DNA from: Magnetococcales bacterium
Lineage (GTDB): Bacteria; Pseudomonadota; Magnetococcia; Magnetococcales; JADFYX01
Length of the DNA stretch: 52,968 bases
Assembly: GCA_002753565.1 (NCBI GenBank)
Contig: PEAM01000030.1
Span: 1 to 52,968, forward strand
Reading direction: 5' to 3'
Of this stretch, positions 1 through 52,968 are shown one piece after another. The notes beneath the pieces were generated by a model that saw only the letters and a program-made list of their open reading frames with translations, ran no database searches and was not told the DNA's origin. The position numbers and the translations under genes were made by a program. The number at the start of each line of letters is the position of its first letter. Within the stretch, counting starts at the first letter, position 1.

Positions 1-42
1 CCCCAATAGCCCCCTGTTTTTTCTATAATAAAGCAGTCATCA

Positions 43-118
43 GGGCCCATAGCTCAGCGGTCAGAGCCGCCGGCTCATAACCGGCCGGTCCCAAGTTCGA
101 ATCTTGGTGGGCCCACCA
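43..118 (+). tRNA. tRNA with CAU anticodon (Met or Ile2)
   Basis: The 76-nt sequence folds into a full cloverleaf. The acceptor stem pairs 43-49 (GGGCCCA) with 108-114 (TGGGCCC), followed by an encoded ACCA end. The anticodon arm pairs 69-73 with 81-85 and presents CAT at 76-78. The T arm has the usual GTTCGAAT loop. A CAU anticodon is used by initiator Met, elongator Met and lysidine-modified tRNA-Ile2; sequence alone does not settle which, but an initiator is less likely. Its 3' half is the prophage attachment site, and the prophage end restores an intact gene. Confidence 0.95.
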
Positions 119-121
119 TTT
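74..121 (+). repeat. attL, left copy of 48-bp attachment repeat
   Basis: These 48 bp, from the anticodon loop of the tRNA through CCA plus three T, are repeated without mismatch at 40322-40369. The match stops at G73 on the left (A40321 in the other copy) and after T121 on the right (A40370). A tyrosine integrase gene begins just inside. This is the signature of tRNA-directed prophage integration. Confidence 0.95.
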
Positions 122-125
122 TTTC

Positions 126-161
126 AAGGGGTTAGACTGACTTCAACCCCTTTGCCTTTTT
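126..161 (+). terminator. Hairpin with T-run after the tRNA, supplied by the prophage
   Basis: AAGGGGTT (126-133) pairs with AACCCCTT (145-152), and a T-rich run follows at 157-161. It is oriented to end rightward transcription from the tRNA. The integrase stop codon lies in the hairpin. The tRNA's original terminator is now 40 kb away, at 40399-40424. Confidence 0.6.
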
Positions 162-1163
162 CTCTTGTGACCAGTTTGTGCCCTCAATTGAGATGTTGGA
201 GGCATAATCCTGCAGATGGTCACCGCCCAGGTGGGCGTATCGGCGCACCATCTCTGCGCTCTCCCAGCCGCCAAGCTCTTGGAGTGCGTGGAGTGGTGTT
301 CCGGCTTGTACATGCCAGCTTGCCCAGGTGTGTCGAAGATCATGAAAGCGGAAATCTTCGATCCCTACCCGCTTCAACGTTGCCCGCCACGTTTTGTTGT
401 TCGCGCTCGACAAGGGGCGTCCTCGATAGGTAAACACCAACTGCTGGTGCTTGCCGATCTGCTGGCGAATCACATCGACCGCATCATCGTTCAACGGTAC
501 AACCAGAGCCCGGCTGTTTTTCATCATATCGGCATGCAACCAGGCTTTCCGTCTGGGTAGATCAACCTGACTCCACTTCAGGCGCAGGATGTTGGATTCT
601 CTGAGGCCGGTTGCCAGGGCGAACCGGACGATGTGAGAGAGATACTCCGGCAGCTCCTGGATCAAGGCTTCCGCCTCATACGGAAAAAGCCATCGGATGC
701 GTCGTTTCGGCTCCTGGAACAGCTGTACCGCTGGGGCCCGATCAATCCACTCCCACTCCCGTTCCGCCTTCCGCATCAATGCTCGGACAATCTGCAGCAT
801 ACGGTTGGCCGTGGTCGGGCTGCTCTCCTTGCGTTTGATATCCCGAACCCGGTGGATCTCATCGCGGGTGATTTCCGATAGCCGTTTGGTTCCGAAAAAT
901 TGATCCAGCCATCGGAACGTCTCACGGTCATTTCGGATGGATCGTTTGTGCTGCTTCTCTTGAAGATATTTGACCACTGCTTCCTGCCAGGAGCGGTCCG
1001 GCTTAATGCCGACCCGCTCCTGATTCCACAAATTCGCTTTTACTTTGTCGTGGTACTCTTGCGCTTCTTGTCGATCGGAAGTTCCAGCAGATTTTCGTAT
1101 TCGCTTGCCACTCCCGGATCGGATATCGATGTGCCATGTTTCGCCTCTTTTTCTGAGTGCCAT
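132..1163 (-). CDS. int: Phage integrase, tyrosine recombinase
   Basis: This 343-aa protein has the layout of phage tyrosine integrases: a basic N-terminal arm-binding segment (KRGETWHIDIRS), a central SAM-like core-binding domain, and a C-terminal catalytic domain. Catalytic residues are visible: Arg in ATGLRESNI, Lys in MMKNSRAL, His-x-x-Arg in HDLRHTWAS, and the nucleophilic Tyr in VRRYAHL. The second histidine position is Trp (LGGWES), a known variant. It lies beside attL and points at the tRNA, so it should catalyse attL x attR recombination. Its first 124 nt overlap the excisionase gene in another frame. I keep this start because the upstream gene is already complete and MALRKRG is a usual start of the family. 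Confidence 0.95.
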   Translation of the reverse strand: MALRKRGETWHIDIRSGSGKRIRKSAGTSDRQEAQEYHDKVKANLWNQERVGIKPDRSWQEAVVKYLQEKQHKRSIRNDRETFRWLDQFFGTKRLSEITRDEIHRVRDIKRKESSPTTANRMLQIVRALMRKAEREWEWIDRAPAVQLFQEPKRRIRWLFPYEAEALIQELPEYLSHIVRFALATGLRESNILRLKWSQVDLPRRKAWLHADMMKNSRALVVPLNDDAVDVIRQQIGKHQQLVFTYRGRPLSSANNKTWRATLKRVGIEDFRFHDLRHTWASWHVQAGTPLHALQELGGWESAEMVRRYAHLGGDHLQDYASNISIEGTNWSQEKKAKGLKSV

Positions 1164-1387
1164 TCATTCTCCTCCTTCTTATCGACACTCTGCAAATCAC
1201 ACTCCGTACGCCGGTAGGATGCACGGATGTAATCGATCAGGTCAATATTTACGTAGACCCAGCTTCTGCCGACTTTGGCTCCGGGAATTTCTCCTTTTGC
1301 CGTTCTTTGCCGCAACACCTCCTTGTTGATTCCGAGGAATTTGGCGGCTTGTTGGGCGTTGAACGTCTCAATCACTACCGGTTGCAT
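1040..1387 (-). CDS. Excisionase-like MerR/AlpA-type HTH protein
   Basis: The 115-aa protein opens with a helix-turn-helix of the excisionase class (FNAQQAAKFLGINKEVLRQR), followed by a wing (GAKVGRSWVYV). Such proteins bend attachment-site DNA and direct integrase toward excision; some also repress transcription. The C-terminal half (about residues 60-115) is charged and shows no known domain. A strong ribosome site (AGGAAGG) lies 5 nt before the ATG. The 3' end overlaps int by 124 nt out of frame, an unusually long overlap that suggests coupled translation. Assignment as Xis rests on fold type and position. Confidence 0.75.
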   Translation of the reverse strand: MQPVVIETFNAQQAAKFLGINKEVLRQRTAKGEIPGAKVGRSWVYVNIDLIDYIRASYRRTECDLQSVDKKEENEWHSEKEAKHGTSISDPGVASEYENLLELPIDKKRKSTTTK

Positions 1388-1429
1388 ACCCCTTCCTCTC
1401 TTTGGCTGCTACACGACTCTATGGCACTT

Positions 1430-1705
1430 TTATTTATTGACCCGATCTTTGAGGCCCTGGGCCGGTTTGAATTTGGCCACCTTCTTGGCCGGGATGGTGA
1501 TCTCCTCGCCGGTGGCCGGGTTGCGGCCCGTGCGGGGGGCCTGTTGATTGACGCTGAATGTACCAAATCCCTGCAGGGTGATCGACTCACCGGATTCCAT
1601 GGCATCGGCAAGCGTTTCAATGACCGAATCCAGAAGTGTGGCCGCTTCCTCCCGGCCCTTTCCGGTCTTGGTGCTGAGGGCTTTGATCAGATCTGCTTTT
1701 TTCAT
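1430..1705 (-). CDS. HU/IHF-family DNA-bending protein
   Basis: This 91-aa protein has the full length and pattern of HU: MKKADLIKALSTKTG at the start, the TLQGFGTFSV strand, and the DNA-binding arm GRNPATGEEITIPAKK. It lacks features that would make it clearly IHF-alpha or IHF-beta. It sits directly upstream of the excisionase in the same direction, so a role as accessory DNA bender in integration/excision or in phage gene control is likely. A GGAG ribosome site precedes the ATG. Confidence 0.92.
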   Translation of the reverse strand: MKKADLIKALSTKTGKGREEAATLLDSVIETLADAMESGESITLQGFGTFSVNQQAPRTGRNPATGEEITIPAKKVAKFKPAQGLKDRVNK

Positions 1706-1768
1706 GATATTCTCCTATATGATTGATTGCTTCATTGCATCCTACAGAGTCAAATACGAGCCACATTT

Positions 1769-2416
1769 TTACTCACACAATCCGTACATTGATGAACATG
1801 CCGGTGGCTCGTCTTCCGGCTGAAGCCAAAGTCCGTACTGTTTGCCGCCTCGGGTGGTTCGGGAATATTTGATCACCTCCCGGATTCCGGGGATCGGCTT
1901 GGTCTTGTCGTGGCCGGGAATCTTGTCCGAACTGAAAAATGTTCCGATACCGAACCGCTTGCCGCAGCGACCGACCATCATCTCCCACGTCTCGATCCGG
2001 TCGAACTGCTCCGGGAATCGGTCGGCAATGTTGCGGATTCCATCCTTGGTCTCATGAATGCATGGCATGCAACCAACTCGGGCGGCTCCCATTTTATAAA
2101 GGGGATTCGGCTCCAACCTGTGATGACGGTGGATATCAAACACCTTCTGCCAACTCCAAGAGAGGATTGGGCGGTAGTTCCAAAGCCGTGGGCCAACCCG
2201 GTCCATTTTGAGGAGATTGGCCCGGCTCCGGGATTCATCAGCCCGAACACCCTGCCAAGAGACGACCAGATGACCGGCCTCCAGCAATGGTTCCTGAATT
2301 TGGTAGAAAATCGGGTTGTGATTGACGGCAACATCCACCTTACGTTCCAGAGCCTGCTCAATCCCCGAGCTGGCCCCGCCGCCGCCGGCAAAAAGATCGA
2401 TGATCAAGCCGGGCAT
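1769..2416 (-). CDS. Chimeric remnant: C5-methyltransferase start fused to PAPS-reductase-like end
   Basis: Residues 1-35 (LIIDLFAGGGGASSGIEQAL, then VDVAVNHNP) match motif I and the following strand of DNA cytosine-5 methyltransferases. From about residue 40 the protein instead looks like the C-terminal part of phage PAPS-reductase/sulfurtransferase-like proteins (VSWQGVRADESRSRA, HHRLEPNPLYKMGAARVGC, MPC). The methyltransferase PCQ catalytic motif and the reductase PP-loop (SGGKDS type) are both missing. The two families are often neighbours in phages, so one in-frame deletion near 2300-2315 would explain the join. Neither activity is expected. The start overlaps the upstream gene by 13 nt. 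Confidence 0.7.
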   Translation of the reverse strand: MPGLIIDLFAGGGGASSGIEQALERKVDVAVNHNPIFYQIQEPLLEAGHLVVSWQGVRADESRSRANLLKMDRVGPRLWNYRPILSWSWQKVFDIHRHHRLEPNPLYKMGAARVGCMPCIHETKDGIRNIADRFPEQFDRIETWEMMVGRCGKRFGIGTFFSSDKIPGHDKTKPIPGIREVIKYSRTTRGGKQYGLWLQPEDEPPACSSMYGLCE

Positions 2417-2622
2417 GATATTTCATCCTCACCCCAGTCAATTTCACCCTCACCCAACCCCACAAAAAATGGCTCTGTATCATCCACTAGCTCCTCAATC
2501 CAATCCTGTTTTTCATAGAGATCCATTTCACTCCAATTGTCGGGAAGATCTTCCGGGTTGACCGAGATTCCGAATTTGACGTCCACCCAGACGCTTGTTT
2601 TATTGATCATCTTCATCATCAT
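2404..2622 (-). CDS. Hypothetical acidic protein
   Basis: This predicted 72-aa protein is acidic (pattern NPEDLPDNWSEMDLYEKQDW, then repeated E/D toward the end) and has no recognised domain. Several ATG codons cluster at 2622-2610 in a frame overlapping the end of the upstream zinc-ribbon gene; one of these is the probable start. Tight overlaps on both sides place it in the early operon. Function is unknown. Confidence 0.6.
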   Translation of the reverse strand: MMMKMINKTSVWVDVKFGISVNPEDLPDNWSEMDLYEKQDWIEELVDDTEPFFVGLGEGEIDWGEDEISCPA

Positions 2623-2815
2623 TCTCTCCACAAAAAAAATCATCGAACGAGGCTTTGTGATCACACGCTCCGCACTGGACTCGGGTCAGGTCGGGGCGGC
2701 ACATATCTGTGGTTATAGTTCCGAAATCGGCTTCACCGTTGTGATAGACCGCCACCTGGGATTCGACCGTTGCCCACACTTCATCCAATTCCTGGTTACA
2801 TGCTGGACAAATCAT
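2600..2815 (-). CDS. Small zinc-ribbon-like protein
   Basis: The 71-aa product has two CxxC knuckles, MICPACNQ near the start and VQCGACDH near residue 50, which would bind one zinc. The C-terminus is very acidic (ENDDEDDQ). The start overlaps the stop of the upstream gene as ATGA, so translation is probably coupled. Small zinc ribbons of this kind are common in phage early regions; the target is unknown. Confidence 0.7.
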   Translation of the reverse strand: MICPACNQELDEVWATVESQVAVYHNGEADFGTITTDMCRPDLTRVQCGACDHKASFDDFFCGENDDEDDQ

Positions 2816-3240
2816 GGTATTTGCCTCTCCTTTTTCAGTCGTTCACGCTCTTCCTCAACGAATGCCTTGCTTCGGTCCAACCTTTTTTTGCAAGCCTCTT
2901 CCAAGGTGTCTGCATAGACCCATTCATGTTGGTACACCCCCCAGCTGTAACTGAAAGTGCCACCGTATATTGCTTTTTGCGGCACTGGTGTAGCGAAGCA
3001 AATCAGAAAACCCAGCCTGTAACGGCCGTAGAGTGCACAGGCAATTTCTTCCAGGTCTTCAGGATCATTGAGATCTCCCTCCTTGAGGCCAACTTCTCTC
3101 CACACCTCCGGCAAATCCCGAAACGCTTCGGCTAAAAGGTCGGGCCATGACTCCATCCGACACATCAGGCCAAGATGAAAAATCTGCTCGGCACGGATCA
3201 TCGGATCATTTGCGATTTGTTGAATGGCCGTTTGGCTCAT
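2812..3240 (-). CDS. Hypothetical early protein
   Basis: This 142-aa protein starts at MSQTAIQQIANDP. That ATG overlaps the stop of the TSCPD gene as ATGA; the open frame continues upstream only as a shadow of that gene. The middle part is rich in Trp, Tyr and Phe (GGTFSYSWGVYQHEW), and the C-terminus is a charged helix (VEEERERLKKER). I recognise no family. It belongs to the overlapping early set running from about 8.5 to 1.8 kb. Confidence 0.65.
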   Translation of the reverse strand: MSQTAIQQIANDPMIRAEQIFHLGLMCRMESWPDLLAEAFRDLPEVWREVGLKEGDLNDPEDLEEIACALYGRYRLGFLICFATPVPQKAIYGGTFSYSWGVYQHEWVYADTLEEACKKRLDRSKAFVEEERERLKKERQIP

Positions 3241-3674
3241 GCCCTCTTCTCCTCTTTCTCCTCCGGTTGTTTGATCCCCAACCGCAACATCTCCTTCTCG
3301 ATGCAGTCGCCGATCTCCACCACCAGGCTGCCGACCCAGCGCCCCTGGGAACCGGGTTTGATGTAGCCCCCCTTGGGGGAATGGACGGCGGCGAGCTGCT
3401 CGACCAGAAAGGCGGGGTTCTCCACTTGGCGAAAGATGGCCGAGGCGGTCAGGGACCAGGCGACGATCCAGTCGTAGTTCTCCATGTTCTTGGTGTTGAC
3501 GAAAATCTCGAACAGCTGTTTTTTGCCGGTTTTGGCCACCTCGATATGGTTGATGGTGATAAAGTAGGCGTGTTCGGCCAGCGGCGGCTTGATCCGGTAG
3601 GTGTACCCCGGCAGACATTCCGGCCGTTGAAGCAGTTGGGGCGATTGGGCCGCTTGGATCGATTCAGTGGTCAC
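3237..3674 (-). CDS. TSCPD-domain protein related to the NrdJ C-terminal region
   Basis: The 145-aa sequence matches the TSCPD-type domain found at the end of, or next to, B12-dependent ribonucleotide reductase: GYTYRIKPPLAEHAYFITI, LFEIFVNTKNMENYDWIVAW, AAVHSPKGGYIKPGS and VVEIGDCIEKEM. No catalytic reductase subunit lies in the prophage, so it may act on a host reductase or have another role. The start is a GTG sharing GTGA with the stop of the upstream XRE gene; no ATG exists before the conserved region. Confidence 0.75.
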   Translation of the reverse strand: MTTESIQAAQSPQLLQRPECLPGYTYRIKPPLAEHAYFITINHIEVAKTGKKQLFEIFVNTKNMENYDWIVAWSLTASAIFRQVENPAFLVEQLAAVHSPKGGYIKPGSQGRWVGSLVVEIGDCIEKEMLRLGIKQPEEKEEKRA

Positions 3675-4138
3675 GCCGTCATCCCCCCATTGCTCACGAC
3701 GGACAGGGCCGGTGGTGGAGTTGTCGGCCGCCCGGTCCGTTTGTCCAGCTCCCGATTCAACCGTTCCATATTCTCCCGAGCCTTGGCGATCTTCTTCTCC
3801 AGATCCCCGATGATCTTGTGAAAACGGTATACCTCCACGATCAGCTGCTCGGCATTCATCTCTTCCGGCCTGGTCGACTCTCCATCCTGATCGTTGAGAG
3901 GCACAATTCGGCCGATTCTGGTTATCTCGCCATGGCCGGTGGCCAGCCAGATCGGATCCACCTGACAGGTCAGGGCGATCTGCACCGTCATACGGCTGGT
4001 GGCGGAGCGGCCGCACTCCAGCTTATGAACGGCGGTCTGGCTGATACCGACCTTCTCGGCCAGTTGCTTCTGGGTCAGATTGGCACGGTCCCGAGCCAAT
4101 TTGATCCGTTCTGAAAAGGTGGTGTTTGTTTCACTCAT
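3671..4138 (-). CDS. XRE-family HTH regulator with C-terminal coiled coil
   Basis: Residues 8-70 form a lambda-repressor-like HTH (IKLARDRANLTQKQLAEKVG, then ISQTAVHKLECGRS) ending in the IWLATGHGEI signature common in phage regulators. Residues about 95-135 are heptad-like and probably coiled coil. There is no LexA-type peptidase, so it is not a self-cleaving repressor. It is transcribed with early genes and overlaps the TSCPD gene. It may be a second regulator acting after the CI/Cro-like switch. Confidence 0.8.
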   Translation of the reverse strand: MSETNTTFSERIKLARDRANLTQKQLAEKVGISQTAVHKLECGRSATSRMTVQIALTCQVDPIWLATGHGEITRIGRIVPLNDQDGESTRPEEMNAEQLIVEVYRFHKIIGDLEKKIAKARENMERLNRELDKRTGRPTTPPPALSVVSNGGMTA

Positions 4139-4160
4139 TGGTTACTCTCCGGTTGGTTGA

Positions 4161-4715
4161 TTAGGCGGCTGAAAAAATCTCATCACGTCGGCCCCGACGT
4201 GATGAGATCCGTCTGGCTTTGCTGATATCCTCATTCACCAGGTCGGTGACCAAAGCGATGGAGAGAAAAAGGCAAAGCACGATCGAAACGGTTCTAAAAA
4301 GGGTGGTGATGGCGATCCCGGCCATGGAGACCGGTGTATCGAGAATCCACTCCTCATCGATGAGCCCCATGCCGAGTAGCGCCGGATGGGCGGCATAGCA
4401 CTTTTCACAGAGAAACACGCCACCCTTGGGATCGGGCCGCCCGCTCCAGTAGCGGTAGCGGATCTCCCCCTTGAAGCTTTCCGGTGGGCCTTCGTAGGGG
4501 CCGAGTATGTAAAGACGCTCCGGCTTTTTTTCGCTGGGCCGTTGAACGTTCTTCAGCTCGTTCATACAGCGGGGAATCCATATCTCGGCATCCGGACAAC
4601 CGCTCTGTCGGCTGTAGCATTTGTTCTCCTTGCCCTTGCCCTTTTTGATGTGGCAACGTCGGGAGGCCCAATCGTGGCCACCGAAATGGCGGCAGTAGCC
4701 GTGGAGGATGGCCAT
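4161..4715 (-). CDS. Hypothetical Cys-rich membrane protein
   Basis: The 184-aa product starts at MAILHGYCRHFGGHDW. Its ATG shares one base with the primase stop (TGATG). Cys/His residues are grouped near the start and in FLCEKCYAAHP, suggesting metal binding. Residues about 135-160 (GIAITTLFRTVSIVLCLFLS) form one membrane segment, and the end is basic (SSRRGRRDE). No family is recognised. Confidence 0.6.
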   Translation of the reverse strand: MAILHGYCRHFGGHDWASRRCHIKKGKGKENKCYSRQSGCPDAEIWIPRCMNELKNVQRPSEKKPERLYILGPYEGPPESFKGEIRYRYWSGRPDPKGGVFLCEKCYAAHPALLGMGLIDEEWILDTPVSMAGIAITTLFRTVSIVLCLFLSIALVTDLVNEDISKARRISSRRGRRDEIFSAA

Positions 4716-7465
4716 CAATATTCTCCCTCCGGACCGCCGATGGTCGGCACGTGCAACCCCTTCGACTCCAGGATCTCCACCCCGATGGCCATGGCGTGGG
4801 AAACCCGCTGGCCCTTGATGGAGGGATCGTGGCGCTCCTTGACCACCACTCCGGCGGCCAACAATTGTTTTTTGAAAATCTGGGCGCTTTTCACTGGTAT
4901 TCCGGCCGCCTTCTCCCGCAAGTGGGATGCGGTGGAGATGTGATCCATGATGTGGGACGGCCGTACCACCAGACACGGCAGGGCGTAGCTGCTTTTGGGC
5001 TCCTTCACCATCTGTACCGCCCAGGGGTGCGTAACCCGGCCGGCGGAACACTCGGAGAGGAATATCTCCATGATCCAGACCCAGGGCTCCCGCTGAGTCT
5101 CGGTCTCCAGAATGTGCCGGTTCATCTGCGCCAGCAGGTCGTTTTGGAACCCGCCCTGCTCCGGCGCAATATCGGCAAACTCGGCCAGAAGCATCCAGGC
5201 GGCGAGAATCCCGGCATAGTTTTCGATCATTCGCGGAGCGTTGTTGATGTTGGGGATGGCGCTGCAGGCCAGGGAACAGACCTCTCTCGCCCGCTTATGA
5301 ATGGAGCGGATCTGATCCCGTGAGTGGGAAACCAGAAACTGCAACCACTCCAATACCGGAAACACCGGCAGGTCATCGGCCAGCATGGGGCCCTGTTTTT
5401 TCCGGGCCAGTTCGGACCGCACCGTTTTGGTGATGATGGAGTCCACCGGCACATCCTCCCCCACCAGCATCACCGGAGCACAAAGCAGATATTCGGTCAT
5501 CTCCGATCCCCGCTTGGTGGTGTTGTGCTGGTAGGCCTCCTGCAGCTGGTTGACCGCCGCATCGATAATCCGCATATCCCGGGCCGACAACTCCGCCCAA
5601 CCCACCGGGTGGGTGGTGTTGCTGATGGAGGTAATCCGGCGGAAGTCGGTGTTGACGGTCTGGCCGGAAAAGTTGGTCATGGCGATGGTCGACTGCATCT
5701 TCAGGGTCAACACATCCTTCCCGGCCCCTTTTTCCGCCTGCAGAACCAGATGCGGCCAGAAACCGATGAACGCTTTCAGATGCGCCCCCAACGCCCAGAC
5801 CAACGGAATGGTGGCGGCATTGTCGGAAAAGGTCTCCTGGTAGGCCTGGATCACGCTCCAGGCATCGGTGGTGGGGCCGCTTGGAAACATCAGGTTGCTG
5901 TAGGGACACTGTTTTTCCGGCTCGGTAAAAAAGCAGTCCGGCCCCTGGTTGACCACCGGCCGCCCATCCTTCCAGCCGATACCGACGATGTTGATGGCCT
6001 GCTGTTCTCCCAGGTGAACGGCCCGCTCCAGAATGTTCAGCATTCGGGGAAAGGCGTAGGGGTTGAAGATGGCCCCGAAGCGCCGCCAGTGATCGAGAGA
6101 ATGAAACTGCTCGTCGGAAAGCACCCGGCGTTGCATCCTGGGGCCGTGGCGTGGTGTCTGGACGGTGGCCGAAAAGACGCTTTTTCCCTCCAGATCCCGA
6201 CTGCCGGTCAACACCGACCGGGAAGAGGCGATGGTGATCCGGGTGAGGGAAGCAATGCGGAAGCCGCAGAGATCGACGATTTCCGGACCGATCTCCTCAC
6301 CGTGCTCATTCTCCCGGTGGGCTTTTTTTATCCAGGTGGTGTGATCCTCCGTACAGGCAAAGCGCCAATATTGACCAAAATCACGGTCCGGCAGCCGCAA
6401 CCGGGAGCGGCCCGGCTTTTTTTTATCCAGACTGGTGGATAGTCCGGGCACGATGCCGGGCTCCAGTACCTGTAGCCGTTGCCGGAGTGCATCCACCCCT
6501 TCGGCCTGTAGCACGTCGTTGCAGTCGTTGTGCTCCCATCCATACTGATCCACCAGCATGGTGGAGGTTTTCAACGTATTGAGCCGCTCCAACAGCGTCC
6601 AAGCCGCTTCGTCACCGGGCCGTTTTTTGGTCTTCTCGTCGGGTTGATCGTTGTCCATGCAGAGAATCACCCGTTTGCCCCGCAGCCACTCCAGGGGCAT
6701 GTTTTTGGCGTTGCTGATGCCTCGGGTGGCAATAGCGGCGGTCCGTTTCAGACCGCACGCCTCGATGGAAAGAACGTTGATGGGGGATTCGACGATGTAG
6801 ATGGTTTTGGCCGACGTAAGCTCCCGCCTATCGATGAACCAGGGGTGACGATCCTTCTCGCCGTCCGTCTTGGTTTTGCGCTTCCCCCCCTCGAATGCTT
6901 CCGGGTCGGTAAAACGCAGATCCACCGCCACCACGTTGCCTTTCTCCAGGCTTTTGACGATGGCTGCCAGGGCCGGACCTCCGTGGCCGATCTCCCCTTT
7001 TTCCACCTTCGGATTGGTCCAGGAGGTGTGACCGAGAGATCCGGTGCCCAGGGCCTTTTTGCTGATCTCCTCCGGGATGCCCCGACCTTTGAGATAATCG
7101 ATGGCCTTTTGATCCTCTCCCCGGCAGGTAGAGGCCTTCCACTCGATCTTCGACATCCGCTCATTTTTTTTCGGCCTGGCCTCCCGGATCGGCCAGCCGT
7201 AGGCCCGGTGGAGCCAGTTGATTGCCTCTTTCAGATCCAAACCCTGGACATACATCACCAGTTGCACCGGCCCGCCGCCGCGATCCGTGGAATGGTCTTT
7301 CCAGCCTTTGCCGTTTTTGGCAGGAAAGATGGAGAGGGAGGGATTTTTATCCTGGTGATGTGGGGATTTGTAATTCCCCGTCTGCCCGCCTGGTCGGTGC
7401 AGTCCCAACCGGTTGGCCAGGTCGTGGAGATCCACCCGTTCGTTGATCTGGTCGATGGTCAACAT
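4715..7465 (-). CDS. Phage replication primase/helicase with Toprim domain
   Basis: This 916-aa protein begins with a CHC2-like fold (GNYKSPHHQDKNPSLSIFP) in which the usual zinc-binding cysteines are absent. A Toprim domain follows at about residues 215-300, with the acidic motifs TIYIVESPINVLSIEA and VILCMDNDQPD. The C-terminal half contains a P-loop (QAEKGAGKDVLTL, near residue 575) and a region like phage DUF927/helicase ATPases. It should prime and unwind phage DNA at the replication fork. It is the largest early gene, overlapping the genes on both sides by one base (TAATG, TGATG). Confidence 0.85.
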   Translation of the reverse strand: MLTIDQINERVDLHDLANRLGLHRPGGQTGNYKSPHHQDKNPSLSIFPAKNGKGWKDHSTDRGGGPVQLVMYVQGLDLKEAINWLHRAYGWPIREARPKKNERMSKIEWKASTCRGEDQKAIDYLKGRGIPEEISKKALGTGSLGHTSWTNPKVEKGEIGHGGPALAAIVKSLEKGNVVAVDLRFTDPEAFEGGKRKTKTDGEKDRHPWFIDRRELTSAKTIYIVESPINVLSIEACGLKRTAAIATRGISNAKNMPLEWLRGKRVILCMDNDQPDEKTKKRPGDEAAWTLLERLNTLKTSTMLVDQYGWEHNDCNDVLQAEGVDALRQRLQVLEPGIVPGLSTSLDKKKPGRSRLRLPDRDFGQYWRFACTEDHTTWIKKAHRENEHGEEIGPEIVDLCGFRIASLTRITIASSRSVLTGSRDLEGKSVFSATVQTPRHGPRMQRRVLSDEQFHSLDHWRRFGAIFNPYAFPRMLNILERAVHLGEQQAINIVGIGWKDGRPVVNQGPDCFFTEPEKQCPYSNLMFPSGPTTDAWSVIQAYQETFSDNAATIPLVWALGAHLKAFIGFWPHLVLQAEKGAGKDVLTLKMQSTIAMTNFSGQTVNTDFRRITSISNTTHPVGWAELSARDMRIIDAAVNQLQEAYQHNTTKRGSEMTEYLLCAPVMLVGEDVPVDSIITKTVRSELARKKQGPMLADDLPVFPVLEWLQFLVSHSRDQIRSIHKRAREVCSLACSAIPNINNAPRMIENYAGILAAWMLLAEFADIAPEQGGFQNDLLAQMNRHILETETQREPWVWIMEIFLSECSAGRVTHPWAVQMVKEPKSSYALPCLVVRPSHIMDHISTASHLREKAAGIPVKSAQIFKKQLLAAGVVVKERHDPSIKGQRVSHAMAIGVEILESKGLHVPTIGGPEGEY

Positions 7466-7887
7466 TATGGTTTCATCCCCGAATGGCAGCCAGTGTGCTG
7501 TTTCACGGTGAAACCCCGTTGGTTGATCAGACGGATGGCTCTTTTTTGCCGGACGGCATCCCGTTCCTTCTCTTCCTCAAATGCCTTGGTGGCGCTCTCT
7601 TCATCCGGAAAGGGTGTTCCGAACCATTTTGTTCCATCCCAGCACTGAAGCTGCCACTGGCCAGCCGGTTTCGGCGAAGGCTGTGGCGGCCGGATCGGTG
7701 GAGCGGTTGGGCCATGGAGTTTGAACAGAAAGCCGCAACAGTGCCGATAGACCGGGCTGGCCTGGTGAATCCTGACGAAATCACTCAACTGCAACGCCCC
7801 GGCCTCTCCCTGGCGAATCGGATCCTTGCACTCCGGGCAGAATTTCGGCGCATGCTGGAACACCGCATAGTTGCACTCCGTGCTCAT
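7465..7887 (-). CDS. Hypothetical protein with zinc-binding motif
   Basis: The 140-aa protein has CPEC near residue 22 and HCC near residue 50, a likely zinc site. A proline-rich linker (APPIRPPQPSPKP) leads to a C-terminal part with aromatic residues (WQLQCWDGTKWFGTPF). The start at MSTECNYAVF overlaps the recombinase stop as ATGA; longer reading upstream is a shadow. It is cotranscribed with the primase. Function is unknown. Confidence 0.65.
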   Translation of the reverse strand: MSTECNYAVFQHAPKFCPECKDPIRQGEAGALQLSDFVRIHQASPVYRHCCGFLFKLHGPTAPPIRPPQPSPKPAGQWQLQCWDGTKWFGTPFPDEESATKAFEEEKERDAVRQKRAIRLINQRGFTVKQHTGCHSGMKP

Positions 7888-8489
7888 TGGGATCTCTCCA
7901 TGGATTCGCGCAACTGTTCCGAGGTGGGGCGGATATAGTGCATGACCGAGGCGATTCCGGTATGGCCCAACAGTCTGGCCACCTCCACCAGGGGCTCCTT
8001 GGCTTCGGAGTTTTCCAAAATCCGCATGGCCCGGGTGTGACGAAACCAGTGGGTCGTGAACCCTTCCGGCAGGTCGGCCATCTTCGCCCAATACTTGGCC
8101 CGAAGCTGCAGGGAACGAACGGTAATCCCCTTTCCCCGCCTGTTGATCAGCAGTTGGTCATCCTCGTTACGGGATCCGCCCATCTCTCTGTGGATCATCA
8201 GCAGAACTCGTAAACAAGAGATCCCCCGTTTAGGCACAAAGACGGTGTAACCCAACCCCCGTTTGGCAATCTCCCGACGCACATTGAGGTTTTCCCTGCT
8301 GATGGCCAGCTTGGCATCCCGGACCGTCATCCCGGCCATGGTGCCGACCCGAATCCCCAAGGTGATCATCAGCTCCATCCAGGCCCGATCCCGCCGCGCC
8401 AGAACATCACCGTACTGACGAACGATTTTGAAAAGCCGCTTTTCTTCTTCACAGGTCAGAGATTTTTCGCTGGGGGATGTGGTCACCAT
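7884..8489 (-). CDS. Second tyrosine recombinase, catalytic domain only
   Basis: The 201-aa protein is essentially a tyrosine-recombinase catalytic domain without the N-terminal core-binding domain. Visible active-site residues are Arg in LGIRVGTMAG, HWFRHTRAMR (His-x-x-Arg-His), LLGHTGIAS and the Tyr in VMHYIRPT. It is the first gene of the leftward early operon, after an AGGTGAGG ribosome site. It is much shorter than int and far from the att sites, so a role in integration is doubtful. Resolution of replication intermediates or inversion of a local segment are possible roles. Confidence 0.8.
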   Translation of the reverse strand: MVTTSPSEKSLTCEEEKRLFKIVRQYGDVLARRDRAWMELMITLGIRVGTMAGMTVRDAKLAISRENLNVRREIAKRGLGYTVFVPKRGISCLRVLLMIHREMGGSRNEDDQLLINRRGKGITVRSLQLRAKYWAKMADLPEGFTTHWFRHTRAMRILENSEAKEPLVEVARLLGHTGIASVMHYIRPTSEQLRESMERSQ

Positions 8490-8658
8490 TTATTGCCTCA
8501 CCTTATTTGTTACCTGATACGCCCACAAAAAAAGACAAAAGTTTTACTTGCCCGCGATCCTCAAAAATCGAGATCTCGTTTGTCAGTCATGGAATCACCT
8601 GTTCACCTTCCATGCAGGCGATAGTTTTCAATATGTGAACCGAAGAGCAATTCTTGCG

Positions 8659-8928
8659 TTAAGCTACTTTTTGCCCGGCCAACCCTTTGAGCTTTTCAAT
8701 AGGGTCTTCTTCCCAAATTTGGGTATGAGTCAATGGGCAATGCATACGGTGAAGCGCCTCGGTAATCCTCTGTTTGATGAGGTTGATTGTGAATGGCTTG
8801 ATGCGGTCTTTGGCATTTCCATTCAGCACCAAATTTACCGTGCTCATTTTTACCCCTGTCGCCTCCGGCACGGCCGATAGATCAGCATGATAGATTTGAG
8901 TGAGTAATTTCTGTGCCGATGTTTTCAT
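8659..8928 (-). CDS. Cro-like small HTH regulator
   Basis: The 89-aa protein starts at MKTSAQKLLTQIYHADLS. Its central segment (SAVPEATGVKMSTVNLVLNG) resembles a helix-turn-helix. It is divergent from the CI-like repressor with 87 bp between them, the classic position of Cro. An AGGA ribosome site lies 8 nt before this ATG, which is why the 17-codon longer frame is not used. The assignment rests mainly on location and size. Confidence 0.6.
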   Translation of the reverse strand: MKTSAQKLLTQIYHADLSAVPEATGVKMSTVNLVLNGNAKDRIKPFTINLIKQRITEALHRMHCPLTHTQIWEEDPIEKLKGLAGQKVA

Positions 8929-9050
8929 TACGTGATATCCTACAAAGCTGATAATGTTCATGCGGAACCAAAAAATCAACGTATCGTGAGATAAAAGTAA
9001 CCGTACTGTGAGATTATGTCAAACACAAATATGACACAACGTGAGATTAA
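8929..9050. promoter_or_regulatory. Divergent control region with repeated GTGAGAT boxes
   Basis: GTGAGATAA at 8986, GTGAGATTA at 9008 and GTGAGATTA at 9041 are near-identical direct repeats spaced 22 and 33 bp, whole turns of the helix. A related GTGATATC lies at 8932, next to the Cro-like start. The 9008 copy covers the Shine-Dalgarno region of the CI-like gene and the 9041 copy lies inside its coding sequence, which would suit autoregulation. They are the best candidate operators of the lysogeny switch. Confidence 0.5.
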
Positions 9051-9951
9051 GGGCGTGATTTCCAGGATTCTGGGGGTTTACGGGGCAAAAAATGAGAGCC
9101 ATTTGGCCAGCATCCTCAAGATGTCAAAAGGAACGGTGAGCGGATGGAAGCGTAGAGGAAACGTCCCACATGATTTTTGCGCCCGGATTGCCACTGAACA
9201 AGGAGCAAGCAGCGACTGGCTCCTAACCGGCAAGGGTTCCCCTTTCATCGGTGGCTATTTCGCATCAGAAGAGGAGGCCATCAGCCATCTGGATATCCTG
9301 TTGGATGAATCGGGCTGGAACCTCTATCTGGTCTCCGATCGTACTTCGGCCTACTGCTTGGTGCTGACTCAGGACCATGAGTCGGAGAGTGCAGACGGGG
9401 TGAAAAAGAGCTATACCGAGGTGGAGATCATCGGTGGCCAGGTAGGGGAAAACCTACTGGAGCGGGTTTCGCAACTGACCGGACAGGTAACGGCCTTTAC
9501 CGTCGACACCACCGCCGAGGAGGTGAAACGACTGGTCAACGGCCAGGTCGGCAGCCATGAAATCATGGGCCGGGATGGAGAGGGAAATGGCCTGCCGGAT
9601 CGGGCGATCTCGGTGGTCAATTTTTCCGACTTCAAAAAAGGATGGTTACTACCACACATAAAGCAATCCACGAGTGATCAAAGCAAAGATGGTCTCAACG
9701 GTACAACGGCCCAAGGCATGAAAAATTATCCCGAGGTGGGGGCAGAAGATATTTTTAGAGCCATGGACCAACTGGCGAAGCTGATGGAGAAAGAGGGAAA
9801 AGTGATGCAACCCGGAAAAATGTCCTCCATGGTCAGGTTGACGGCGGAAATTCTGGCAGATGAAGTCAGGAAGTCCGGCAACGACCCGGCAAAGAGAGAC
9901 ACCGTTATTATGGATAAAATCCGGCAAATAATTCGTATTGCCGACAAGTAG
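9016..9951 (+). CDS. CI-like lysogeny repressor
   Basis: Residues 10-75 match the phage CI repressor HTH family: VISRILGVYGAKNESHLASI, LKMSKGTVSGWKRRGNVP, then ASSDWLLTGKG. The remaining 235 residues lack a recognisable LexA-type Ser-Lys peptidase. They include a region with beta-strand character and a C-terminal helical part (DIFRAMDQLAKLMEKEGK). The gene is the only rightward one in the left half, divergent from the Cro-like gene. The missing protease suggests that induction uses an antirepressor rather than RecA-driven cleavage, which fits the antirepressor cassettes elsewhere in the prophage. Confidence 0.85.
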   Translation: MSNTNMTQREIKGVISRILGVYGAKNESHLASILKMSKGTVSGWKRRGNVPHDFCARIATEQGASSDWLLTGKGSPFIGGYFASEEEAISHLDILLDESGWNLYLVSDRTSAYCLVLTQDHESESADGVKKSYTEVEIIGGQVGENLLERVSQLTGQVTAFTVDTTAEEVKRLVNGQVGSHEIMGRDGEGNGLPDRAISVVNFSDFKKGWLLPHIKQSTSDQSKDGLNGTTAQGMKNYPEVGAEDIFRAMDQLAKLMEKEGKVMQPGKMSSMVRLTAEILADEVRKSGNDPAKRDTVIMDKIRQIIRIADK

Positions 9952-10056
9952 AAAACGAAAAGCATTGCTGGATTGCTTATGGCATGACTCATGTTGGCGT
10001 TGGTGATCTTTACCAGCCGATATCGGTTGGCAACAACAAGATTGAGGAATGCCGAC

Positions 10057-10260
10057 ATGGAAAAAAAACTCTGTCAATTGGCTGAAGAAATCAAAACATC
10101 CCCATCCTTGAGAAAAAATGCCAGATGTCGATGGATCACAATCACCGTATTCACCAACTTGGTTACTGCTTTTTTTTGCTGGCAAATTCATGATTGGCAC
10201 CAACCAACTGAGCCGAAACAACATACCCTGACCCATGACCAACAAAAGATTGCCCAGTGA
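10057..10260 (+). CDS. Small membrane protein downstream of the repressor
   Basis: The 67-aa product has a charged N-terminus (MEKKLCQLAEEIKTSPS), one membrane segment (WITITVFTNLVTAFFCWQI) and a short polar tail. A GAGGA site 8 nt before the ATG supports the start. It lies about 100 bp after the CI-like gene on the same strand, so it may be expressed in the lysogen. Superinfection exclusion is a common role for such proteins, but nothing here proves it. Confidence 0.55.
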   Translation: MEKKLCQLAEEIKTSPSLRKNARCRWITITVFTNLVTAFFCWQIHDWHQPTEPKQHTLTHDQQKIAQ

Positions 10261-10280
10261 TTCCACACCAGTTACCAAGA

Positions 10281-10314
10281 GGCCCCTGGTGGATGAAGAC
10301 GATCACCAGGGGCC
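10281..10314. terminator. Strong hairpin between convergent genes
   Basis: GGCCCCTGGTG (10281-10291) pairs perfectly with CACCAGGGGCC (10304-10314) across a 12-nt loop. It separates the rightward repressor unit from the leftward dam gene. No T-run follows on either strand, so factor-independent termination is uncertain. Confidence 0.5.
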
Positions 10315-10351
10315 GTTGGGACACATGATTCGAAAGTTCAGAATTTGCCGA

Positions 10352-11131
10352 TCAATAATTCCTGATCAGCAACTCCACTACCGGGATACTTTTACTGTTG
10401 GCACATGAATATCGGGTAGATGCCTCATCAATCTGGAATGATCGAAAAATTGTCCGGATCTCCTGGGTGTCGTTCAGGCTGAGCAGAAATTTTCCCTTGA
10501 TTCCGCCCAGAACATCAGCCAGACGGGAAAAATCTTCCCGACAGAAAAGCCCCTTCCCGTAATGATCCTCACAGTTGAAATAGGGAGGATCCACGTAAAA
10601 AAATGTTCCCGGTCGATCATACCGTTTGATCAGCTCGGCATAGGGTAGGTTTTCGATGTGAACTCCGTTAAGACGGATATGAGCGGCTGAGAGATCTTCC
10701 TCAATACGCAGAAGGTTTAAACTGGCCGGGCCGGTGGCTGAGTAGCCAAAGGTTTTTGTTCCACTCATCCGGCCACCAAAACAGAGCCGGTGGAGGTAGA
10801 AAAACCGGGCGGCTCGCTCGATATCCGTCAATCCTTCCGGAGGGACCTCTCTGGCCCATTCGAACATCTTGCGACTGGTCAATGCCCATTTGAATTGCCG
10901 GACGAACTCCTCCAGATGACGTTGCACCACCCGGTAGAGGTTTACCACCTCACCGTTCAGATCGTTCAACACTTCCGACTTGGATGGGTCCTTACGAAAT
11001 AGAATCCACCCCGCCCCTGCAAAAGGCTCCGCATAACAGACATGGTCCGGAATCATGGGAACGATGGTTTTTGCCAGCAGGAACTTACCGCCCACCCATC
11101 CTGAGAGGGGGCTTCTGATCGGTTTTGCCAT
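10352..11131 (-). CDS. DNA adenine methyltransferase, D12/Dam class
   Basis: This 259-aa enzyme has the motifs of N6-adenine methyltransferases of the D12 class: SPLSGWVGGKFLLAK near the start, the AdoMet site YAEPFAGAGWILF, and catalytic DPPY in FYVDPPYFNC. It should methylate adenine in phage or host DNA, probably against restriction. Its start lies inside the com-like gene with a 47-nt overlap, and GAGGAAG precedes the ATG. Com next to a D12 methylase is also known from Mu-like prophages. The target sequence cannot be told from the protein. Confidence 0.92.
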   Translation of the reverse strand: MAKPIRSPLSGWVGGKFLLAKTIVPMIPDHVCYAEPFAGAGWILFRKDPSKSEVLNDLNGEVVNLYRVVQRHLEEFVRQFKWALTSRKMFEWAREVPPEGLTDIERAARFFYLHRLCFGGRMSGTKTFGYSATGPASLNLLRIEEDLSAAHIRLNGVHIENLPYAELIKRYDRPGTFFYVDPPYFNCEDHYGKGLFCREDFSRLADVLGGIKGKFLLSLNDTQEIRTIFRSFQIDEASTRYSCANSKSIPVVELLIRNY

Positions 11132-11297
11132 GAGCTTCTTCCTCTAAAGACGCTCGATGGCGTGCGGATATGGGACTCTCGGTCCGAATTGAAAATCTGT
11201 TGACGGTTTTGCATCGTGGGCATTTGATCTCCAGGTTCATAAACTCACCTTTTGCCAATAAACGCCCACACTTGCAGCGCACTTCATCTAATTGCAT
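11085..11297 (-). CDS. Com-like zinc-finger translational regulator
   Basis: The 70-aa protein carries the Com pattern of two CxxC pairs: RCKCGRLLAKGEF and KCPRCKTVNRF. In phage Mu, Com binds the mom mRNA and opens its translation start. Here the gene overlaps the start of the adenine methylase by 47 nt, so the same role on dam mRNA is likely. I chose the ATG at MQLDEVRCKC because homologues begin just before the first cysteine pair. Confidence 0.8.
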   Translation of the reverse strand: MQLDEVRCKCGRLLAKGEFMNLEIKCPRCKTVNRFSIRTESPISARHRASLEEEAHGKTDQKPPLRMGGR

Positions 11298-11414
11298 GAC
11301 TTTTGCTTTATTTATTCCGCCGTGACACGGTGACGGAATGGCCAATCTTGGCCGAGTTGGTCATGCGAGTTTTAACCTCGTAGCTCTGGGTAGTTTGACA
11401 ACCCATCTTCCGTC

Positions 11415-11442
11415 GGTCGGGCGTGTTGACGCACGCCCGGCC
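11415..11442 (-). terminator. GC-rich hairpin after the tail operon
   Basis: An 11-bp stem with one T.G pair (11415-11425 with 11432-11442, core GGGCGTG/CACGCCC) lies just beyond the stop of the tail-tip gene. It has no T-run in the leftward direction. Its position between the tail genes and com suggests termination or attenuation. Confidence 0.4.
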
Positions 11443-11455
11443 TTCGGTCCAATCA

Positions 11456-13837
11456 TCAATTCACATGTGCCCGGTCATCTTCCGCGACGGCGGTGATTTC
11501 AATCTTCTCCCCACGTGGTCGGATGGAAAGCACCCGGGCCAGTTGCGACCACCCCTCTCCGGCACCGAAACCAAAATAGGTTCGCTCCGCGTCGTGACCG
11601 GTGAAGGGGGATACGTCCAACGGATCGATCAATTTTACTTGCCTGTCCGCTCCGACCACGGCTACCACCTCATAGGGACCGGCACGGGAGCCGTCACGGT
11701 GGCGCAGGGCGATGTAATGGGTCTCTCCCTCGGTCCAGGTGAGCGGCTCGGAGAGGGTGAGGATAGCGTTGTTCCAGGGGGGAACGGTTTCGGGATCGGT
11801 CAAACCGTCGGCAGTCCAATCCACCACCTCGCCCCCCTGGCCCCAATTGGGCAGATCGTGGGTGATGGCGATCAGATCGCCGTAGATGGGGATCAACCCC
11901 TCCAGTTCGGTCTCGAAGGTGACCATCTTGCGCCGGTAGCGGTTGTCGGCGGCCATGTAATCCCCCTCCCGCTGGGCCTGGGCGGCATTGGTACAGCCGA
12001 ACAGGGTCACCTTGGCCGGTTTCTCCTCGACGCTGTCCGGCAGGGAGGCGGTGATCTCGTCCGGCTTCCAGGTCTTATCACTGAAATAGGTGACGGTCAC
12101 CGCATCGGCGGTATCATCCCCCGGCATGATGTATTCGATACGGAGGCTGTTCCTGACGATATTCCTCGGACCGAACAGGGCCACCGGCAGGGTTTTCTGG
12201 GTATCGCGTATCAGATGCAGCACACCCCCTTGGAGGATCGGCACGGCCCGGCCGCAGCGGGCCACCTTCTTCAAAGCGGCCCAAACCGTCATTACCGAAT
12301 CGAACACCCCGTCGAAATGGTCTCCACGACTCGAAAGCAAGGTGTCCAGGGCCTGCCAGTCGGTCAGCGCCAACCGGTCGTCGGTCAATTCCGCTCCGTA
12401 GGCCGATCGGCAGATATCGGCACAAGCCCAGACGATGGAACGGCTGGCCTGGGGAGAACTCCAACCAGTGGCGGAATCCCATCTCGGTATTTTTCGGGTG
12501 ACGATGCCATTGATCAACCGGGAGGATTGATGGGAGAGATTGTTGGTGGCCCGCATCTTGACTGCCAACAAGGTGATATCGCCAAAATCGGGCGTGCCGG
12601 TCAGCCTGGCCCGAACCTGCCCCCAAATCGCCTCATGCCCGGCCCGGGAACTGGTATCTTTCGTATCGGTCCGTTTGACCCGAACCTCATACCGGCCCGC
12701 CGTCACGGTATAGCTGTAGCTCTTGCGGATCGCCGTGTTGGTGGCTGCCGAATGGCTCTCCGTGGCCAGCACCGTAAAAGAGCCGATGGGGCTGCCGTCG
12801 TCGTCGATCTGCCGATACTCCACCGTCCAGTTGAGGGTTTTGGAATCGAGCCCACCTTGGTCGTTGGCGTAATAAAGGCCACGGGGCATGACGATATCGA
12901 CGTCGAGCTGGTCGGCCGTGGTTTCGGCGGGATTGACGGCAAAGGGACCGATCCAACCATCCTCACCCCCCGTCAGCTCGTTGGGAGCCAGCAGGGTTTG
13001 ACCGGCCACCTCCGGTGCCGTGACTACGTCGGCGTCAAACAGGGTGATGGTACCGCCGGGTGGAACGGTCTCGGTGGTCACCTCCGCGAAGGAGCTGATC
13101 GGAGTGTCCTCGATGCGGAGCTGCTCGATATCGAACTCTCCTTGCCCTACGACGTGGAGCTGGTGAAGAAACTGTTCGTTATCGACGAACTCCTGCCACG
13201 GCTTGGCCGCCAGGTCGAAATAGATTAGATGACGGCCATAGACCACCGGGATCGGCGCACCGAGCCGACCGGCATTGCCCTGGCCCTGTAGGCTGTAGGT
13301 GGGGCTGGGTGCGGCGATGGTCCCGGTGGGGGATGCGCCCGCTGAAGCGGTGATCCCAGTGCCGATCGAGCCGCCATAGCTCAGAGATGGCATGGTGGGC
13401 GATGGCGGAGGAATCAGGACGTTGACCAGAGCATTCCCGATCATACCGATCGCAGCTCCAGCCAAAGCTTTGGTTGCCGTCCAACCAATCACATTGGCCA
13501 CGGAGGTGGCGATACCTGTGCCGAAGTTGATGGCGGCGATCTGTGGAGCGACCACCGCCACAGCAATGGTCAATATGGTCTTCAGCGGATTTTTTCCACC
13601 ACCGCCCAACGGCAGGGCCATGAAGACCACCACCTCTCCATTACGGATTGTGGTGGTTTCCCATTCGGCCCGCATGATCGGCTGGCCGTTGTGGATGCAG
13701 ACGGTGGGCCGGTCGAACTCCTCTATTCCTTGGGCTTCCAGCCATTGACGGATGGTTGCCTGAAAAAACAGTTCATGAACCTGCCGCCCCTTATCCGGCT
13801 GAAACGGATTGTCCGCCATCACCACCACACCGCTCAT
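11456..13837 (-). CDS. Tail tip/host-specificity protein, TipJ/gpJ-like
   Basis: The 793-aa protein resembles TipJ-family central tail tip proteins. It has an N-terminal domain (FQPDKGRQVHELFFQATIRQ), an Ala/Gly-rich hydrophobic stretch near residues 85-140 (also seen in lambda gpI/gpJ-type proteins), GAPIPVVYGRHL, and a long beta-rich region with a gpJ-like fold. It would form the distal tail tip that contacts the receptor. It follows the NlpC/P60 and DUF1833 genes with ATGA overlap, the order expected for a siphophage tail tip. It is the last gene of the leftward late region. Confidence 0.85.
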   Translation of the reverse strand: MSGVVVMADNPFQPDKGRQVHELFFQATIRQWLEAQGIEEFDRPTVCIHNGQPIMRAEWETTTIRNGEVVVFMALPLGGGGKNPLKTILTIAVAVVAPQIAAINFGTGIATSVANVIGWTATKALAGAAIGMIGNALVNVLIPPPSPTMPSLSYGGSIGTGITASAGASPTGTIAAPSPTYSLQGQGNAGRLGAPIPVVYGRHLIYFDLAAKPWQEFVDNEQFLHQLHVVGQGEFDIEQLRIEDTPISSFAEVTTETVPPGGTITLFDADVVTAPEVAGQTLLAPNELTGGEDGWIGPFAVNPAETTADQLDVDIVMPRGLYYANDQGGLDSKTLNWTVEYRQIDDDGSPIGSFTVLATESHSAATNTAIRKSYSYTVTAGRYEVRVKRTDTKDTSSRAGHEAIWGQVRARLTGTPDFGDITLLAVKMRATNNLSHQSSRLINGIVTRKIPRWDSATGWSSPQASRSIVWACADICRSAYGAELTDDRLALTDWQALDTLLSSRGDHFDGVFDSVMTVWAALKKVARCGRAVPILQGGVLHLIRDTQKTLPVALFGPRNIVRNSLRIEYIMPGDDTADAVTVTYFSDKTWKPDEITASLPDSVEEKPAKVTLFGCTNAAQAQREGDYMAADNRYRRKMVTFETELEGLIPIYGDLIAITHDLPNWGQGGEVVDWTADGLTDPETVPPWNNAILTLSEPLTWTEGETHYIALRHRDGSRAGPYEVVAVVGADRQVKLIDPLDVSPFTGHDAERTYFGFGAGEGWSQLARVLSIRPRGEKIEITAVAEDDRAHVN

Positions 13838-14268
13838 GACTGCCTCTCTCTAAACCGCCCGTCTCCAAATCGATAGAACCCCTCCACCTGCCAACCATGA
13901 ACCGGCAACACGGAAAGCGGTTGAAACACGACGCCCGGCCCTTCGGTACAATGCAGCACCCCGCCACCGTCCACCTCCAGCCACACCCCGACATGGACCG
14001 GATAACGGGCCTGGCGCAGCAAGACGCAATCCCCTTCATCGGGTGCGGCCACCTCGCTCAACCCTTTACGCTCCGGGTGATCCCGGAAGGTTCTTACCAC
14101 CTGCAGAAGATTATCGCCAGGCACCGGAATGATGGAGAGATCCCGCCCGAAAATCTTCTTTTGGACGAATCGGACGAAGGTCCAACAGTTGAAAGAGTCC
14201 GGCCCCTCGCCGATGGCCGACCAGGGGCGGCCGATCAGATCCACCGCCCAATGTCGTTGCCTGCTCAT
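13834..14268 (-). CDS. NlpC/P60 tail assembly peptidase (gpK-like)
   Basis: The 144-aa protein has the cysteine of NlpC/P60 hydrolases in SFNCWTFVRFVQ and the following histidine in YPVHVGVWLEV, with WAVDLIGRPW near the start. Phage members of this family (lambda gpK type) sit in the tail tip and cut peptidoglycan or help assembly. It overlaps both neighbours by ATGA. Size and order fit the family. Confidence 0.88.
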   Translation of the reverse strand: MSRQRHWAVDLIGRPWSAIGEGPDSFNCWTFVRFVQKKIFGRDLSIIPVPGDNLLQVVRTFRDHPERKGLSEVAAPDEGDCVLLRQARYPVHVGVWLEVDGGGVLHCTEGPGVVFQPLSVLPVHGWQVEGFYRFGDGRFRERQS

Positions 14269-14807
14269 CGTGTCAGCCCCGGAAATCGGGTGGCGGTGTA
14301 GGATTCCGCCGGGAAGGCCTTGGAACCGATATCCATCATCCGCGCCCTTGCGGTGACGGTCATCACATCGGCATGGGCCTCGGTCAACACCAGGGTCAGC
14401 GGCGGATCCATCTGCGGCCCATCCAGATCGGTGGAGAGATAGGGCCGATAGGTCACCTCGATCTTATCCTGGCTGGTGGCCGCCCCGTCCAACGCCTCGA
14501 TGATGGCCCGATCGACGTTATCCAGGGTGATGCTGATCTCCGGTACCGGCACCGTATCCACCGGTGGCAGATCCAGGTCGAACGATAGCGCGATGAAAGT
14601 AACTATCTCCCCGCCATTGACCGGAGCCGAGGCTTCCAGCCGGGCGGTCAGGTCGGCATGATCCCGCACCACCCAGATGGAAGTGGGCGCGCCCAGATCA
14701 TCGACAAAGGTCGGATGACGCAGCTCCAGAGTGTGCAGAATGACGATATCTGCCGGAGCCGAGGCGTACGCCTCCTTGATGGCATCGGAAAGAGACGAAT
14801 CCGGCAT
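14265..14807 (-). CDS. DUF1833-family tail protein
   Basis: The 180-aa protein matches the phage DUF1833 pattern: an early hydrophobic strand followed by LELRHPTF, a central ALSFDLDLPP, and ITLDNVDRAIIEALDG. Such proteins are placed just before the NlpC/P60 and tip genes in many siphophages and probably belong to the baseplate-like tip. It overlaps the NlpC gene as ATGA. Confidence 0.8.
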   Translation of the reverse strand: MPDSSLSDAIKEAYASAPADIVILHTLELRHPTFVDDLGAPTSIWVVRDHADLTARLEASAPVNGGEIVTFIALSFDLDLPPVDTVPVPEISITLDNVDRAIIEALDGAATSQDKIEVTYRPYLSTDLDGPQMDPPLTLVLTEAHADVMTVTARARMMDIGSKAFPAESYTATRFPGLTR

Positions 14808-14810
14808 GGG

Positions 14811-15323
14811 TCAGGCAGGCCAGTGGTGATCGGCGGTGAAATCGTCCGGCAGGCTTTTTTCCAGTTCGCCGGATTTAGTCCGCACCGACTCCACCCAGGC
14901 CCAGGCGGATTGGATCTCCTGAAATTCGGCGGATTGCTCCGGAGTCAGGTTGGCATCGCCGATCCGGGTCAACTCCAGACCACGGGCGATCAAATTACGC
15001 TGTTTCCAGTCGGGAAAGCGGGCCGTAATCCGGCGACCAGCCTCCCCTTTGATGGCGGTGATTTTACTGTTTTCCAGACTGCTGATCTCTTCCGCCGTCA
15101 TATCCCGTACCAACTCTGTAACGACCACCCGGTCTGTCTGGACATTGATCGATTGCCCGTTACGATTTTGAGTATTGGTTGGTGTAACTTCAACCACCTC
15201 TACCGGCAACCAACCCAACTCTTTCAACTCCACATTAGTTGCTAAATGAAGCCCTGAAACATGTTTCCAAGATTTTGGCAAATCCCGAATAATTCTTTCT
15301 TCTATTTGGTAATACATATTCAC
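14811..15323 (-). CDS. Hypothetical protein after the fibre gene, possible fibre assembly protein
   Basis: This 170-aa protein has an N-terminal part with KELGWLPVEVVEV and a helical C-terminal part containing ITARFPDWKQRNLIARGLEL. It follows the beta-propeller fibre gene by 4 bp and precedes DUF1833, where fibre chaperones are often found. I see no catalytic motif. Chaperone function is inferred from position only. Confidence 0.6.
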   Translation of the reverse strand: MNMYYQIEERIIRDLPKSWKHVSGLHLATNVELKELGWLPVEVVEVTPTNTQNRNGQSINVQTDRVVVTELVRDMTAEEISSLENSKITAIKGEAGRRITARFPDWKQRNLIARGLELTRIGDANLTPEQSAEFQEIQSAWAWVESVRTKSGELEKSLPDDFTADHHWPA

Positions 15324-15326
15324 ACC

Positions 15327-16928
15327 CTAAATTATATCAAACTGGTGAACGTAATTTTCAACAGAAACAACATATAAGGAGGATCCATCTGCTTTAAAGA
15401 ATACGTGGTATGGGTTTAAAGGTGTACTGAGTTCTTTTGAATCATATGATGCGGTACTTACGTCCCACGCCGTAGATAGCGTGTATTGGATTACAGAATC
15501 ACCAGTTAAGCCACCGATGAACATTTTTGTACCATCACTTTTGAAGAAGATACCTGTTGGTACAGAGTCTTCTGTTGCAATACTTTTCGACTTACTATCA
15601 TATGATGCAGTAGATATATCCCATGCCGTAGAGAGAGAGTACTGATACACAGAATCTGTACCATTACCCACCACATAGAATTTAGTACCATCTGACTTTA
15701 TGTAAATATTATAAGGTGTGGTTTCTTGTGTAGAGACACTATAACTCTTTGAATCATACGATGCTGTTGAAACATCCCATGCCGTCGATAATGTGTATTG
15801 GTACACAGAATCATTAAGTGTACCAATCACATACATCTTTGTGCCATCATCTTTAAAGAAAACACCCCTAGGTGTGGTTTCTTGTGTAGAGACACTATAA
15901 CTCTTTGAATCATACGATGCTGTTGAAACATCCCATGCCGTCGATAATGTGTATTGGTACACGTTTCCAGCATCTGCATCTGCTACATATAGTTTTGTAC
16001 CATCCGAACCTATGAAGAATCCTGAACAATTGGTAGTTTGAGTGGCTATAGAGAATTTCTTATCCCCTTCCTGATCATAGCTTGCCGTGCTGATATCGTT
16101 GGCGGTACTTAAAGTCAGAGCATTAATATGATCAGCAGCTCCGGTAACATACATTTTCGTGCCATCAGAATTAATTTCCAAGGCATACGGATTTGTATCA
16201 AAGAAGTTTGTCGAATAGCTTTTAGAAGCATAAGAAGCAGTGGATATGTCCCAAGCTGTTGAAAGATCGTATTGGAGTATTGCACTATTTGCACCATCAA
16301 TAACAAACACTTTCGTGCCATCTGAAGATATTGTAAAATCACACCCAAGTGTAGTCTGACTGCTATAATCCAAAGATTTACTATCATACGATGAGGTATT
16401 AGAATCCCATGCTGTAGATAGAGAATACTGGTATATGACATGAGGGCCTTGTTTCGACATCAAGTACATCTTTGTACCATCTGTTTTAAATCTGATATCT
16501 TGTCGAACATTCCCAGACCAAGTAATTGATCCTGAAGTCTGCGAGAAAGAAGCGGTACTAAGATCCCATGCAGTACTCAAAGACCATTCGTGTATTTTGC
16601 CAGTAGTATTATCCCAAATGTAAAAGATAGTACCATCTGCACTGGGCCTCATATTCCAAGCACCATCAGTCGTTGCAGACACATCCAATGACACTGAATC
16701 ATAGGAAATGGATGACAGATCCCAAGCCGGATTTAAAGAGAATTGGTGCAAAACATCTGCCGTGCTGAATACATATACTTTTGTGCCATCAGTGTTGAAA
16801 CTGAGACTTTCACCATTCGTCACAGTATCTGAATACCATACACGGCCAGTATTATTAAACGAGTCTAAATCCCAACCGGCCCCGCCGGACGCTCCAGAGG
16901 CAGCCATCATCAGTATAAAAGGAATCAC
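15327..16928 (-). CDS. Repeat protein, probable beta-propeller receptor-binding fibre
   Basis: The 533-aa protein is built of about ten units of roughly 46-52 residues. Each carries SDGTKMYV, QYTLSTAWDVSTASYDSK and a VFFK-like strand, the pattern of a beta-propeller. After a short hydrophobic start (VIPFILMMAASGASGG) repeats fill the protein. It lies among tail fibre genes and probably binds the host surface. The gene is visibly richer in A+T than its neighbours, suggesting a different origin. The GTG start at 16928 shares GTGA with the upstream stop; ATG codons at 16910 and 16907 are alternatives. Confidence 0.75.
   Translation of the reverse strand: MIPFILMMAASGASGGAGWDLDSFNNTGRVWYSDTVTNGESLSFNTDGTKVYVFSTADVLHQFSLNPAWDLSSISYDSVSLDVSATTDGAWNMRPSADGTIFYIWDNTTGKIHEWSLSTAWDLSTASFSQTSGSITWSGNVRQDIRFKTDGTKMYLMSKQGPHVIYQYSLSTAWDSNTSSYDSKSLDYSSQTTLGCDFTISSDGTKVFVIDGANSAILQYDLSTAWDISTASYASKSYSTNFFDTNPYALEINSDGTKMYVTGAADHINALTLSTANDISTASYDQEGDKKFSIATQTTNCSGFFIGSDGTKLYVADADAGNVYQYTLSTAWDVSTASYDSKSYSVSTQETTPRGVFFKDDGTKMYVIGTLNDSVYQYTLSTAWDVSTASYDSKSYSVSTQETTPYNIYIKSDGTKFYVVGNGTDSVYQYSLSTAWDISTASYDSKSKSIATEDSVPTGIFFKSDGTKMFIGGLTGDSVIQYTLSTAWDVSTASYDSKELSTPLNPYHVFFKADGSSLYVVSVENYVHQFDII
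15714..15962 (-). repeat. Two identical 93-bp copies within the fibre gene
   Basis: 15714-15806 and 15870-15962 are identical over 93 bp and lie one repeat unit apart (156 bp, 52 codons). Other units are similar at protein level but diverged in DNA. Identity at silent positions points to a recent duplication or gene conversion within the repeat array. Confidence 0.85.
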
Positions 16929-17746
16929 TGACTGTCTCCACTGGCGACCATGCCGTGCCAGAGTGTGCCGCCATCCACCGTTACAAACACCAAAACATCC
17001 GTGCCGACCGTTGTAAGGGTCGGAGCCGTACCACCTGCCCAGTCGACAGAAGCGGGCCAGTTGACCGCCTGGGAGCCGCCGTTGGACAAGATCAATGTAA
17101 AACCGCAACCTTCATCGGATGCTGTTGGATTGCTGAAAGTAAATGTGGTAGTGGCCGTGTCCACCGTGGCGGTGACCACACTGCCAAATGTCAGATCAAT
17201 ATCCTGGACACCACCACCGATTGATCCGATGGCGTTGATTCTCTCGGAAAATGTATCGACAAATTGAAAATTAGTACCATCATATTGGAAGGCATATATG
17301 CCTCCGGACTTGATATCTCCAGCAGTAGGGTCGGCCCCGGATCGGGTTTTAATCGCCTTTACCCCCAGACCGGAAACATCAAGTGTGGCCGCACCGGTGT
17401 TATCGCTGGTAACAGGAATTTTTACCCGGATCCAGGCCCCGGCGGAATAGGTAGTCCATGCGGTCCCTGGGGTTGCAGTATAGGCATCGGCTACCCCGCC
17501 GCCATCAACATAGGCAGAGGTGGATGCCGCCAATACTTCATCCCGTATGGCCGTCACTTGGCTGATAACGTTGTTACTGGTGAGGTCGGTCTCCAGGTCG
17601 GTGGCCAACTTTGCCAGAGATTTCACCGGACCACCCTCGGTGGTGACGGTGGTGGTGTTATCGCCGTGGACGATATCGTGGGCGGTGGCGGAGTCGGCGG
17701 TCAACTGGGTAGCGGCCGCCTCCAACTGTTCCTGTAATGTGGGCAT
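16925..17746 (-). CDS. Tail fibre-like protein
   Basis: The 273-aa protein starts with a short helical segment (LQEQLEAAATQLTADSATAH) and then becomes Thr/Ser/Gly-rich with repeated beta strands (YTATPGTAWTTYSAGAWIRV, GGSQAVNWPASVDWAGG), as in phage fibre and tail appendage proteins. It overlaps the propeller gene and follows the tape-measure and tail genes. It probably connects the propeller to the tail tip, although this is inferred from order. Confidence 0.65.
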   Translation of the reverse strand: MPTLQEQLEAAATQLTADSATAHDIVHGDNTTTVTTEGGPVKSLAKLATDLETDLTSNNVISQVTAIRDEVLAASTSAYVDGGGVADAYTATPGTAWTTYSAGAWIRVKIPVTSDNTGAATLDVSGLGVKAIKTRSGADPTAGDIKSGGIYAFQYDGTNFQFVDTFSERINAIGSIGGGVQDIDLTFGSVVTATVDTATTTFTFSNPTASDEGCGFTLILSNGGSQAVNWPASVDWAGGTAPTLTTVGTDVLVFVTVDGGTLWHGMVASGDSQ

Positions 17747-17765
17747 ATCAGGTTGCTCCTTACAA

Positions 17766-18356
17766 TCAATTCCAGCCGTCGGGGCCGGGCAGTGTGCTGT
17801 GTATGGTGGTGTGGGTATCGTTCATCTCGGCCAGTAAAAGATTGATATCCTCCATCCAACCCGCCGGGCTGGGCAGAGTGCTGGTGACGGCGGTGTGGAT
17901 GCTACCTATAGCCACCAGAAGACCAGGAATATCCTCGGTCTCAGCCACTTCCAACACCTCTTCAGAGATAACCGGCCGTTCACGGATCTCCAGGGTGGCA
18001 GTAACGTTCCAATGGGGATTTTGACTGCTGTTCATCGGTTTGGCTTTATAGGGTGCTCCACCGCCACCGGCAAAGCGGGCCACATGTTTGGCCAGGCCCA
18101 ACCCATAGAGCAGATCGATATCGAACCAGGCTCCACCGGCCAGGGCTTTATGGACGAACCAGGATTCAAAAATGGCAAACTGCCAGGCCGAGAGAAGCCA
18201 CTTGCAGGTGATGCGGGTGGGAGTCTGGGTATACCGTCGTCGTTGCCGGGCCGGGCCCGCCTCCATCTCGGTGCGCAGAATACCGTCCTGGGTCTCGACC
18301 CCGTAGCCGTCCACGGTGGGTTGGGGTAGCCGATCCGGCCAGGATAGGGTCGTCAT
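17766..18356 (-). CDS. Minor tail protein
   Basis: The 196-aa protein has the pattern of a conserved siphophage minor tail protein: WPDRLPQPTVDGYGVE, RTEMEAGPARQRRRYT, and WQFAIFESWFVHKALAGGAW followed by FDIDLLYG. It overlaps the tape-measure stop as ATGA, the usual place of distal tail proteins. The C-terminal part is less conserved. No enzymatic motif is visible. Confidence 0.7.
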   Translation of the reverse strand: MTTLSWPDRLPQPTVDGYGVETQDGILRTEMEAGPARQRRRYTQTPTRITCKWLLSAWQFAIFESWFVHKALAGGAWFDIDLLYGLGLAKHVARFAGGGGAPYKAKPMNSSQNPHWNVTATLEIRERPVISEEVLEVAETEDIPGLLVAIGSIHTAVTSTLPSPAGWMEDINLLLAEMNDTHTTIHSTLPGPDGWN

Positions 18357-20698
18357 CGCATGGCCCCGGCCGCCGGATTCAGGCCGTATCGATGCTCCAT
18401 GGTCGGAGCCAACCCCTTGCCCTGGCCGATACGACGACCGATGCCCTCTTCGATCTGCTCAATGATGACATCAAGACGAAACTCTCCAGCACCGTTAAAT
18501 CCGCCTTTGGTTCGAGCGGTGACACCTGGGGCGTTGATGTAGACCGTCGGCTTGATGGTCAAAGCCGGTTGCTCGCCTCCGCTCGAAGGTGCGGATCCGG
18601 CGCTGGCCGTGCTGGAGCTGCTCGGGTTCGGGGATACATGACCGGACTGGTTGCCCATCATTAAAAAATGGCGACCGCCGGTGGAAAGCAGTTCCGGCCC
18701 CTGCTCGGCTACCTCGTAAAATCGACCCGCTTCCACCGGCCCGCCTGAGGCTTTACCGCCACCGAACAGGCCACCAACCCAACCGCCAATAGAATCGGAC
18801 AGACCACCCATGAGAGGGGTGAAAAGAGAAGCAGTAAGCTTTTGTGCCTGCAGTCGGGCAAATTCGGCCAACATGGTGTTAACCATATCTCGTGCGCCAA
18901 ATTTGCCCCCCATGAACAGCCGGGTAAAACCGTCTTCGATACTTTGGGTGGCGGTGTTGGTGATCCGTTCCCACTGTTTGGCTGAATTCCCAGCCTCCTC
19001 GGCGTATTCCCGAGCCGCCCGTTTTACTCCATCAGACCATTTTTGACTGGATTGGAGATCCTCCTCCCTGGCTCGGGCTAATTTATTTTTCAGTACATCC
19101 TTGGCCTTTTTCTCCAACTGTTCATAATCATCCGCATTCCGATCCAAACCAGCCGTTACCTCATTGAACCACTGATTCGCTCGATCCTTGGTTTGTTGAT
19201 AAACCGGCAGGATGGAGAGCTGAGCTTGAGCAATACGTTTAGAACTACGTTCATGGTCAGCCTCAGCCTCTTTTCGTAGCCGCTCCTTGATATCATACTG
19301 TCTTGCTGTGGCTTTTAGAGAGGCCGCAGCAAAAACTTTCTGCCGTTCCGCTCTTTGTTGCTCGGCAGATTCCTCTCTTAACATGCTGTTTTTTAGCGTG
19401 GCGGAAGCAGATGCTTTTCCAAAATTTATGACAGCAGGATCTGCCGGAGGTGGGGCAACCTTTTCAAGATCTCTTTTTTTCTGCCGAATCAGGCCGATCT
19501 CTTTATTGATAGAAACAATACGATTTTGCAGGGCCATCCACCGACCTTCGGTTTGTTTGCTGGCATTCCCTGTTAAACCGGTGAGAAAAGCATCAAAAGA
19601 TTCATCTCCCTGAACCACACTCTCCCACCAATCGCCTGCACTATCCCCAGTCCGGTAACCATGTTTGCGAATTTTTTCTATCTGTTCTAACTCCGCAACC
19701 AGTGCTTGGCGTTGTCTTTTCAGGGTGACAAGCCGCCCATTTTGGTCAGGAGTTAAACCTTCCAATGCGGCAGACAAAAAATCAAGAGATCCCCCGACGG
19801 CATTGGCGACAGCAGGCGTTTTGCCCAAAGTTTCCAATAACTCTTCCCAACGTTGCCCAAGAGTGTCCACTTTTCCGGCAAGGCCACCCGCAGCCGCCTC
19901 ACCCGCCCCACCAACCTGCTCAGCCACCTTCTTCAAGATCAACCGTTGAGCTTCAGCTGCTTGGCCTGTTGAATGGAGTTTTTTTATCAACTCCTTTTCT
20001 GATTCGGCAAAGGAGACTCCCGCCCGCCTAAGGGCAGTCAGACCATTGGCTGGATCTTCCAATGCCTTACCCAACTGCATAGCGGCACCAGAGATATTGG
20101 TTCCCATCACCTCGGCCAGATCTTGAGAAAGAGCGATGGTATCCTTGAAACGCTTACCGGTAACGGTCTTGAAGGTGAGCAACACCCCCATGGCATTACG
20201 CACCCCTTCCGAACTGGCCAGGGTATTCAAAGCCACTTTGCGGGCATAGGCATCCAACTGATCTGCCGAAAAACCGACCGAACGCCCGGTCGCTTTTAAA
20301 ACCGCCCCCAACCGCAACTGTTGCCGCTCGGCATTCATGGCAACGGCAATACCTCGCTGCAAGGCAAAACCGGCAGCACCAACCCCAAGTCCGACACCGA
20401 CCCAGGCAAGATTACTCTTATTAAGGACGGAGGTCAGAGCAGTAAACCGACCGGAAACACCGTTCAAAGGACCGTTGATGAGATTCATGGAATCCCGGAC
20501 ACCGACCAGACCACCCTGAAGTCGCTCCATGCCCTGTTGGACCTGTCCGGTTTTTGTGGCGTAGCGGCGAAGATTGGTTCCACTTTTATTGACCGAGCCA
20601 GAAAGCTTGTCCAACTCCTTGCGGGAGATGTTGACCGCACCCTGGAAGTCAGCACCATCCGCTTTCAGGCGGATATTGAGATTGAGATCCTTACTCAT
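18353..20698 (-). CDS. Tail tape measure protein
   Basis: The 781-aa protein is Ala-rich and helical. It has an N-terminal part typical of lambda-like tape measures (LNIRLKADGADFQGAVNISR), hydrophobic segments near residues 100-125, coiled-coil stretches, and a Gly-rich end with GRFYEVAEQGPELLSTGGRH, a hallmark of the family's C-terminus. Its length sets tail length, here a medium tail if the usual ratio holds. The start is at MSKDLNLN, with GGAGG and AGGA sequences upstream. An antirepressor cassette of opposite strand is inserted immediately upstream. Confidence 0.9.
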   Translation of the reverse strand: MSKDLNLNIRLKADGADFQGAVNISRKELDKLSGSVNKSGTNLRRYATKTGQVQQGMERLQGGLVGVRDSMNLINGPLNGVSGRFTALTSVLNKSNLAWVGVGLGVGAAGFALQRGIAVAMNAERQQLRLGAVLKATGRSVGFSADQLDAYARKVALNTLASSEGVRNAMGVLLTFKTVTGKRFKDTIALSQDLAEVMGTNISGAAMQLGKALEDPANGLTALRRAGVSFAESEKELIKKLHSTGQAAEAQRLILKKVAEQVGGAGEAAAGGLAGKVDTLGQRWEELLETLGKTPAVANAVGGSLDFLSAALEGLTPDQNGRLVTLKRQRQALVAELEQIEKIRKHGYRTGDSAGDWWESVVQGDESFDAFLTGLTGNASKQTEGRWMALQNRIVSINKEIGLIRQKKRDLEKVAPPPADPAVINFGKASASATLKNSMLREESAEQQRAERQKVFAAASLKATARQYDIKERLRKEAEADHERSSKRIAQAQLSILPVYQQTKDRANQWFNEVTAGLDRNADDYEQLEKKAKDVLKNKLARAREEDLQSSQKWSDGVKRAAREYAEEAGNSAKQWERITNTATQSIEDGFTRLFMGGKFGARDMVNTMLAEFARLQAQKLTASLFTPLMGGLSDSIGGWVGGLFGGGKASGGPVEAGRFYEVAEQGPELLSTGGRHFLMMGNQSGHVSPNPSSSSTASAGSAPSSGGEQPALTIKPTVYINAPGVTARTKGGFNGAGEFRLDVIIEQIEEGIGRRIGQGKGLAPTMEHRYGLNPAAGAMR

Positions 20699-20733
20699 TT
20701 CCTGCTTCGCCTCCCACCCATCGAAAAACGAAC

Positions 20734-20762
20734 TTGACAACCTCCGGTATCGGCGGTAGGTT
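20734..20762 (+). promoter_or_regulatory. Promoter of antirepressor cassette 1
   Basis: TTGACA (20734-20739), a 17-bp spacer and TAGGTT (20757-20762) are shared exactly with cassette 2, and as TAGACA-17-TAGGGT with cassette 3. The preceding GAAAAACGAAC is also common to all three. Conservation of just these boxes while the spacer differs supports promoter function. Confidence 0.75.
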
Positions 20763-20768
20763 GACCGT

Positions 20769-20977
20769 AGGTGTTCAAAACGCCTAAACAGTACCCGGCT
20801 TCCGCTCCCGTCAGATTTGCGGTATTTTTGTGCCCGGACATTTTCTTGTCTGCCGGGAGTGCGGAGAATAGAACACCCCTTTGGGGGAATAATCCCACCG
20901 CTGGTACTGCGGTTTTGAGCTCCCGGCAGTTCACAATTCTGTGACTGCCCACCGTTTCAAAAACGGAGTACTGAATC
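20769..20977 (+). ncRNA. C4-like structured leader RNA, cassette 1
   Basis: This leader upstream of the antirepressor-like gene matches those of cassettes 2 and 3 over its whole length. Stems include 20925-20949 (GGCAGT.CACA/TGTGACTGCC), CCGC 20898-20901 with GCGG 20909-20912, a CCCC/GGGG hairpin, and CCGT/ACGG next to the start. In other copies several pairs change on both sides (CCGC/GCGG to CCGT/ACGG; A-T to G-C), showing that pairing is maintained. TTCCG near the leader start can pair with CGGAG at 20964-20968, the ribosome site. This matches the C4 antisense RNA of phages P1/P7; exact ends are estimated. Confidence 0.65.
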
Positions 20978-21523
20978 ATGAAAGAAAACCAAGCCCAACC
21001 CGAGCCCCTCTCCTGGGGTGAAATCCAACTCAACCAGGTCGTGTGGATCAACTTTGTTCCCCATGCCACCAAACAGGCCATTGGTGAATGGCTGGAATAT
21101 GCCGAGCCTCGCCGGTCAATCAATACCCTTTTGGAACGTAATCCGTACATTGATGAGTACTCAACTGACATCAAGTTGATGTCGGTTGACGGCAAAAATC
21201 GGGAGAGTTCCGTCTTCCATCCGATCGGTTTCCTCCTCATCTGCATGGAGTCCCAAACCGAGCGGGCAAAAGAAATGAAACAGCAGATTGCCGCCTTCGT
21301 CTGGGATTTTTGCAAGCCGGAGGAATTGACCTTCAAAGAGAAAATTGAGTTGACTAAGCTGCGTAGAACCATTCTGGTCGATCTGGCCAAAATCAAAGTC
21401 CCGTTCGTCCGCCAGGGACTGCTGGACGATCTGACCCGAGTCAGTAAAATGCTCCGGGAGCCGTTGCCGGATCTGGCTCTACTGGGTGCCGAAGGGGAAC
21501 AGCTCTGCCTGGAGGGGGTTTGA
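20978..21523 (+). CDS. Antirepressor-like protein, cassette 1
   Basis: The 181-aa protein has a conserved N-terminus (QPEPLSWGEIQLNQVVWINF) and a middle part like the BRO-N/antirepressor domain: ERNPYIDEYSTDIKLM, SVFHPIGFLLICMESQ, and AKEMKQQIAAFVW. Its helical C-terminus contains FKEKIELTKLRRTILVDLAK. Antirepressors of this type bind and inactivate phage repressors. It is nearly the same as the cassette 3 protein. Transcription runs against the surrounding tail genes. Upstream is a C4-like leader, which would hold expression down in the lysogen. Confidence 0.7.
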   Translation: MKENQAQPEPLSWGEIQLNQVVWINFVPHATKQAIGEWLEYAEPRRSINTLLERNPYIDEYSTDIKLMSVDGKNRESSVFHPIGFLLICMESQTERAKEMKQQIAAFVWDFCKPEELTFKEKIELTKLRRTILVDLAKIKVPFVRQGLLDDLTRVSKMLREPLPDLALLGAEGEQLCLEGV

Positions 21524-21525
21524 CC

Positions 21526-21774
21526 ATGAATCCCAACCTTCATCAAAAATCCATAGAGCGGCTGATAAAACGGTCCCTGGAGCGTCTGCGCCATGGCGAT
21601 TATTGGGTTGAATCCTATCTGAGCTTGGTCGGGGCCATCGACAGACGGGATGATCGGATCTGGACGGCGAACAGCCTGAATCCCATCCTCAGCATTGCCA
21701 GCGACGCCATCCACCCGACAATTCGGGATCTGGAAAAAATCAAAGGTGAACGGTTCGTTTACTATCCCGATTGA
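21526..21774 (+). CDS. Small cassette protein downstream of antirepressor 1
   Basis: The 82-aa product (MNPNLHQKSIERLIKRSLER at the start; IRDLEKIKGERFVYYPD at the end) is helical and basic in its first third. The ATG lies 3 bp after the antirepressor stop. A distant relative follows antirepressor 3, and its C-terminal 35 residues are fused to the antirepressor start in cassette 2. It therefore belongs to the cassette. Function is unknown; a partner of the antirepressor is plausible. Confidence 0.65.
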   Translation: MNPNLHQKSIERLIKRSLERLRHGDYWVESYLSLVGAIDRRDDRIWTANSLNPILSIASDAIHPTIRDLEKIKGERFVYYPD

Positions 21775-21796
21775 CATTTAAAAACCTCCTCATCCG

Positions 21797-22183
21797 CTAT
21801 CCCCGGTCCAGGCCGGGGGTGGCGGCTTCACTCCAAGCTTGCAACGCCGCATCCTCCAGTATCCGTAATTGGCCAAACAACTCTTTGGCCGGCAGTTCAA
21901 TTCCCTCCATCCGCATGGCCGCCAGCACCGCTGAATAGTCCAGGCCGATCCGCTGACCACCTGAAGCGCGCCACTGAGTGGAAACCAGGAGAAAAAGCTC
22001 CAATGTGGGCCAGTTCTCCGGCAACACCATAAAATCGGAATCTTCCAGTTCTCCTGCTGGCTCAGCCCAGTTATCTATTGCCTCTGGCGACGCACCAAAG
22101 GCGGTCAGGGCCTCGGCGGTGGTATCCTCTCCACTACCCTTTCCATTCTCTCCCGTGGCCCAATGGCGTGCCGCCTCGATCAG
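21797..22183 (-). CDS. DUF1799-type tail assembly extension (gpGT part), frameshift-expressed
   Basis: This 128-codon frame has no start codon at its beginning. It continues from the upstream tail chaperone gene after a -1 shift at 22183-22189, beginning LIEAARHWATGE. Its end (LELFLLVSTQWRASGGQRIG, LDYSAVLAAMRM) is the DUF1799 domain that forms the C-terminal half of gpG-GT fusions in lambda-like phages. The first in-frame ATG (22030) would omit half of the region, so the fusion product of about 237 aa is the likely functional form. Such fusions bind the tape measure during tail assembly. Confidence 0.8.
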   Translation of the reverse strand: MIEAARHWATGENGKGSGEDTTAEALTAFGASPEAIDNWAEPAGELEDSDFMVLPENWPTLELFLLVSTQWRASGGQRIGLDYSAVLAAMRMEGIELPAKELFGQLRILEDAALQAWSEAATPGLDRG

Positions 22184-22509
22184 TTTTTTCGGCGGTTCGA
22201 CTTCCCGGACAGGGAGTCATAAAAACTCTCTACCAAAGCAACCCGCAGATAGGGCGTATCCAGGAGTTGGGCACGGTTTTCCTGGGTGTATTCAATCGTA
22301 TCTCCATCGGCATCCAGGAAATTGCTCCAGCCGTCCAACACCTCATCAAGCAGGTCACCATCATCAATGCCGGTAAAAGCTTCCAACCGGGATTGAGAGA
22401 TATAGTTGAATGATGCGGTAAAGTTGATCTTTTTTGTGCCATTCCCCTGGGGAATATGGACGGTAACCTGGTGGCAGTAGTTTTTTTCGGTAACAAGTTT
22501 AAAAGCCAT
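22180..22509 (-). CDS. Tail assembly chaperone (gpG-like)
   Basis: The 109-aa protein lies between the tail tube and the tape measure, the fixed position of lambda gpG. It has MAFKLVTEKNYCHQVTVHIP at the start, then SFNYISQSRLEAFT and TPYLRVALVESFYDSLSGKS. It ends in SNRRKN, where the last two codons form the slippery site for the -1 shift. Most ribosomes should give this short form and a minority the longer fusion. Both are assembly factors absent from the finished virion in related phages. Confidence 0.85.
   Translation of the reverse strand: MAFKLVTEKNYCHQVTVHIPQGNGTKKINFTASFNYISQSRLEAFTGIDDGDLLDEVLDGWSNFLDADGDTIEYTQENRAQLLDTPYLRVALVESFYDSLSGKSNRRKN
22183..22189 (-). promoter_or_regulatory. 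Programmed -1 ribosomal frameshift site A AAA AAC
   Basis: On the minus strand the zero-frame codons CGA AAA AAC TGA contain A_AAA_AAC, a canonical -1 slippery heptamer, directly before the stop codon of the chaperone gene. Slipping leads into the open frame encoding DUF1799. The arrangement matches the tail assembly frameshift conserved across long-tailed phages. Confidence 0.85.
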
Positions 22510-22518
22510 GTTGACTCC

Positions 22519-23457
22519 TTACATTACGGTAATGGTGATCTCATCGTCCCCAGTATCGGTGGGAACCAGGGAAAGCCCCATATCCAGGGTTTCGGAACCC
22601 TTGTGGTCACCAAAATTGGGGGATAACAACTGCACGCCCGGGGCGTCGATCTGGATGATGTTGCCGGGCTGGGTGCCGTGGATGATCTGCAACGCCCCGG
22701 TAGTTTCAGCCAGTGCAATGGCGAAATAGTCCTTGGTGGAAAGTTTGGGCGAAAGAATCCGGGTCTGACCGGTGATGTTGCGGTCCAATAGCTCAATGGA
22801 TTCGGAGCCGACCAGAAAGATCGGTTCGGCCTGGGCCTGATTGTTGAATGTCCACTCCAGCGGGTTGACCGTGGCACCGTGCAGAAGGGAGGTTGGGGTA
22901 TTGCCCTTGTTGACCACCTTCGGCTTTTGAAACTGACTTAAATCCGGTGTCGGGAACGCTTCGGAAACCGGCGTGGCACGTAAGCCCGCAAACTCGAATG
23001 TGAGGTAGGGAATCTGCTGGGCGGTAAATTTCAACCCCCAACTGCCCCGAGCCCCGACCATCTTGTGTAGATTGCCGTCCCGGTAGAAATAGATGGTCAC
23101 CGAGGGAATGTTGTCGGAGATCGGTTTGTAGACCACGTCCACCCCGGCATTGATGGTCTCGCCCATGCCGCAGGCTTTGAGCATCGCCGCCCAGCCGGGC
23201 ACATCCCCGGCCGCACCGGCCCCGGCCAGCTCCACCTCACAGGAGAGTTTTTCATAAATCTCAGCAAGAATTTTCTCCTGAGCCCCCAATCCCCGACCAA
23301 TCAAATCCCGGCTGATCTCGGTGGCCGCCATAGGCGTCAAAGAGAGATTGTGGAGCTGCACGGCATTGGCTCCACCGGTAGGAACAGGATCAACCCCGTA
23401 GGCGACCTCCTCTTTGACCAGCACGGCAGTTTTTTTAATGCGAACGGTATCGGCCAT
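22519..23457 (-). CDS. Major tail tube protein
   Basis: The 312-aa protein begins with RIKKTAVLVKEEVAYGVDPV, a usual start for siphophage tail tube proteins, and is beta-rich with no membrane or catalytic motif. The last part (TLDMGLSLVPTDTGDDEITI) resembles the end of tube subunits. The gene precedes the gpG/GT chaperones and tape measure, which fixes the assignment. A copy number of several hundred per tail is typical of the family. Confidence 0.82.
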   Translation of the reverse strand: MADTVRIKKTAVLVKEEVAYGVDPVPTGGANAVQLHNLSLTPMAATEISRDLIGRGLGAQEKILAEIYEKLSCEVELAGAGAAGDVPGWAAMLKACGMGETINAGVDVVYKPISDNIPSVTIYFYRDGNLHKMVGARGSWGLKFTAQQIPYLTFEFAGLRATPVSEAFPTPDLSQFQKPKVVNKGNTPTSLLHGATVNPLEWTFNNQAQAEPIFLVGSESIELLDRNITGQTRILSPKLSTKDYFAIALAETTGALQIIHGTQPGNIIQIDAPGVQLLSPNFGDHKGSETLDMGLSLVPTDTGDDEITITVM

Positions 23458-23469
23458 ATTATTACCTCA

Positions 23470-23886
23470 TCAATCGTAAAGGGAGAGTTCCAAATCGGCG
23501 GCAATCCAGCCGAACGGTTTTTCCAGTTGCCCGGAGTGGTTGACACCCATAAGCCAGAGATTGAGCAGTTCGTCCGGCAACGGTCCCCGGACCAGATTTT
23601 TTATCTCCTCAATGACGGCAAACTCGGCATCCTCCACCGTTGAGCCGGGATCTTTCTCGCCAACCTTGAGTTGCACCAGCAGCAAAACCTTCAACCGCCC
23701 CCCCTGAGCCTCCCGACCGACCACCTGCTGATATTCCCCTTCAGATTTACAAAGCAGGGTGTAGACCCCTTTGGCCAGATCGGTATTACTGCGCTGCGCC
23801 ATGGGGAGGAAATCACGGGTGATAATCCGATCGGGCAGTTGATCGGCCAGGGTCTCTTTTAATAGGTCCATGACAGTAGCGGTCAT
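23470..23886 (-). CDS. Tail terminator/completion-like protein
   Basis: The 138-aa protein starts at MTATVMDLLKETLADQLPDR and has a mixed fold with EYQQVVGREAQGGRLKVLLL in the middle and PFGWIAADLELSLYD at the end. Its position between the HK97 gp10-like and tail tube genes is that of tail terminators or completion proteins (lambda gpU type). Its ribosome site lies in the left flank of antirepressor cassette 2. The frame upstream of this ATG lies in the cassette and is not used. Confidence 0.6.
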   Translation of the reverse strand: MTATVMDLLKETLADQLPDRIITRDFLPMAQRSNTDLAKGVYTLLCKSEGEYQQVVGREAQGGRLKVLLLVQLKVGEKDPGSTVEDAEFAVIEEIKNLVRGPLPDELLNLWLMGVNHSGQLEKPFGWIAADLELSLYD

Positions 23887-23923
23887 TTTATCTACTTCAC
23901 CTCCCACCCCTTGAAAAACGAAC

Positions 23924-23952
23924 TTGACAACCATCATCATAGGCGGTAGGTT
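23924..23952 (+). promoter_or_regulatory. Promoter of antirepressor cassette 2
   Basis: TTGACA (23924-23929) and TAGGTT (23947-23952) are separated by 17 bp, the same boxes and spacing as in cassette 1, while the spacer sequence differs. Confidence 0.75.
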
Positions 23953-23958
23953 GACTGC

Positions 23959-24166
23959 AAGTGCTAAAAACACTTTTACAGAACCCGGCTTCCGCTCCCG
24001 TCAGATTTGCGGTATTTTTGTGCCCGGACATCCTCATGTCTGCCGGGAGTGCGGAGAATAAAACACCCTTCGGGGAAATAATCCTGCCGCTGGTTCTGCG
24101 GTTTTTAGCTCCCGGCAGTTCACAATCCTGTGACTGCCAACCGCATAAAAAGCGGAGAACCAAGAC
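23959..24166 (+). ncRNA. C4-like structured leader RNA, cassette 2
   Basis: The leader keeps every element of the copy 1 leader. GGCAGT.CACA/TGTGACTGCC is at 24114-24138, CCGC 24087-24090 pairs with GCGG 24098-24101, and a CCGC/GCGG hairpin at 24141-24155 overlaps the Shine-Dalgarno GCGGAG. TTCCGCT in the early leader is complementary to AGCGGAG of the ribosome site (7 pairs with one G.U). The leader is intact although the genes behind it are deleted, so it may still act in trans on the other cassettes. Confidence 0.65.
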
Positions 24167-24367
24167 ATGAATCACAATCAAACTCAACCCGAGCCCCTTT
24201 CCTGGGGTGAAATCCGACTCAACCAAGTTTTGTGGATTAACTTTGTTCCCCACGCCACGGCGAACAGCCTGAATCCCATACTCAGCATTGCCAGTGACAC
24301 TCTGCATCCGACCATCCAAGATCTGGAAAAGATCAAAGGTGAACGGTTCGTCTACTACCCCGATTGA
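24167..24367 (+). CDS. Collapsed antirepressor cassette: in-frame fusion of both genes
   Basis: The 66-aa frame joins the first 31 residues of the antirepressor (PLSWGEIRLNQVLWINFVPH, then AT) to the last 35 of the small downstream protein (ANSLNPILSIASDTLHPTIQ to YYPD). Compared with cassette 1, about 560 bp are missing, with the join at CACGGCGAACAG near 24255. The BRO-like middle part is gone, so antirepressor activity is unlikely. Because the join is in frame and the promoter, leader and ribosome site are kept, the peptide could still be made. Confidence 0.8.
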   Translation: MNHNQTQPEPLSWGEIRLNQVLWINFVPHATANSLNPILSIASDTLHPTIQDLEKIKGERFVYYPD

Positions 24368-24378
24368 TATTGTAGAAA

Positions 24379-24897
24379 TCATGGCTGCCTCCGAACCGGG
24401 CCGGAGGCAGCCACCGCATTCAAACCCTCCCGAATCCCCTGACGAACCAACTCGGTCAACCGGTCGGTTTTCTCCGTAAGTGCCGGAGCCATGAAGGGGT
24501 GAGGTTCGGTACCTTTTTTAGCAATAGATCGAGAAATCACGTAGGCCAAATCCCTAGAACTCATATCAGGATTGTGGGGCTGAATTTTTTTACCAACATT
24601 GATCCAGGCTTCGATCATCCAACGGGGCGGTGGTTTGCCCCCCGGCTTACGGCCCTCTTCCACGTAGGCGGCATAATCCGCTCCAGCCGAAACAAGGTAA
24701 TCGGCTGGCCCCTGCTTACGGCGGGAGATGGATTGTCGTAGAGTGGAAAAAGCCATGGGAGTACGGTTTCTTGCCTCCCTGGCCACCTCCAAAGCTCCTT
24801 GCCTTAAAAATCGATCAACATGCTCCATGAGCAGATCCGGAGCCTGGCGCATGGCGGCATCGACACCGGGAATGTTGTGTTCGATGGCGACTTTCAT
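24379..24897 (-). CDS. HK97 gp10-like head-tail connector protein
   Basis: The 172-aa protein starts at MKVAIEHNIPGVDAAM. It has the HK97 gp10 pattern: ALEVAREARNRTPMAFSTLR, YLVSAGADYAAYVEEGRKPG, and the C-terminal HPFMAPALTEK. Such proteins sit at the head-tail joint or complete the neck. Its start overlaps the stop of the upstream gene as ATGA. A perfect 11-bp inverted repeat (24383-24393 with 24402-24412) lies in its last codons. Confidence 0.85.
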   Translation of the reverse strand: MKVAIEHNIPGVDAAMRQAPDLLMEHVDRFLRQGALEVAREARNRTPMAFSTLRQSISRRKQGPADYLVSAGADYAAYVEEGRKPGGKPPPRWMIEAWINVGKKIQPHNPDMSSRDLAYVISRSIAKKGTEPHPFMAPALTEKTDRLTELVRQGIREGLNAVAASGPVRRQP

Positions 24898-25523
24898 CGT
24901 GCGGCCCACCGTTCGAACCGTTCCATGAGGGTGCCATGGATAGCCATCGGATTGGTATTTTTGGCCTGACCGCCACCAGGAGCCTGGGTAGCTGATTTTC
25001 CGCTGTTGCGGACGGACATTTCCAACATCGCCTCGGCCTGGGCCCGCAACAAAAGCAGATCCCGATCGGCGGGGTCGATGGTGGTGTCGGCGGCATCAAC
25101 GCCAACCTGATGGCGGGCGGAATAGGTAAACTCGAAGGTGGTACCCAGTTTGTGGATCTCGCTGGCGGTCGGAGCTGGTGAAAGTTGGATCTTTCGGACT
25201 CCCTCAGACTCTACCAAAGAGAGGGTCGGCGGCTGGTTGGGGAACCCTTTTTCCCACGGTTGGTTGTTTCGTCGTTGCGAATTGCCCCATAGCACCAGAG
25301 CGGGCGAAAGCAATCCTGCAGGGGGATCATAGAGGGACTCCCCGGCAACCAGGGTAACGGTTCCAACCAGGGTACGAGGTCGAAACCGGGTCAGATCCGC
25401 TACCGCCCGGTCCAGGTGACGGATAAAGTCACCGTCAGCATCCGCCACGAACACCTCGGCGGCATCGTGGAGACTGGCTTTCAGATCGACTACCAAATCA
25501 GCTTGAGAAAGAGTTCCCGGCAC
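24894..25523 (-). CDS. Probable head-tail adaptor protein
   Basis: The 209-aa protein is helical with LSQADLVVDLKASLHDAAEV and AADTTIDPADRDLLLLRAQA, similar in organisation to siphophage adaptors. It lies between the lysis genes and the gp10-like gene. No catalytic motif is seen. The adaptor call is based on position and size, so another minor head protein is possible. Confidence 0.55.
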   Translation of the reverse strand: MPGTLSQADLVVDLKASLHDAAEVFVADADGDFIRHLDRAVADLTRFRPRTLVGTVTLVAGESLYDPPAGLLSPALVLWGNSQRRNNQPWEKGFPNQPPTLSLVESEGVRKIQLSPAPTASEIHKLGTTFEFTYSARHQVGVDAADTTIDPADRDLLLLRAQAEAMLEMSVRNSGKSATQAPGGGQAKNTNPMAIHGTLMERFERWAAR

Positions 25524-25524
25524 G

Positions 25525-25932
25525 TCAGCCTCCCACCTTGATAAACATGGAGTAGGTTTGCATGATCAACAGGGCCACCGTGACGATGGAGATAAAACCG
25601 GCGGCAAACCTGAGAAAAGCGGAACTGACTTTCCGATCGCTTTCTCTGGAGTTTTTCAGTGCCGTCACCTCATTTTTCAATAACTGAAGCTGTTCCCTCA
25701 TCTGCTTAGCCGTCTCTTTGCACTCATTATGACCCATTTCCAATCGAATCATCTTCTGCCCGGACAACAGTAGCTCTTGGGTATTTTGATAGACGGCTGA
25801 AAGCTGGGTTTTCATTTCCCGCTGACCGTTGAACAGGGTTTTAAGCTGCTCTTCCAACTTCACCACATCCTGCCCCAGTTCCTGAAGAATGGAACAGGGT
25901 GCGGTATGGTCCAGATTTTGAGGTTTGGCCAC
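25525..25932 (-). CDS. Coiled-coil protein with C-terminal membrane anchor, XhlA-like
   Basis: The 135-aa protein has a long coiled coil (LEEQLKTLFNGQREMKTQLS to NEVTALKNS) followed by one membrane segment near the end (FAAGFISIVTVALLIMQTYS). This shape resembles XhlA/hemolysin-type lysis accessory proteins. It follows the small holin-like gene by 5 bp and is close to the lysozyme gene, so it probably takes part in lysis. A spanin would normally show a cleaved or lipid-modified N-terminus, which is absent. Confidence 0.6.
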   Translation of the reverse strand: MAKPQNLDHTAPCSILQELGQDVVKLEEQLKTLFNGQREMKTQLSAVYQNTQELLLSGQKMIRLEMGHNECKETAKQMREQLQLLKNEVTALKNSRESDRKVSSAFLRFAAGFISIVTVALLIMQTYSMFIKVGG

Positions 25933-25937
25933 CGAAC

Positions 25938-26111
25938 TCAGCCCTCGGCCTTGTCCGCCGTGAAGGTTCCGATAAGACCGGATAGTCCGGTACCGGCGGC
26001 AATGATGTACTCCATCATCTCCGGTGAAACAGAGATACCAAAAGCGGTGGCCATCATGGCCAGGCCACGCCAGGATGAGGGCTCTTTAAGACGATTGATT
26101 ATGTTGTTCAT
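25938..26111 (-). CDS. Small holin-like membrane protein
   Basis: This 57-aa protein reads MNNIINRLKEPSSWRGL at its start, then a hydrophobic region (AMMATAFGISVSP and YIIAAGTGLSGLIGTF), and a charged end (TADKAEG). The start motif with KEPS.WRG is shared with small phage holins. It lies between the lysozyme and the XhlA-like gene, where a holin is expected. A GGAG site precedes the ATG. The gene is short and easily missed. Confidence 0.75.
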   Translation of the reverse strand: MNNIINRLKEPSSWRGLAMMATAFGISVSPEMMEYIIAAGTGLSGLIGTFTADKAEG

Positions 26112-26156
26112 GGTTCAAGAATCTCCTGTTTGATTAACTGTCGATGGTGAAAAAAA

Positions 26157-26687
26157 TCAGTAGCTGCCGTTTTGCATCATGGTAGCCAGCGCCGTAGCCC
26201 GACGGCCCACCTGCTTGGCCCACCGTGAATCCAGCATCTCCTCAGCGGCCCGGTCATAATCCTGGTTAGCAAGGGCGGCCAATAGTTTTTTAAAGCGCAG
26301 AAATCGGGAGAGGCCCAGGTTGAAGCACATATCCACCAGGGCCTGTTTGCGGGCCTCAATCAATTGATCGAAGCCGGGAACTTTCTCCCGCAACTCAACG
26401 ATCACCCGATTGACGTCAGAGGCCAAAAGATACATCGCCCCGGCTCGGGAGAGGCCACAGGGGTGAACACCGGTTCCACCGATGAAACCCTCATTTTGAA
26501 ACAGCCAGATCAACTCCTCATTTGATATGCCAACCTCTTCCACATTACGCCCGACACCAATGGTCCATTTGTTGGCTGGGCACTGGTAAAGCTCCACCTT
26601 CATGGCTTCATGCTTAATCAGTCGATCCAAAAGAGCCATGGTGTCGTCAATGGTTGCGTCGACATTAAATACAGTTTCGTTCGGCAT
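26157..26687 (-). CDS. Phage lysozyme (GH24-like endolysin)
   Basis: The 176-aa protein has the T4-lysozyme-type layout: the catalytic Glu in LIKHEAMKVELY, the beta hairpin ANKWTIGVGRN, the helical lobe with ALVDMCFNLG, and WAKQVGRRATALATMM at the end, matching the family's RxxR(A) motif. It should cut peptidoglycan glycan strands during lysis. There is no signal peptide, so export depends on the neighbouring holin. Its start shares a base with the upstream stop (TGATG). Confidence 0.9.
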   Translation of the reverse strand: MPNETVFNVDATIDDTMALLDRLIKHEAMKVELYQCPANKWTIGVGRNVEEVGISNEELIWLFQNEGFIGGTGVHPCGLSRAGAMYLLASDVNRVIVELREKVPGFDQLIEARKQALVDMCFNLGLSRFLRFKKLLAALANQDYDRAAEEMLDSRWAKQVGRRATALATMMQNGSY

Positions 26688-27004
26688 CAGACACTCCTCC
26701 GCTGTTGTTCCTCTTGAATGGCTTCCAGAGCGGTCACCCGGTTTTTGCCTTCGGCCTCCAACTCCGAAAGAATGATCAACTCATCATCGGTAAGCTGGGC
26801 CAGTCCGACTTCAATCGCCTCTACCGTACCGTCGCAGAGTGATTCGAGCAGCTCCACGCGGGGATTAATGGGAGGTTTGGCCGGAGCTAGTGACGGCGAA
26901 ACCGGAATCTGGCTGGAGTCCACCATCCGGGTCTCCCCCGGCCAGACTGTTTTGCCACCGATTGAAACCGGGTTGTTGCTCTTATTGGTAAAGGGTATAA
27001 ACGG
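26687..27004 (-). CDS. Small hypothetical virion-region protein
   Basis: The 105-aa protein begins MPFIPFTNKSNNPVSIGGKT, then has a proline-rich linker (SPSLAPAKPPINP) and a helical, acidic C-terminal half (LTDDELIILSELEAEGKNRV). It follows the capsid gene by about 12 bp. Similar small proteins behind the major capsid gene often serve in head completion, but I cannot assign one. Confidence 0.6.
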   Translation of the reverse strand, partial: PFIPFTNKSNNPVSIGGKTVWPGETRMVDSSQIPVSPSLAPAKPPINPRVELLESLCDGTVEAIEVGLAQLTDDELIILSELEAEGKNRVTALEAIQEEQQRRSV

Positions 27005-27016
27005 CATGATCACCCC

Positions 27017-29557
27017 CTACCGGTTGGTGAAGCTGTAGGCAATGACCGCCGTGGCATAGCCTCGAAGGGGCGACGGCACATGCACGGCGCTGTACTCTTC
27101 CCCATAGGCCACCTTTTTACCGATGGGCTTGCCATCGGAATCCACCGCCTCAAACGGGGTACCGGTTTGGAACGGTTTGGCCACCGTATAGGTCAGGGTA
27201 TTGCGAACTCCCAACTGAATCCGTTCATCACCCAGATCCACACCCGGTGCGTTGGTGGAAAAAGCGGGAATGGCCTTGATGGAGGAGAGATCACCCTGAC
27301 TGGTGGTATCGGCCCCATCCCGTTTGGCCGAGGCGGAATAGGTCTCGGCGTTGGTGGCCTTGTCGTTCAATACTGGGCTCATCAACATGTAGTCGGGCAT
27401 GACATAACGATCGGCGGACATCATCGCCTTACGCGCCCCAACCGACCGCAACAGACCGTTCATATGAACCTCTTCTGTCGTATTGGCCGGCAGATCCAGA
27501 TCGAACTTGGTGGCGTTGGTCGCATAGCTGTAGGAGATAAAATCATCCCCCGCCGAGGCCGCAGGAGTAACCGGCGTACCAGTCTCATCCACATACTGGA
27601 TGTAGCCCAGGTTGTAGTTGGTTATCCGGTAATAGGTTCCAGCCCCTTGGGTAATGGCCGGGTTGTAGAGGGAGAGAGCCACCGAGTTGAGTTGAACCAC
27701 CAGAGGGTTCTCCTCACTACCGACCGCCTGGCCTTTCAAATTCCGCACCTGGTGAGAACGGACGATAGGATACTGGGCCGACTTGACGATGCTTACCGTC
27801 GTACCGTTTAGCTGGCCGGAAATATCCTCATCGCTGATATCCATTGCCCCGAACTGATCGGAAACTCGCTGCAGCTCGTTGCAAATCCGCCGGACAATCA
27901 ACTCCCGAATGATCCGGGCGTTGGAGGCGACGTTTCGGGCATAGGCGTCCCAATCGATGGCACTGGAGCGGGAGAAGTGAATCACCTCGTTGGAGATCAA
28001 CAATGCCAGTTTCATCGGCAGGATGTAGGCAAAATCCATCTCCTGAGAGACCCCAGCCTGTTGAATGGCCTGGCCTTCAAAGACAATACCATCACCGACT
28101 GAAGCCGGAAGATTGCGTTGTTCGTAGGGAATATTGGTGGTCTGAGTGGCGGTAAAATCGGTCAAGGTCTGGACCAGTTCCAGCACTCGCAGATCGTGGA
28201 GGGCCTCACGGATGACGGTCCGGGTGAATCCGGCCGGTAGGTTGGTATCACCGATGCCGGTTTCGCCACCGGCCAGCATCTTCTGCTCCAGCTCCAAACG
28301 TGGGGCGTTGATCCGGTCGTACTCCGACAGCACCTTGGCGACGAACGGATCGATATCCTTGGCCAATCGCAATCCACCACCGGAGAATACCGCAGAGAGT
28401 TTCAGGGCATCGTTGATCCCCTCTTGTAGCTTGACGATGCCGGATTGGGAATCGGCACTGATTCGAACCGTACCCTGAGAGGCACTATCGTATCCCATGG
28501 CGGCGAGCTGCTGGGTGGACTCCATTTCCTGACCGAGTTGAATCTGATTTTCGGCCAGGGCGATCACTTGCGCCTCATCCATACTGGCCGTCACCAGGGA
28601 GACCGCAGCGGAAAGTCTCTTCCGGGTATTCTCCGATAGCCCCTCAGCATCGGTAATCAGCTTGCTGAACTGCCCTTGACGGGTTTCCAAATCCTCAGAG
28701 AGTTTTTTCGATGCGGCATCCTGTTCGGCCAGCTCTTTTTTTACCAGTTCCGCCACGATGGTTGAGTCGCTCTCCGGGGCCACCTGATTAATCGAAAGCT
28801 GTATGGTTGGCGGTATGGCCGTTGACTCGGGTTGTAGCTCACTCAATTGCGTGGCCGCATCGGACAACTGTTTGACCAGGCTTTCCAGCATGGTTTCGTC
28901 CGACTCGCTCAGTTGCTTGGCGGCCTTTTCGAATCCAGCCAGATAGCTTTCGATCGCCTCCTCGGAGAGTTTCAGCCCTTCCAACTTTTTACGCAGTTGT
29001 CCCAGATACTTTTTCATCGTTTTTGTGTCCTCTTCGGAGAGTGTTTTTGCCAATTCAGGGGGTATGAGACAGTGGGAGTCGGTGCATCGCTCTTCTTGGG
29101 AAAGCGTCACCTGATCCAGATTTTTCACCCGGGGCCGAACGGTCAAACCGGCGCCCATCAAGGTACAGCCGTGTTTTTTACCGGTTTCGGGATCGGGGTA
29201 GTTTTCGTGGTAGTCGGCGGAGAGATAGTGGAAACCGCGTTTTTGAATCGCCTCCACCCCGTAGTCGGTCCAAGCCACCTCGGCCCGCAGGCGGTTTTTC
29301 TCGACAAACAGCTTTTCAACAAATCCCGCTGCCCCTTCCGAATGGCGATGGGCAACATCGATGGCGATCTTCTGACCGTAGGTGTTCTCGGTAAAATTTT
29401 TTACCATCCGGTTCAACATGGCGCGGGTAATCTTTACCTCGCCATACCAGGAGTCGGCAAAGGTCACCACTCGGGTGAGAGTGACAGTAGATTTTTTCGA
29501 CCCGTCAGCCAGAGTGATGGGGCGTTCGGAGAGAATTCTTTTTTTCTTACCGGCCAT
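27017..29557 (-). CDS. Fused capsid protease, scaffold and major capsid protein
   Basis: This 846-aa protein combines three modules. Residues 1-175 resemble Mu protein I, the head maturation protease (IAIDVAHRHSEGAAGFVEKL, VAWTDYGVEAIQKRGFHYLS). Residues about 180-370 are Glu/Gln/Ser-rich and helical, as in scaffolds (LRKKLEGLKLSEEAIESYLA, QLSDAATQLSELQ). Residues about 390-846 look like a major capsid protein (FTRTVIREALHDLRVLELVQ, NLPASVGDGIVFEGQAI, DWDAYARNVASNARIIRELI). No separate capsid gene exists in the late region. The polyprotein presumably cuts itself after shell assembly. Confidence 0.8.
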   Translation of the reverse strand: MAGKKKRILSERPITLADGSKKSTVTLTRVVTFADSWYGEVKITRAMLNRMVKNFTENTYGQKIAIDVAHRHSEGAAGFVEKLFVEKNRLRAEVAWTDYGVEAIQKRGFHYLSADYHENYPDPETGKKHGCTLMGAGLTVRPRVKNLDQVTLSQEERCTDSHCLIPPELAKTLSEEDTKTMKKYLGQLRKKLEGLKLSEEAIESYLAGFEKAAKQLSESDETMLESLVKQLSDAATQLSELQPESTAIPPTIQLSINQVAPESDSTIVAELVKKELAEQDAASKKLSEDLETRQGQFSKLITDAEGLSENTRKRLSAAVSLVTASMDEAQVIALAENQIQLGQEMESTQQLAAMGYDSASQGTVRISADSQSGIVKLQEGINDALKLSAVFSGGGLRLAKDIDPFVAKVLSEYDRINAPRLELEQKMLAGGETGIGDTNLPAGFTRTVIREALHDLRVLELVQTLTDFTATQTTNIPYEQRNLPASVGDGIVFEGQAIQQAGVSQEMDFAYILPMKLALLISNEVIHFSRSSAIDWDAYARNVASNARIIRELIVRRICNELQRVSDQFGAMDISDEDISGQLNGTTVSIVKSAQYPIVRSHQVRNLKGQAVGSEENPLVVQLNSVALSLYNPAITQGAGTYYRITNYNLGYIQYVDETGTPVTPAASAGDDFISYSYATNATKFDLDLPANTTEEVHMNGLLRSVGARKAMMSADRYVMPDYMLMSPVLNDKATNAETYSASAKRDGADTTSQGDLSSIKAIPAFSTNAPGVDLGDERIQLGVRNTLTYTVAKPFQTGTPFEAVDSDGKPIGKKVAYGEEYSAVHVPSPLRGYATAVIAYSFTNR

Positions 29558-29730
29558 CAGGTCTCACCCTCTTCCCTGCCATCCCATTTGATGGCGCGGA
29601 TGATCTTATGCAGTTGCAAAAAGATGATGGGAATGGAAACCACGGCACAGATCGTCCAGAGCAATAGATACTTGTCATCCATCGAGACAATTTCCTTCAA
29701 AACTTCCGCAATGGTGGTATACTTCTCCAC
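29557..29730 (-). CDS. Small single-pass membrane protein before the capsid gene
   Basis: The 57-aa product (MEKYTTIAEVLKEIVSMDDK at the start) has one membrane segment (YLLLWTICAVVSIPIIFLQL) and a short charged tail. It starts with GTG, 8 nt after an AGGAG site. Its stop overlaps the capsid start as TGATG, so it is the first gene of the capsid unit. No family is recognised. Confidence 0.6.
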   Translation of the reverse strand: MEKYTTIAEVLKEIVSMDDKYLLLWTICAVVSIPIIFLQLHKIIRAIKWDGREEGET

Positions 29731-29761
29731 GTCACATTCTCCTATTCAGGGTGTGGCCAAT

Positions 29762-29799
29762 ACCGTCGGAGTCCGGCAAGACTCGCGACGGTTTTTTTG
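29762..29799 (+). terminator. Rightward-oriented hairpin and T-run
   Basis: ACCGTCG (29762-29768) pairs with CGACGGT (29786-29792), extended by GAGT/ACTC inside, and seven T follow. It is oriented to stop rightward transcripts, for which no gene is seen immediately upstream. It may protect the leftward late units from antisense reading. Confidence 0.6.
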
Positions 29800-29828
29800 T
29801 CTTTGGGGCAGTGGATCAAATGTAGGTG

Positions 29829-29850
29829 GACAAAATAAGGGCAGAGTGTG
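29829..29850. repeat. Late-unit motif, copy 1
   Basis: GACAAAATAAGGGCAGAGTG plus TG is identical to copy 2, 70 bp away, and 19 of 22 bases match copy 3 at 37898. About 30 bp before the motif are also similar between copies 1 and 2, indicating an imperfect tandem duplication. It lies upstream of the capsid unit. Confidence 0.8.
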
Positions 29851-29898
29851 GCCAAACCCTTTTTTCCACCTTTGGGGAAGTGAAGCAAAGAAAGGACT

Positions 29899-29920
29899 GA
29901 CAAAATAAGGGCAGAGTGTG
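29899..29920. repeat. Late-unit motif, copy 2, with inverted-repeat ends
   Basis: This copy is flanked by ACTGACA at the left and TGTCAGT at the right, a 7-bp inverted repeat with a 16-bp centre, typical of a protein-binding site. It lies between the terminator of antirepressor cassette 3 and the leftward capsid unit. Confidence 0.8.
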
Positions 29921-29930
29921 TCAGTAGCGA

Positions 29931-29961
29931 AAAAAAAGCCCCGACCGAGGAGAGTCAGGGC
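29931..29961 (-). terminator. Terminator of antirepressor cassette 3
   Basis: On the minus strand GCCCTGAC (29961-29954) pairs with GTCGGGGC (29945-29938) with one T.G pair, flanked by AAA and TTT, and followed by a T-run. It lies about 30 bp after the end of the cassette 3 genes and would end their leftward transcript before the capsid unit. Confidence 0.85.
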
Positions 29962-29991
29962 TTTGGGTGGGGTGTTGAGGGAAGAAGCGAA

Positions 29992-30231
29992 TCAGGTAAT
30001 CATATCGCGTTTAAGCCGTTCCAGATCTCGGACGGCCATCCACAGTGTATCGTCGGCATCCTCCAAGGCGATGGCCAGATGATCCGCCGACCAGACCACC
30101 TTATCCAGGTCTTCAATGGCCTGGGCCAGGGTAATCTGGGCTTTGATGTGTTTCCGCTTTTGGTTCAATCTCCGGATGGAGCGACTGACAAGACGTTTTC
30201 GTGTTCGGGGATGAAGGGAACCGTTCATCAT
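29992..30231 (-). CDS. Small cassette protein downstream of antirepressor 3
   Basis: The 79-aa protein is basic and helical (RKRLVSRSIRRLNQKRKHIK, then a C-terminal WMAVRDLERLKRD). It is a distant homologue of the small protein in cassette 1: both share an MN..LH start, RSI/RSL.RL, a W.A/W.S..L core and RDLE.+K. The start overlaps the antirepressor stop (TGATG). Retention of a diverged second gene in the same place suggests a joint function with the antirepressor. Confidence 0.65.
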   Translation of the reverse strand: MMNGSLHPRTRKRLVSRSIRRLNQKRKHIKAQITLAQAIEDLDKVVWSADHLAIALEDADDTLWMAVRDLERLKRDMIT

Positions 30232-30782
30232 CACACCCCCAACCCATCCAGCACCAACTGCTCGCCTTCACTCCCCAGTAAGGCCAGATCCGGCAGAGGT
30301 TCCCGAAGCATTTTGCTGACACGGGCCAGATCATCTAACAGACCCCGGCGGACAAAGCTGTCCTTTATTTTAGCCAGATCGACCAGAATGGTTCTACGCA
30401 GCTTGGTCAACTCGATCTTCTCTTTGAAGGTCAACTCCTCCGGTTGGCAAAAATCCCAGACAAAGGCGGCAATCTGCTGTTTCATCTCCTTGGCTTTCTC
30501 GGTCTGGGACTCCATGCAGATGAGGAGGAAGCCGATCGGGTGATACACAGAAACATCCCGTTTTTTGCCGTCAACTGTAATCAGGTTGATTACAGTTGCG
30601 TACTCTTCGATGTACGGATTTCGCTCCAAAAGTGTACTGATGGAAATGCGAGGTTCAGCATATTCCAGCCATTCACCTATGGCTTGCCGGGTGGCGTGGG
30701 GAACAAAATTAACCCACAAAACCTGATTGAGTTGGATTTCACCCCAGGAAAGGGGTTCCGGTTGGGTTTGAACAGTATTCAT
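30231..30782 (-). CDS. Antirepressor-like protein, cassette 3
   Basis: The 183-aa protein is closely similar to the cassette 1 protein through most of its length (QPEPLSWGEIQLNQVLWVNF, VYHPIGFLLICMESQTEKAK, ELTFKEKIELTKLRRTILVD). The main differences are in the segment around TVINLITVDGKKRDVS, the likely specificity region. This copy runs in the same direction as the late genes. The start at MNTVQTQPEP is used because it aligns with the other copies and lies 8 nt after GGAG. Confidence 0.7.
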   Translation of the reverse strand: MNTVQTQPEPLSWGEIQLNQVLWVNFVPHATRQAIGEWLEYAEPRISISTLLERNPYIEEYATVINLITVDGKKRDVSVYHPIGFLLICMESQTEKAKEMKQQIAAFVWDFCQPEELTFKEKIELTKLRRTILVDLAKIKDSFVRRGLLDDLARVSKMLREPLPDLALLGSEGEQLVLDGLGV

Positions 30783-31006
30783 GATCACTTCTCCGCTTTC
30801 TATGCGGTTGACAGCCGCAGGATTGCGGGCTGCCGGGAGCTAGAAACCGTGAAGTTAACGGCGGGATTATTTCCCCGAGGGGTATTCTATTCTCCGCACT
30901 CCCGACAGACAGACGGCACCGTAACATAAGTACCGGAAAGCGGACACAAAAATACCGCTGGACTGACGGGAGCGGATACCGAACTTCAGGGTGTTTCTAG
31001 CACCTG
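30783..31006 (-). ncRNA. C4-like structured leader RNA, cassette 3
   Basis: This is the most diverged leader, yet its stems are kept. 30810-30834 forms GACAGCCGCA/TGCGGGCTGCC where copies 1 and 2 have TTCACA/TGTGA. 30847-30850 pairs with 30858-30861 as CCGT/ACGG where the others have CCGC/GCGG. The Shine-Dalgarno hairpin is 30793-30807. These double changes are compensatory. TCCGCT at the leader start can pair with AGCGGA of the ribosome site. Confidence 0.65.
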
Positions 31007-31012
31007 AGAAAG

Positions 31013-31041
31013 ACCCTACACCAAAAAAAATGGCCTGTCTA
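31013..31041 (-). promoter_or_regulatory. Promoter of antirepressor cassette 3
   Basis: On the minus strand TAGACA (31041-31036), 17 bp and TAGGGT (31018-31013) correspond to the promoter boxes of cassettes 1 and 2. The preceding GAAAAACGAAC is conserved. Confidence 0.65.
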
Positions 31042-31121
31042 GTTCGTTTTTCCTTGTGTGGGAGGCGAAGTAGAGAGAGGGTGACAAAAGTTGATTTTCT
31101 GTGTGAGGTATAAAAACAAGC

Positions 31122-31403
31122 ATGGCTCGCAAACCAATACCAAAAGAACTCACCTTGGCTGGGGCGAACGCCAAACGGCTTGCTCAACACAAGGCTGTTT
31201 GTAAAGCCGCATTGGAATCCTTGAAGAAGGATGATTCGATTGATCGTGTTGAGATCATCCCTGCCCATCCTGATAGTGCTTGCCCGGAATGTAAAAAAAT
31301 CCATGGCATTTATCCAATAGAAACAGCTCCACTGTTGCCCAACTCCAACTGCACAAATGACTGGTGTGGTTGTTATTACATGGCGGTTTTTGCCGATGAA
31401 TAA
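31122..31403 (+). CDS. Small zinc-binding protein of a rightward moron set
   Basis: The 93-aa protein is basic at the start (MARKPIPKELTLAGANAKRL). Its cysteine-rich end (HPDSACPECKKIHGIYPIE, PNSNCTNDWCGCYY) is similar in pattern to the C-terminal part of phage head morphogenesis proteins. Here it stands alone and on the opposite strand to the late genes. It is the first of three rightward genes starting near cassette 3. Function is unknown. Confidence 0.6.
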   Translation: MARKPIPKELTLAGANAKRLAQHKAVCKAALESLKKDDSIDRVEIIPAHPDSACPECKKIHGIYPIETAPLLPNSNCTNDWCGCYYMAVFADE

Positions 31404-31405
31404 AG

Positions 31406-31783
31406 ATGAATAAAACAGATCTACATGCGCCATTCTCGGAGGAAATGGTCAGGAACCTTGAAAGATCAAACTCTCCCGGAGGTCTGGATAAAGGTGATTT
31501 TGCCGAGCTACTTCGAAGGCCAGTCTTGGTTGAAGCCATCATCTCCGAACACAAGAACTTCCGAAAGAGGCGTAGAGAAGGGGAAAAGGCAATCGAACTG
31601 GATGAAGAAGATGTCAAGCAATTAATCCGGGATTATCTGGAATCTGACGAGCCAGGATGGCCGGAATTTAGTGTTTGGGCAAAGGAGTACGTCAAAGATC
31701 CCAAGACCGAAAATCCCGTTCATGTGGAGAAGGTGTTGGAAGGTTTTTTTCAATATGCGATTGATCGAATTGCTGACAAATAA
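31406..31783 (+). CDS. Hypothetical charged protein
   Basis: The 125-aa protein is highly charged and helical, with KNFRKRRREGEKAIELDEED in the centre and VEKVLEGFFQYAIDRIADK at the end. It begins 3 bp after the zinc protein stop, so both are cotranscribed. I recognise no family. Its location suggests lysogenic expression as a moron. Confidence 0.6.
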   Translation: MNKTDLHAPFSEEMVRNLERSNSPGGLDKGDFAELLRRPVLVEAIISEHKNFRKRRREGEKAIELDEEDVKQLIRDYLESDEPGWPEFSVWAKEYVKDPKTENPVHVEKVLEGFFQYAIDRIADK

Positions 31784-31787
31784 GCAA

Positions 31788-32117
31788 ATGTGGCGGAGCC
31801 TTGAGGGGTTCTTTATTTTGAACGGAAAATTCCGAACTCTTCTTCTCTTTCTGGTAGTTTTCTGCCTGCCAATTGAAGGATTGGCGGAAACGACAATCCT
31901 TCATATCGAAAAATCCAGTTATAGCTGGCACGCTCGGGTTACCGTCAGGGTGCCAGCCGATATTCCCTTAAACTACTGGGTAGCATGTGACTATTATGAT
32001 CATCAAGGGAACATTATTGCCAGTACAAATCACGGCTTGCTGAAACGAACTCCGACCTGGTCGGTTAAAGCCAAACCGGAAGATATTGTATCCGCCAACT
32101 GTTATATACCGAGATAA
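31788..32117 (+). CDS. Secreted hypothetical protein
   Basis: The 109-aa protein has a clear signal peptide (GKFRTLLLFLVVFCLPIEGL, with AE at the probable cut), followed by a beta-rich domain (YSWHARVTVRVPADIPLNYW, then CDYYDHQGN) ending in CYIPR. The mature domain has a conserved-looking Cys pair. It starts 5 nt after the previous gene. A secreted prophage-encoded moron could alter the host envelope. Confidence 0.6.
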   Translation: MWRSLEGFFILNGKFRTLLLFLVVFCLPIEGLAETTILHIEKSSYSWHARVTVRVPADIPLNYWVACDYYDHQGNIIASTNHGLLKRTPTWSVKAKPEDIVSANCYIPR

Positions 32118-32129
32118 GTAGAACTGGTT

Positions 32130-32801
32130 CTATTTTATACGATTTGGTAGCACTTTTCTAACTACAAGCCGATACCCCACCCCCCGTACCGTTTCAATCA
32201 CCCCGGCCCCCAGCTTTTTCCGGATCCGGGAGACAAACGTCTCGATCAGGTTGCTGTCATGGTCGAAAGATTCGTCGTAGAGATGCTCGATCAGTTCGGT
32301 GCGGGAGATCACCCGGCCCGGGTGTTGGAACAGGTGAGCCAGTAGGGCGAACTCCTTGGGGCTAAGGGAAACCGGCTGGCCGCTCCGGATTACCCGGTGG
32401 CCGCCAAGATCCACCACCAGACCGCCATGCTCGATCGGTAACGGAACCGGTTCCCGGGGTCGACGTTGAAGAAGGGTGCGCACCCGAGTCAGCAGGCTAT
32501 CGAAGGAGAACGGCTTGGGAACCCCCTCGGCCCGTCCGGCCATGGCCAGAATCATCGAGTGGTCTCTACCGGCCATGGCGGAGATCGCCGTAGCCGCCAT
32601 ATCGCACTCCCGCCATTGGACGCCATCAAACGCCAGAGCCAACCGGCCATCGAGCAAAGCGAAATCATAGGGACAGTTTTCCGCCAGATGAGAGCCCGAC
32701 TCCCCATCCCGAACCCAATCCACCGCAAACCCGGCCTGTTCCAGACCGGTCGCAACCGATTGCGCCAGCAATGTATCCGGTTCCGCCAGAAGCACTCTCA
32801 T
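32130..32801 (-). CDS. OmpR/PhoB-type response regulator with degenerate receiver
   Basis: The 223-aa protein has a receiver-like domain (1-114) and a complete winged helix of the QseB/PmrA type (SPKEFALLAHLFQHPGRVIS, ETFVSRIRKKLGAG, IETVRGVGYRLVV). In the receiver the phosphoacceptor Asp51 (FALLDGRLA) and the Lys in VPKPFSF are present. One of the paired acidic residues is Pro (LLAEPDT), the conserved Thr/Ser is Ala, and about 17 residues before the KPF motif are missing. No histidine kinase lies nearby. It sits among phage head genes, so it may be a phage transcription regulator working without phosphorylation. Confidence 0.85.
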   Translation of the reverse strand: MRVLLAEPDTLLAQSVATGLEQAGFAVDWVRDGESGSHLAENCPYDFALLDGRLALAFDGVQWRECDMAATAISAMAGRDHSMILAMAGRAEGVPKPFSFDSLLTRVRTLLQRRPREPVPLPIEHGGLVVDLGGHRVIRSGQPVSLSPKEFALLAHLFQHPGRVISRTELIEHLYDESFDHDSNLIETFVSRIRKKLGAGVIETVRGVGYRLVVRKVLPNRIK

Positions 32802-32824
32802 GGACCACCACTCCTCCCACCCGG

Positions 32825-33913
32825 TTACCAATCCTTGGTGTCAATTCCCCGTTTATTGTACCGTTTTTCCAGTACTTGCCAAGGCGTGGCAATCTCCCCT
32901 TTGACCAGGATCCCCTTCTCCAGTGCCGCTCTTTTCTTTACGCTACCCAGTACACCGACCTGTACTTCCGGTTTTTGCTTTTTCAACCAGCCGACCGGAT
33001 CCTCCTTCCCCTTTTTATCCGACTCGCTCACCTCATCCTTGAACACTACCTCGACAAAGGAGAGGGTAAAGGGATGGGCTGGCCAGGGGCATTTCTCCCG
33101 GCTGGGATAGACACCGGGACCGAGGCCGTACAGATTGGCTGAAGCATGAAGATCACAAATATCGGCGCGAGGATGGCGGGGAGAAAGTAGAAATCGAAAC
33201 CCGGCCACCTCCGGATCGGCCTCGGCACCGGCCATGTAGGCTTCGCCGTGGGCCCGGTTGATCTCGGTGCGCATCACCCGCAGGGTGTTGAACCAGGGAG
33301 AACCGACCTTTCCGGTCAGGACCTCTCCGGCGCTGCGTGCGATTTTTCCGCCGGTGCTCTTGGCCAACTGATCCCGTACCAGCTTCGGGACCCTCTCTCC
33401 ACGCTCCAGAAAGGCAGTCGCGGCTTGGGCCGCCGAATGGCCCTGAATCACCGACGATTCTACGGCACGGGTCACCACCTCCCGAGCTTGGCGATCCACC
33501 CGCCACAGCCGGTCGGAAAGCCGTAGACCGTCGGCAGCTGTGAAGTGACGAACAAACCGCACCGCCTCCTCAGCCACTTTCGGCATGGCAGCCGCTTCCA
33601 TTTCCACCAGAGGGGAAACCCCGAGCTGGGCCGCCTCCCGTAGATTTTTCGTAAGCAGACCATCCCGTTCCCCAGCCAAATCGGTCAATCGGCGGTTGAC
33701 CTGGGCGAGCAGATCCCGCAACACCTCCAAGCGGAGATTCTCCTCCTCATCCCCGTACCCCCGGATCGCCGCCTCGATGTCGGCACTGGCCGCTCGGTAG
33801 ATTCGGGTCAAATTCTTCTCCATCTCCCGGTCCAACCGTCCCATCCTTTTCCGGGCGGCCTGGGAGGCCCGGCGGATCGCCGCCTTGTTGATGGTCCGTC
33901 TGTTTCCACTCAT
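32825..33913 (-). CDS. Mu gpF-like head morphogenesis protein
   Basis: The 362-aa protein has the conserved block of phage minor head proteins: RVMRTEINRAHGEAYMAGAE, LLSPRHPRADICDLHASANL and KCPWPAHPFTL. The N-terminal half is helical with many charged residues. It overlaps the portal stop as ATGA, as in Mu-like and SPP1-like head modules, where the protein enters the procapsid with the portal. The C-terminal 60 residues are basic and specific to this phage. Confidence 0.85.
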   Translation of the reverse strand: MSGNRRTINKAAIRRASQAARKRMGRLDREMEKNLTRIYRAASADIEAAIRGYGDEEENLRLEVLRDLLAQVNRRLTDLAGERDGLLTKNLREAAQLGVSPLVEMEAAAMPKVAEEAVRFVRHFTAADGLRLSDRLWRVDRQAREVVTRAVESSVIQGHSAAQAATAFLERGERVPKLVRDQLAKSTGGKIARSAGEVLTGKVGSPWFNTLRVMRTEINRAHGEAYMAGAEADPEVAGFRFLLSPRHPRADICDLHASANLYGLGPGVYPSREKCPWPAHPFTLSFVEVVFKDEVSESDKKGKEDPVGWLKKQKPEVQVGVLGSVKKRAALEKGILVKGEIATPWQVLEKRYNKRGIDTKDW

Positions 33914-35325
33914 GAGCCGTTGTTCCGGGTGGAGATGGTGGTGGCCGACTCTCCCTTACGGGCATTGGAGGGGGTCACGTTGACCGTGGGCCGTACGGTC
34001 CCGGCAGGCGGATTGTGCCCGCCGTCCGGTTCCGGGTAGGGATCGTTCTCCTTGGCCTCCGCTTCCAACTGCTCCTTTACCGCTGCCGGATCGTGTCCTG
34101 CAGCCGCCCAGACCATCTCCCGGGGAATCCCCAACGCTTGCTGTTTCAACGCCAGATCGGCCCGCTGGTTGGCGGTCTCGGTGCGGCGCTCGGCAAACTG
34201 GATGGAAAATTCATAGGCGTCGGGGTTGATCCCGGCCAGAAGCAGATCCAAGGTGAAACCCTGCTGATAGGTCAGGGACAGCGTATCCTGCAGGGTATCG
34301 ATCTCCTCGAAATAGTCCTTTTTCAGATCCTCCAGTATGTCGCGGGAGAGCTGCCCGGCATAGCCGAACAGCCCTTTGGGCGCCGGAGAACCGGCATAGA
34401 AGGTATCGAGCAGATGCACCACGTCGGCGATCTGATCCAGATTGGCATCTCCCTGGATAGCGGTGATGGCCAGCTTTTTGTTGGAGAAAAAATCGGTGGT
34501 CGCGCCGTTGGCCTGGCTGGTCTCCACATGGTGCCGGTATTGGTCCAACTCCTCCTTGGTCGCTCCATCCAGTGAATGCCCCAGACGAAACGGTGCTCGC
34601 ATCCGGCGCCGGATGACCAGATCCTCTTCGGTCATGGTCAGTTTTTTCCAGACCGTGCGGGAGGCGTCCAGATAGGGACGTCCAAAACAACCGTGATCGT
34701 CATAATTGTCCGGATCCACCCGCGCCATGGAGAGTTGCCAGAGGGCAAACCTAGCCACGGTGCGCCCTTCGGTCAGATCCACTTGGTCGTAGGCATGAGC
34801 CGGATTGTCGAACCGGCCAGAAGGACCGACCTGGGGAATAATGGTCTCGGTCGGCATGCGCACCCCGGCCACCACCCGTCTGTCCGGCCCCAATACCCAC
34901 TGCATGGGAAGATTCCCTTCCATCATCAACCCGCGCGCGTCCGACTGCAGCTTGTCCGATCGGTTGAGGTTGAGCCGTTTTTCAAACCGCTTCCAGGCCC
35001 GGATAATTCGTTTGTTATCGGAAGAAGTGACCAATCGCAAGCCGCCCTTGACGATGGATCTGGCGGTACGGGAGTGAATCTTCTTCACCCGCTGATCCAG
35101 CTTGTCCATCTCCCGGATATCCCGGATGGCCGCCTGCAAACCCGGCTCGATGACAAACTGCCGATAAAGGTGGCGATGGGCATAATCAGGATGCACCCGA
35201 CGACCCAACTCGGATGAAAGCCCGGCCACCTGGCCGGAGAGGCGCAATCCGTCAGCCAATGCGGAGGCTGGCAGGGGGCCGAGGCCCAATTGCAGATAGC
35301 GTTGCTGTTTGTCGAGTAGATTCAT
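33910..35325 (-). CDS. Phage portal protein
   Basis: The 471-aa protein lies directly after the large terminase (ATGA overlap) and before the gpF-like gene, the canonical portal position. It has helical regions (FVIEPGLQAAIRDIREMDKL), a beta part (LPMQWVLGPDRRVVAGVRMP), GLFGYAGQLSRDILEDLKK, and a Pro/Asp-rich tail (ENDPYPEPDGGHNPPAGT). The length is usual for portals. Twelve copies should form the DNA entry ring. Confidence 0.82.
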   Translation of the reverse strand: MNLLDKQQRYLQLGLGPLPASALADGLRLSGQVAGLSSELGRRVHPDYAHRHLYRQFVIEPGLQAAIRDIREMDKLDQRVKKIHSRTARSIVKGGLRLVTSSDNKRIIRAWKRFEKRLNLNRSDKLQSDARGLMMEGNLPMQWVLGPDRRVVAGVRMPTETIIPQVGPSGRFDNPAHAYDQVDLTEGRTVARFALWQLSMARVDPDNYDDHGCFGRPYLDASRTVWKKLTMTEEDLVIRRRMRAPFRLGHSLDGATKEELDQYRHHVETSQANGATTDFFSNKKLAITAIQGDANLDQIADVVHLLDTFYAGSPAPKGLFGYAGQLSRDILEDLKKDYFEEIDTLQDTLSLTYQQGFTLDLLLAGINPDAYEFSIQFAERRTETANQRADLALKQQALGIPREMVWAAAGHDPAAVKEQLEAEAKENDPYPEPDGGHNPPAGTVRPTVNVTPSNARKGESATTISTRNNGS

Positions 35326-36932
35326 GAGGCAATCCTTTTGGGATCGGACGGCAATTGAATGGTGTGCTCACCGAGCTGCTCGGCCCGGCTGACGGATTGG
35401 GGAAGAATAATGGTCGGCACAAAGCTGGCCCCACGGGTGACCAACGCCCAAACGGCGGCCATGAGGGCGTCGAACAGATCATCGCCCAACTTGGAATCGG
35501 CCATCTTGTAGCTGGAATATCCGGCTTTGTTGGGTACCGGTTTGATGTTGGGGAGCTGCCGGACCAACAACCGTAGATCGGCGGTCTCCGGGTCGGAGAG
35601 ATCCTGATCATCCAGATAGGGCAGAGCAAACAACCGATGATGGAAAGCAGCCCGCACGGCGGTGGCCATCTGATGCTTGACCATCCCCTCAAAACGGATT
35701 GGGGAAAAGGCCCACTCTTGCCAGGTGGTGGCCGTGGATTGACCATCACCGATCAACTGCCGGTCGATGGGGGTCAGACCGTGGGTATAAAGCTCATCGT
35801 TCAACTGGGTCAGCATCCCCACCCCATAAGCATCACCGAAGGCATAATCGGGGTTGAAATACCGCCATATCTCCAACAAATCCCGCATGACCACACCATC
35901 ATCGGTCCCCGGCGGCCAGGTCCGGCAGAAAAGCAGACAAACCGTGTTACCGACCATCTCGGTCGCCACCAAGGCATGCTTGGAGGCCGCCGGATCCTCA
36001 CCATGACCGGAAGCATCATAGCCCAAGGAGACCAGCCCCCGCTTTTTTCGTACCTTGCCTACCACAGGCGGTTGCAGCTCGATTCCGGCGGAAAGCCCCT
36101 TCTGCAAAGCATACCGAACAAATTTCTCATAGATCAGATTGCGGGCCGAGACGTTGCGGCAGAGCATCTGCCGGATATACTCATCCGGGGCCAACTGGGT
36201 CCGCATTTCCAAAATGAACGATTCGTTCAGGATGCCCATCTCGATGCCCAGGTGGGCATGGACGGTGAACAAGGTGTGGTAGTGCCCCCCCTTGACCAGA
36301 TCGCTCAGGGTATCGGCCCCCTTGAACACACCGGTGATCCGGATGCGGGGTTTGTTCTCCGCCTCTTTCGACGCCCCTGCCCGCCGGGTGGAGCCGAGCA
36401 TCAGGAGAAAGCGGGAGAAAAGCCGATCCTTCGGCATATCATCCACCTCTTCCAGGGAGGCGATGGTCAGATCGCCACCATCCACCTGGGCCATGATGCC
36501 GTAGGACCGGGCGATGGAACGGTTGGCAAACTGGTAATAGGTGTCGGCCAACTGCACCCGGCCCGACTTGTGGGCCAAGTAGGCGGTGAGCAGCTCCGAA
36601 CGACGAATCGCTTCCAGGTGATACCCCAGATTGACCAGAGCCTGAGCCTCCCGTGGGGCGACGATACCCAGTTCCTGATCCGACTGACAGGCGAGAAACT
36701 TGAGGAGCCACATCTCCTTGGTGAAAGTCTTTCCAGTCCGACGGCAGGAGAAATCCACCGTGTTGTCGAACCGGTCCATCTCCTCCATTTTCAGAATCTG
36801 GGCCGGGTCCAACTCCACATTATGGACATGTTTATGCCAAAGGGCGTGATGCCCGGCAAAACGCATGATCTCCACCTCGGCCCGATTCCGAAGCCGGATA
36901 CGTTGAGCGGGGGATGTCCGTTTTTCACTCAT
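35322..36932 (-). CDS. Terminase large subunit
   Basis: The 536-aa protein has an ATPase domain with Walker A in VDFSCRRTGKTFTKE and Walker B in LTIASLEEVDDM. A nuclease domain follows with acidic residues in LVSLGYDASGHGEDPA, YAFGDAYGVG and GDDLFDALMAAVWAL. It would pump DNA into the procapsid and cut it. The start at MSEKRTSPAQ overlaps the upstream stop by 8 nt. Confidence 0.88.
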   Translation of the reverse strand: MSEKRTSPAQRIRLRNRAEVEIMRFAGHHALWHKHVHNVELDPAQILKMEEMDRFDNTVDFSCRRTGKTFTKEMWLLKFLACQSDQELGIVAPREAQALVNLGYHLEAIRRSELLTAYLAHKSGRVQLADTYYQFANRSIARSYGIMAQVDGGDLTIASLEEVDDMPKDRLFSRFLLMLGSTRRAGASKEAENKPRIRITGVFKGADTLSDLVKGGHYHTLFTVHAHLGIEMGILNESFILEMRTQLAPDEYIRQMLCRNVSARNLIYEKFVRYALQKGLSAGIELQPPVVGKVRKKRGLVSLGYDASGHGEDPAASKHALVATEMVGNTVCLLFCRTWPPGTDDGVVMRDLLEIWRYFNPDYAFGDAYGVGMLTQLNDELYTHGLTPIDRQLIGDGQSTATTWQEWAFSPIRFEGMVKHQMATAVRAAFHHRLFALPYLDDQDLSDPETADLRLLVRQLPNIKPVPNKAGYSSYKMADSKLGDDLFDALMAAVWALVTRGASFVPTIILPQSVSRAEQLGEHTIQLPSDPKRIAS

Positions 36933-37872
36933 CCCCATCCGCCTCCGGTGTCATTTCCTCGCTCTGATGCTCCAGCAACACCGGATCCGCTTCAATCCGC
37001 TGCCGACCTCGCTCGACCATGGCTCGCAGATCCTCCACTGCCAGGGCCTGCCGCTCCTGATACTGAAGCAAGCTCTCCCGGTCCGCCTTCTGGTCGGCCA
37101 GATGTCCTTCCAGTACCTGGCTCTCATCATGCCCCTTGGCGGTCATGGCCATGTCGGAAAGGGTTAGGCTGTTTTTGGCCAGATAGTCGGAGAGCGTACG
37201 TAGCAAGGGATGGGCGGAGAGTTTGAAAACCTGCTCCCCGTCGATTTTGACCGCAGAGGCGTAGCCCTCCTTGTCGGTGGTATACTCCGGGGTTTCGATC
37301 CGTACCCCGTCGGCGGCAATCACCGCGATCATATTTTGAATGAGACCCTGGACATTGGCTTGTAGATCGGCGTTGAACTCTTTGAGAAGAGTCGGATCAC
37401 CCGACTCGAACGCCTGCCGAAACACCGCAGAGGTGATCATCTGCCGCATACAGGCATTTTGTTCCATACATGTCGACCAATCGACGTCACACCCCTTGCA
37501 GATCGGGTACTGCCCAGGCCGGGCAGGGAAATAGGTGGCTACCTTGGCCGACAAGCCGTGTTTCAGAGCATTGAACCGGGTTCGCTGCGATTCAGCTTTG
37601 GTCGGGTGTCCAACCAGATTGGCACTCGACGCCGCCTTACCTTTTGCTGACTTCGGCCCGGTCTGTTTGCCCATGGAGGAGAACAGACCGATCTCCCAGG
37701 AGGCTTGGCTCGCCTCAAAATTACACTTGGGACACTCGGCGAAATAGGCAAAGGGATGATTGGTCCGCTCCGGGCAATCCTCCGTTCGTCCCGGTACCGC
37801 AATAAAGCGGTGCCCACAAGCACAACGAAAATTGATCCGTAAAGCGGAATTTTTTTGGGAATTCTGATCCAT
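36925..37872 (-). CDS. Probable small terminase subunit with zinc-binding N-terminus
   Basis: The 315-aa protein has a Cys-rich start (INFRCACGHRFIAV and FAECPKCNF). The central segment (GKQTGPKSAKGKAASSANLV, then RTRFNALKHGLSA) is typical of small-terminase-like or DNA-binding phage proteins, and CKGCDVDW follows. The rest is helical with a charged end. It directly precedes terL with overlap, the position of the DNA-recognition subunit. Unusually it is larger than most TerS proteins. A late-unit motif lies just before it. Confidence 0.6.
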   Translation of the reverse strand: MDQNSQKNSALRINFRCACGHRFIAVPGRTEDCPERTNHPFAYFAECPKCNFEASQASWEIGLFSSMGKQTGPKSAKGKAASSANLVGHPTKAESQRTRFNALKHGLSAKVATYFPARPGQYPICKGCDVDWSTCMEQNACMRQMITSAVFRQAFESGDPTLLKEFNADLQANVQGLIQNMIAVIAADGVRIETPEYTTDKEGYASAVKIDGEQVFKLSAHPLLRTLSDYLAKNSLTLSDMAMTAKGHDESQVLEGHLADQKADRESLLQYQERQALAVEDLRAMVERGRQRIEADPVLLEHQSEEMTPEADGDE

Positions 37873-37897
37873 TCAGGCAGGGAAACAGAAAATAACT

Positions 37898-37919
37898 GAC
37901 AAAATAAGGGCGGGGTATG
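37898..37919. repeat. Late-unit motif, copy 3
   Basis: GACAAAATAAGGGCGGGGTA plus TG matches copies 1 and 2 at 29.8-29.9 kb except for three bases. It is flanked by ACTGACA and TGTCAAT. It lies 26 bp upstream of the terminase unit on the leftward strand, so all copies precede late transcription units. Confidence 0.8.
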
Positions 37920-37942
37920 TCAATCAGCGCAACAAAGGCAGG

Positions 37943-38449
37943 CTATTTCATCAAAATCCTGTAAACGGAACGCCATGTAATCGACATACCGAATTGATTG
38001 ACGCTACAGGCGATCAATTCTTGGAGGGTAGCCCCTTCAGCCGCCATGGTCCTCAAGACCTGATTGCGTTGTTGCCGAACCAGGCGAGAGAAAAGCGGAA
38101 TGGTGATACGGCTGTTTTCCCGACCACCGGTATGAAGGTTTTTCCGATCGAGTATCCGCCATATCTTTAAAAAATCCTCATACCCCACTGTTTCGGCGAT
38201 TTCGATCCAGCAGGGATTCAGCCCCAACTGTTTAAGCTCCCGGATCCTAGGGTCGTTTCCCGGATCGGGTTTCAAAATGGTGCAGATATCCTGGTACCCA
38301 CCCCCCCTGAGGGGAGAGGAGGTATCCTCCTGCCGACCCCCCACCCCAGCCCCAGAACCCCCTTCAACCGGTGATTCTTTCGGTTCTACTTCGCTTTCCA
38401 AGTTCACCGGCCCTCCCTCATCCCTGTAAATACGCCACTCCACCACCAT
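37943..38449 (-). CDS. Possible HTH regulator at the head of the late region
   Basis: The 168-aa protein has a low-complexity acidic first half and a helical second half ending in RQQRNQVLRTMAAEGATLQ, ELIACSVNQFGMSI and TWRSVYRILM. That ending resembles the C-terminal HTH of Mor-type activators, although similarity is weak. It is upstream of the terminase unit. The start at MVVEWRIYRD is chosen because GTAGGG lies before it; a longer frame to 38560 begins with a Gly-rich segment of doubtful coding value. Confidence 0.5.
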   Translation of the reverse strand: MVVEWRIYRDEGGPVNLESEVEPKESPVEGGSGAGVGGRQEDTSSPLRGGGYQDICTILKPDPGNDPRIRELKQLGLNPCWIEIAETVGYEDFLKIWRILDRKNLHTGGRENSRITIPLFSRLVRQQRNQVLRTMAAEGATLQELIACSVNQFGMSITWRSVYRILMK

Positions 38450-38652
38450 CCCTACTTCGCTTATTGTGAAAAGGCGAACTGGGAACTGTTTTTGGTAATT
38501 GGACGGTTTTGGCCGTTTTGTAACAGAGTTCCCACCCCCACCGCACCCGCCCTTCCCCACCCGGTTTTAAGCCATTCCTGATTTTTCCCAAATACCGGCT
38601 ACTAGAGTTCTCGGAACTTGGAGAAGAAAGGGAGCACACCAAAGCCACCACT

Positions 38653-39720
38653 TCACAACTGCCCCAGCAACTCAGAAACCGGAGTCTTTACCCGGCCCAA
38701 CGGTCCAGCCCGATCCATCTCTTTGGCCAACTTGCGAGAGGCCAAGTGAGTATAGATGGCCGTGGACCTAGGATCCTCATGCCCCATCAATGTTTGCCGG
38801 ACCAATAAGTCCACATCCTTTTCGGCCAACTCCGTACCAAAGAGGTGGCGCAAAGCATGCGGATGGCACTGGTCAGGAGGAAGGCCCGCCAATCCTCCTC
38901 GATTCCTGATCATGTTGTGCACCGACCTGGAAGAAAGACGGCGGGCCTCCCCATGGAACTTATCCGCCGTGACTCTTCGATTCCTCAAAGAGACAAACAG
39001 AACCCTGTCCCCACTCGGCAAAGCGCGGTCCACTTCTCCAAGATCCGGATGGCCAAGGTAAACGTGAATCAGAAGACGGGCCTCATGAGGCGCTGGAACA
39101 ACTCTCTCCTTTTTGCCCTTCTCGGTCACCCTGACCAGCATTCTTTCCTTACCGTCTTCGATGGGAAAGCTCAGATTCTCCTGATTCATGGAAATTAACC
39201 CACTCACCCGCAATCCGCATCCCATCAAGATGGCAATCATGGCCGCATCCCTGGCACCAGCCAGGGTGGAGATATCCGGCTGCATCAACAGAGCTTCAGC
39301 ATTGGAAAGAGCCATGGGAATGGGCAGTTTTTTGCCCGCTTTCGGGTATGGTAATCGGATGGCCGGGTCAGATCTGATTTTACCTTTTTTGAAAAGCCAA
39401 CCATAGAACCCACGAACAGCAGCGACCAAAGCATGGCGGCTACGAGGGGAAAGCCCCTGCTGGTGAACAAACGGCCCAGAGAACGTTTCCAGATCCTCAT
39501 TGGAAGCAGACAGAACGGGGCGCCCGTCCAGAAAATCAATCAATCGGTGCAGATATCCCCGGTATTTCCGTATCGTCTCTTCAGACTTTCCCTCATTGGC
39601 AATTTTGAACGTCAACCAAGCCTCGATCAAATCCAAATCCTGGGGCGTTCCTTTTTCAGATTGAGGGGGGAGGGGCATATAATCAACCGCACAATTGGAG
39701 TAAAAGCCTGTCAACGGCAA
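38653..39720 (-). CDS. XerC/XerD-like tyrosine recombinase
   Basis: The 355-aa protein has an N-terminal SAM-like domain (LIEAWLTFKIANEGKSEETI, RKYRGYLHRLIDFL) and a full catalytic domain: Arg in LMGCGLRVSGL, Lys in VTEKGKKERVV, His-x-x-Arg in HPHALRHLFGTEL, LMGHEDPRS, and Tyr in TAIYTHLAS. This is the Xer pattern rather than that of a lambda integrase. It is the gene closest to attR and the third tyrosine recombinase of the element. Dimer resolution after replication is a possible role. Confidence 0.88.
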   Translation of the reverse strand: MPLTGFYSNCAVDYMPLPPQSEKGTPQDLDLIEAWLTFKIANEGKSEETIRKYRGYLHRLIDFLDGRPVLSASNEDLETFSGPFVHQQGLSPRSRHALVAAVRGFYGWLFKKGKIRSDPAIRLPYPKAGKKLPIPMALSNAEALLMQPDISTLAGARDAAMIAILMGCGLRVSGLISMNQENLSFPIEDGKERMLVRVTEKGKKERVVPAPHEARLLIHVYLGHPDLGEVDRALPSGDRVLFVSLRNRRVTADKFHGEARRLSSRSVHNMIRNRGGLAGLPPDQCHPHALRHLFGTELAEKDVDLLVRQTLMGHEDPRSTAIYTHLASRKLAKEMDRAGPLGRVKTPVSELLGQL

Positions 39721-40321
39721 TTATTCGTTTATTTTGTTGATATTTCAACCGTTTTGATTTTCAGGGCACACCTACAAGAAACCGCGAAACCCAAAACATT
39801 CCGCGCTACCGATTTTCCATCCACCAAACTCCCGCGACAATCCTTTTTTTCCTCTATTTTTCTCTTTCTCTTTATTTTTCTTAAAGAAAGAAGAAAGAAC
39901 AGGCAGGAAAGACGGCAGAAAATTGCATAAGAAAAAGGTGATATGGCGCGGTTTTCGCGGGAAAAAGAGCCGTATAGCCAACACGGAAAACAATATATCA
40001 ATACAATAACAAGTTGTTGCGTGAATCTTGTTCAGATTGGAGCGGTCGCAAATAATATCCCTGTCCCGGTTGTGAAAATAATGGAGAGACAGACGGTTCT
40101 CTTTTATTCTCTGGCTGTTTTGTTGTAGAACCTGATAACTGGCGCTTGTAGTCGGAAATAATGGGGAAGTGGGTATATGTGCTGTGACCAGATTGTGCCC
40201 TTGGTCAAGGTGCCTACAAGATACGAATGTCTTGTAATTACAGTGGGGACTCTACAAAAACATGTACGAAGTGTGACTGTAGAGCGTAAGTGATATCAAT
40301 GTGTTACGGTCATTTTTAGGA
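39721..40321. other. Right-end region without a convincing gene
   Basis: These 600 bp hold no coding frame with credible composition or ribosome site. They include a long pyrimidine/purine tract at 39842-39900 (T- and C-rich, then AAAGAAAGAAGAAAGAA) and the inverted repeat ACAAGA/TCTTGT at about 40217-40236. The region is clearly A+T-rich. Next to attR it should contain the integrase and excisionase arm sites, but I cannot define them. Confidence 0.5.
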
Positions 40322-40369
40322 CTCATAACCGGCCGGTCCCAAGTTCGAATCTTGGTGGGCCCACCATTT
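40322..40369 (+). repeat. attR, right copy of 48-bp attachment repeat
   Basis: This copy is identical to 74-121 and carries the 3' part of the tRNA gene from the anticodon loop to CCA plus TTT, without the 5' half. It marks the right end of the prophage and the host junction. Confidence 0.95.
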
Positions 40370-40398
40370 ACAACCTTGCAAACATTCTATTTTGCAAA

Positions 40399-40424
40399 AC
40401 CGCCCTTCGGGGCGGTCTTTTTTT
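40399..40424 (+). terminator. Original tRNA terminator, now displaced
   Basis: ACCGCCC (40399-40405), loop TTCG, GGGCGGT (40410-40416) and a T-run form a strong rightward terminator 30 bp after attR. Before insertion it would have followed the tRNA gene. Confidence 0.88.
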
Positions 40425-40746
40425 GTCCTATAAAAACACAATAATTCCAATAGGTAGGACAATACACCCTACTCCCACCCTCCTCCACATGTAGGTAGTG
40501 CCTAACCCCATATCGGCCCATTTTATTCTCTGTTCGGCCATATTCTCAGTGACCTCTGTACTCGACCCCAACTCTACCGACAATGTCGGTACCGCTGTTT
40601 GCCATTTAAAATCATTGCATTACAAAAATGGCTAAAATGGATTGGTTCGAATCCCGTTTGATAGCATTTGTGACTGATAAAGACTTTCCTTCAACCGACA
40701 CCAAATCTAGGTGAATATCACGATCACTGAATAATTTTATATTCGA
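40425..40746. other. Host intergenic region
   Basis: No gene is seen. It contains a palindrome TACCGAC-AAT-GTCGGTA (40575-40591) that could bind a regulator. It also has a T-arm-like GGTTCGAATCC near 40644 that lacks the rest of a tRNA, possibly a trace of an older att site. Confidence 0.5.
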
Positions 40747-40776
40747 TTGACCATATATTCGTAAAAACATATATTC
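40747..40776 (+). promoter_or_regulatory. Promoter and possible operator of the arsR-like operon
   Basis: TTGACC (40747-40752) and TATATT (40770-40775) are spaced by 17 bp, a good sigma-70 promoter. CATATATTC occurs twice (40752-40760 and 40768-40776), and a related TACGTATATA follows. Such A+T-rich repeats over the promoter suit binding by the ArsR-type product. AGGAG precedes the first gene. Confidence 0.65.
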
Positions 40777-40800
40777 ATTGATACGTATATAGGAGCTGAC

Positions 40801-41181
40801 ATGATTGATCCGACATTATTATTCAAAGCCTTGGCAGATGAAACCCGTCTGCGCTGCTTGATGCTCATGGTTAGCGAGAATGAATTATGTGTCTGTGAAC
40901 TGGGTCATGCCCTGGGCATGGCACAGCCAAAAATTTCCCGTCATTTGGCTATGCTGCGTAAAGTAGAAATAGTGCAGGATCGTCGAGATGGACAGTGGAT
41001 TTACTATCGAATCCACCCTGATATTCCTACTTGGGCACATACAATTATTCATGGAGCCGCCCAGGGATCAGATGGGATGGATCCTTTCAGGGACGACAAT
41101 CTACGACTGGCTGAGATGCCCAATAGACCTACCCGTTGCTTCATAGATAATTCAGAAAATGATATTGATGAAAAGTCATGA
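40801..41181 (+). CDS. ArsR/SmtB-family metal(loid)-sensing repressor
   Basis: The 126-aa protein has the ArsR winged helix: LFKALADETRLRCLMLMV, the cysteine motif ENELCVCELGHAL, the recognition helix MAQPKISRHLAMLRKVEIV and the wing QDRRDGQWIYYRI. The CxC in the helix alpha3 position is that of arsenic/antimony-type sensors (ELCVCDL). A further Cys lies near the C-terminus (TRCFID). It starts the operon with the permease and thioredoxin and probably represses it until metal(loid) binds. Confidence 0.9.
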   Translation: MIDPTLLFKALADETRLRCLMLMVSENELCVCELGHALGMAQPKISRHLAMLRKVEIVQDRRDGQWIYYRIHPDIPTWAHTIIHGAAQGSDGMDPFRDDNLRLAEMPNRPTRCFIDNSENDIDEKS

Positions 41182-41199
41182 TATAGGAGGATAGCGAGA

Positions 41200-42165
41200 G
41201 TGCTTAACTGGTTCACAGATTTGGCCGATTTGGTGGTCTTCCATTTCCTGGAAATGGATAGCGGCTCCAAGGCAACTCGTGCTCTACACTTTTTTATTGA
41301 GGATGTGACCAAAATCTTCTTTTTGCTGGTAACCATTGTCTTTTTGATCGGTTTTTTCCGTTCCCTGGTCTCACCGGAGCGGGCCAGGAAAATGATCGGC
41401 GGGCAATCTCCGTGGAAATCCTATCCGCTGGCGGTTTCACTGGGAGCGGTAACGCCATTTTGCTCCTGTTCTTCTGTACCGTTGTTTATCGGTTTTCTCG
41501 AGGCTGGAATCCCTCTTGGGGTAACCATGGCCTTTCTTATCACCTCCCCCATGATCAATGAGGTTGCTGTACTGGTATTGGCCTCCACCATGGGATGGAA
41601 AATCGCCGTCGCCTACGTGATTACCGGCTTGGCAGTGGGACTACTGGGCGGCCTAGCCGTGGCCGCCCTGAAACTGGAACACCATGTGGAGGAATACGTC
41701 TGGAAGATCCGCATGGGTGAGACCACACTGCCAACCACTGACTCCACCCTACCGGGTCGGATCCGTTATGCAAGTTCACAAGTACGGGAAATTGTCGGAC
41801 GTATCTGGCCTTATGTACTAGGGGGGATTGGTGTGGGGGCAATGCTGCACGGTTTCGTACCTCAATCTTTTTTTCTGGAATACGCTGCAGCAGACAATCC
41901 CATGGCGGTACCTGTGGCGGTATTGCTGGGCATTCCCCTATACTCCAACGCTACGGGCGTAATTCCCGTGGCGGAAGCCCTGTTGGCCAAAGGGGTTCCC
42001 ATCGGTACGGCGCTAGCGCTCATGATGAGCGTGGCCGCCATATCTCTGCCAGAGATGATCATCCTACGCAAAGTTATCAAACTGCCGCTTATCGGGATTT
42101 TTGTGATGTGGTTGTTCATCTCCTTCGTAGCAGTAGGTTATCTTTTTAATGCTATTTTTGCCTGA
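41200..42165 (+). CDS. DUF318/ArsP-type permease
   Basis: The 321-aa membrane protein has about eight hydrophobic segments and the family marker TPFCSCSSVPLF, followed by SPMINEVAVLVL. A second repeat has GIPLYSNATGVIPV and AISLPEMIILRKV. Related permeases (ArsP and others) export trivalent organoarsenicals or other thiophilic compounds. It starts with GTG 8 nt after AGGAGG. The location between an ArsR-type repressor and a small thioredoxin is a common arrangement for this family. Confidence 0.88.
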   Translation: MLNWFTDLADLVVFHFLEMDSGSKATRALHFFIEDVTKIFFLLVTIVFLIGFFRSLVSPERARKMIGGQSPWKSYPLAVSLGAVTPFCSCSSVPLFIGFLEAGIPLGVTMAFLITSPMINEVAVLVLASTMGWKIAVAYVITGLAVGLLGGLAVAALKLEHHVEEYVWKIRMGETTLPTTDSTLPGRIRYASSQVREIVGRIWPYVLGGIGVGAMLHGFVPQSFFLEYAAADNPMAVPVAVLLGIPLYSNATGVIPVAEALLAKGVPIGTALALMMSVAAISLPEMIILRKVIKLPLIGIFVMWLFISFVAVGYLFNAIFA

Positions 42166-42186
42166 ATATGCAGATGGAGGAAAAAC

Positions 42187-42423
42187 ATGAAAGAAGTCAA
42201 GGTATTGGGGGCTGGCTGCAAGAATTGTGAGACCACCGCTCATATCATCTCTAGTAGGGCGGAAAAAATGGGTGTTGCCATTCACATTGAAAAAGTTAGC
42301 GATATGGCTGAGATACTGGGTTTTGGCGTCATGTCCACTCCTGGCATTGTGGTGGATGGTCAGGTGGTCCACACTGGCGGAATTCCCAGTTTTGATGATG
42401 TTGATGAATGGCTGGCTGAATAG
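42187..42423 (+). CDS. Small thioredoxin-family redox protein
   Basis: The 78-aa protein has the glutaredoxin/thioredoxin-like fold with the active site LGAGCKNCETT, the cis-proline loop MSTPGIVVDGQV and VHTGGIPS. It belongs to the 'redox-active disulfide protein 2' type that often accompanies DUF318 permeases. It presumably keeps a thiol of the permease or its substrate reduced. Confidence 0.88.
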   Translation: MKEVKVLGAGCKNCETTAHIISSRAEKMGVAIHIEKVSDMAEILGFGVMSTPGIVVDGQVVHTGGIPSFDDVDEWLAE

Positions 42424-42438
42424 GTTTTCCGGAAAAAA

Positions 42439-43005
42439 ATGGATACAACACGCGAAACCTTCCTGGACGTCGGCACCTTCATCCTGATGATATTGTCCGC
42501 ACTGGCCGTAGACCTAATTCTACACCGTAGTGGACATCTGGAATTGGGGCGATACCTGGGATATGTAGGAACCGGCTTGCTCGTTCTTTCCTTTCTCTAT
42601 TCGGCGAGAAAACGCAAATGGATCAAGAGTGGACGTGCCCCATTCTTTTTGCGATTCCATGAAACCCTTTCATGGCTCGGTGCCATGTTGATTCTGGTGC
42701 ACGGCGGTATTCACTTCAACGCCCTTCTCCCCTGGTTGGCGATGGCCTCAATGTTGGTGGCTGTGGCCAGCGGTCTGACCGGCAAATATCTGTTGAAAAA
42801 ATCCAAAGGGATTATCAAGGGAAAAGAAGAGACACTTCTCAAGCAAGGTCTGACCAAAGAGGAGTTAAAAGATCATCTCTATTGGGATGCACTGGTCGTT
42901 GATGTGATGAAGAGATGGCGGGTGGTCCATATTCCAATTACCATCACATTTGCCCTGTTGACTCTGTTGCATGTGGCAACCGTATTGATTTTCTGGAGAT
43001 GGTGA
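42439..43005 (+). CDS. Cytochrome b-like membrane protein
   Basis: The 188-aa protein has about five membrane segments with histidines at heme-ligating positions: FHETLSWLGAMLILVHGGIH and WRVVHIPITITFALLTLLHV. The layout resembles ferric-reductase/cytochrome b561-like diheme proteins. It starts 15 bp after the thioredoxin gene and is followed after 1 bp by the multiheme cytochrome gene, so the two probably form an electron-transfer unit across the membrane. Heme number is inferred from the His pattern. Confidence 0.7.
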   Translation: MDTTRETFLDVGTFILMILSALAVDLILHRSGHLELGRYLGYVGTGLLVLSFLYSARKRKWIKSGRAPFFLRFHETLSWLGAMLILVHGGIHFNALLPWLAMASMLVAVASGLTGKYLLKKSKGIIKGKEETLLKQGLTKEELKDHLYWDALVVDVMKRWRVVHIPITITFALLTLLHVATVLIFWRW

Positions 43006-43006
43006 G

Positions 43007-43813
43007 ATGTCAAAACGGGTGATCACGCTTGCCATACTGTTTATCGCTGGGTTGTATTTACTGTTGCAGGTGCCGATACTCTTCATCAATCCCGGTCAGG
43101 TCAGCATAGGTCACGCCAAAATTGAAGCGGACTGTTTTCAATGTCACGAACCTCTTTCCGGACCCAGTGACGAAAAATGCATGGTTTGCCACAAACCCGG
43201 AAAAATCGAATCAACAAGATCCGATAAGATTCCTTTCCATCAACAACTGAAAGAAAACCTGTGCTCCAACTGCCATACGGAACATTTGGGGCGTAAGGCA
43301 GCAAAGGCCACCCGCATCTTTGATCATGCCTTACTTGGCATGGCATCACAAAACGCCTGCCGTCAGTGCCATGCCACCCCCAAGGACGCGTTGCATCGGA
43401 ATATCAAACAGGAATGCAGTGCCTGTCACAGCAATCGGAGATGGAAACCGGCCACGTTCGAGCACACCAAGTTTTTCCGATTTGACCGCCACCATCCAGC
43501 AGATTGCGCATCTTGTCATCCGGATCAAAAATTTGATCAATACACCTGCTACAGCTGCCATGAGCACTCCCCTTCCAATGTGCGTCACGAGCATTGGGAA
43601 GAGGGAATCCGGGATTTCAACAACTGTACCGCCTGTCACCGAAGCGGGGATGAAGATGAGGCGGAATGGATGTGGAGAAAGTTGAGGCGTCAGGGCATTT
43701 CACCAGATAGCGTTGGAAGAGCCCAATGGCCTCTGGATAACGACGGAAGAGGTTTTCGGTATCGTGAGCGGAATCACGATGAAGAGGAGCACGACGACGA
43801 TGACCATGATTAA
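43007..43813 (+). CDS. Membrane-anchored octaheme c-type cytochrome
   Basis: The 268-aa protein has an N-terminal membrane anchor (VITLAILFIAGLYLLLQVPI) and eight CxxCH motifs: CFQCH, CMVCH, CSNCH, CRQCH, CSACH, CASCH, CYSCH and CTACH. It resembles the cytochrome c3/NapC-associated class. The end is rich in Asp, Glu and His (NHDEEEHDDDDHD), possibly metal-binding. It should reside on the outer face of the inner membrane and exchange electrons with the upstream cytochrome b-like protein. The terminal acceptor is unknown. Confidence 0.88.
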   Translation: MSKRVITLAILFIAGLYLLLQVPILFINPGQVSIGHAKIEADCFQCHEPLSGPSDEKCMVCHKPGKIESTRSDKIPFHQQLKENLCSNCHTEHLGRKAAKATRIFDHALLGMASQNACRQCHATPKDALHRNIKQECSACHSNRRWKPATFEHTKFFRFDRHHPADCASCHPDQKFDQYTCYSCHEHSPSNVRHEHWEEGIRDFNNCTACHRSGDEDEAEWMWRKLRRQGISPDSVGRAQWPLDNDGRGFRYRERNHDEEEHDDDDHD

Positions 43814-43825
43814 TGGGAGAACGGA

Positions 43826-44203
43826 ATGAGTCTGGATGCCGTTGGTATCATCAGCAGGGATATTGATCAATCCATCGCCTTCTACGAAATTTTGGGATTG
43901 AAGTTCCAGGAAGTTGGTGGCCCGGATCATTGGGAGGGTGTGACGGAGAGCGGTATCCGTATCATGCTCGACTCGGTGGAACTGGTGAAAAAATTGGACC
44001 CCAATTGGATTGAGTCCAAAGGGGCTGGGGTCGTACTCTGTTTCAAGCAGGAGTCTCCGATCGGAGTAGATGAAATCTATGATCGGATCGTCCAGGCAGG
44101 TTTCAAAGGAAATAAATTGCCTTGGAATGCTTTCTGGGGACAGCGATATGCATCAGTCAAAGATCCGGATGGTAATCAGATCGACCTGTTTGCCTCATTA
44201 TGA
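43826..44203 (+). CDS. VOC-family (glyoxalase/bleomycin-resistance-like) protein
   Basis: The 125-aa protein has the two beta-alpha-beta modules of the vicinal oxygen chelate fold: VGIISRDIDQSIAFYEILGL at the start and YASVKDPDGNQIDLFASL at the end. The metal-site His/Glu pattern is partial, so the reaction is uncertain. It starts 12 bp after the cytochrome gene and may be part of the same transcript. Families include glyoxalase I, dioxygenases and resistance proteins. Confidence 0.85.
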   Translation: MSLDAVGIISRDIDQSIAFYEILGLKFQEVGGPDHWEGVTESGIRIMLDSVELVKKLDPNWIESKGAGVVLCFKQESPIGVDEIYDRIVQAGFKGNKLPWNAFWGQRYASVKDPDGNQIDLFASL

Positions 44204-44290
44204 CTTAAACCCTTAAGTTTCGTAATATTGAGACGATTGGAGTGAGCTACTTGGGATAATCTGGTCAAATCGATATGGCAGAGGTTCTGG

Positions 44291-44803
44291 ATGAAGATTC
44301 GTGAAAGCGTGCCCGAGGATCGGGAAGCTCTAGAAAAACTCTATTCGGCGGCATTTCCCGATGAGCCGTTATGGCCGTTGGTCACCGTTCTTTTGGAGTG
44401 TGATGGTGTACGCTCACTGATGGCCAAGCAATCTGGAAGTGTGTTAGGCCACTGCTTCTTCACACCCTGTACGGTGGCCGGGTACGAAGCACCGGTGGCC
44501 CTGCTGGGGCCGTTGGCGGTGATGCCCAACCGACAACGGCGTGGAATTGGTGGTCGATTGGTTGAGGCTGGCATCAAGCAACTCGCCGAGGCCGGTTTTA
44601 CTCACCTCTTTGTATTGGGAGATCCAGCCTACTATGGCCGGTTTGGCTTTCAGCCCGATGACAGTGTGACACCCCCTTATGTACTGCCTGAGGCGTGGAC
44701 CGAGGCGTGGCGCTCGCTGCCGTTACGGCAGGATGTACCACCAATTGCGGGCACTCTCAGTGTGCCCACTCCCTGGCAGGATGTTGCGCTGTGGCGGGAG
44801 TGA
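44291..44803 (+). CDS. GNAT N-acetyltransferase, YhbS-like
   Basis: The 170-aa protein has the GNAT acetyl-CoA motif LAVMPNRQRRGIGGRLVEAG and the later FVLGDPAYYGRFGFQPDD typical of the YhbS subgroup. It should acetylate an amine, but the substrate is not evident. It is preceded by an 87-bp gap without a clear terminator. Confidence 0.88.
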   Translation: MKIRESVPEDREALEKLYSAAFPDEPLWPLVTVLLECDGVRSLMAKQSGSVLGHCFFTPCTVAGYEAPVALLGPLAVMPNRQRRGIGGRLVEAGIKQLAEAGFTHLFVLGDPAYYGRFGFQPDDSVTPPYVLPEAWTEAWRSLPLRQDVPPIAGTLSVPTPWQDVALWRE

Positions 44804-44820
44804 ACGAACGGGTAAAGGCG

Positions 44821-45111
44821 ATGACAATGGTCAAACACTGGAATTCCGAGGAAGAGATGCTTTGCGATATGCGGGCAGAAGGGTTTCACCCCTTTCACTA
44901 CACCTATCCGCCGGGCACGGTTTTCCGACCCCATACTCACGACCATGATAAAATCGCCGCCGTAATCGAAGGAACCTTTCGAATCATCATGGGGGGTGAG
45001 GAGGTAATCCTGAAAACAGGTGACGGCGTGTTCGTGCCGGAAGGCGCTCTGCACAGCGCAGAGGTGATCGGCAATGAGCCGGTCATCTCAGTGGATGCAC
45101 CCAGACGGTAG
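44821..45111 (+). CDS. Cupin-domain protein
   Basis: The 96-aa protein is a single small cupin. Motif 1 is PPGTVFRPHTHDHDKIAAVI with three His, and motif 2 is GDGVFVPEGALHSAEVIG. The residues support binding of one metal ion. Small stand-alone cupins have many roles, and none is indicated here. The ATG at 44821 begins 17 nt after the acetyltransferase stop. Confidence 0.85.
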   Translation: MTMVKHWNSEEEMLCDMRAEGFHPFHYTYPPGTVFRPHTHDHDKIAAVIEGTFRIIMGGEEVILKTGDGVFVPEGALHSAEVIGNEPVISVDAPRR

Positions 45112-45128
45112 GAAAATCAGGATAGATT

Positions 45129-45365
45129 ATGGTCGAGCTATTCAAAACCAATAACCCCATTGAACTCTCCTGGGCCAGAGCCGTGTTGGAGGAGGCCGGG
45201 ATCAAAGCATTCGTATTCGATCAGAACATTAATATGGTCGAGGGCAACCTCGGCGTCTTTCCACGCCGATTGATGGTAGATGAGGAGAACCTGGAGCAGG
45301 CACTATCCTTGTTACACACCGAACGAAAAGCTCTTGAGAATATCTCCACAACTAACAGATCATAA
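45129..45365 (+). CDS. DUF2007-family small protein
   Basis: The 78-aa protein has the DUF2007 pattern: VELFKTNNPIELSWARAVLE, EEAGIKAFVFDQNI and PRRLMVDEENLEQALSLL. The family resembles ACT/PII-like small proteins and is described as putative signal-transducing. It begins 17 bp after the cupin gene and is likely the last gene of this rightward group. Confidence 0.85.
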   Translation: MVELFKTNNPIELSWARAVLEEAGIKAFVFDQNINMVEGNLGVFPRRLMVDEENLEQALSLLHTERKALENISTTNRS

Positions 45366-45473
45366 GGTAGATTGACAATTTTTTGTCTGCAAAAGTAAAT
45401 AGTTAAATCCTCTACTCTCTATTGAAGTTGTCTTTTGCTGAGACCTGGATGCTTGAGAAGTTATAAAATTTGT

Positions 45474-45502
45474 TTGACATTGATAAAACTCTTTGTTAGT
45501 AT
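45474..45502 (+). promoter_or_regulatory. Promoter of csp
   Basis: TTGACA (45474-45479) is followed after 17 bp by TAGTAT (45497-45502), a near-consensus sigma-70 promoter. Transcription should begin near 45509, giving a leader of about 210 nt before csp. Confidence 0.75.
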
Positions 45503-45508
45503 TGATCG

Positions 45509-45717
45509 GGTAAATTTGGTAAATTAATTGAAAGCACAACCTCTGCACGTTATCATTAGTATCTTTGTAGTCCCAGCTGGTCTTTCCTGTCCTCAGTTAC
45601 CTTTTAGGTCCTCAGTTACAGTTCTCAGATCTCAGGCTCATCGTGTTTGTGGTTCCCTACGTGGTTCGCCTCAACATTACGCCAAATCCCATTATTTTTT
45701 TGAAGGAATTATAGATT
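45509..45717 (+). other. Long 5' untranslated region of csp
   Basis: About 210 nt separate the predicted start site from csp and hold no credible gene. The tract has repeated CCTCAGTTAC/GTTCTCAGATCTCAGG elements able to fold, and GAAGGA close to the ATG. Long structured leaders of this size control cspA-type mRNAs by temperature. Confidence 0.55.
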
Positions 45718-45930
45718 ATGTCAGAACGTGAAACAGGTACCGTAAAATGGTTCAACGACAGCAAAGGCTTTGGTTTCGTTGAACGGAACGAAGGTAAAGG
45801 CGACGCATTTGTTCACCACTCAACCATCAGTGGAGAGGGCTTTAAATCACTGGCCGAAGGTCAGCAGGTAGAGTTCACCTGCGTCCAAGGTCAAAAAGGC
45901 CCTGCTTGCGAAAATGTGGTCGGCCTCTAA
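45718..45930 (+). CDS. Cold-shock protein, CspA family
   Basis: The 70-aa protein is a single cold-shock domain with RNP1 (KGFGFVERN) and RNP2 in the form DAFVHHSTI, starting with [10 protein letters not shown]. It binds single-stranded RNA and DNA as a chaperone. It is monocistronic, with its own promoter, long leader and terminator. Confidence 0.95.
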
Positions 45931-45957
45931 GCTGACCCATCAAGCTGTACAGATCAA

Positions 45958-45990
45958 ACACCACTCCATTTGGGGTGGTGTTTTTTTTTG
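45958..45990 (+). terminator. Terminator of csp
   Basis: ACACCACTCC (45958-45967) pairs with GGGGTGGTGT (45972-45981) with one T.G pair, followed by eight T. The 215 bp between this and the convergent acetyltransferase gene hold nothing else I can support. Confidence 0.92.
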
Positions 45991-46206
45991 GTTCCTACTC
46001 CACTGGATTGCGCCATCCACACAACATGCTGATGTTTTTAATCTTTTAAGAAAAACACCGCAAGTTTCACTTATTGGATCAAAACGGATTACCACCTTCC
46101 CCTGTTTGATCTGGCTCAACACCTGGGCTACTTGCTTGAATGGTTTCCTCTTTCACCGGGCAGGTACCGATATCGACATATATTTTTATTTCCATGGTCT
46201 CTTCTA

Positions 46207-46704
46207 TCAATCACCTGTTTTAGCAATCCATTGGTACATGACCAATGCATCGACAAACCCCAGGTTTCGATGTCGAAAGGCTTTGTGAAGCATACCGACC
46301 ACCTCAAATCCCATCTCCTTCCATAATCGTATGGCGCCCTTGTTGGTACTAGTCACCAGGTTGAATTGCATTGCAAGAAAGCCAAGTTGCCGAGCCTCCT
46401 GGATGGAATGTTCACAGAGTTTTCTGGCGATGCCCTGTCTACGGGCGTGACCAGCCACCACATAACCGGCATTGCAGACGTGAGAACCCAGACCGGGTTG
46501 GTTCGGTTTCAGATAGTAGCTGCCGAGGATTCGACCATCCTGTTCAAACAGATAGGTTGCCGCCGGAATTTCCAACCATACTTTTTTGGCTTCCGGGCCG
46601 GTAATTTCCGGATCAAACGCGTAGGTCTCTCCCGATTGGAAAACCTCACGCAAGATCGGCCAGAGCTGGTTAAAGTCTTCTGAAGAAGCGGGTCGTATGG
46701 TCAT
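46207..46704 (-). CDS. GNAT N-acetyltransferase
   Basis: The 165-aa protein has the GNAT core: GYVVAGHARRQGIARKLCEH as acetyl-CoA loop and NKGAIRLWKEMGFEVVG near the end, with TIRPASSEDFNQLWP at the start. It begins 5 bp after the methyltransferase stop and is the last gene of the lexA operon. Substrate is unknown. Confidence 0.88.
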   Translation of the reverse strand: MTIRPASSEDFNQLWPILREVFQSGETYAFDPEITGPEAKKVWLEIPAATYLFEQDGRILGSYYLKPNQPGLGSHVCNAGYVVAGHARRQGIARKLCEHSIQEARQLGFLAMQFNLVTSTNKGAIRLWKEMGFEVVGMLHKAFRHRNLGFVDALVMYQWIAKTGD

Positions 46705-46709
46705 TTTTA

Positions 46710-47321
46710 TTATCTCCGTGCTTCTCCACGATAAAGAAAGCTCAACGGGTTTTTACCATCCATATAACCATTTTCTTTCCTCTGAATGTGAAAACCGGCT
46801 TCTCGAATCATTTCATCTATCGGACGATTGAGATGACATCCTCCACCAATCCGTTTCCAGGCTGGGTTCAGACTGTTCTGGATAATGCGGATAGTCCGGT
46901 CTGGAGAAAGGCCATGCTCAACAAAAATCAACTTTCCATCCGTTTTTAATATACGATCTATTTCAGCCAACGCTTTGGACATATCCGGAATCGTACACAT
47001 AGTCCAGGTAGAGACCACTGTATCAATGCTGTTGTCATCCAGTGGAACCTCCTCCCCGGTCAAACCGACGAACTCGACCGGAAATGGCGCAACCTCAGCT
47101 TTTTCAGAGGCGTACTGCTTCAACTGTGCCGATGGTTCCAAGCCAAACAACCATTCCACATCGGATGAATAGAACGGAATATTGAACCCCGAGCCCATGC
47201 CGATTTCCAAAACCCGGCCTGAGGCTAAGGGGACCATTTTCTTGCGCTCCAACGCAATTTCCTTTTTGGCCATGACTCGGTTTATGACCCAAGGAAGAAT
47301 GGTCTCTTCATAGAATTTCAT
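46710..47321 (-). CDS. SAM-dependent methyltransferase, class I
   Basis: The 203-aa protein has motif I GRVLEIGMGSGFNIPFY, motif II near LFGLEPS and IDTVVSTWTMCTIPDM, and FVEHGLSPD, as in UbiE/METTL7-like enzymes. The start at MKFYEETILPWV overlaps the dinB stop as ATGA, so translation is coupled. The methyl acceptor is unknown. Its presence in a DNA-damage operon is unusual. Confidence 0.85.
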   Translation of the reverse strand: MKFYEETILPWVINRVMAKKEIALERKKMVPLASGRVLEIGMGSGFNIPFYSSDVEWLFGLEPSAQLKQYASEKAEVAPFPVEFVGLTGEEVPLDDNSIDTVVSTWTMCTIPDMSKALAEIDRILKTDGKLIFVEHGLSPDRTIRIIQNSLNPAWKRIGGGCHLNRPIDEMIREAGFHIQRKENGYMDGKNPLSFLYRGEARR

Positions 47322-48439
47322 CCTGTCATTCCCTGTGTGGGGGTTGGCTTGTGTTCCGACTCGGCAAAAAACGGCAATACCAGTTGCCGAGCAGTTTGAA
47401 TCCCCTCCTCGCAAGCATTGGATATGGTCAGTCCCAACAGCCGAACCCCCTGGGGCGGAATCTCTACCGGTGCAAAGAGCAACCGGGTCCAGTTCATAAT
47501 TTCACCAACTTCCTGAATGGAATGATCCAGGGTCCGGCTGCGGGTGATCTGCCGAAAATCAGCAAACTTCACCTTTAAGGTTAGGGTTTTGCCAACAAAG
47601 TGGCTCTTCTCCATCCTCTTCACTACCTCATAGGCAATAACCTCCAGCCGATTCAACATCTCCTCCCGATCGTGAAGATCCTGTTCAAAAGTATCCTCCG
47701 TACCAACAGAATGGCGTGCCCGATTGGGGTTGACCGGACGACTATCCTCGTTGCGAACGATGTGATAGTAGGATTTTCCCGCTTTACCAAAGGCTGATTT
47801 TAAATCATCTTTTGACCACTGTAACAAATCTGCTCCGGTTCTGATGCCCATGCTGTGCATTTTTCCAGCGGTAACCTTGCCGACTCCGAAAAATTTCTCG
47901 ATGGGCAGAGCTGCAACGAAGGCGTACGCCTCTTCAGGTTTAATCAGGGTAAAACCGTCTGGCTTGTTGATGTCGGAGGCCACTTTGGCCAGGAATTTAT
48001 TGATGGAGACACCAGCCGATGCGGTCAGGCCGGTTCTCTCCTTGATCAGGGATCGGATCTCCTGAGCCACCTGAGATGCGGAGGGCATACCTTTCTTGTT
48101 GTGGGTCACATCCAGAAAGGCTTCATCCAGGGAGAGCGGTTCTACCAAGTCTGTGTATTCAAGAAAGATATCCCGGATCTGCAAGGAGACAGCTTTGTAG
48201 GCACTCATCCGGGGCCGGACAACTATTAAATTGGAACACTTCTTCAACGCCTTCTGCATAGCCATGGCGGAATGAATGCCGAATTTCCGTGCTTCATAGC
48301 TGGCGGCCGCCACCACGCCCCGTTCACTTTTCCCGCCCACCACCAACGGTTTCCCACGCAACTCGGGATTGTCCCGTTGCTCCACCGAGGCAAAAAAGGC
48401 ATCCATGTCAACATGGATGATTTTACGAGAGACGTCCAT
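47318..48439 (-). CDS. dinB: DNA polymerase IV (Y family)
   Basis: The 373-aa protein has all DinB signatures: the metal-binding VDMDAFFASVEQRDNPEL, SYEARKFGI, catalytic LSLDEAFLDVT, and the helix-hairpin-helix FFGVGKVTAGKMHSMGI. The C-terminal RQLVLPFF fits the beta-clamp-binding motif QLxLPF. It performs error-prone translesion synthesis. Transcription from the lexA promoter through the three unknown genes would make it SOS-inducible. Confidence 0.96.
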   Translation of the reverse strand: MDVSRKIIHVDMDAFFASVEQRDNPELRGKPLVVGGKSERGVVAAASYEARKFGIHSAMAMQKALKKCSNLIVVRPRMSAYKAVSLQIRDIFLEYTDLVEPLSLDEAFLDVTHNKKGMPSASQVAQEIRSLIKERTGLTASAGVSINKFLAKVASDINKPDGFTLIKPEEAYAFVAALPIEKFFGVGKVTAGKMHSMGIRTGADLLQWSKDDLKSAFGKAGKSYYHIVRNEDSRPVNPNRARHSVGTEDTFEQDLHDREEMLNRLEVIAYEVVKRMEKSHFVGKTLTLKVKFADFRQITRSRTLDHSIQEVGEIMNWTRLLFAPVEIPPQGVRLLGLTISNACEEGIQTARQLVLPFFAESEHKPTPTQGMTG

Positions 48440-48468
48440 CGGTTATTACTATTCCCGGCTTTTCGTCA

Positions 48469-48912
48469 TCAATGGACTGTAGTATTTTCAATTTGTGGTT
48501 GCACCGGCAAAGGTTGGGCTGAGAATCCTTCTACCGGCCAAAGAAGTCCTGGGCCAGATTTCATCATAGGATCTGGAAGATGATTTTGATCGACCGATTC
48601 TGGATCATCAAAATAATCCAGGATCCACTCCCGTATTTCATCCAAGGGGCGATCAATAGTTTCCGCGCCATTTCGAGTATATGGGACACGCGATTTCACA
48701 GGTCCACACTCAACCTGGAACCATTCAGCCGTTGCGGTACAGCGGATTTGAGCCCGCACTTCTTTGGTCAAGCTCAATTCAACCATCAATTGACTGATAT
48801 CTTCCCGGCTCAATTCAGCCCAAGCAGCGCCAGCATTATTATCCTGGCAAATCTCGAGTACCAAGGATGTGAATTGTCGGAGCATCGTGTTCATAAATCC
48901 CCAGTGGTTCAT
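48469..48912 (-). CDS. Hypothetical protein between unknown SOS genes and dinB
   Basis: The 147-aa protein is helical at first (MLRQFTSLVLEICQDNNAGA, LSREDISQLMVELSLTKEVR) and then has a short beta region (IRCTATAEWFQVECGPVKSR). The start at MNHWGF is preferred because GGAGG lies 7 nt upstream, while the ATG two codons earlier is too close to it. It ends 29 bp before dinB. No family is recognised; a role in mutagenesis is suggested only by the operon. Confidence 0.65.
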   Translation of the reverse strand: MNHWGFMNTMLRQFTSLVLEICQDNNAGAAWAELSREDISQLMVELSLTKEVRAQIRCTATAEWFQVECGPVKSRVPYTRNGAETIDRPLDEIREWILDYFDDPESVDQNHLPDPMMKSGPGLLWPVEGFSAQPLPVQPQIENTTVH

Positions 48913-48971
48913 AATCATTCCTCCATTCCAAATATCTGGTTACGCGATTATTTTTGACTTGTCCGCATTGT

Positions 48972-50063
48972 TCATCTGTTTGCATCCGATATCGGCTCTC
49001 TAAGGTTGATTGACCGAATCCGGAACGCCGCCTCCCAGAGATATTCACCAGGTTTCCAGGCAATGGGATCTTCTGGCAATTGAAAATAGGCTTTGAGCTT
49101 GCGACTCAACTCCGATTTCTGCTTTTTAACCCGGTCATGATCCTTGGGTGACTGCAGAGGTATCGTGCCATCGGTCCGGGCCAATGTCCGCAACAGGGTC
49201 CATTGCAGGGTGGGTTTACCGCTTTTGCGGTTTTTCATCCCCATATGTTCCGGCTCCACCCGACGAACCACGGACCCGCATTTTACCGACATGACCTCAT
49301 CAGCGTGAAACTCCATGGTGACATTTTCCCAAGATGCCCATGATGGTGTCGGAAAGAGTTCCGGAACCAGATCCGTCGGTGGTTTTGGAGCGACCTTGGC
49401 CCGAAACTCAGCCAAGATCACATCCGATGATTGTGTGACCATCAACCTGTCAGCGTCATTGACACCCAAGAAATCCACCAAAGCGAGATGCAAGGCGTGC
49501 GAACGAGCCAATAGACCATCGATCTCCGGAACCACATGTCTACCGGTCGGAGTCAGAAGCAGAAATGGACCATCCACCTCAACCATCAACCGAGACACGA
49601 TTTTGCTGGCCATTTCCCGGCTGCTGGGAAACGCTATGAATGCTGGAAACCGTTTGCCAGGGAAATATCGATCCTCACCGATTCGAACACAACCGCGAAG
49701 CCCCTTCATTCCGGAAAAGGTCGTCTGCAATTCCAAACATTCCGCAATCTCATTCCCAAGACGCCGCTGGTTCAGGCCATAAACAATGATGTCCGACTCC
49801 GTCAATTCCAGATTTTCGCAACCTCGTTCCACGCTGGCGCAGGCCGCCACGATATGACCATCGCCATGATCCACCACCCGGCGGGGGCAACCATCTCCAC
49901 CGGGTGATGGACAACGAAAAACTTTGGCCCGCCGATCCGTTGGTCGTAGGAAATGACGAACAAGCTCAAAATCCTCGCCGGTTGCACGTTTCCACTCACT
50001 GATGATATTGGCCTGCCCCGGCATTCCCTCAAGAGTTCGCCAGAACCGGTTCAGCATCCGCAT
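48972..50063 (-). CDS. Hypothetical protein with zinc-finger-like cysteines, lexA operon
   Basis: The 363-aa protein has four spaced cysteines near the start (KVFRCPSPGGDGCPRRV, then VAACASVERGC) likely to bind zinc. Later come FPAFIAFPSSREMASKIVSR and a C-terminal part with KQKSELSRKLKAYFQLPEDP. AAAGGAG 6 nt before the ATG supports this start, which lies 35 nt inside the upstream gene, so translation is probably coupled. I do not recognise the family. Confidence 0.7.
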   Translation of the reverse strand: MRMLNRFWRTLEGMPGQANIISEWKRATGEDFELVRHFLRPTDRRAKVFRCPSPGGDGCPRRVVDHGDGHIVAACASVERGCENLELTESDIIVYGLNQRRLGNEIAECLELQTTFSGMKGLRGCVRIGEDRYFPGKRFPAFIAFPSSREMASKIVSRLMVEVDGPFLLLTPTGRHVVPEIDGLLARSHALHLALVDFLGVNDADRLMVTQSSDVILAEFRAKVAPKPPTDLVPELFPTPSWASWENVTMEFHADEVMSVKCGSVVRRVEPEHMGMKNRKSGKPTLQWTLLRTLARTDGTIPLQSPKDHDRVKKQKSELSRKLKAYFQLPEDPIAWKPGEYLWEAAFRIRSINLREPISDANR

Positions 50064-51219
50064 GGGAATCTCCTTTGGGTGGGATGATGAATCCCCGTTT
50101 CAACAACCACTCTTCCACCAACGGGCTCTCCTCCCCACGGGTGTAAATGGCGACATTGGGAGGGCATACCGTAATTTTTCGGCTCATCTTGCTGTTGGCG
50201 ATTTTTACTTCGAACACAGCTCGGAGCGGACTGGCATCCATGGGAATCACCGGCTTGTTAGCCAACTCCATGGCAGCGAACAAATCTGTAGCTTTGTTGG
50301 TCTCCACATGCTGGTAGTCGCCACCGATAGCATTAGAGATGGCAAGTAGAGTGACCCGCTCCAGGCCAGGAACATCGTTACAAACCAGGGATTCCTCACC
50401 ATAGTCACGCAATGGATCCAACCGGTATTTTTCCACATTGGGAAAATGTTCCGGATCACCAAAAAAATAGTGCCCGATCTGCCGCAGGTAGAGTTCCCGC
50501 TCCCCCTTGGTTTCGGTATGGATGCCGATCTCGTCTCTGGCCCGATTACAAACCAGGACATCATGCTGTTCCGGTCGATAGAAGACACTGGAGGACTGGC
50601 CGTCTTTTACGGCCCCCTCTCGTTTAACCGGCATCCCGTGGCGAATCAGCATACTGACCTGAATGCCGTCATCGAAGAGAAACACCTTGCTGCCGATCCC
50701 GCGTCGGTTATCGGCAAACCAATCGTCCAGATCTATTTCAAGTTCTCGGATGGTGGCAGTGGGTGGTACAGAAAAATTGGCTTTGTATCCTCCCTCTCCG
50801 TAGAAGTAAAGGAATGAACGGGGGCGCATGATTTGGGATTCAGCATGTTTGCGTTCCAGAAGATCTGGAGCCATCAGCCATATTTGGAGGGCCACATCGG
50901 CCGGACTGGCCTCCATATCCGTTTCCAATTCCAAGCCGACCGACCGGGCCGCTTTTGAAAGTAGGTCCATACCATCCGGTGTTGCCATCTCATGGATAAA
51001 ATAGAGTGCATCGATCATCCGTTCCGGGGCATTTTCATCCGGGTTCATGAGTAACGCGGCCAGATCACCATATGGGATCCCCTCTTCCGCTCGTGCCGGT
51101 AAATTGATCCGATCTGACAGATACTCTCGAAAGTGGTCGAGAAATGTTAGCAAACGATGTGGTGCTACCGCCTTCAGGCTGTCTGGTTGAGCAAACCGTC
51201 GTGGGTTGAAAGTTGCCAT
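50029..51219 (-). CDS. Hypothetical protein directly behind lexA
   Basis: The 396-aa protein has FNPRRFAQPDSLKAVAPHRL at its start, a region rich in acidic residues (MNPDENAPERMIDALYFIHE), a mixed middle part with RELEIDLDDWFADNRRGIGS, and a basic VFEVKIANSKMSRKITVCPP near the end. No motif of a known nuclease, polymerase or ATPase is visible. It begins 12 bp after the lexA stop and overlaps the next gene, so it is SOS-controlled if the operator works. Function is unknown. Confidence 0.7.
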   Translation of the reverse strand: MATFNPRRFAQPDSLKAVAPHRLLTFLDHFREYLSDRINLPARAEEGIPYGDLAALLMNPDENAPERMIDALYFIHEMATPDGMDLLSKAARSVGLELETDMEASPADVALQIWLMAPDLLERKHAESQIMRPRSFLYFYGEGGYKANFSVPPTATIRELEIDLDDWFADNRRGIGSKVFLFDDGIQVSMLIRHGMPVKREGAVKDGQSSSVFYRPEQHDVLVCNRARDEIGIHTETKGERELYLRQIGHYFFGDPEHFPNVEKYRLDPLRDYGEESLVCNDVPGLERVTLLAISNAIGGDYQHVETNKATDLFAAMELANKPVIPMDASPLRAVFEVKIANSKMSRKITVCPPNVAIYTRGEESPLVEEWLLKRGFIIPPKGDSHADAEPVLANS

Positions 51220-51231
51220 TGAATCCCCTCC

Positions 51232-51900
51232 TCAAATTAAATCGTTGTTCTTATCCCCCGTCATGGCACGAATACCGACCACCTTTCCCAAAATCTTCAG
51301 ATCGTCATTCTGGCCCACCTCGATGGGACGATAGTTGGAGTTGGCTGGCCGTAGGGCAATCCGATCATCGGAGATGAAAAGCCGTTTTACCGTAGCCTCT
51401 CCATCTAACATGGCAACGACGATTTCACCATTTTCCGCCAACGGTTGCTGACGCACGATCACCAGATTACCCGGATTGATTTGAGCATCGATCATGCTGT
51501 CTCCCTGGACTACCAGAGCAAAACAACGCCCCCTGGCAACATTGGACTCCACCAGGATCTCTCCAATCCGGTTCTCCTCCGCCAGAATCGGAACACCAGC
51601 CGCGACAGCGCCGATTATGGGTACCGAGATCAACTCCGCCATATGCTGCAGATGATCCACGATTTCCAGTGATCTGGCCTTGCGAGGTTTCCTGCGCACA
51701 TACCCCTTACGTTCCAGGTTGCCCAACTGCTCATGGACCGTCGGCTTGCTTACTCCGAGAAGATCAGCCAGTTCCTGCATCGTCGGAGGAATCCCCTCCT
51801 TGAGAATAAAACTGCGGATGGTCTCCACGGTGTTCTTCAATATAGGACTGAGCCCTTCATCAGGCGTTCTGCCCCGACGCTTGTCCGATCCTTTTGCCAT
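51232..51900 (-). CDS. lexA: LexA, SOS repressor
   Basis: The 222-aa protein has the LexA winged helix (IPPTMQELADLLGVSKPTVH, EQLGNLERKGYVRR), the self-cleavage Ala-Gly in GAVAAGVPI, catalytic Ser in VVQGDSMIDAQI, and Lys in GEATVKRLF. RecA filaments would trigger its cleavage and induce the operon. I use the ATG at MAKGSDKRRG: it has GGAG upstream, and the palindromic operator lies just before it. A longer frame to 51957 would place the operator inside the gene. Confidence 0.95.
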   Translation of the reverse strand: MAKGSDKRRGRTPDEGLSPILKNTVETIRSFILKEGIPPTMQELADLLGVSKPTVHEQLGNLERKGYVRRKPRKARSLEIVDHLQHMAELISVPIIGAVAAGVPILAEENRIGEILVESNVARGRCFALVVQGDSMIDAQINPGNLVIVRQQPLAENGEIVVAMLDGEATVKRLFISDDRIALRPANSNYRPIEVGQNDDLKILGKVVGIRAMTGDKNNDLI

Positions 51901-51916
51901 ATTCCAACTCCATTTC

Positions 51917-51946
51917 ACCCTAACAACGGTTAGGGTAAGAATTGTA
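51917..51946 (-). promoter_or_regulatory. lexA promoter with perfect inverted-repeat operator
   Basis: ACCCTAAC-AACG-GTTAGGGT (51917-51936) is a perfect 8-bp inverted repeat. On the minus strand TACAAT (51946-51941) is a good -10 box immediately upstream, so the repeat covers the transcription start. It is the natural candidate for the local LexA box and differs from the E. coli CTG-N10-CAG type. Confidence 0.75.
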
Positions 51947-52056
51947 TCGGATACCAAAGGCCAAAGCTACAGTTTTTTTCCGACACTTTTTTCCCGGATC
52001 GGTAGATAAGTTATGTACCCCCTGGAAAAACACGACTTTGCAACGGAGAAAAAAAT

Positions 52057-52266
52057 ATGGCCACCCCTCTACACCCAGACCTGATGACCGATGAAGAGCG
52101 GTTGAGTGAATGCGCCAGAATACTTGTCACAGGGTTCCTACGGTCTACATCTCGGGAAAAGAGTCAAAAAGAACAAAATAAAGAGAATGTTTACCTTGAT
52201 ATACGGTCCAAACAGAGCGTTCATGGACATGGGAAAAACCAACAAGGAGAACGACCATGCAGATGA
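52057..52266 (+). CDS. Small protein of the DUF2924-recombinase cassette
   Basis: The 69-aa protein has PLHPDLMTDEERLSECARIL at the start and a short polar tail. A small protein with PDLMT.EERL occurs before DUF2924 genes in other proteobacteria as I remember it, which supports a real gene. CGGAG precedes the ATG by 8 nt, and its end overlaps the next gene. Function is unknown. Confidence 0.6.
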   Translation: MATPLHPDLMTDEERLSECARILVTGFLRSTSREKSQKEQNKENVYLDIRSKQSVHGHGKNQQGERPCR

Positions 52267-52703
52267 ATGTGATCAAAAGAGTGACCGCCCTACCGGGTAT
52301 GTCCATCAAGGAGTTGAGGCAGATGTGGATGGAGCTTAACAGTAGCGACCCTCCTCCCTACAACAAAGCATTTCTGGTACGACGTCTGGCCTACCGGATT
52401 CAGGAGTTGGCCTATGGTGGCCTCTCTTCCATCGCTGTGGCCAGATTGGATGAGATTGCTGATTCAGGCCATAACAGACCTAACAGAAAAATAGGAATCC
52501 CTGGAGATGGTCCACTTCCAGGCACGCGCTTGCTGAGAACGTGGAAAGGGGTTGAGCACTGCGTAACCGTTCTAGAGGACGGATTCGAGCATCAGGGACG
52601 CCGGTTCAAAAGCTTGTCTGCAGCCGCCAAAGCCATTACCGGCACCAACTGGAATGGGCGAATATTTTTCTATGGTAACCGGGGAAAAAGGAAAGAGAAA
52701 TGA
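52263..52703 (+). CDS. DUF2924-family protein
   Basis: The 146-aa protein matches DUF2924: ALPGMSIKELRQMWMELNSS, YNKAFLVRRLAYRIQELAYG, GTRLLRTWKGVEHCVTVLED, and GFEHQGRRFKSLSAAAKAIT. The family is nearly always adjacent to a large serine recombinase, as here with an ATGA overlap. Its role is not established; a recombination-directionality or accessory DNA-binding role is often supposed. I start at MNVIKRV, two codons into the open frame. Confidence 0.88.
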   Translation: MNVIKRVTALPGMSIKELRQMWMELNSSDPPPYNKAFLVRRLAYRIQELAYGGLSSIAVARLDEIADSGHNRPNRKIGIPGDGPLPGTRLLRTWKGVEHCVTVLEDGFEHQGRRFKSLSAAAKAITGTNWNGRIFFYGNRGKRKEK

Positions 52704-52968
52704 ACAGAGGCAAGCCATCCAAGATGATACGGTGCGCCGTTTACACCAGAAAATCGACAGAAGAAGGGTTGGATCAGGAGTTCAACTCCTTGGATGCTCA
52801 GCGCGAATCCTGTGAAGCCTACATCGCCAGCCAAAAACAGGAAGGGTGGGTTTTGATCCAGGATCGATACGATGATGGGGGCTTTTCCGGCGGCAATCTG
52901 GAACGACCTGCGCTGAAAAAGCTGTTGGAGCAGATCGAGGCGGGCTTGGTGGATTGTCTGGTGACCTA
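52700..52968 (+). CDS. Serine recombinase (resolvase/invertase type), cut by window end
   Basis: Only the first 89 residues are in the window. They show the start of a resolvase domain with the catalytic Ser in RCAVYTRKSTEEGLDQEFNS, then LDAQRESCEAYIASQK, DDGGFSGGNLERPALKKLLE and the beginning of a strand VDCLVTY. The sequence is typical of large serine recombinases encoded by integrated elements. The rest lies to the right, so the element it belongs to cannot be outlined. Confidence 0.9.
   Translation, partial: MNRGKPSKMIRCAVYTRKSTEEGLDQEFNSLDAQRESCEAYIASQKQEGWVLIQDRYDDGGFSGGNLERPALKKLLEQIEAGLVDCLVT

Follow-up and report, generated by a model that had tools for sequence, protein, structure and literature searches.

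Three cassettes in the prophage of a Magnetococcales bacterium, two on the forward and one on the reverse strand, carry leader RNAs of the Rfam family RF02221 (sRNA-Xcc1), in which a variable segment (B, the second-hairpin loop plus linker) is antisense to two sites of the same transcript. Site A lies near the leader 5′ end and site C over the Shine-Dalgarno (SD)/start region of the next gene (Table 1). Each cassette is probably a self-contained module in which RNA gates an antirepressor, working like P1/P7 immI and P4 immunity. The initial annotation had placed the cassettes at 20722–21774 (+), 23912–24367 (+) and 31050–29992 (−) of the window (the whole 52,968-nucleotide stretch analysed), and the three leaders were found at these places and on these strands. 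Its central idea, a logic like that of P1/P7 immI, is well supported: the leader-made RNA complements an upstream leader site as well as the SD region of an antirepressor-like gene, sequence changes on the two sides compensate each other, and a viral contig has a homologous antirepressor downstream of a genuine C4 RNA. Support for an RNA logic of the C4/P4 CI silencing kind is strong; action in trans and a role in induction are inferred.

Table 1. Features of the three cassettes and the repressor gene; positions are those of the window.
Feature	Position	Strand	Evidence or remark
Copy 1 upstream block and promoter-like TTGACA (20734–20739)-17 nt-TAGGTT (20757–20762)	20702..20762	+	sequence, pattern matches
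Copy 1 site A, leader target, GGTGTTCAAAACGCC hairpin and CAGTACC	20770..20799	+	own antisense score 11.2, shuffle p 0.009
Copy 1 conserved box GCGGTATTTTTGTGCCC	20819..20835	+	stem here just 4 bp; terminator-like end in many relatives
Copy 1 RF02221 (sRNA-Xcc1) RNA	20851..20936	+	51.2 bits, gathering 53
Copy 1 segment B as tested, antisense key (hairpin-2 loop and linker)	20894..20924	+	
Copy 1 site C over SD, TCAAAAACGGAGTAC	20957..20971	+	score 11.0, shuffle p 0.021
Copy 1 antirepressor-like gene, 181 aa, predicted Bro-N-like fold	20978..21523	+	PHROG 5060, fold match
Copy 1 small gene, 82 aa from ATG, no assigned function	21526..21774	+	
Copy 2 upstream block and promoter-like TTGACA (23924–23929)-17-TAGGTT (23947–23952)	23892..23952	+	
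Copy 2 site A	23961..23989	+	score 12.8, p 0.003
Copy 2 RF02221 RNA	24041..24125	+	57.5 bits, exceeds cut-off
Copy 2 segment B	24083..24113	+	
Copy 2 site C, TAAAAAGCGGAGAACCA	24146..24162	+	score 13.0, p 0.004
Copy 2 remnant ORF, 66 aa, antirepressor start joined to small-gene end	24167..24367	+	
Copy 3 upstream block and promoter-like TAGACA (31041–31036)-17-TAGGGT (31018–31013)	31013..31073	−	
Copy 3 site A	30979..31004	−	score 15.4, p 0.0005
Copy 3 RF02221 RNA	30823..30907	−	55.7 bits, exceeds cut-off
Copy 3 segment B	30835..30865	−	
Copy 3 site C, TAGAAAGCGGAGAAGT	30787..30802	−	score 9.0, p 0.12, weakest among six sites
Copy 3 antirepressor-like gene, 183 aa	30231..30782	−	aligned identity to copy 1 84%
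Copy 3 small gene, no assigned function	29992..30234	−	
Strong intrinsic-terminator-like hairpin 3′ of copy 3	29935..29964	−	12 pairs, then T-run
CI-type repressor, supposed antirepressor target	9016..9951	+	PF07022 E 5.6e-17

The block GAAAAACGAACTTGACA (with TAGACA in copy 3) had three matches in the window at up to three mismatches against 0.24 expected, and at up to two mismatches one further place in the whole genome. The flank CTACTTCGCCTCCCAC had four matches at up to three mismatches (0.30 expected), three of them at cassettes. The common flank first noted, GGGAGG.GAAG.AG, does occur at all three cassettes, but at copies 1 and 2, though not at copy 3, its sequence looks like the ribosome-binding site belonging to a divergently oriented late gene. 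The TTGACA-17-TAGGTT-type promoter holds for copies 1 and 2, whereas copy 3 has TAGACA-17-TAGGGT, and no cassette promoter was picked up by a promoter scan. Leader lengths, given earlier as ~210–225 nt, were counted on the sequence as 214–230 nt from the −10 element to the ATG. An antirepressor-like gene with a small gene had been claimed for every copy; this is true of copies 1 and 3, but copy 2 has an intact leader and a gutted gene, represented by the 66-aa fusion only, and its cassette was not present in the collinear contig L328.

RNA searches with Rfam's own RF02221 covariance model placed copies 2 and 3 above the gathering cut-off and copy 1 just under it. The Rfam C4 model (RF01695), proposed in the initial annotation for these leaders, was rejected, as copies 1 and 3 lacked any hit at E ≤ 1 and the entire window lacked one at the gathering threshold, while the same model recovered P1 C4 at 68.8 bits as a positive control. 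The isrK model (RF01394) had no match in the window. The topology of RF02221 is a three-way junction, as in C4. The expectation that leader stems are maintained by paired changes was borne out in an alignment of 64 RF02221 cores hand-picked from 95, where 14 of 18 pairs showed two-sided changes and stem covariation was 0.240 against 0.133 in shuffled alignments (0/500), with structures slid along the alignment reaching at most 0.112. RNAalifold, unaided, recovered only eight pairs on the same alignment, and folding of the copy 3 RNA was not clearly better than that of its shuffles (z −1.2).

Segment B varies among loci, and A and C change along with it. In a first set (96 of 102 loci), B scored higher against its own site than against sites of swapped partners, both for A (mean 12.79 vs 7.70) and for C (9.19 vs 7.26), with 0/20,000 permutations in either case; the corresponding z values (28.5 and 14.2) compare with 1.4, 0.8, 1.2 and −0.6 in four controls. 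A second set (32 of 35 loci) gave z 13.1 for A and 9.6 for C (0/20,000 permutations). P1 C4, used as a positive control, likewise matched its A-like and C-like sites (p 0.001 and 0.018). Taken locus by locus, the signal falls well short of universal: a locus's own site ranked first, ties allowed, at 48 of 96 loci for A and 20 of 96 for C, and exceeded the 99th percentile of swapped pairs at 54 and 19 of 96. The double complementarity by which C4 is recognised, with a leader site and with the SD of the antirepressor operon, was found in the cassettes, with site C weak in copy 3 and also in the C4-linked locus L036 (p 0.15); site C was not visible in several relatives retaining A (G396, G283). 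Pairing of an early TCCGC with the SD, noted previously, stands as a minor contact, the main antisense segment being B with its two sites. On the cross-regulation between copies proposed initially, the results point both ways: the keys differ between the three copies, but site C match scores and duplex energies are not cleanly orthogonal.

The genes behind RF02221 are often of antirepressor type (Bro-N, P22 Ant, AntA, KilA-N, Rha) or SymE, and often of no known kind, at least 47 of 76 downstream ORFs being without any Pfam family match. In distinct phages found through leader similarity, an antirepressor-type gene came next in six of six (Bro-N, n = 4; AntA; KilA-N). Judged from sequence, antirepressor-type genes follow a good part of the loci, and the gene behind the leader here is a probable phage antirepressor. 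The 181-aa copy 1 protein matched PHROG 5060, anti-repressor Ant (E 5.3e-6), as did the copy 3 protein (E 4.9e-5, 176-aa reading), whereas Pfam Bro-N reached 13.6 bits (E 0.1), under its cut-off of 25.6. A structure model built from seven sequences (pLDDT 84.5, pTM 0.64; the five models range from 59.5 to 84.5 pLDDT) points to a Bro-N-like fold: a fold search returned 13 viral matches at E ≤ 0.001, with nine of the ten named ones being Bro-N, BRO or ‘repressor domain’ proteins, at TM-scores by query of only 0.37–0.49. A fold search of the PDB gave no match at E ≤ 0.001. A viral homologue (52% identity) stands behind a canonical C4 RNA of 70.9 bits on contig L036, while near the other four of five homologous antirepressors outside the window (L037, L235, L236, L237) neither RF02221 nor C4 was found.

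The RNA gate could be right and its output another, with the Bro-N-like protein acting as an autoregulator or exclusion factor. RF02221 precedes SymE in 6 of 76 loci and also many unassigned genes, so the gate serves more than a single output, and the protein is short, lacks a second Pfam domain and stays under the Bro-N cut-off. We consider this fairly unlikely, however, as the nearest families of the protein are antirepressors, one homologue is C4-linked, and the L235 homologue adjoins a divergent gene which, judged by eye, resembles a helix-turn-helix repressor.

A different possibility is an attenuator acting purely in cis, in which A and C compete for B within one transcript and decide between termination or SD hiding and expression, with no RNA acting in trans. 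Sites A and C resemble each other (z 6.9), as in mutually exclusive folds, and terminator-like hairpins were detected in 57 of 101 RF02221 leaders against 5.7 expected, though copies 1 and 2 had no such stem and copy 3 only an off-register one. This is nevertheless quite improbable: sRNA-Xcc1 of Xanthomonas is reported as a stable, discrete RNA of ~100 nt on blots and 88 nt by mapped ends, the length of RF02221 (PMC2996969), and P1 C4 (PMC12197685) and P4 CI (PMC4825925), in which upstream target, RNA and downstream target are arranged as in the RF02221 cassettes, are described as antisense RNAs.

Under the preferred reading of an RNA-gated antirepressor, one promoter would drive a leader with site A, the box (a terminator-like hairpin in many relatives) and an ~85-nt RF02221 RNA that may be processed from it, followed by the antirepressor gene, whose ribosome-binding site is overlaid by site C. 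Segment B of the RNA made by the prophage would pair with A and C of later transcripts, ending transcription early and/or hiding the SD, and the antirepressor would stay off. An imbalance of RNA and target, on entry into an RNA-free cell or with an incoming copy bearing another key, would let the antirepressor be made, which may then inactivate the CI-like repressor. The initial remark that this repressor lacks a self-cleavage domain agrees with our Pfam search, where the PF07022 helix-turn-helix was alone (no other domain at E ≤ 0.01), but this proves nothing about induction.

The lock-and-key design was found again in phages and genomes across proteobacteria, and several RF02221 matches also occurred in single other genomes surveyed. 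By the title of a 2011 study by Chen, sRNA-Xcc1 is reportedly controlled by HrpG/HrpX. That it is a trans-acting virulence or host-signalling RNA, only incidentally present in prophage leaders, is hardly credible despite this control and the Xylella vesicle cargo with predicted plant targets (PMC12189769), given that the variable segment matches own-transcript sites in both data sets (96 and 32 loci), that 28 of 57 genomes with RF02221 matches in one survey belong to the window's own class, and that named phages with such leaders come from hosts such as Bordetella avium, Acinetobacter, Moraxella and E. coli. Multiplication of the cassette, initially thought undescribed, has a precedent in five clustered sRNA-Xcc1 genes published for Xylella as possible virulence RNAs (PMC12189769).

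More broadly, there is perhaps an even chance that RF02221 is a proteobacteria-wide lock-and-key immunity of mobile elements, its hypervariable two-part key silencing the element's own antirepressor, Rha, KilA-N or SymE gene and incoming copies with the same key. This prophage would then be a key ring of three, one of the keys being an RNA whose gene is gutted and which may persist for immunity or as a decoy; at least two more would lie in the host genome, and the five Xylella sXF RNAs would be the same thing rather than virulence RNAs. An Rfam family seen as a plant-pathogen sRNA would thereby acquire a concrete role open to testing, that of guarding antirepressor and SymE genes carried by mobile elements. 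Since comparing B with A and C reveals the key from sequence, mutual immunity among prophages, plasmids and integron cassettes would become predictable, as would which of them wake each other. For virulence and plant-target claims on Xanthomonas and Xylella relatives, their own transcripts would be the first place for target prediction.

The literature searched did not connect RF02221 with antirepressors, their gating or C4. Two papers whose annotation tables list both sRNA-Xcc1 and C4 RNAs draw no link between them. The published role of sRNA-Xcc1 is that of a virulence-regulated trans sRNA. In Xanthomonas, it lies in an integron cassette upstream of symE, a gene that also follows RF02221 in our SymE loci. 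This place has been taken to suggest ‘a divergent regulatory mechanism’ (PMC12444791), and in E. coli EDL933 an 89-nt sRNA-Xcc1 with many reads is listed among RNAs of low ribosome coverage (PMC5331693).

Among systems with comparable control, P4 CI RNA with seqA/seqC and Gifsy-1 IsrK/STnc1160 upstream of anrP were compared as near ones. In P22 immI (Mnt/Arc/sar/ant), ant is set among late genes, and sar is a separate antisense transcript pairing with ant mRNA; a leader-made RNA with an upstream target duplicate is, to our knowledge, not part of it. P22 ant is held off by sar (PMC12197685), an antirepressor gene under antisense RNA control as in the RF02221 cassettes. In P4, a leader-made antisense RNA pairs with an upstream and a downstream site and, as described, controls the phage's own replication genes, not an antirepressor (PMC4825925). 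Many RF02221 leaders have a terminator-like element between site A and the RNA that recalls P4, though the three copies here do not show it clearly. P1/P7 C4 (RF01695; c4-a1b1 RF03163) shares with RF02221 the three-way junction, hairpin 2, linker and C-rich tail, an upstream target (a1b1) and a second one at the antirepressor operon start, and a similar kind of controlled gene, in one case AntA/AntB (Rac-SA53), which we take to be the P1 ant family. RF02221 belongs to a different sequence family from C4, which has no match in the window; its closing stem is shorter, its hairpin 1 contains an internal loop, and its two-part key differs widely from locus to locus.

The three leaders lie where the initial annotation had placed them, in the cassettes named copies 1, 2 and 3. 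The block GAAAAACGAACT(T/A)GACA has three matches in the window against 0.24 expected, and occurs at one further place, with two mismatches, in the 3.87-Mb genome. The RNA in the leaders had been taken for C4-like, however a search with the Rfam C4 model (RF01695) returned no match and the leaders instead matched RF02221 (sRNA-Xcc1), with copies 2 and 3 scoring above the cut-off (Table). isrK was ruled out as the identity of the leader RNA, with no Rfam match. Homology between the 5′ half of the leader and c4-a1b1 of P1 was also rejected: by eye the P1 box resembles copy 3 at 17 of 18 bases, yet a profile built from 41 of 100 RF02221 leaders scored P1 at E 0.29, which is what chance rows also reach where the database is enriched for the leader box.

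Table: Cassette RNAs and prophage genes of the window, with downstream genes of RF02221 leaders in phages and a plasmid
Feature	Position	Strand	Remark
Copy 1 cassette	20722-21774	+	
Copy 1 RNA, RF02221 sRNA-Xcc1	20851-20936		51.2 bits (cut-off 53)
Copy 2 cassette	23912-24367	+	
Copy 2 RNA, RF02221 sRNA-Xcc1	24041-24125		57.5 bits, above cut-off 53
Copy 3 cassette	31050-29992	-	
Copy 3 RNA, RF02221 sRNA-Xcc1	30823-30907		55.7 bits, above cut-off 53
CI-type repressor	9016-9951	+	
Tail fibre J	11456-13837	-	
Tape measure	18353-20740	-	
Minor tail protein	22519-23457	-	
Head-protease-like protein	27017-29557	-	
Head morphogenesis	32825-33913	-	
Large terminase	35322-36938	-	E 9.7e-5
Integrase	38653-39720	-	
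Phage Aaphi23			next gene Bro-N with P22_AR_C, annotated ant
Phage Rac-SA53			next gene AntA, annotated antirepressor
Acinetobacter phage 4316			next gene KilA-N
Moraxella phage Mcat15			next gene Bro-N
Moraxella phage Mcat17			next gene Bro-N
Bordetella phage IFTN1			next gene Bro-N, annotated antirepressor
P. aeruginosa plasmid pWTJH12-KPC (L335)	143243-146348		RF02221 82.7 bits, then BRO-family gene

The RF02221 structure was assessed on an alignment of 64 cores, hand-chosen from 95 with 31 left out. Paired cells made up 84.8% versus 77.7% in shuffles, and covariation reached 0.240 versus 0.133 in shuffles (0/500), with 0.112 for the best slid structure. MAFFT displaces the 3′ arm of some rows, which left RNAalifold alone with no more than 8 pairs; the Rfam structure was therefore imposed on the alignment and its pairs were counted. 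Folded singly, copies 1 and 2 scored better than their shuffled versions (z -2.7 and -2.5) and copy 3 was not clearly better than its own (z -1.2).

When loci are set side by side, the loop of hairpin 2 and the linker behind it (segment B, the putative antisense key) differ from locus to locus, and the reverse complement of B recurs twice per transcript, at site A near the leader start and at site C over the Shine–Dalgarno/start region. At locus L010, for example, the reverse complement of B is GCCGAAAACCGCAAACAGTC, A is GGCCGAAAACCCCACCAAACAGCGGA and C is CCCCGAAAAGGAGCAAACAGCCATG. Using 96 of 102 loci (three dropped as short, three for a duplicate B), own pairs had mean match scores of 12.79 (A) and 9.19 (C) versus 7.70 and 7.26 for swapped partners; at neither site did any of the 20,000 permutations attain the mean of the own pairs. 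Real pairs gave z 28.5 (A) and 14.2 (C), controls that used identical letters on the wrong strand, or hairpin 1 in place of B, gave z -0.6 to 1.4, and A and C were similar to each other (z 6.9). The own site was the best one, ties allowed, in 48/96 loci for A and 20/96 for C. A second set, scored with unchanged parameters, gave z 13.1 (A) and 9.6 (C) with 0/20,000 permutations (32 of 35 loci; two short and one duplicate B dropped). This set comprised 29 genome loci, a part of the places listed by the survey, and six viral or phage loci; the viral loci had been inspected by eye beforehand, and the 27 genome loci used were fresh. Duplex energies agreed with the match scores (0/5,000), and a cruder run-length permutation test pointed the same way, the gap being smaller.

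P1 C4, a positive control scored identically in its own windows, gave p 0.001 at A and 0.018 at C, and the C4 RNA of viral contig L036 gave p 0.0005 at A with no C signal (p 0.15). The A signal exceeded the C signal throughout, and C was not visible in some relatives retaining A, including several in genomes G283 and G396. Between A and the RNA, 57 of 101 leaders carry a terminator-like hairpin versus 5.7 expected; among the window leaders there is none in copies 1 and 2, and one off register only in copy 3. Taken at sequence level, these comparisons demonstrate that the RNA comes from a known family and that its variable part matches both the leader it belongs to and the beginning of the next gene.

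The keys of the three copies differ, the reverse complement of B being TCAAAACC..AGTACC (copy 1), TAAAAACC..AGAACC (copy 2) and TAGAAACC..GAAGTT (copy 3), and A and C change accordingly; shuffle p values for A/C are 0.009/0.021, 0.003/0.004 and 0.0005/0.12, respectively. Judged by their sequences, key and targets of the three copies have diverged in step. Each copy's B scores highest with its own A, however clean orthogonality of the copies was rejected by the C match scores and by the duplex energies, in which it is less clean than in match scores. At C of copy 3, B of copy 2 scores 10.4 and the own B 9.0, and at C of copy 1, B of the locus on contig C23 scores 12.0 and the own B 11.0. The duplex energy of copy 2 B on copy 1 A (-27.3) is no worse than on its own A (-25.6), and on copy 3 C the B segments of copies 1 and 2 reach -24.9 and -26.3, the own B being weaker (-18.6). 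Avoidance of cross-talk within genomes was not seen in 134 within-genome non-self versus 858 between-genome pairs, with energies of -20.1 versus -20.7 at A and -19.3 versus -18.0 at C. As C scores and energies are not clean between copies, the copies may cross-regulate one another, as the initial annotation proposed.

Downstream reading frames were searched against Pfam (76 used, after 12 of 88 script picks were removed by eye as wrong frames). Hits included Bro-N (n = 6), SymE (n = 6), Phage_pRha (n = 5), P22_AR_N, KilA-N and AlpA (n = 1 each) and eight further families with one or two each, counts which may overlap between families; at least 47 of the 76 matched no family. Antirepressors head the PHROG list (best 25 of 67 families). 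Leader similarity led to six distinct named phages, and in all six the next gene is of antirepressor type (Table); this sample is not neutral because the query leaders were mostly taken from antirepressor-type loci (two of three, by eye). Shuffle p values in these phages were 0.0005–0.006 at A and 0.0025–0.07 at C, except for 4316 (C p 0.55). A symE-type leader query matched six plasmid records, with a BRO gene next in the one examined. On plasmid pWTJH12-KPC an ISL3 transposase gene overlaps the BRO-family gene by four bases, and this record indicates that the RF02221 module is also carried by plasmids.

The 181-aa product of copy 1 falls below the Pfam cut-off and matches PHROG 5060 ‘anti-repressor Ant’ (E 5.3e-6). 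Its predicted structure (pLDDT 84.5, pTM 0.64, from 7 sequences) is similar to those of viral Bro-N and ‘repressor domain’ proteins, the TM-scores being modest. A PDB fold search with this model gave no match at E<=0.001; Ski/Dachshund-like and DdrC domains, which had middling Z, were set aside. Close relatives are few (one phage record, no plasmids, two viral contigs). On contig L036 a homologue with 52% identity directly follows a canonical C4 RNA (70.9 bits); isrK, at its cut-off (50.0), and c4-a1b1, under its own cut-off (39.6), also match upstream. This C4-linked homologue is the strongest link for the window protein. Neither RF02221 nor C4 was found near the other four homologues outside the window (L037, L235–L237).

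The window, a complete contig of 52,968 bases, carries a tailed prophage and the three cassettes sit among its late genes, copies 1 and 2 opposing the late operon and copy 3 co-directional with it. An OmpR-type response regulator (32130-32831; Trans_reg_C, weak receiver domain) adjoins the head genes, and an ArsR-type regulator and ArsP-type permease (40801-42165) lie directly past the integrase, where the prophage may end. Copy 2 has a full leader, but its gene (24167-24367) is a remnant, a 66-aa in-frame fusion. In this copy the RNA and both target sites are intact, with the best C match of the three, and the frame is still kept with most coding sequence gone; the RNA may be the sole reason for its retention. 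Contig C114 of same-genus genome G004 (L328) runs collinear with the late genes of the window between 22.8 and 29.8 kb, a comparison informative for copy 2 and not for copies 1 and 3. The window's ~23.84-24.43 kb, which includes copy 2, is reduced there to <100 bases, hence copy 2 is absent. At the copy 3 position L328 has a different small reading frame before a similar terminator, with the contig end nearby. Given its absence from this collinear contig, copy 2 may be a present/absent element resembling a moron gene, or may have been lost from L328.

The genome of the window has six RF02221 matches in all, those on contigs C8 and C23 having the identical type of extended leader before small genes. 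The match on contig C86 (L002:1501-1586) is above the cut-off, without the leader box and without an A match (score 6.0); the script picked no downstream gene, and it is perhaps an orphan RNA. RF02221 was present in 28/61 relatives, 29/48 genomes of the window's class, 57/398 genomes of a phylum sample (28 of the 57 belonging to the window's own class) and 26/369 genomes of the class of G195, and in none of the 14 control genomes of these surveys. Multiple copies occur in G283 (n = 9) and G396 (n = 5), and spacing can be close, with three within 10.2 kb in G192 and two within 4.1 kb in G327. The available text of PMC12189769 reports a genomic island of Xylella fastidiosa in which 1.6 kb hold five sRNA-Xcc1 genes, and C4, isrK and sRNA-Xcc1 annotated in 400 bases of one strand in strain De Donno (1,323,982-1,324,381), where C4-type and sRNA-Xcc1 systems are thus adjacent.

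The same leader is common to L141 (Magnetococcales, JADGCQ010000002) and L023 (same-order genome G022). A pattern scan of genome contigs gave mostly chance matches; among the 116 stretches listed, the leader profile accepted L051, L053 and L141. Loci L028–L031 and L193–L197 (RF02221 ~36-42 bits) form a sub-group, most of which begin with GCCGGGGCTTGGGG or a similar sequence and are preceded by sequence resembling GTAAGGGGTA. The five members scored had neither an A nor a C match (scores 5-9), and the sub-group may represent another RNA that the RF02221 model picks up. Type II hammerhead ribozymes scored above cut-off at L042:750-818 and L051:3172-3237, one contig being viral and one Magnetococcales. 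A c4-2 match of 34.8 bits, short of the cut-off of 41, lies at L172:2890-2958; the RF02221 RNA that belongs to a P22-type ant gene follows ~1.3 kb downstream.

An RNA-gated antirepressor module is the likely explanation of these cassettes. By analogy with P1 C4 and P4 CI, as presented in the available text of PMC12197685 and PMC4825925, respectively, the RF02221 RNA would silence its operon in trans, and release of the antirepressor would induce the prophage. In the parts of the literature covered by our search, no published tie of sRNA-Xcc1 to prophage antirepressors was found; the original functional paper, Chen 2011, may hold an earlier statement of this role. The RF02221 consensus has its topology in common with C4 (closing stem, hairpin 1, open-loop hairpin 2, linker, closing stem and C-rich tail). 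C4 belongs to Rfam clan CL00128, whereas RF02221 has no clan. The cassette would function like C4 by analogy, although by covariance model its RNA is RF02221 and not C4.

Follow-up and report, generated by a model that had tools for sequence, protein, structure and literature searches.

A prophage of a Magnetococcales bacterium carries, among its head genes, the gene for a response regulator of the OmpR/PhoB class (hereafter RR). It is probable, in our judgement, that RR is cargo captured from the host and that it acts as a constitutive DNA-binding regulator, predicted to be independent of phosphorylation. The novelty is moderate: atypical response regulators are already known, and what RR adds is one carried as cargo by a prophage. 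If this reading is true, a kinase-less regulator with a selectively decayed receiver would offer a phage a simple route for freeing a host regulon from the control of its sensor, and the prophage gene would let nature's own experiment show how a response regulator comes to work without phosphorylation. Coordinates are given in Table 1; "the window" is the whole stretch of DNA that was analysed (52,968 nucleotides).

Table 1. Features of the prophage region, with positions in the window, strand and basis.
Feature	Position	Strand	Basis
Protease/major capsid gene, right border of cargo slot	27017..29557	-	Mu-like_Pro 7.4e-10, phrog_22848 4.6e-14
Cargo slot holding RR	29558..32824	.	Comparison with related phages
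Late-operon motif copy 1	29829..29853	-	2 mismatches to pattern
Late-operon motif copy 2	29899..29923	-	Pattern search
Atypical OmpR/PhoB response regulator (RR) gene	32130..32801	-	ORF, domain and homology searches; 223 aa
Winged-helix DNA-binding domain of RR	32163..32432	-	Residues about 124-213; Trans_reg_C match
Pseudo-receiver domain of RR	32466..32801	-	Residues 1-112; Glu7-Pro8, Asp51, Ser74, Lys96; 5-residue deletion; DDY to AEG
Head-morphogenesis gene, left border of cargo slot	32825..33913	-	phrog_1657 1.1e-33
Possible promoter TTGGCA-16-TACAAT	32855..32882	-	Consensus match only; inside 3' end of head gene
Late-operon motif copy 3	37898..37922	-	Pattern search; just before small terminase gene

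The regulator gene and its receiver

The RR reading frame is intact and begins with an ATG at position 32801; a random sequence of equal composition would stay open for as many codons with a probability of about 0.002, and an open frame by chance is unlikely. The start lies 23 bp past the end of the head-morphogenesis gene and is preceded by GGGAGGAG, a plausible ribosome-binding sequence. The putative promoter, 53 bp 5' of the start, matches the consensus at 10 of 12 positions, a quality of match that would be expected 0.006 times in 100 bp; a search for a terminator gave nothing convincing. The G+C content (59.8%, versus 60.1% for the head gene) is not unlike that of the neighbouring phage genes, and the codon usage resembles that of the phage late genes.

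An earlier note on this DNA, made from the letters alone, had described the DNA-binding domain as complete and of the PmrA/QseB type. The completeness is borne out by the Trans_reg_C match (E 5.5e-25; 87.7 bits against a Pfam cut-off of 26.2), which ranks fourth by score among the nine such domains in the genome. The type holds only loosely, and membership of the PmrA or QseB equivalogs of NCBIfam was rejected on scores of 100.4 bits against 330 and 107.1 bits against 345. The Response_reg match, at 23.5 bits, falls below its Pfam cut-off of 30.2. Homology spans residues 1-213, and the solved structures matched by the sequence are OmpR/PhoB response regulators over their whole length. An AlphaFold model built from a 31-sequence alignment has the expected two-domain fold (pLDDT 75), although its confidence is low for the latter half of the receiver.

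The residues of the receiver were checked in an alignment with 104 homologous response regulators (105 sequences in all). Four of the five catalytic residues are kept (Glu7, Asp51, Ser74 and Lys96), the Asp and the Lys just as the earlier note had read them. It was also right about the acidic pair, the second residue of which is Pro8 in RR and Asp in 102 of the 104 relatives. Two of its other readings have to be corrected. The switch residue is not Ala; the position is occupied by Ser74 (Thr in 96 relatives, Ser in 8), which stands at the end of strand beta-4 in the model, and the Ala call must have been a misalignment, because Ser74 precedes the Lys by 22 residues, exactly the spacing found in all 104 relatives. 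Likewise, the deletion put at about 17 residues amounts to five, missing between Asp51 and Ser74, the distance from Asp51 to Lys96 being 45 in RR versus 50 in 98 of the 104. Further changes are Ala55, where the relatives have Pro; the loss of the DDY motif, with Ala91 and Glu92 for the two Asp residues (each present in 104/104) and Gly93 for the Tyr (103/104); and Ser82 and Ser102, which replace an Arg/Lys-Glu pair (103/104 each). Within the alpha4-beta5-alpha5 face, the salt-bridge positions 82, 91, 92 and 102 have all lost residues that 103 or more of the 104 relatives share; Arg106 and Arg113 are kept. The main damage to the receiver, as read from this alignment, is the change of Asp to Pro at the Mg2+-binding position together with the loss of DDY and of the Lys/Arg-Glu pair. 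RR is the only one of the 105 proteins in which the receiver is less conserved than the DNA-binding domain (a difference of -0.10, compared with at least +0.03 in all the others).

A pseudo-receiver has been defined as a receiver lacking any one of the five catalytic residues; the second acidic residue, DD2, is a direct ligand of the metal, and in about 80% of pseudo-receivers this position is not acidic (PMC12632262). Since this residue is missing from RR, its receiver is, by that definition and on its sequence, a pseudo-receiver, which makes RR an atypical response regulator. With the two corrections above, the earlier observation stands in its main lines, and its interpretation is partly supported.

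The earlier note had also seen no kinase gene nearby. A profile search for HATPase_c indeed gave no match in the window or its contig and 92 elsewhere in the genome, which has dozens of kinases overall. A cognate kinase gene close to an OmpR/PhoB regulator is usual, not obligatory. We infer, with good support, that RR would function independently of phosphorylation, because it lacks the Asp that ligates Mg2+, has no kinase gene in its vicinity and combines a decayed receiver with a preserved DNA-binding domain.

The slot between the head and protease/capsid genes

The prophage belongs to a phage family that is recognised by its terminase, portal, head and protease/capsid genes and that has members in IMG/VR as well as Microcystis phage vB_MaeS-yong1. 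The order in the family is small terminase, large terminase, portal, head gene, cargo slot and protease/capsid. RR lies between the head-morphogenesis and the protease/capsid genes, among the head genes as first proposed, and is the first gene of a 3.3 kb slot, in the orientation of the head operon. The slot also contains plus-strand genes (31122-32117) at a lower G+C content (45%) and in the orientation opposite to the late genes, one of them rich in Cys and another containing a stretch that resembles a signal peptide. The product of the protease/capsid gene is a protein of 846 aa in which a Mu-I-like protease is joined to a capsid-like C-terminal region (phrog_22848), an arrangement conserved at full length in the relatives. 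The prophage has two tyrosine recombinases (38653-39720 and 132-1163), and the XerC-like recombinase before the terminase genes is 47-50% identical to the relatives' copies.

In 94 distinct relatives, the equivalent slot measures from 0.1 to 6.3 kb (median 1.4 kb) and its contents are unrelated: small zinc-ribbon proteins, lipoprotein-like proteins, a transposase, methyltransferases and a reverse transcriptase, with open reading frames that match the PD-Lambda-1, DNA methyltransferase, reverse transcriptase, AbiC-like and ParE-like families. The slot is a hypervariable cargo hotspot. Examples of equivalent slots are those of L168, L173, L186, L221, L240 and L292; the defence-like genes in the slots of relatives are of the PD-Lambda-1, PDC-S13/S20, reverse transcriptase, methyltransferase, AbiC-like, ParE-like toxin and Aca2-like kinds. 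Small Com-like zinc-ribbon proteins recur (L112, L115, L121, L128 and L133), a loose pattern for them being matched in 34 of the 94 slots. Phages of this widespread family share a cargo site that can be mapped, and several of them carry defence-like genes there.

A search for the gene in related phages, which the earlier note had called for, found no OmpR-type regulator in any of the 94 slots and no OmpR-type match in 168 loci. Response-regulator-like matches in L179 and L241 are not of the OmpR type and were rejected: one is a receiver-GGDEF protein, the other a different multidomain receiver protein, and both lie at a distance from the slot, probably in host flanks. Direct searches of viral contigs, with RR by itself and with RR plus its two closest kin, gave no relatives, and a portal search gave no second copy of the prophage in the host's order. 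RR is like a moron or cargo gene in being situated between conserved phage genes and absent from relatives; its base composition does not set it apart from the neighbouring phage genes.

Origin and proposed action of the regulator

The tree neighbours of RR are a response regulator of its own genome (contig C84, 55305-55964), which is 46% identical to it, and one from another family of the same order. The grouping has an SH-aLRT of 87 (not starred), and the end branch of RR is long (1.62). The motifs AENC[PS]YD and HLYD..FD.DSNLI are common to RR and these two neighbours and are not general in the set. The nearest kin of RR are ordinary response regulators of the host's own order; an SH-aLRT of 87 on a long branch weakly supports an origin from them. 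The C84 regulator lies close to a histidine kinase gene and a solute-binding protein gene.

RR looks to have been captured from the host lineage, and the capture looks old because the G+C content and codon usage of the gene match those of the phage late genes. The earlier note had named as its refuting case a recent insertion of a host gene that no related phage carries and that is silent on induction. This is half borne out: none of the related phages examined has the gene, but the long branch together with the late-gene-like composition argues against its being recent.

The proposed course of events is as follows. A response regulator of the host lineage would have been taken into the cargo slot long ago and cut off from any kinase; the Mg2+ site of its receiver would then have disappeared, along with the greater part of the dimer face that depends on phosphorylation, the winged-helix domain staying conserved. 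Expression of RR would rely on the late head transcript, with the predicted promoter of the gene as a possible second source. It more likely binds as a monomer, or dimerises only on DNA, because the alpha4-beta5-alpha5 face is mostly lost. Its targets would be promoters, most plausibly host promoters related to those of the parent regulator. The contacts made by PhoB-type regulators with bases are the basis for reading the residues of the recognition helix, where RR has S191-R192 and the C84 regulator has H-K; this related, not identical, helix suggests a specificity that overlaps with that of C84 but is altered. A direct-repeat site common to the prophage and the regions upstream of the C84 and G017 regulators was sought, and nothing convincing was found. 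Reprogramming of host promoters by RR, an idea already in the earlier note, is possible. A stronger version, in which a kinase-blind RR overrides a host two-component system by occupying or activating the promoters of the parent regulon whatever the state of the sensor, in lysogeny or late infection, is tentative and, on balance, rather unlikely.

Another possibility, put forward from the start, is that RR is a phosphorylation-independent late activator, which would bind a motif before two late operons and turn on the head and tail genes. Its independence of phosphorylation agrees with the receiver as described above; its role as late activator is very improbable. In favour of such a role, RR is located in the late region, and of the only three copies of a 25-bp motif, TGACAYACYCYGCCCTTATTTTGTC, in the genome, two precede the protease/capsid operon and the third precedes the terminase operon. 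However, the motif reads as an interrupted inverted repeat, and OmpR-type regulators mostly bind direct repeats. Moreover, RR is itself encoded within one of the operons that it is supposed to activate and occurs in no relative, yet relatives with the same two-operon layout have their own motifs common to the regions upstream of both operons (GCACGCTTTCCCGTTGAC and CCGCACACGGTCAT, with the same spacing, in L113 and L135, and CAACTTAGTGCTCTTTTTTGACC in L132), so a two-operon switch has no need of RR. A small protein whose gene immediately precedes the terminase genes (37943-38560) is conserved in four relatives (L116, L128, L131 and L132) and is no weaker a candidate for the late regulator. Its helical C-terminus is modelled with high confidence and it belongs to no known family; its predicted helices looked similar to those of the Mor/C family, but a Mor/C-like fold was rejected, since neither Pfam nor a comparison with PDB folds gave a match (best E 0.41).

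RR might instead be a decaying passenger, a captured host regulator that has no present function and is still open by chance. The long branch, the decayed receiver, the absence from relatives and the lack of a known target would all fit, but the decay is limited to the receiver, the score of the DNA-binding domain being on a par with those of functional host regulators; the small chance of an open frame, the late-gene codon usage and the plausible ribosome-binding sequence speak against it too, and we consider this explanation unlikely. Finally, RR may still be phosphorylated by a host kinase, or its receiver may sense something else. With Glu7, Asp51, Ser74 and Lys96 all in place, residual phosphorylation is possible, and the genome does not want for kinases; however, Pro stands at the metal-binding position, and both the DDY motif and the salt-bridge pair are gone, and we consider this reading very unlikely. 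Captured cargo with phosphorylation-independent DNA binding is the reading we prefer.

Comparison with known systems

On phage-encoded response regulators, nothing on point was found in the literature searched. The best phage protein family for RR is PHROG 731 (E 2.4e-35, residues 1-213), which has no assigned function. The phage records MW462191, MW091529, prophiGD05-1 and Stenotrophomonas phage Bhz63 contain OmpR-type regulators, as here; unlike RR, each of these has an intact receiver and an adjacent gene for a kinase or kinase-like sensor. The C84 regulator resembles RR most closely by the tree and in the AENCPYD and HLYDETFDKDSNLI-like motifs that both possess, but its receiver is canonical (E7 D8, D51, Thr, Lys, DDY).

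HP1043/HsrA of Helicobacter and ChxR of Chlamydia are atypical OmpR/PhoB response regulators that are active without phosphorylation (PMC8345958, PMC3960148). Like RR, they are orphans that combine the OmpR/PhoB architecture with a degenerate receiver and an intact winged helix, and the structure of HP1043 (2hqr) matches RR both by sequence and by model. There are also differences: ChxR lacks the phospho-acceptor Asp, whereas RR keeps that Asp and loses a metal-binding residue; HP1043/HsrA and ChxR dimerise via alpha4-beta5-alpha5, the key residues of which are mostly lost in RR; and both are chromosomal, whereas RR is borne by a prophage. By analogy, the action of RR is most likely comparable in principle to that of HP1043 and ChxR.
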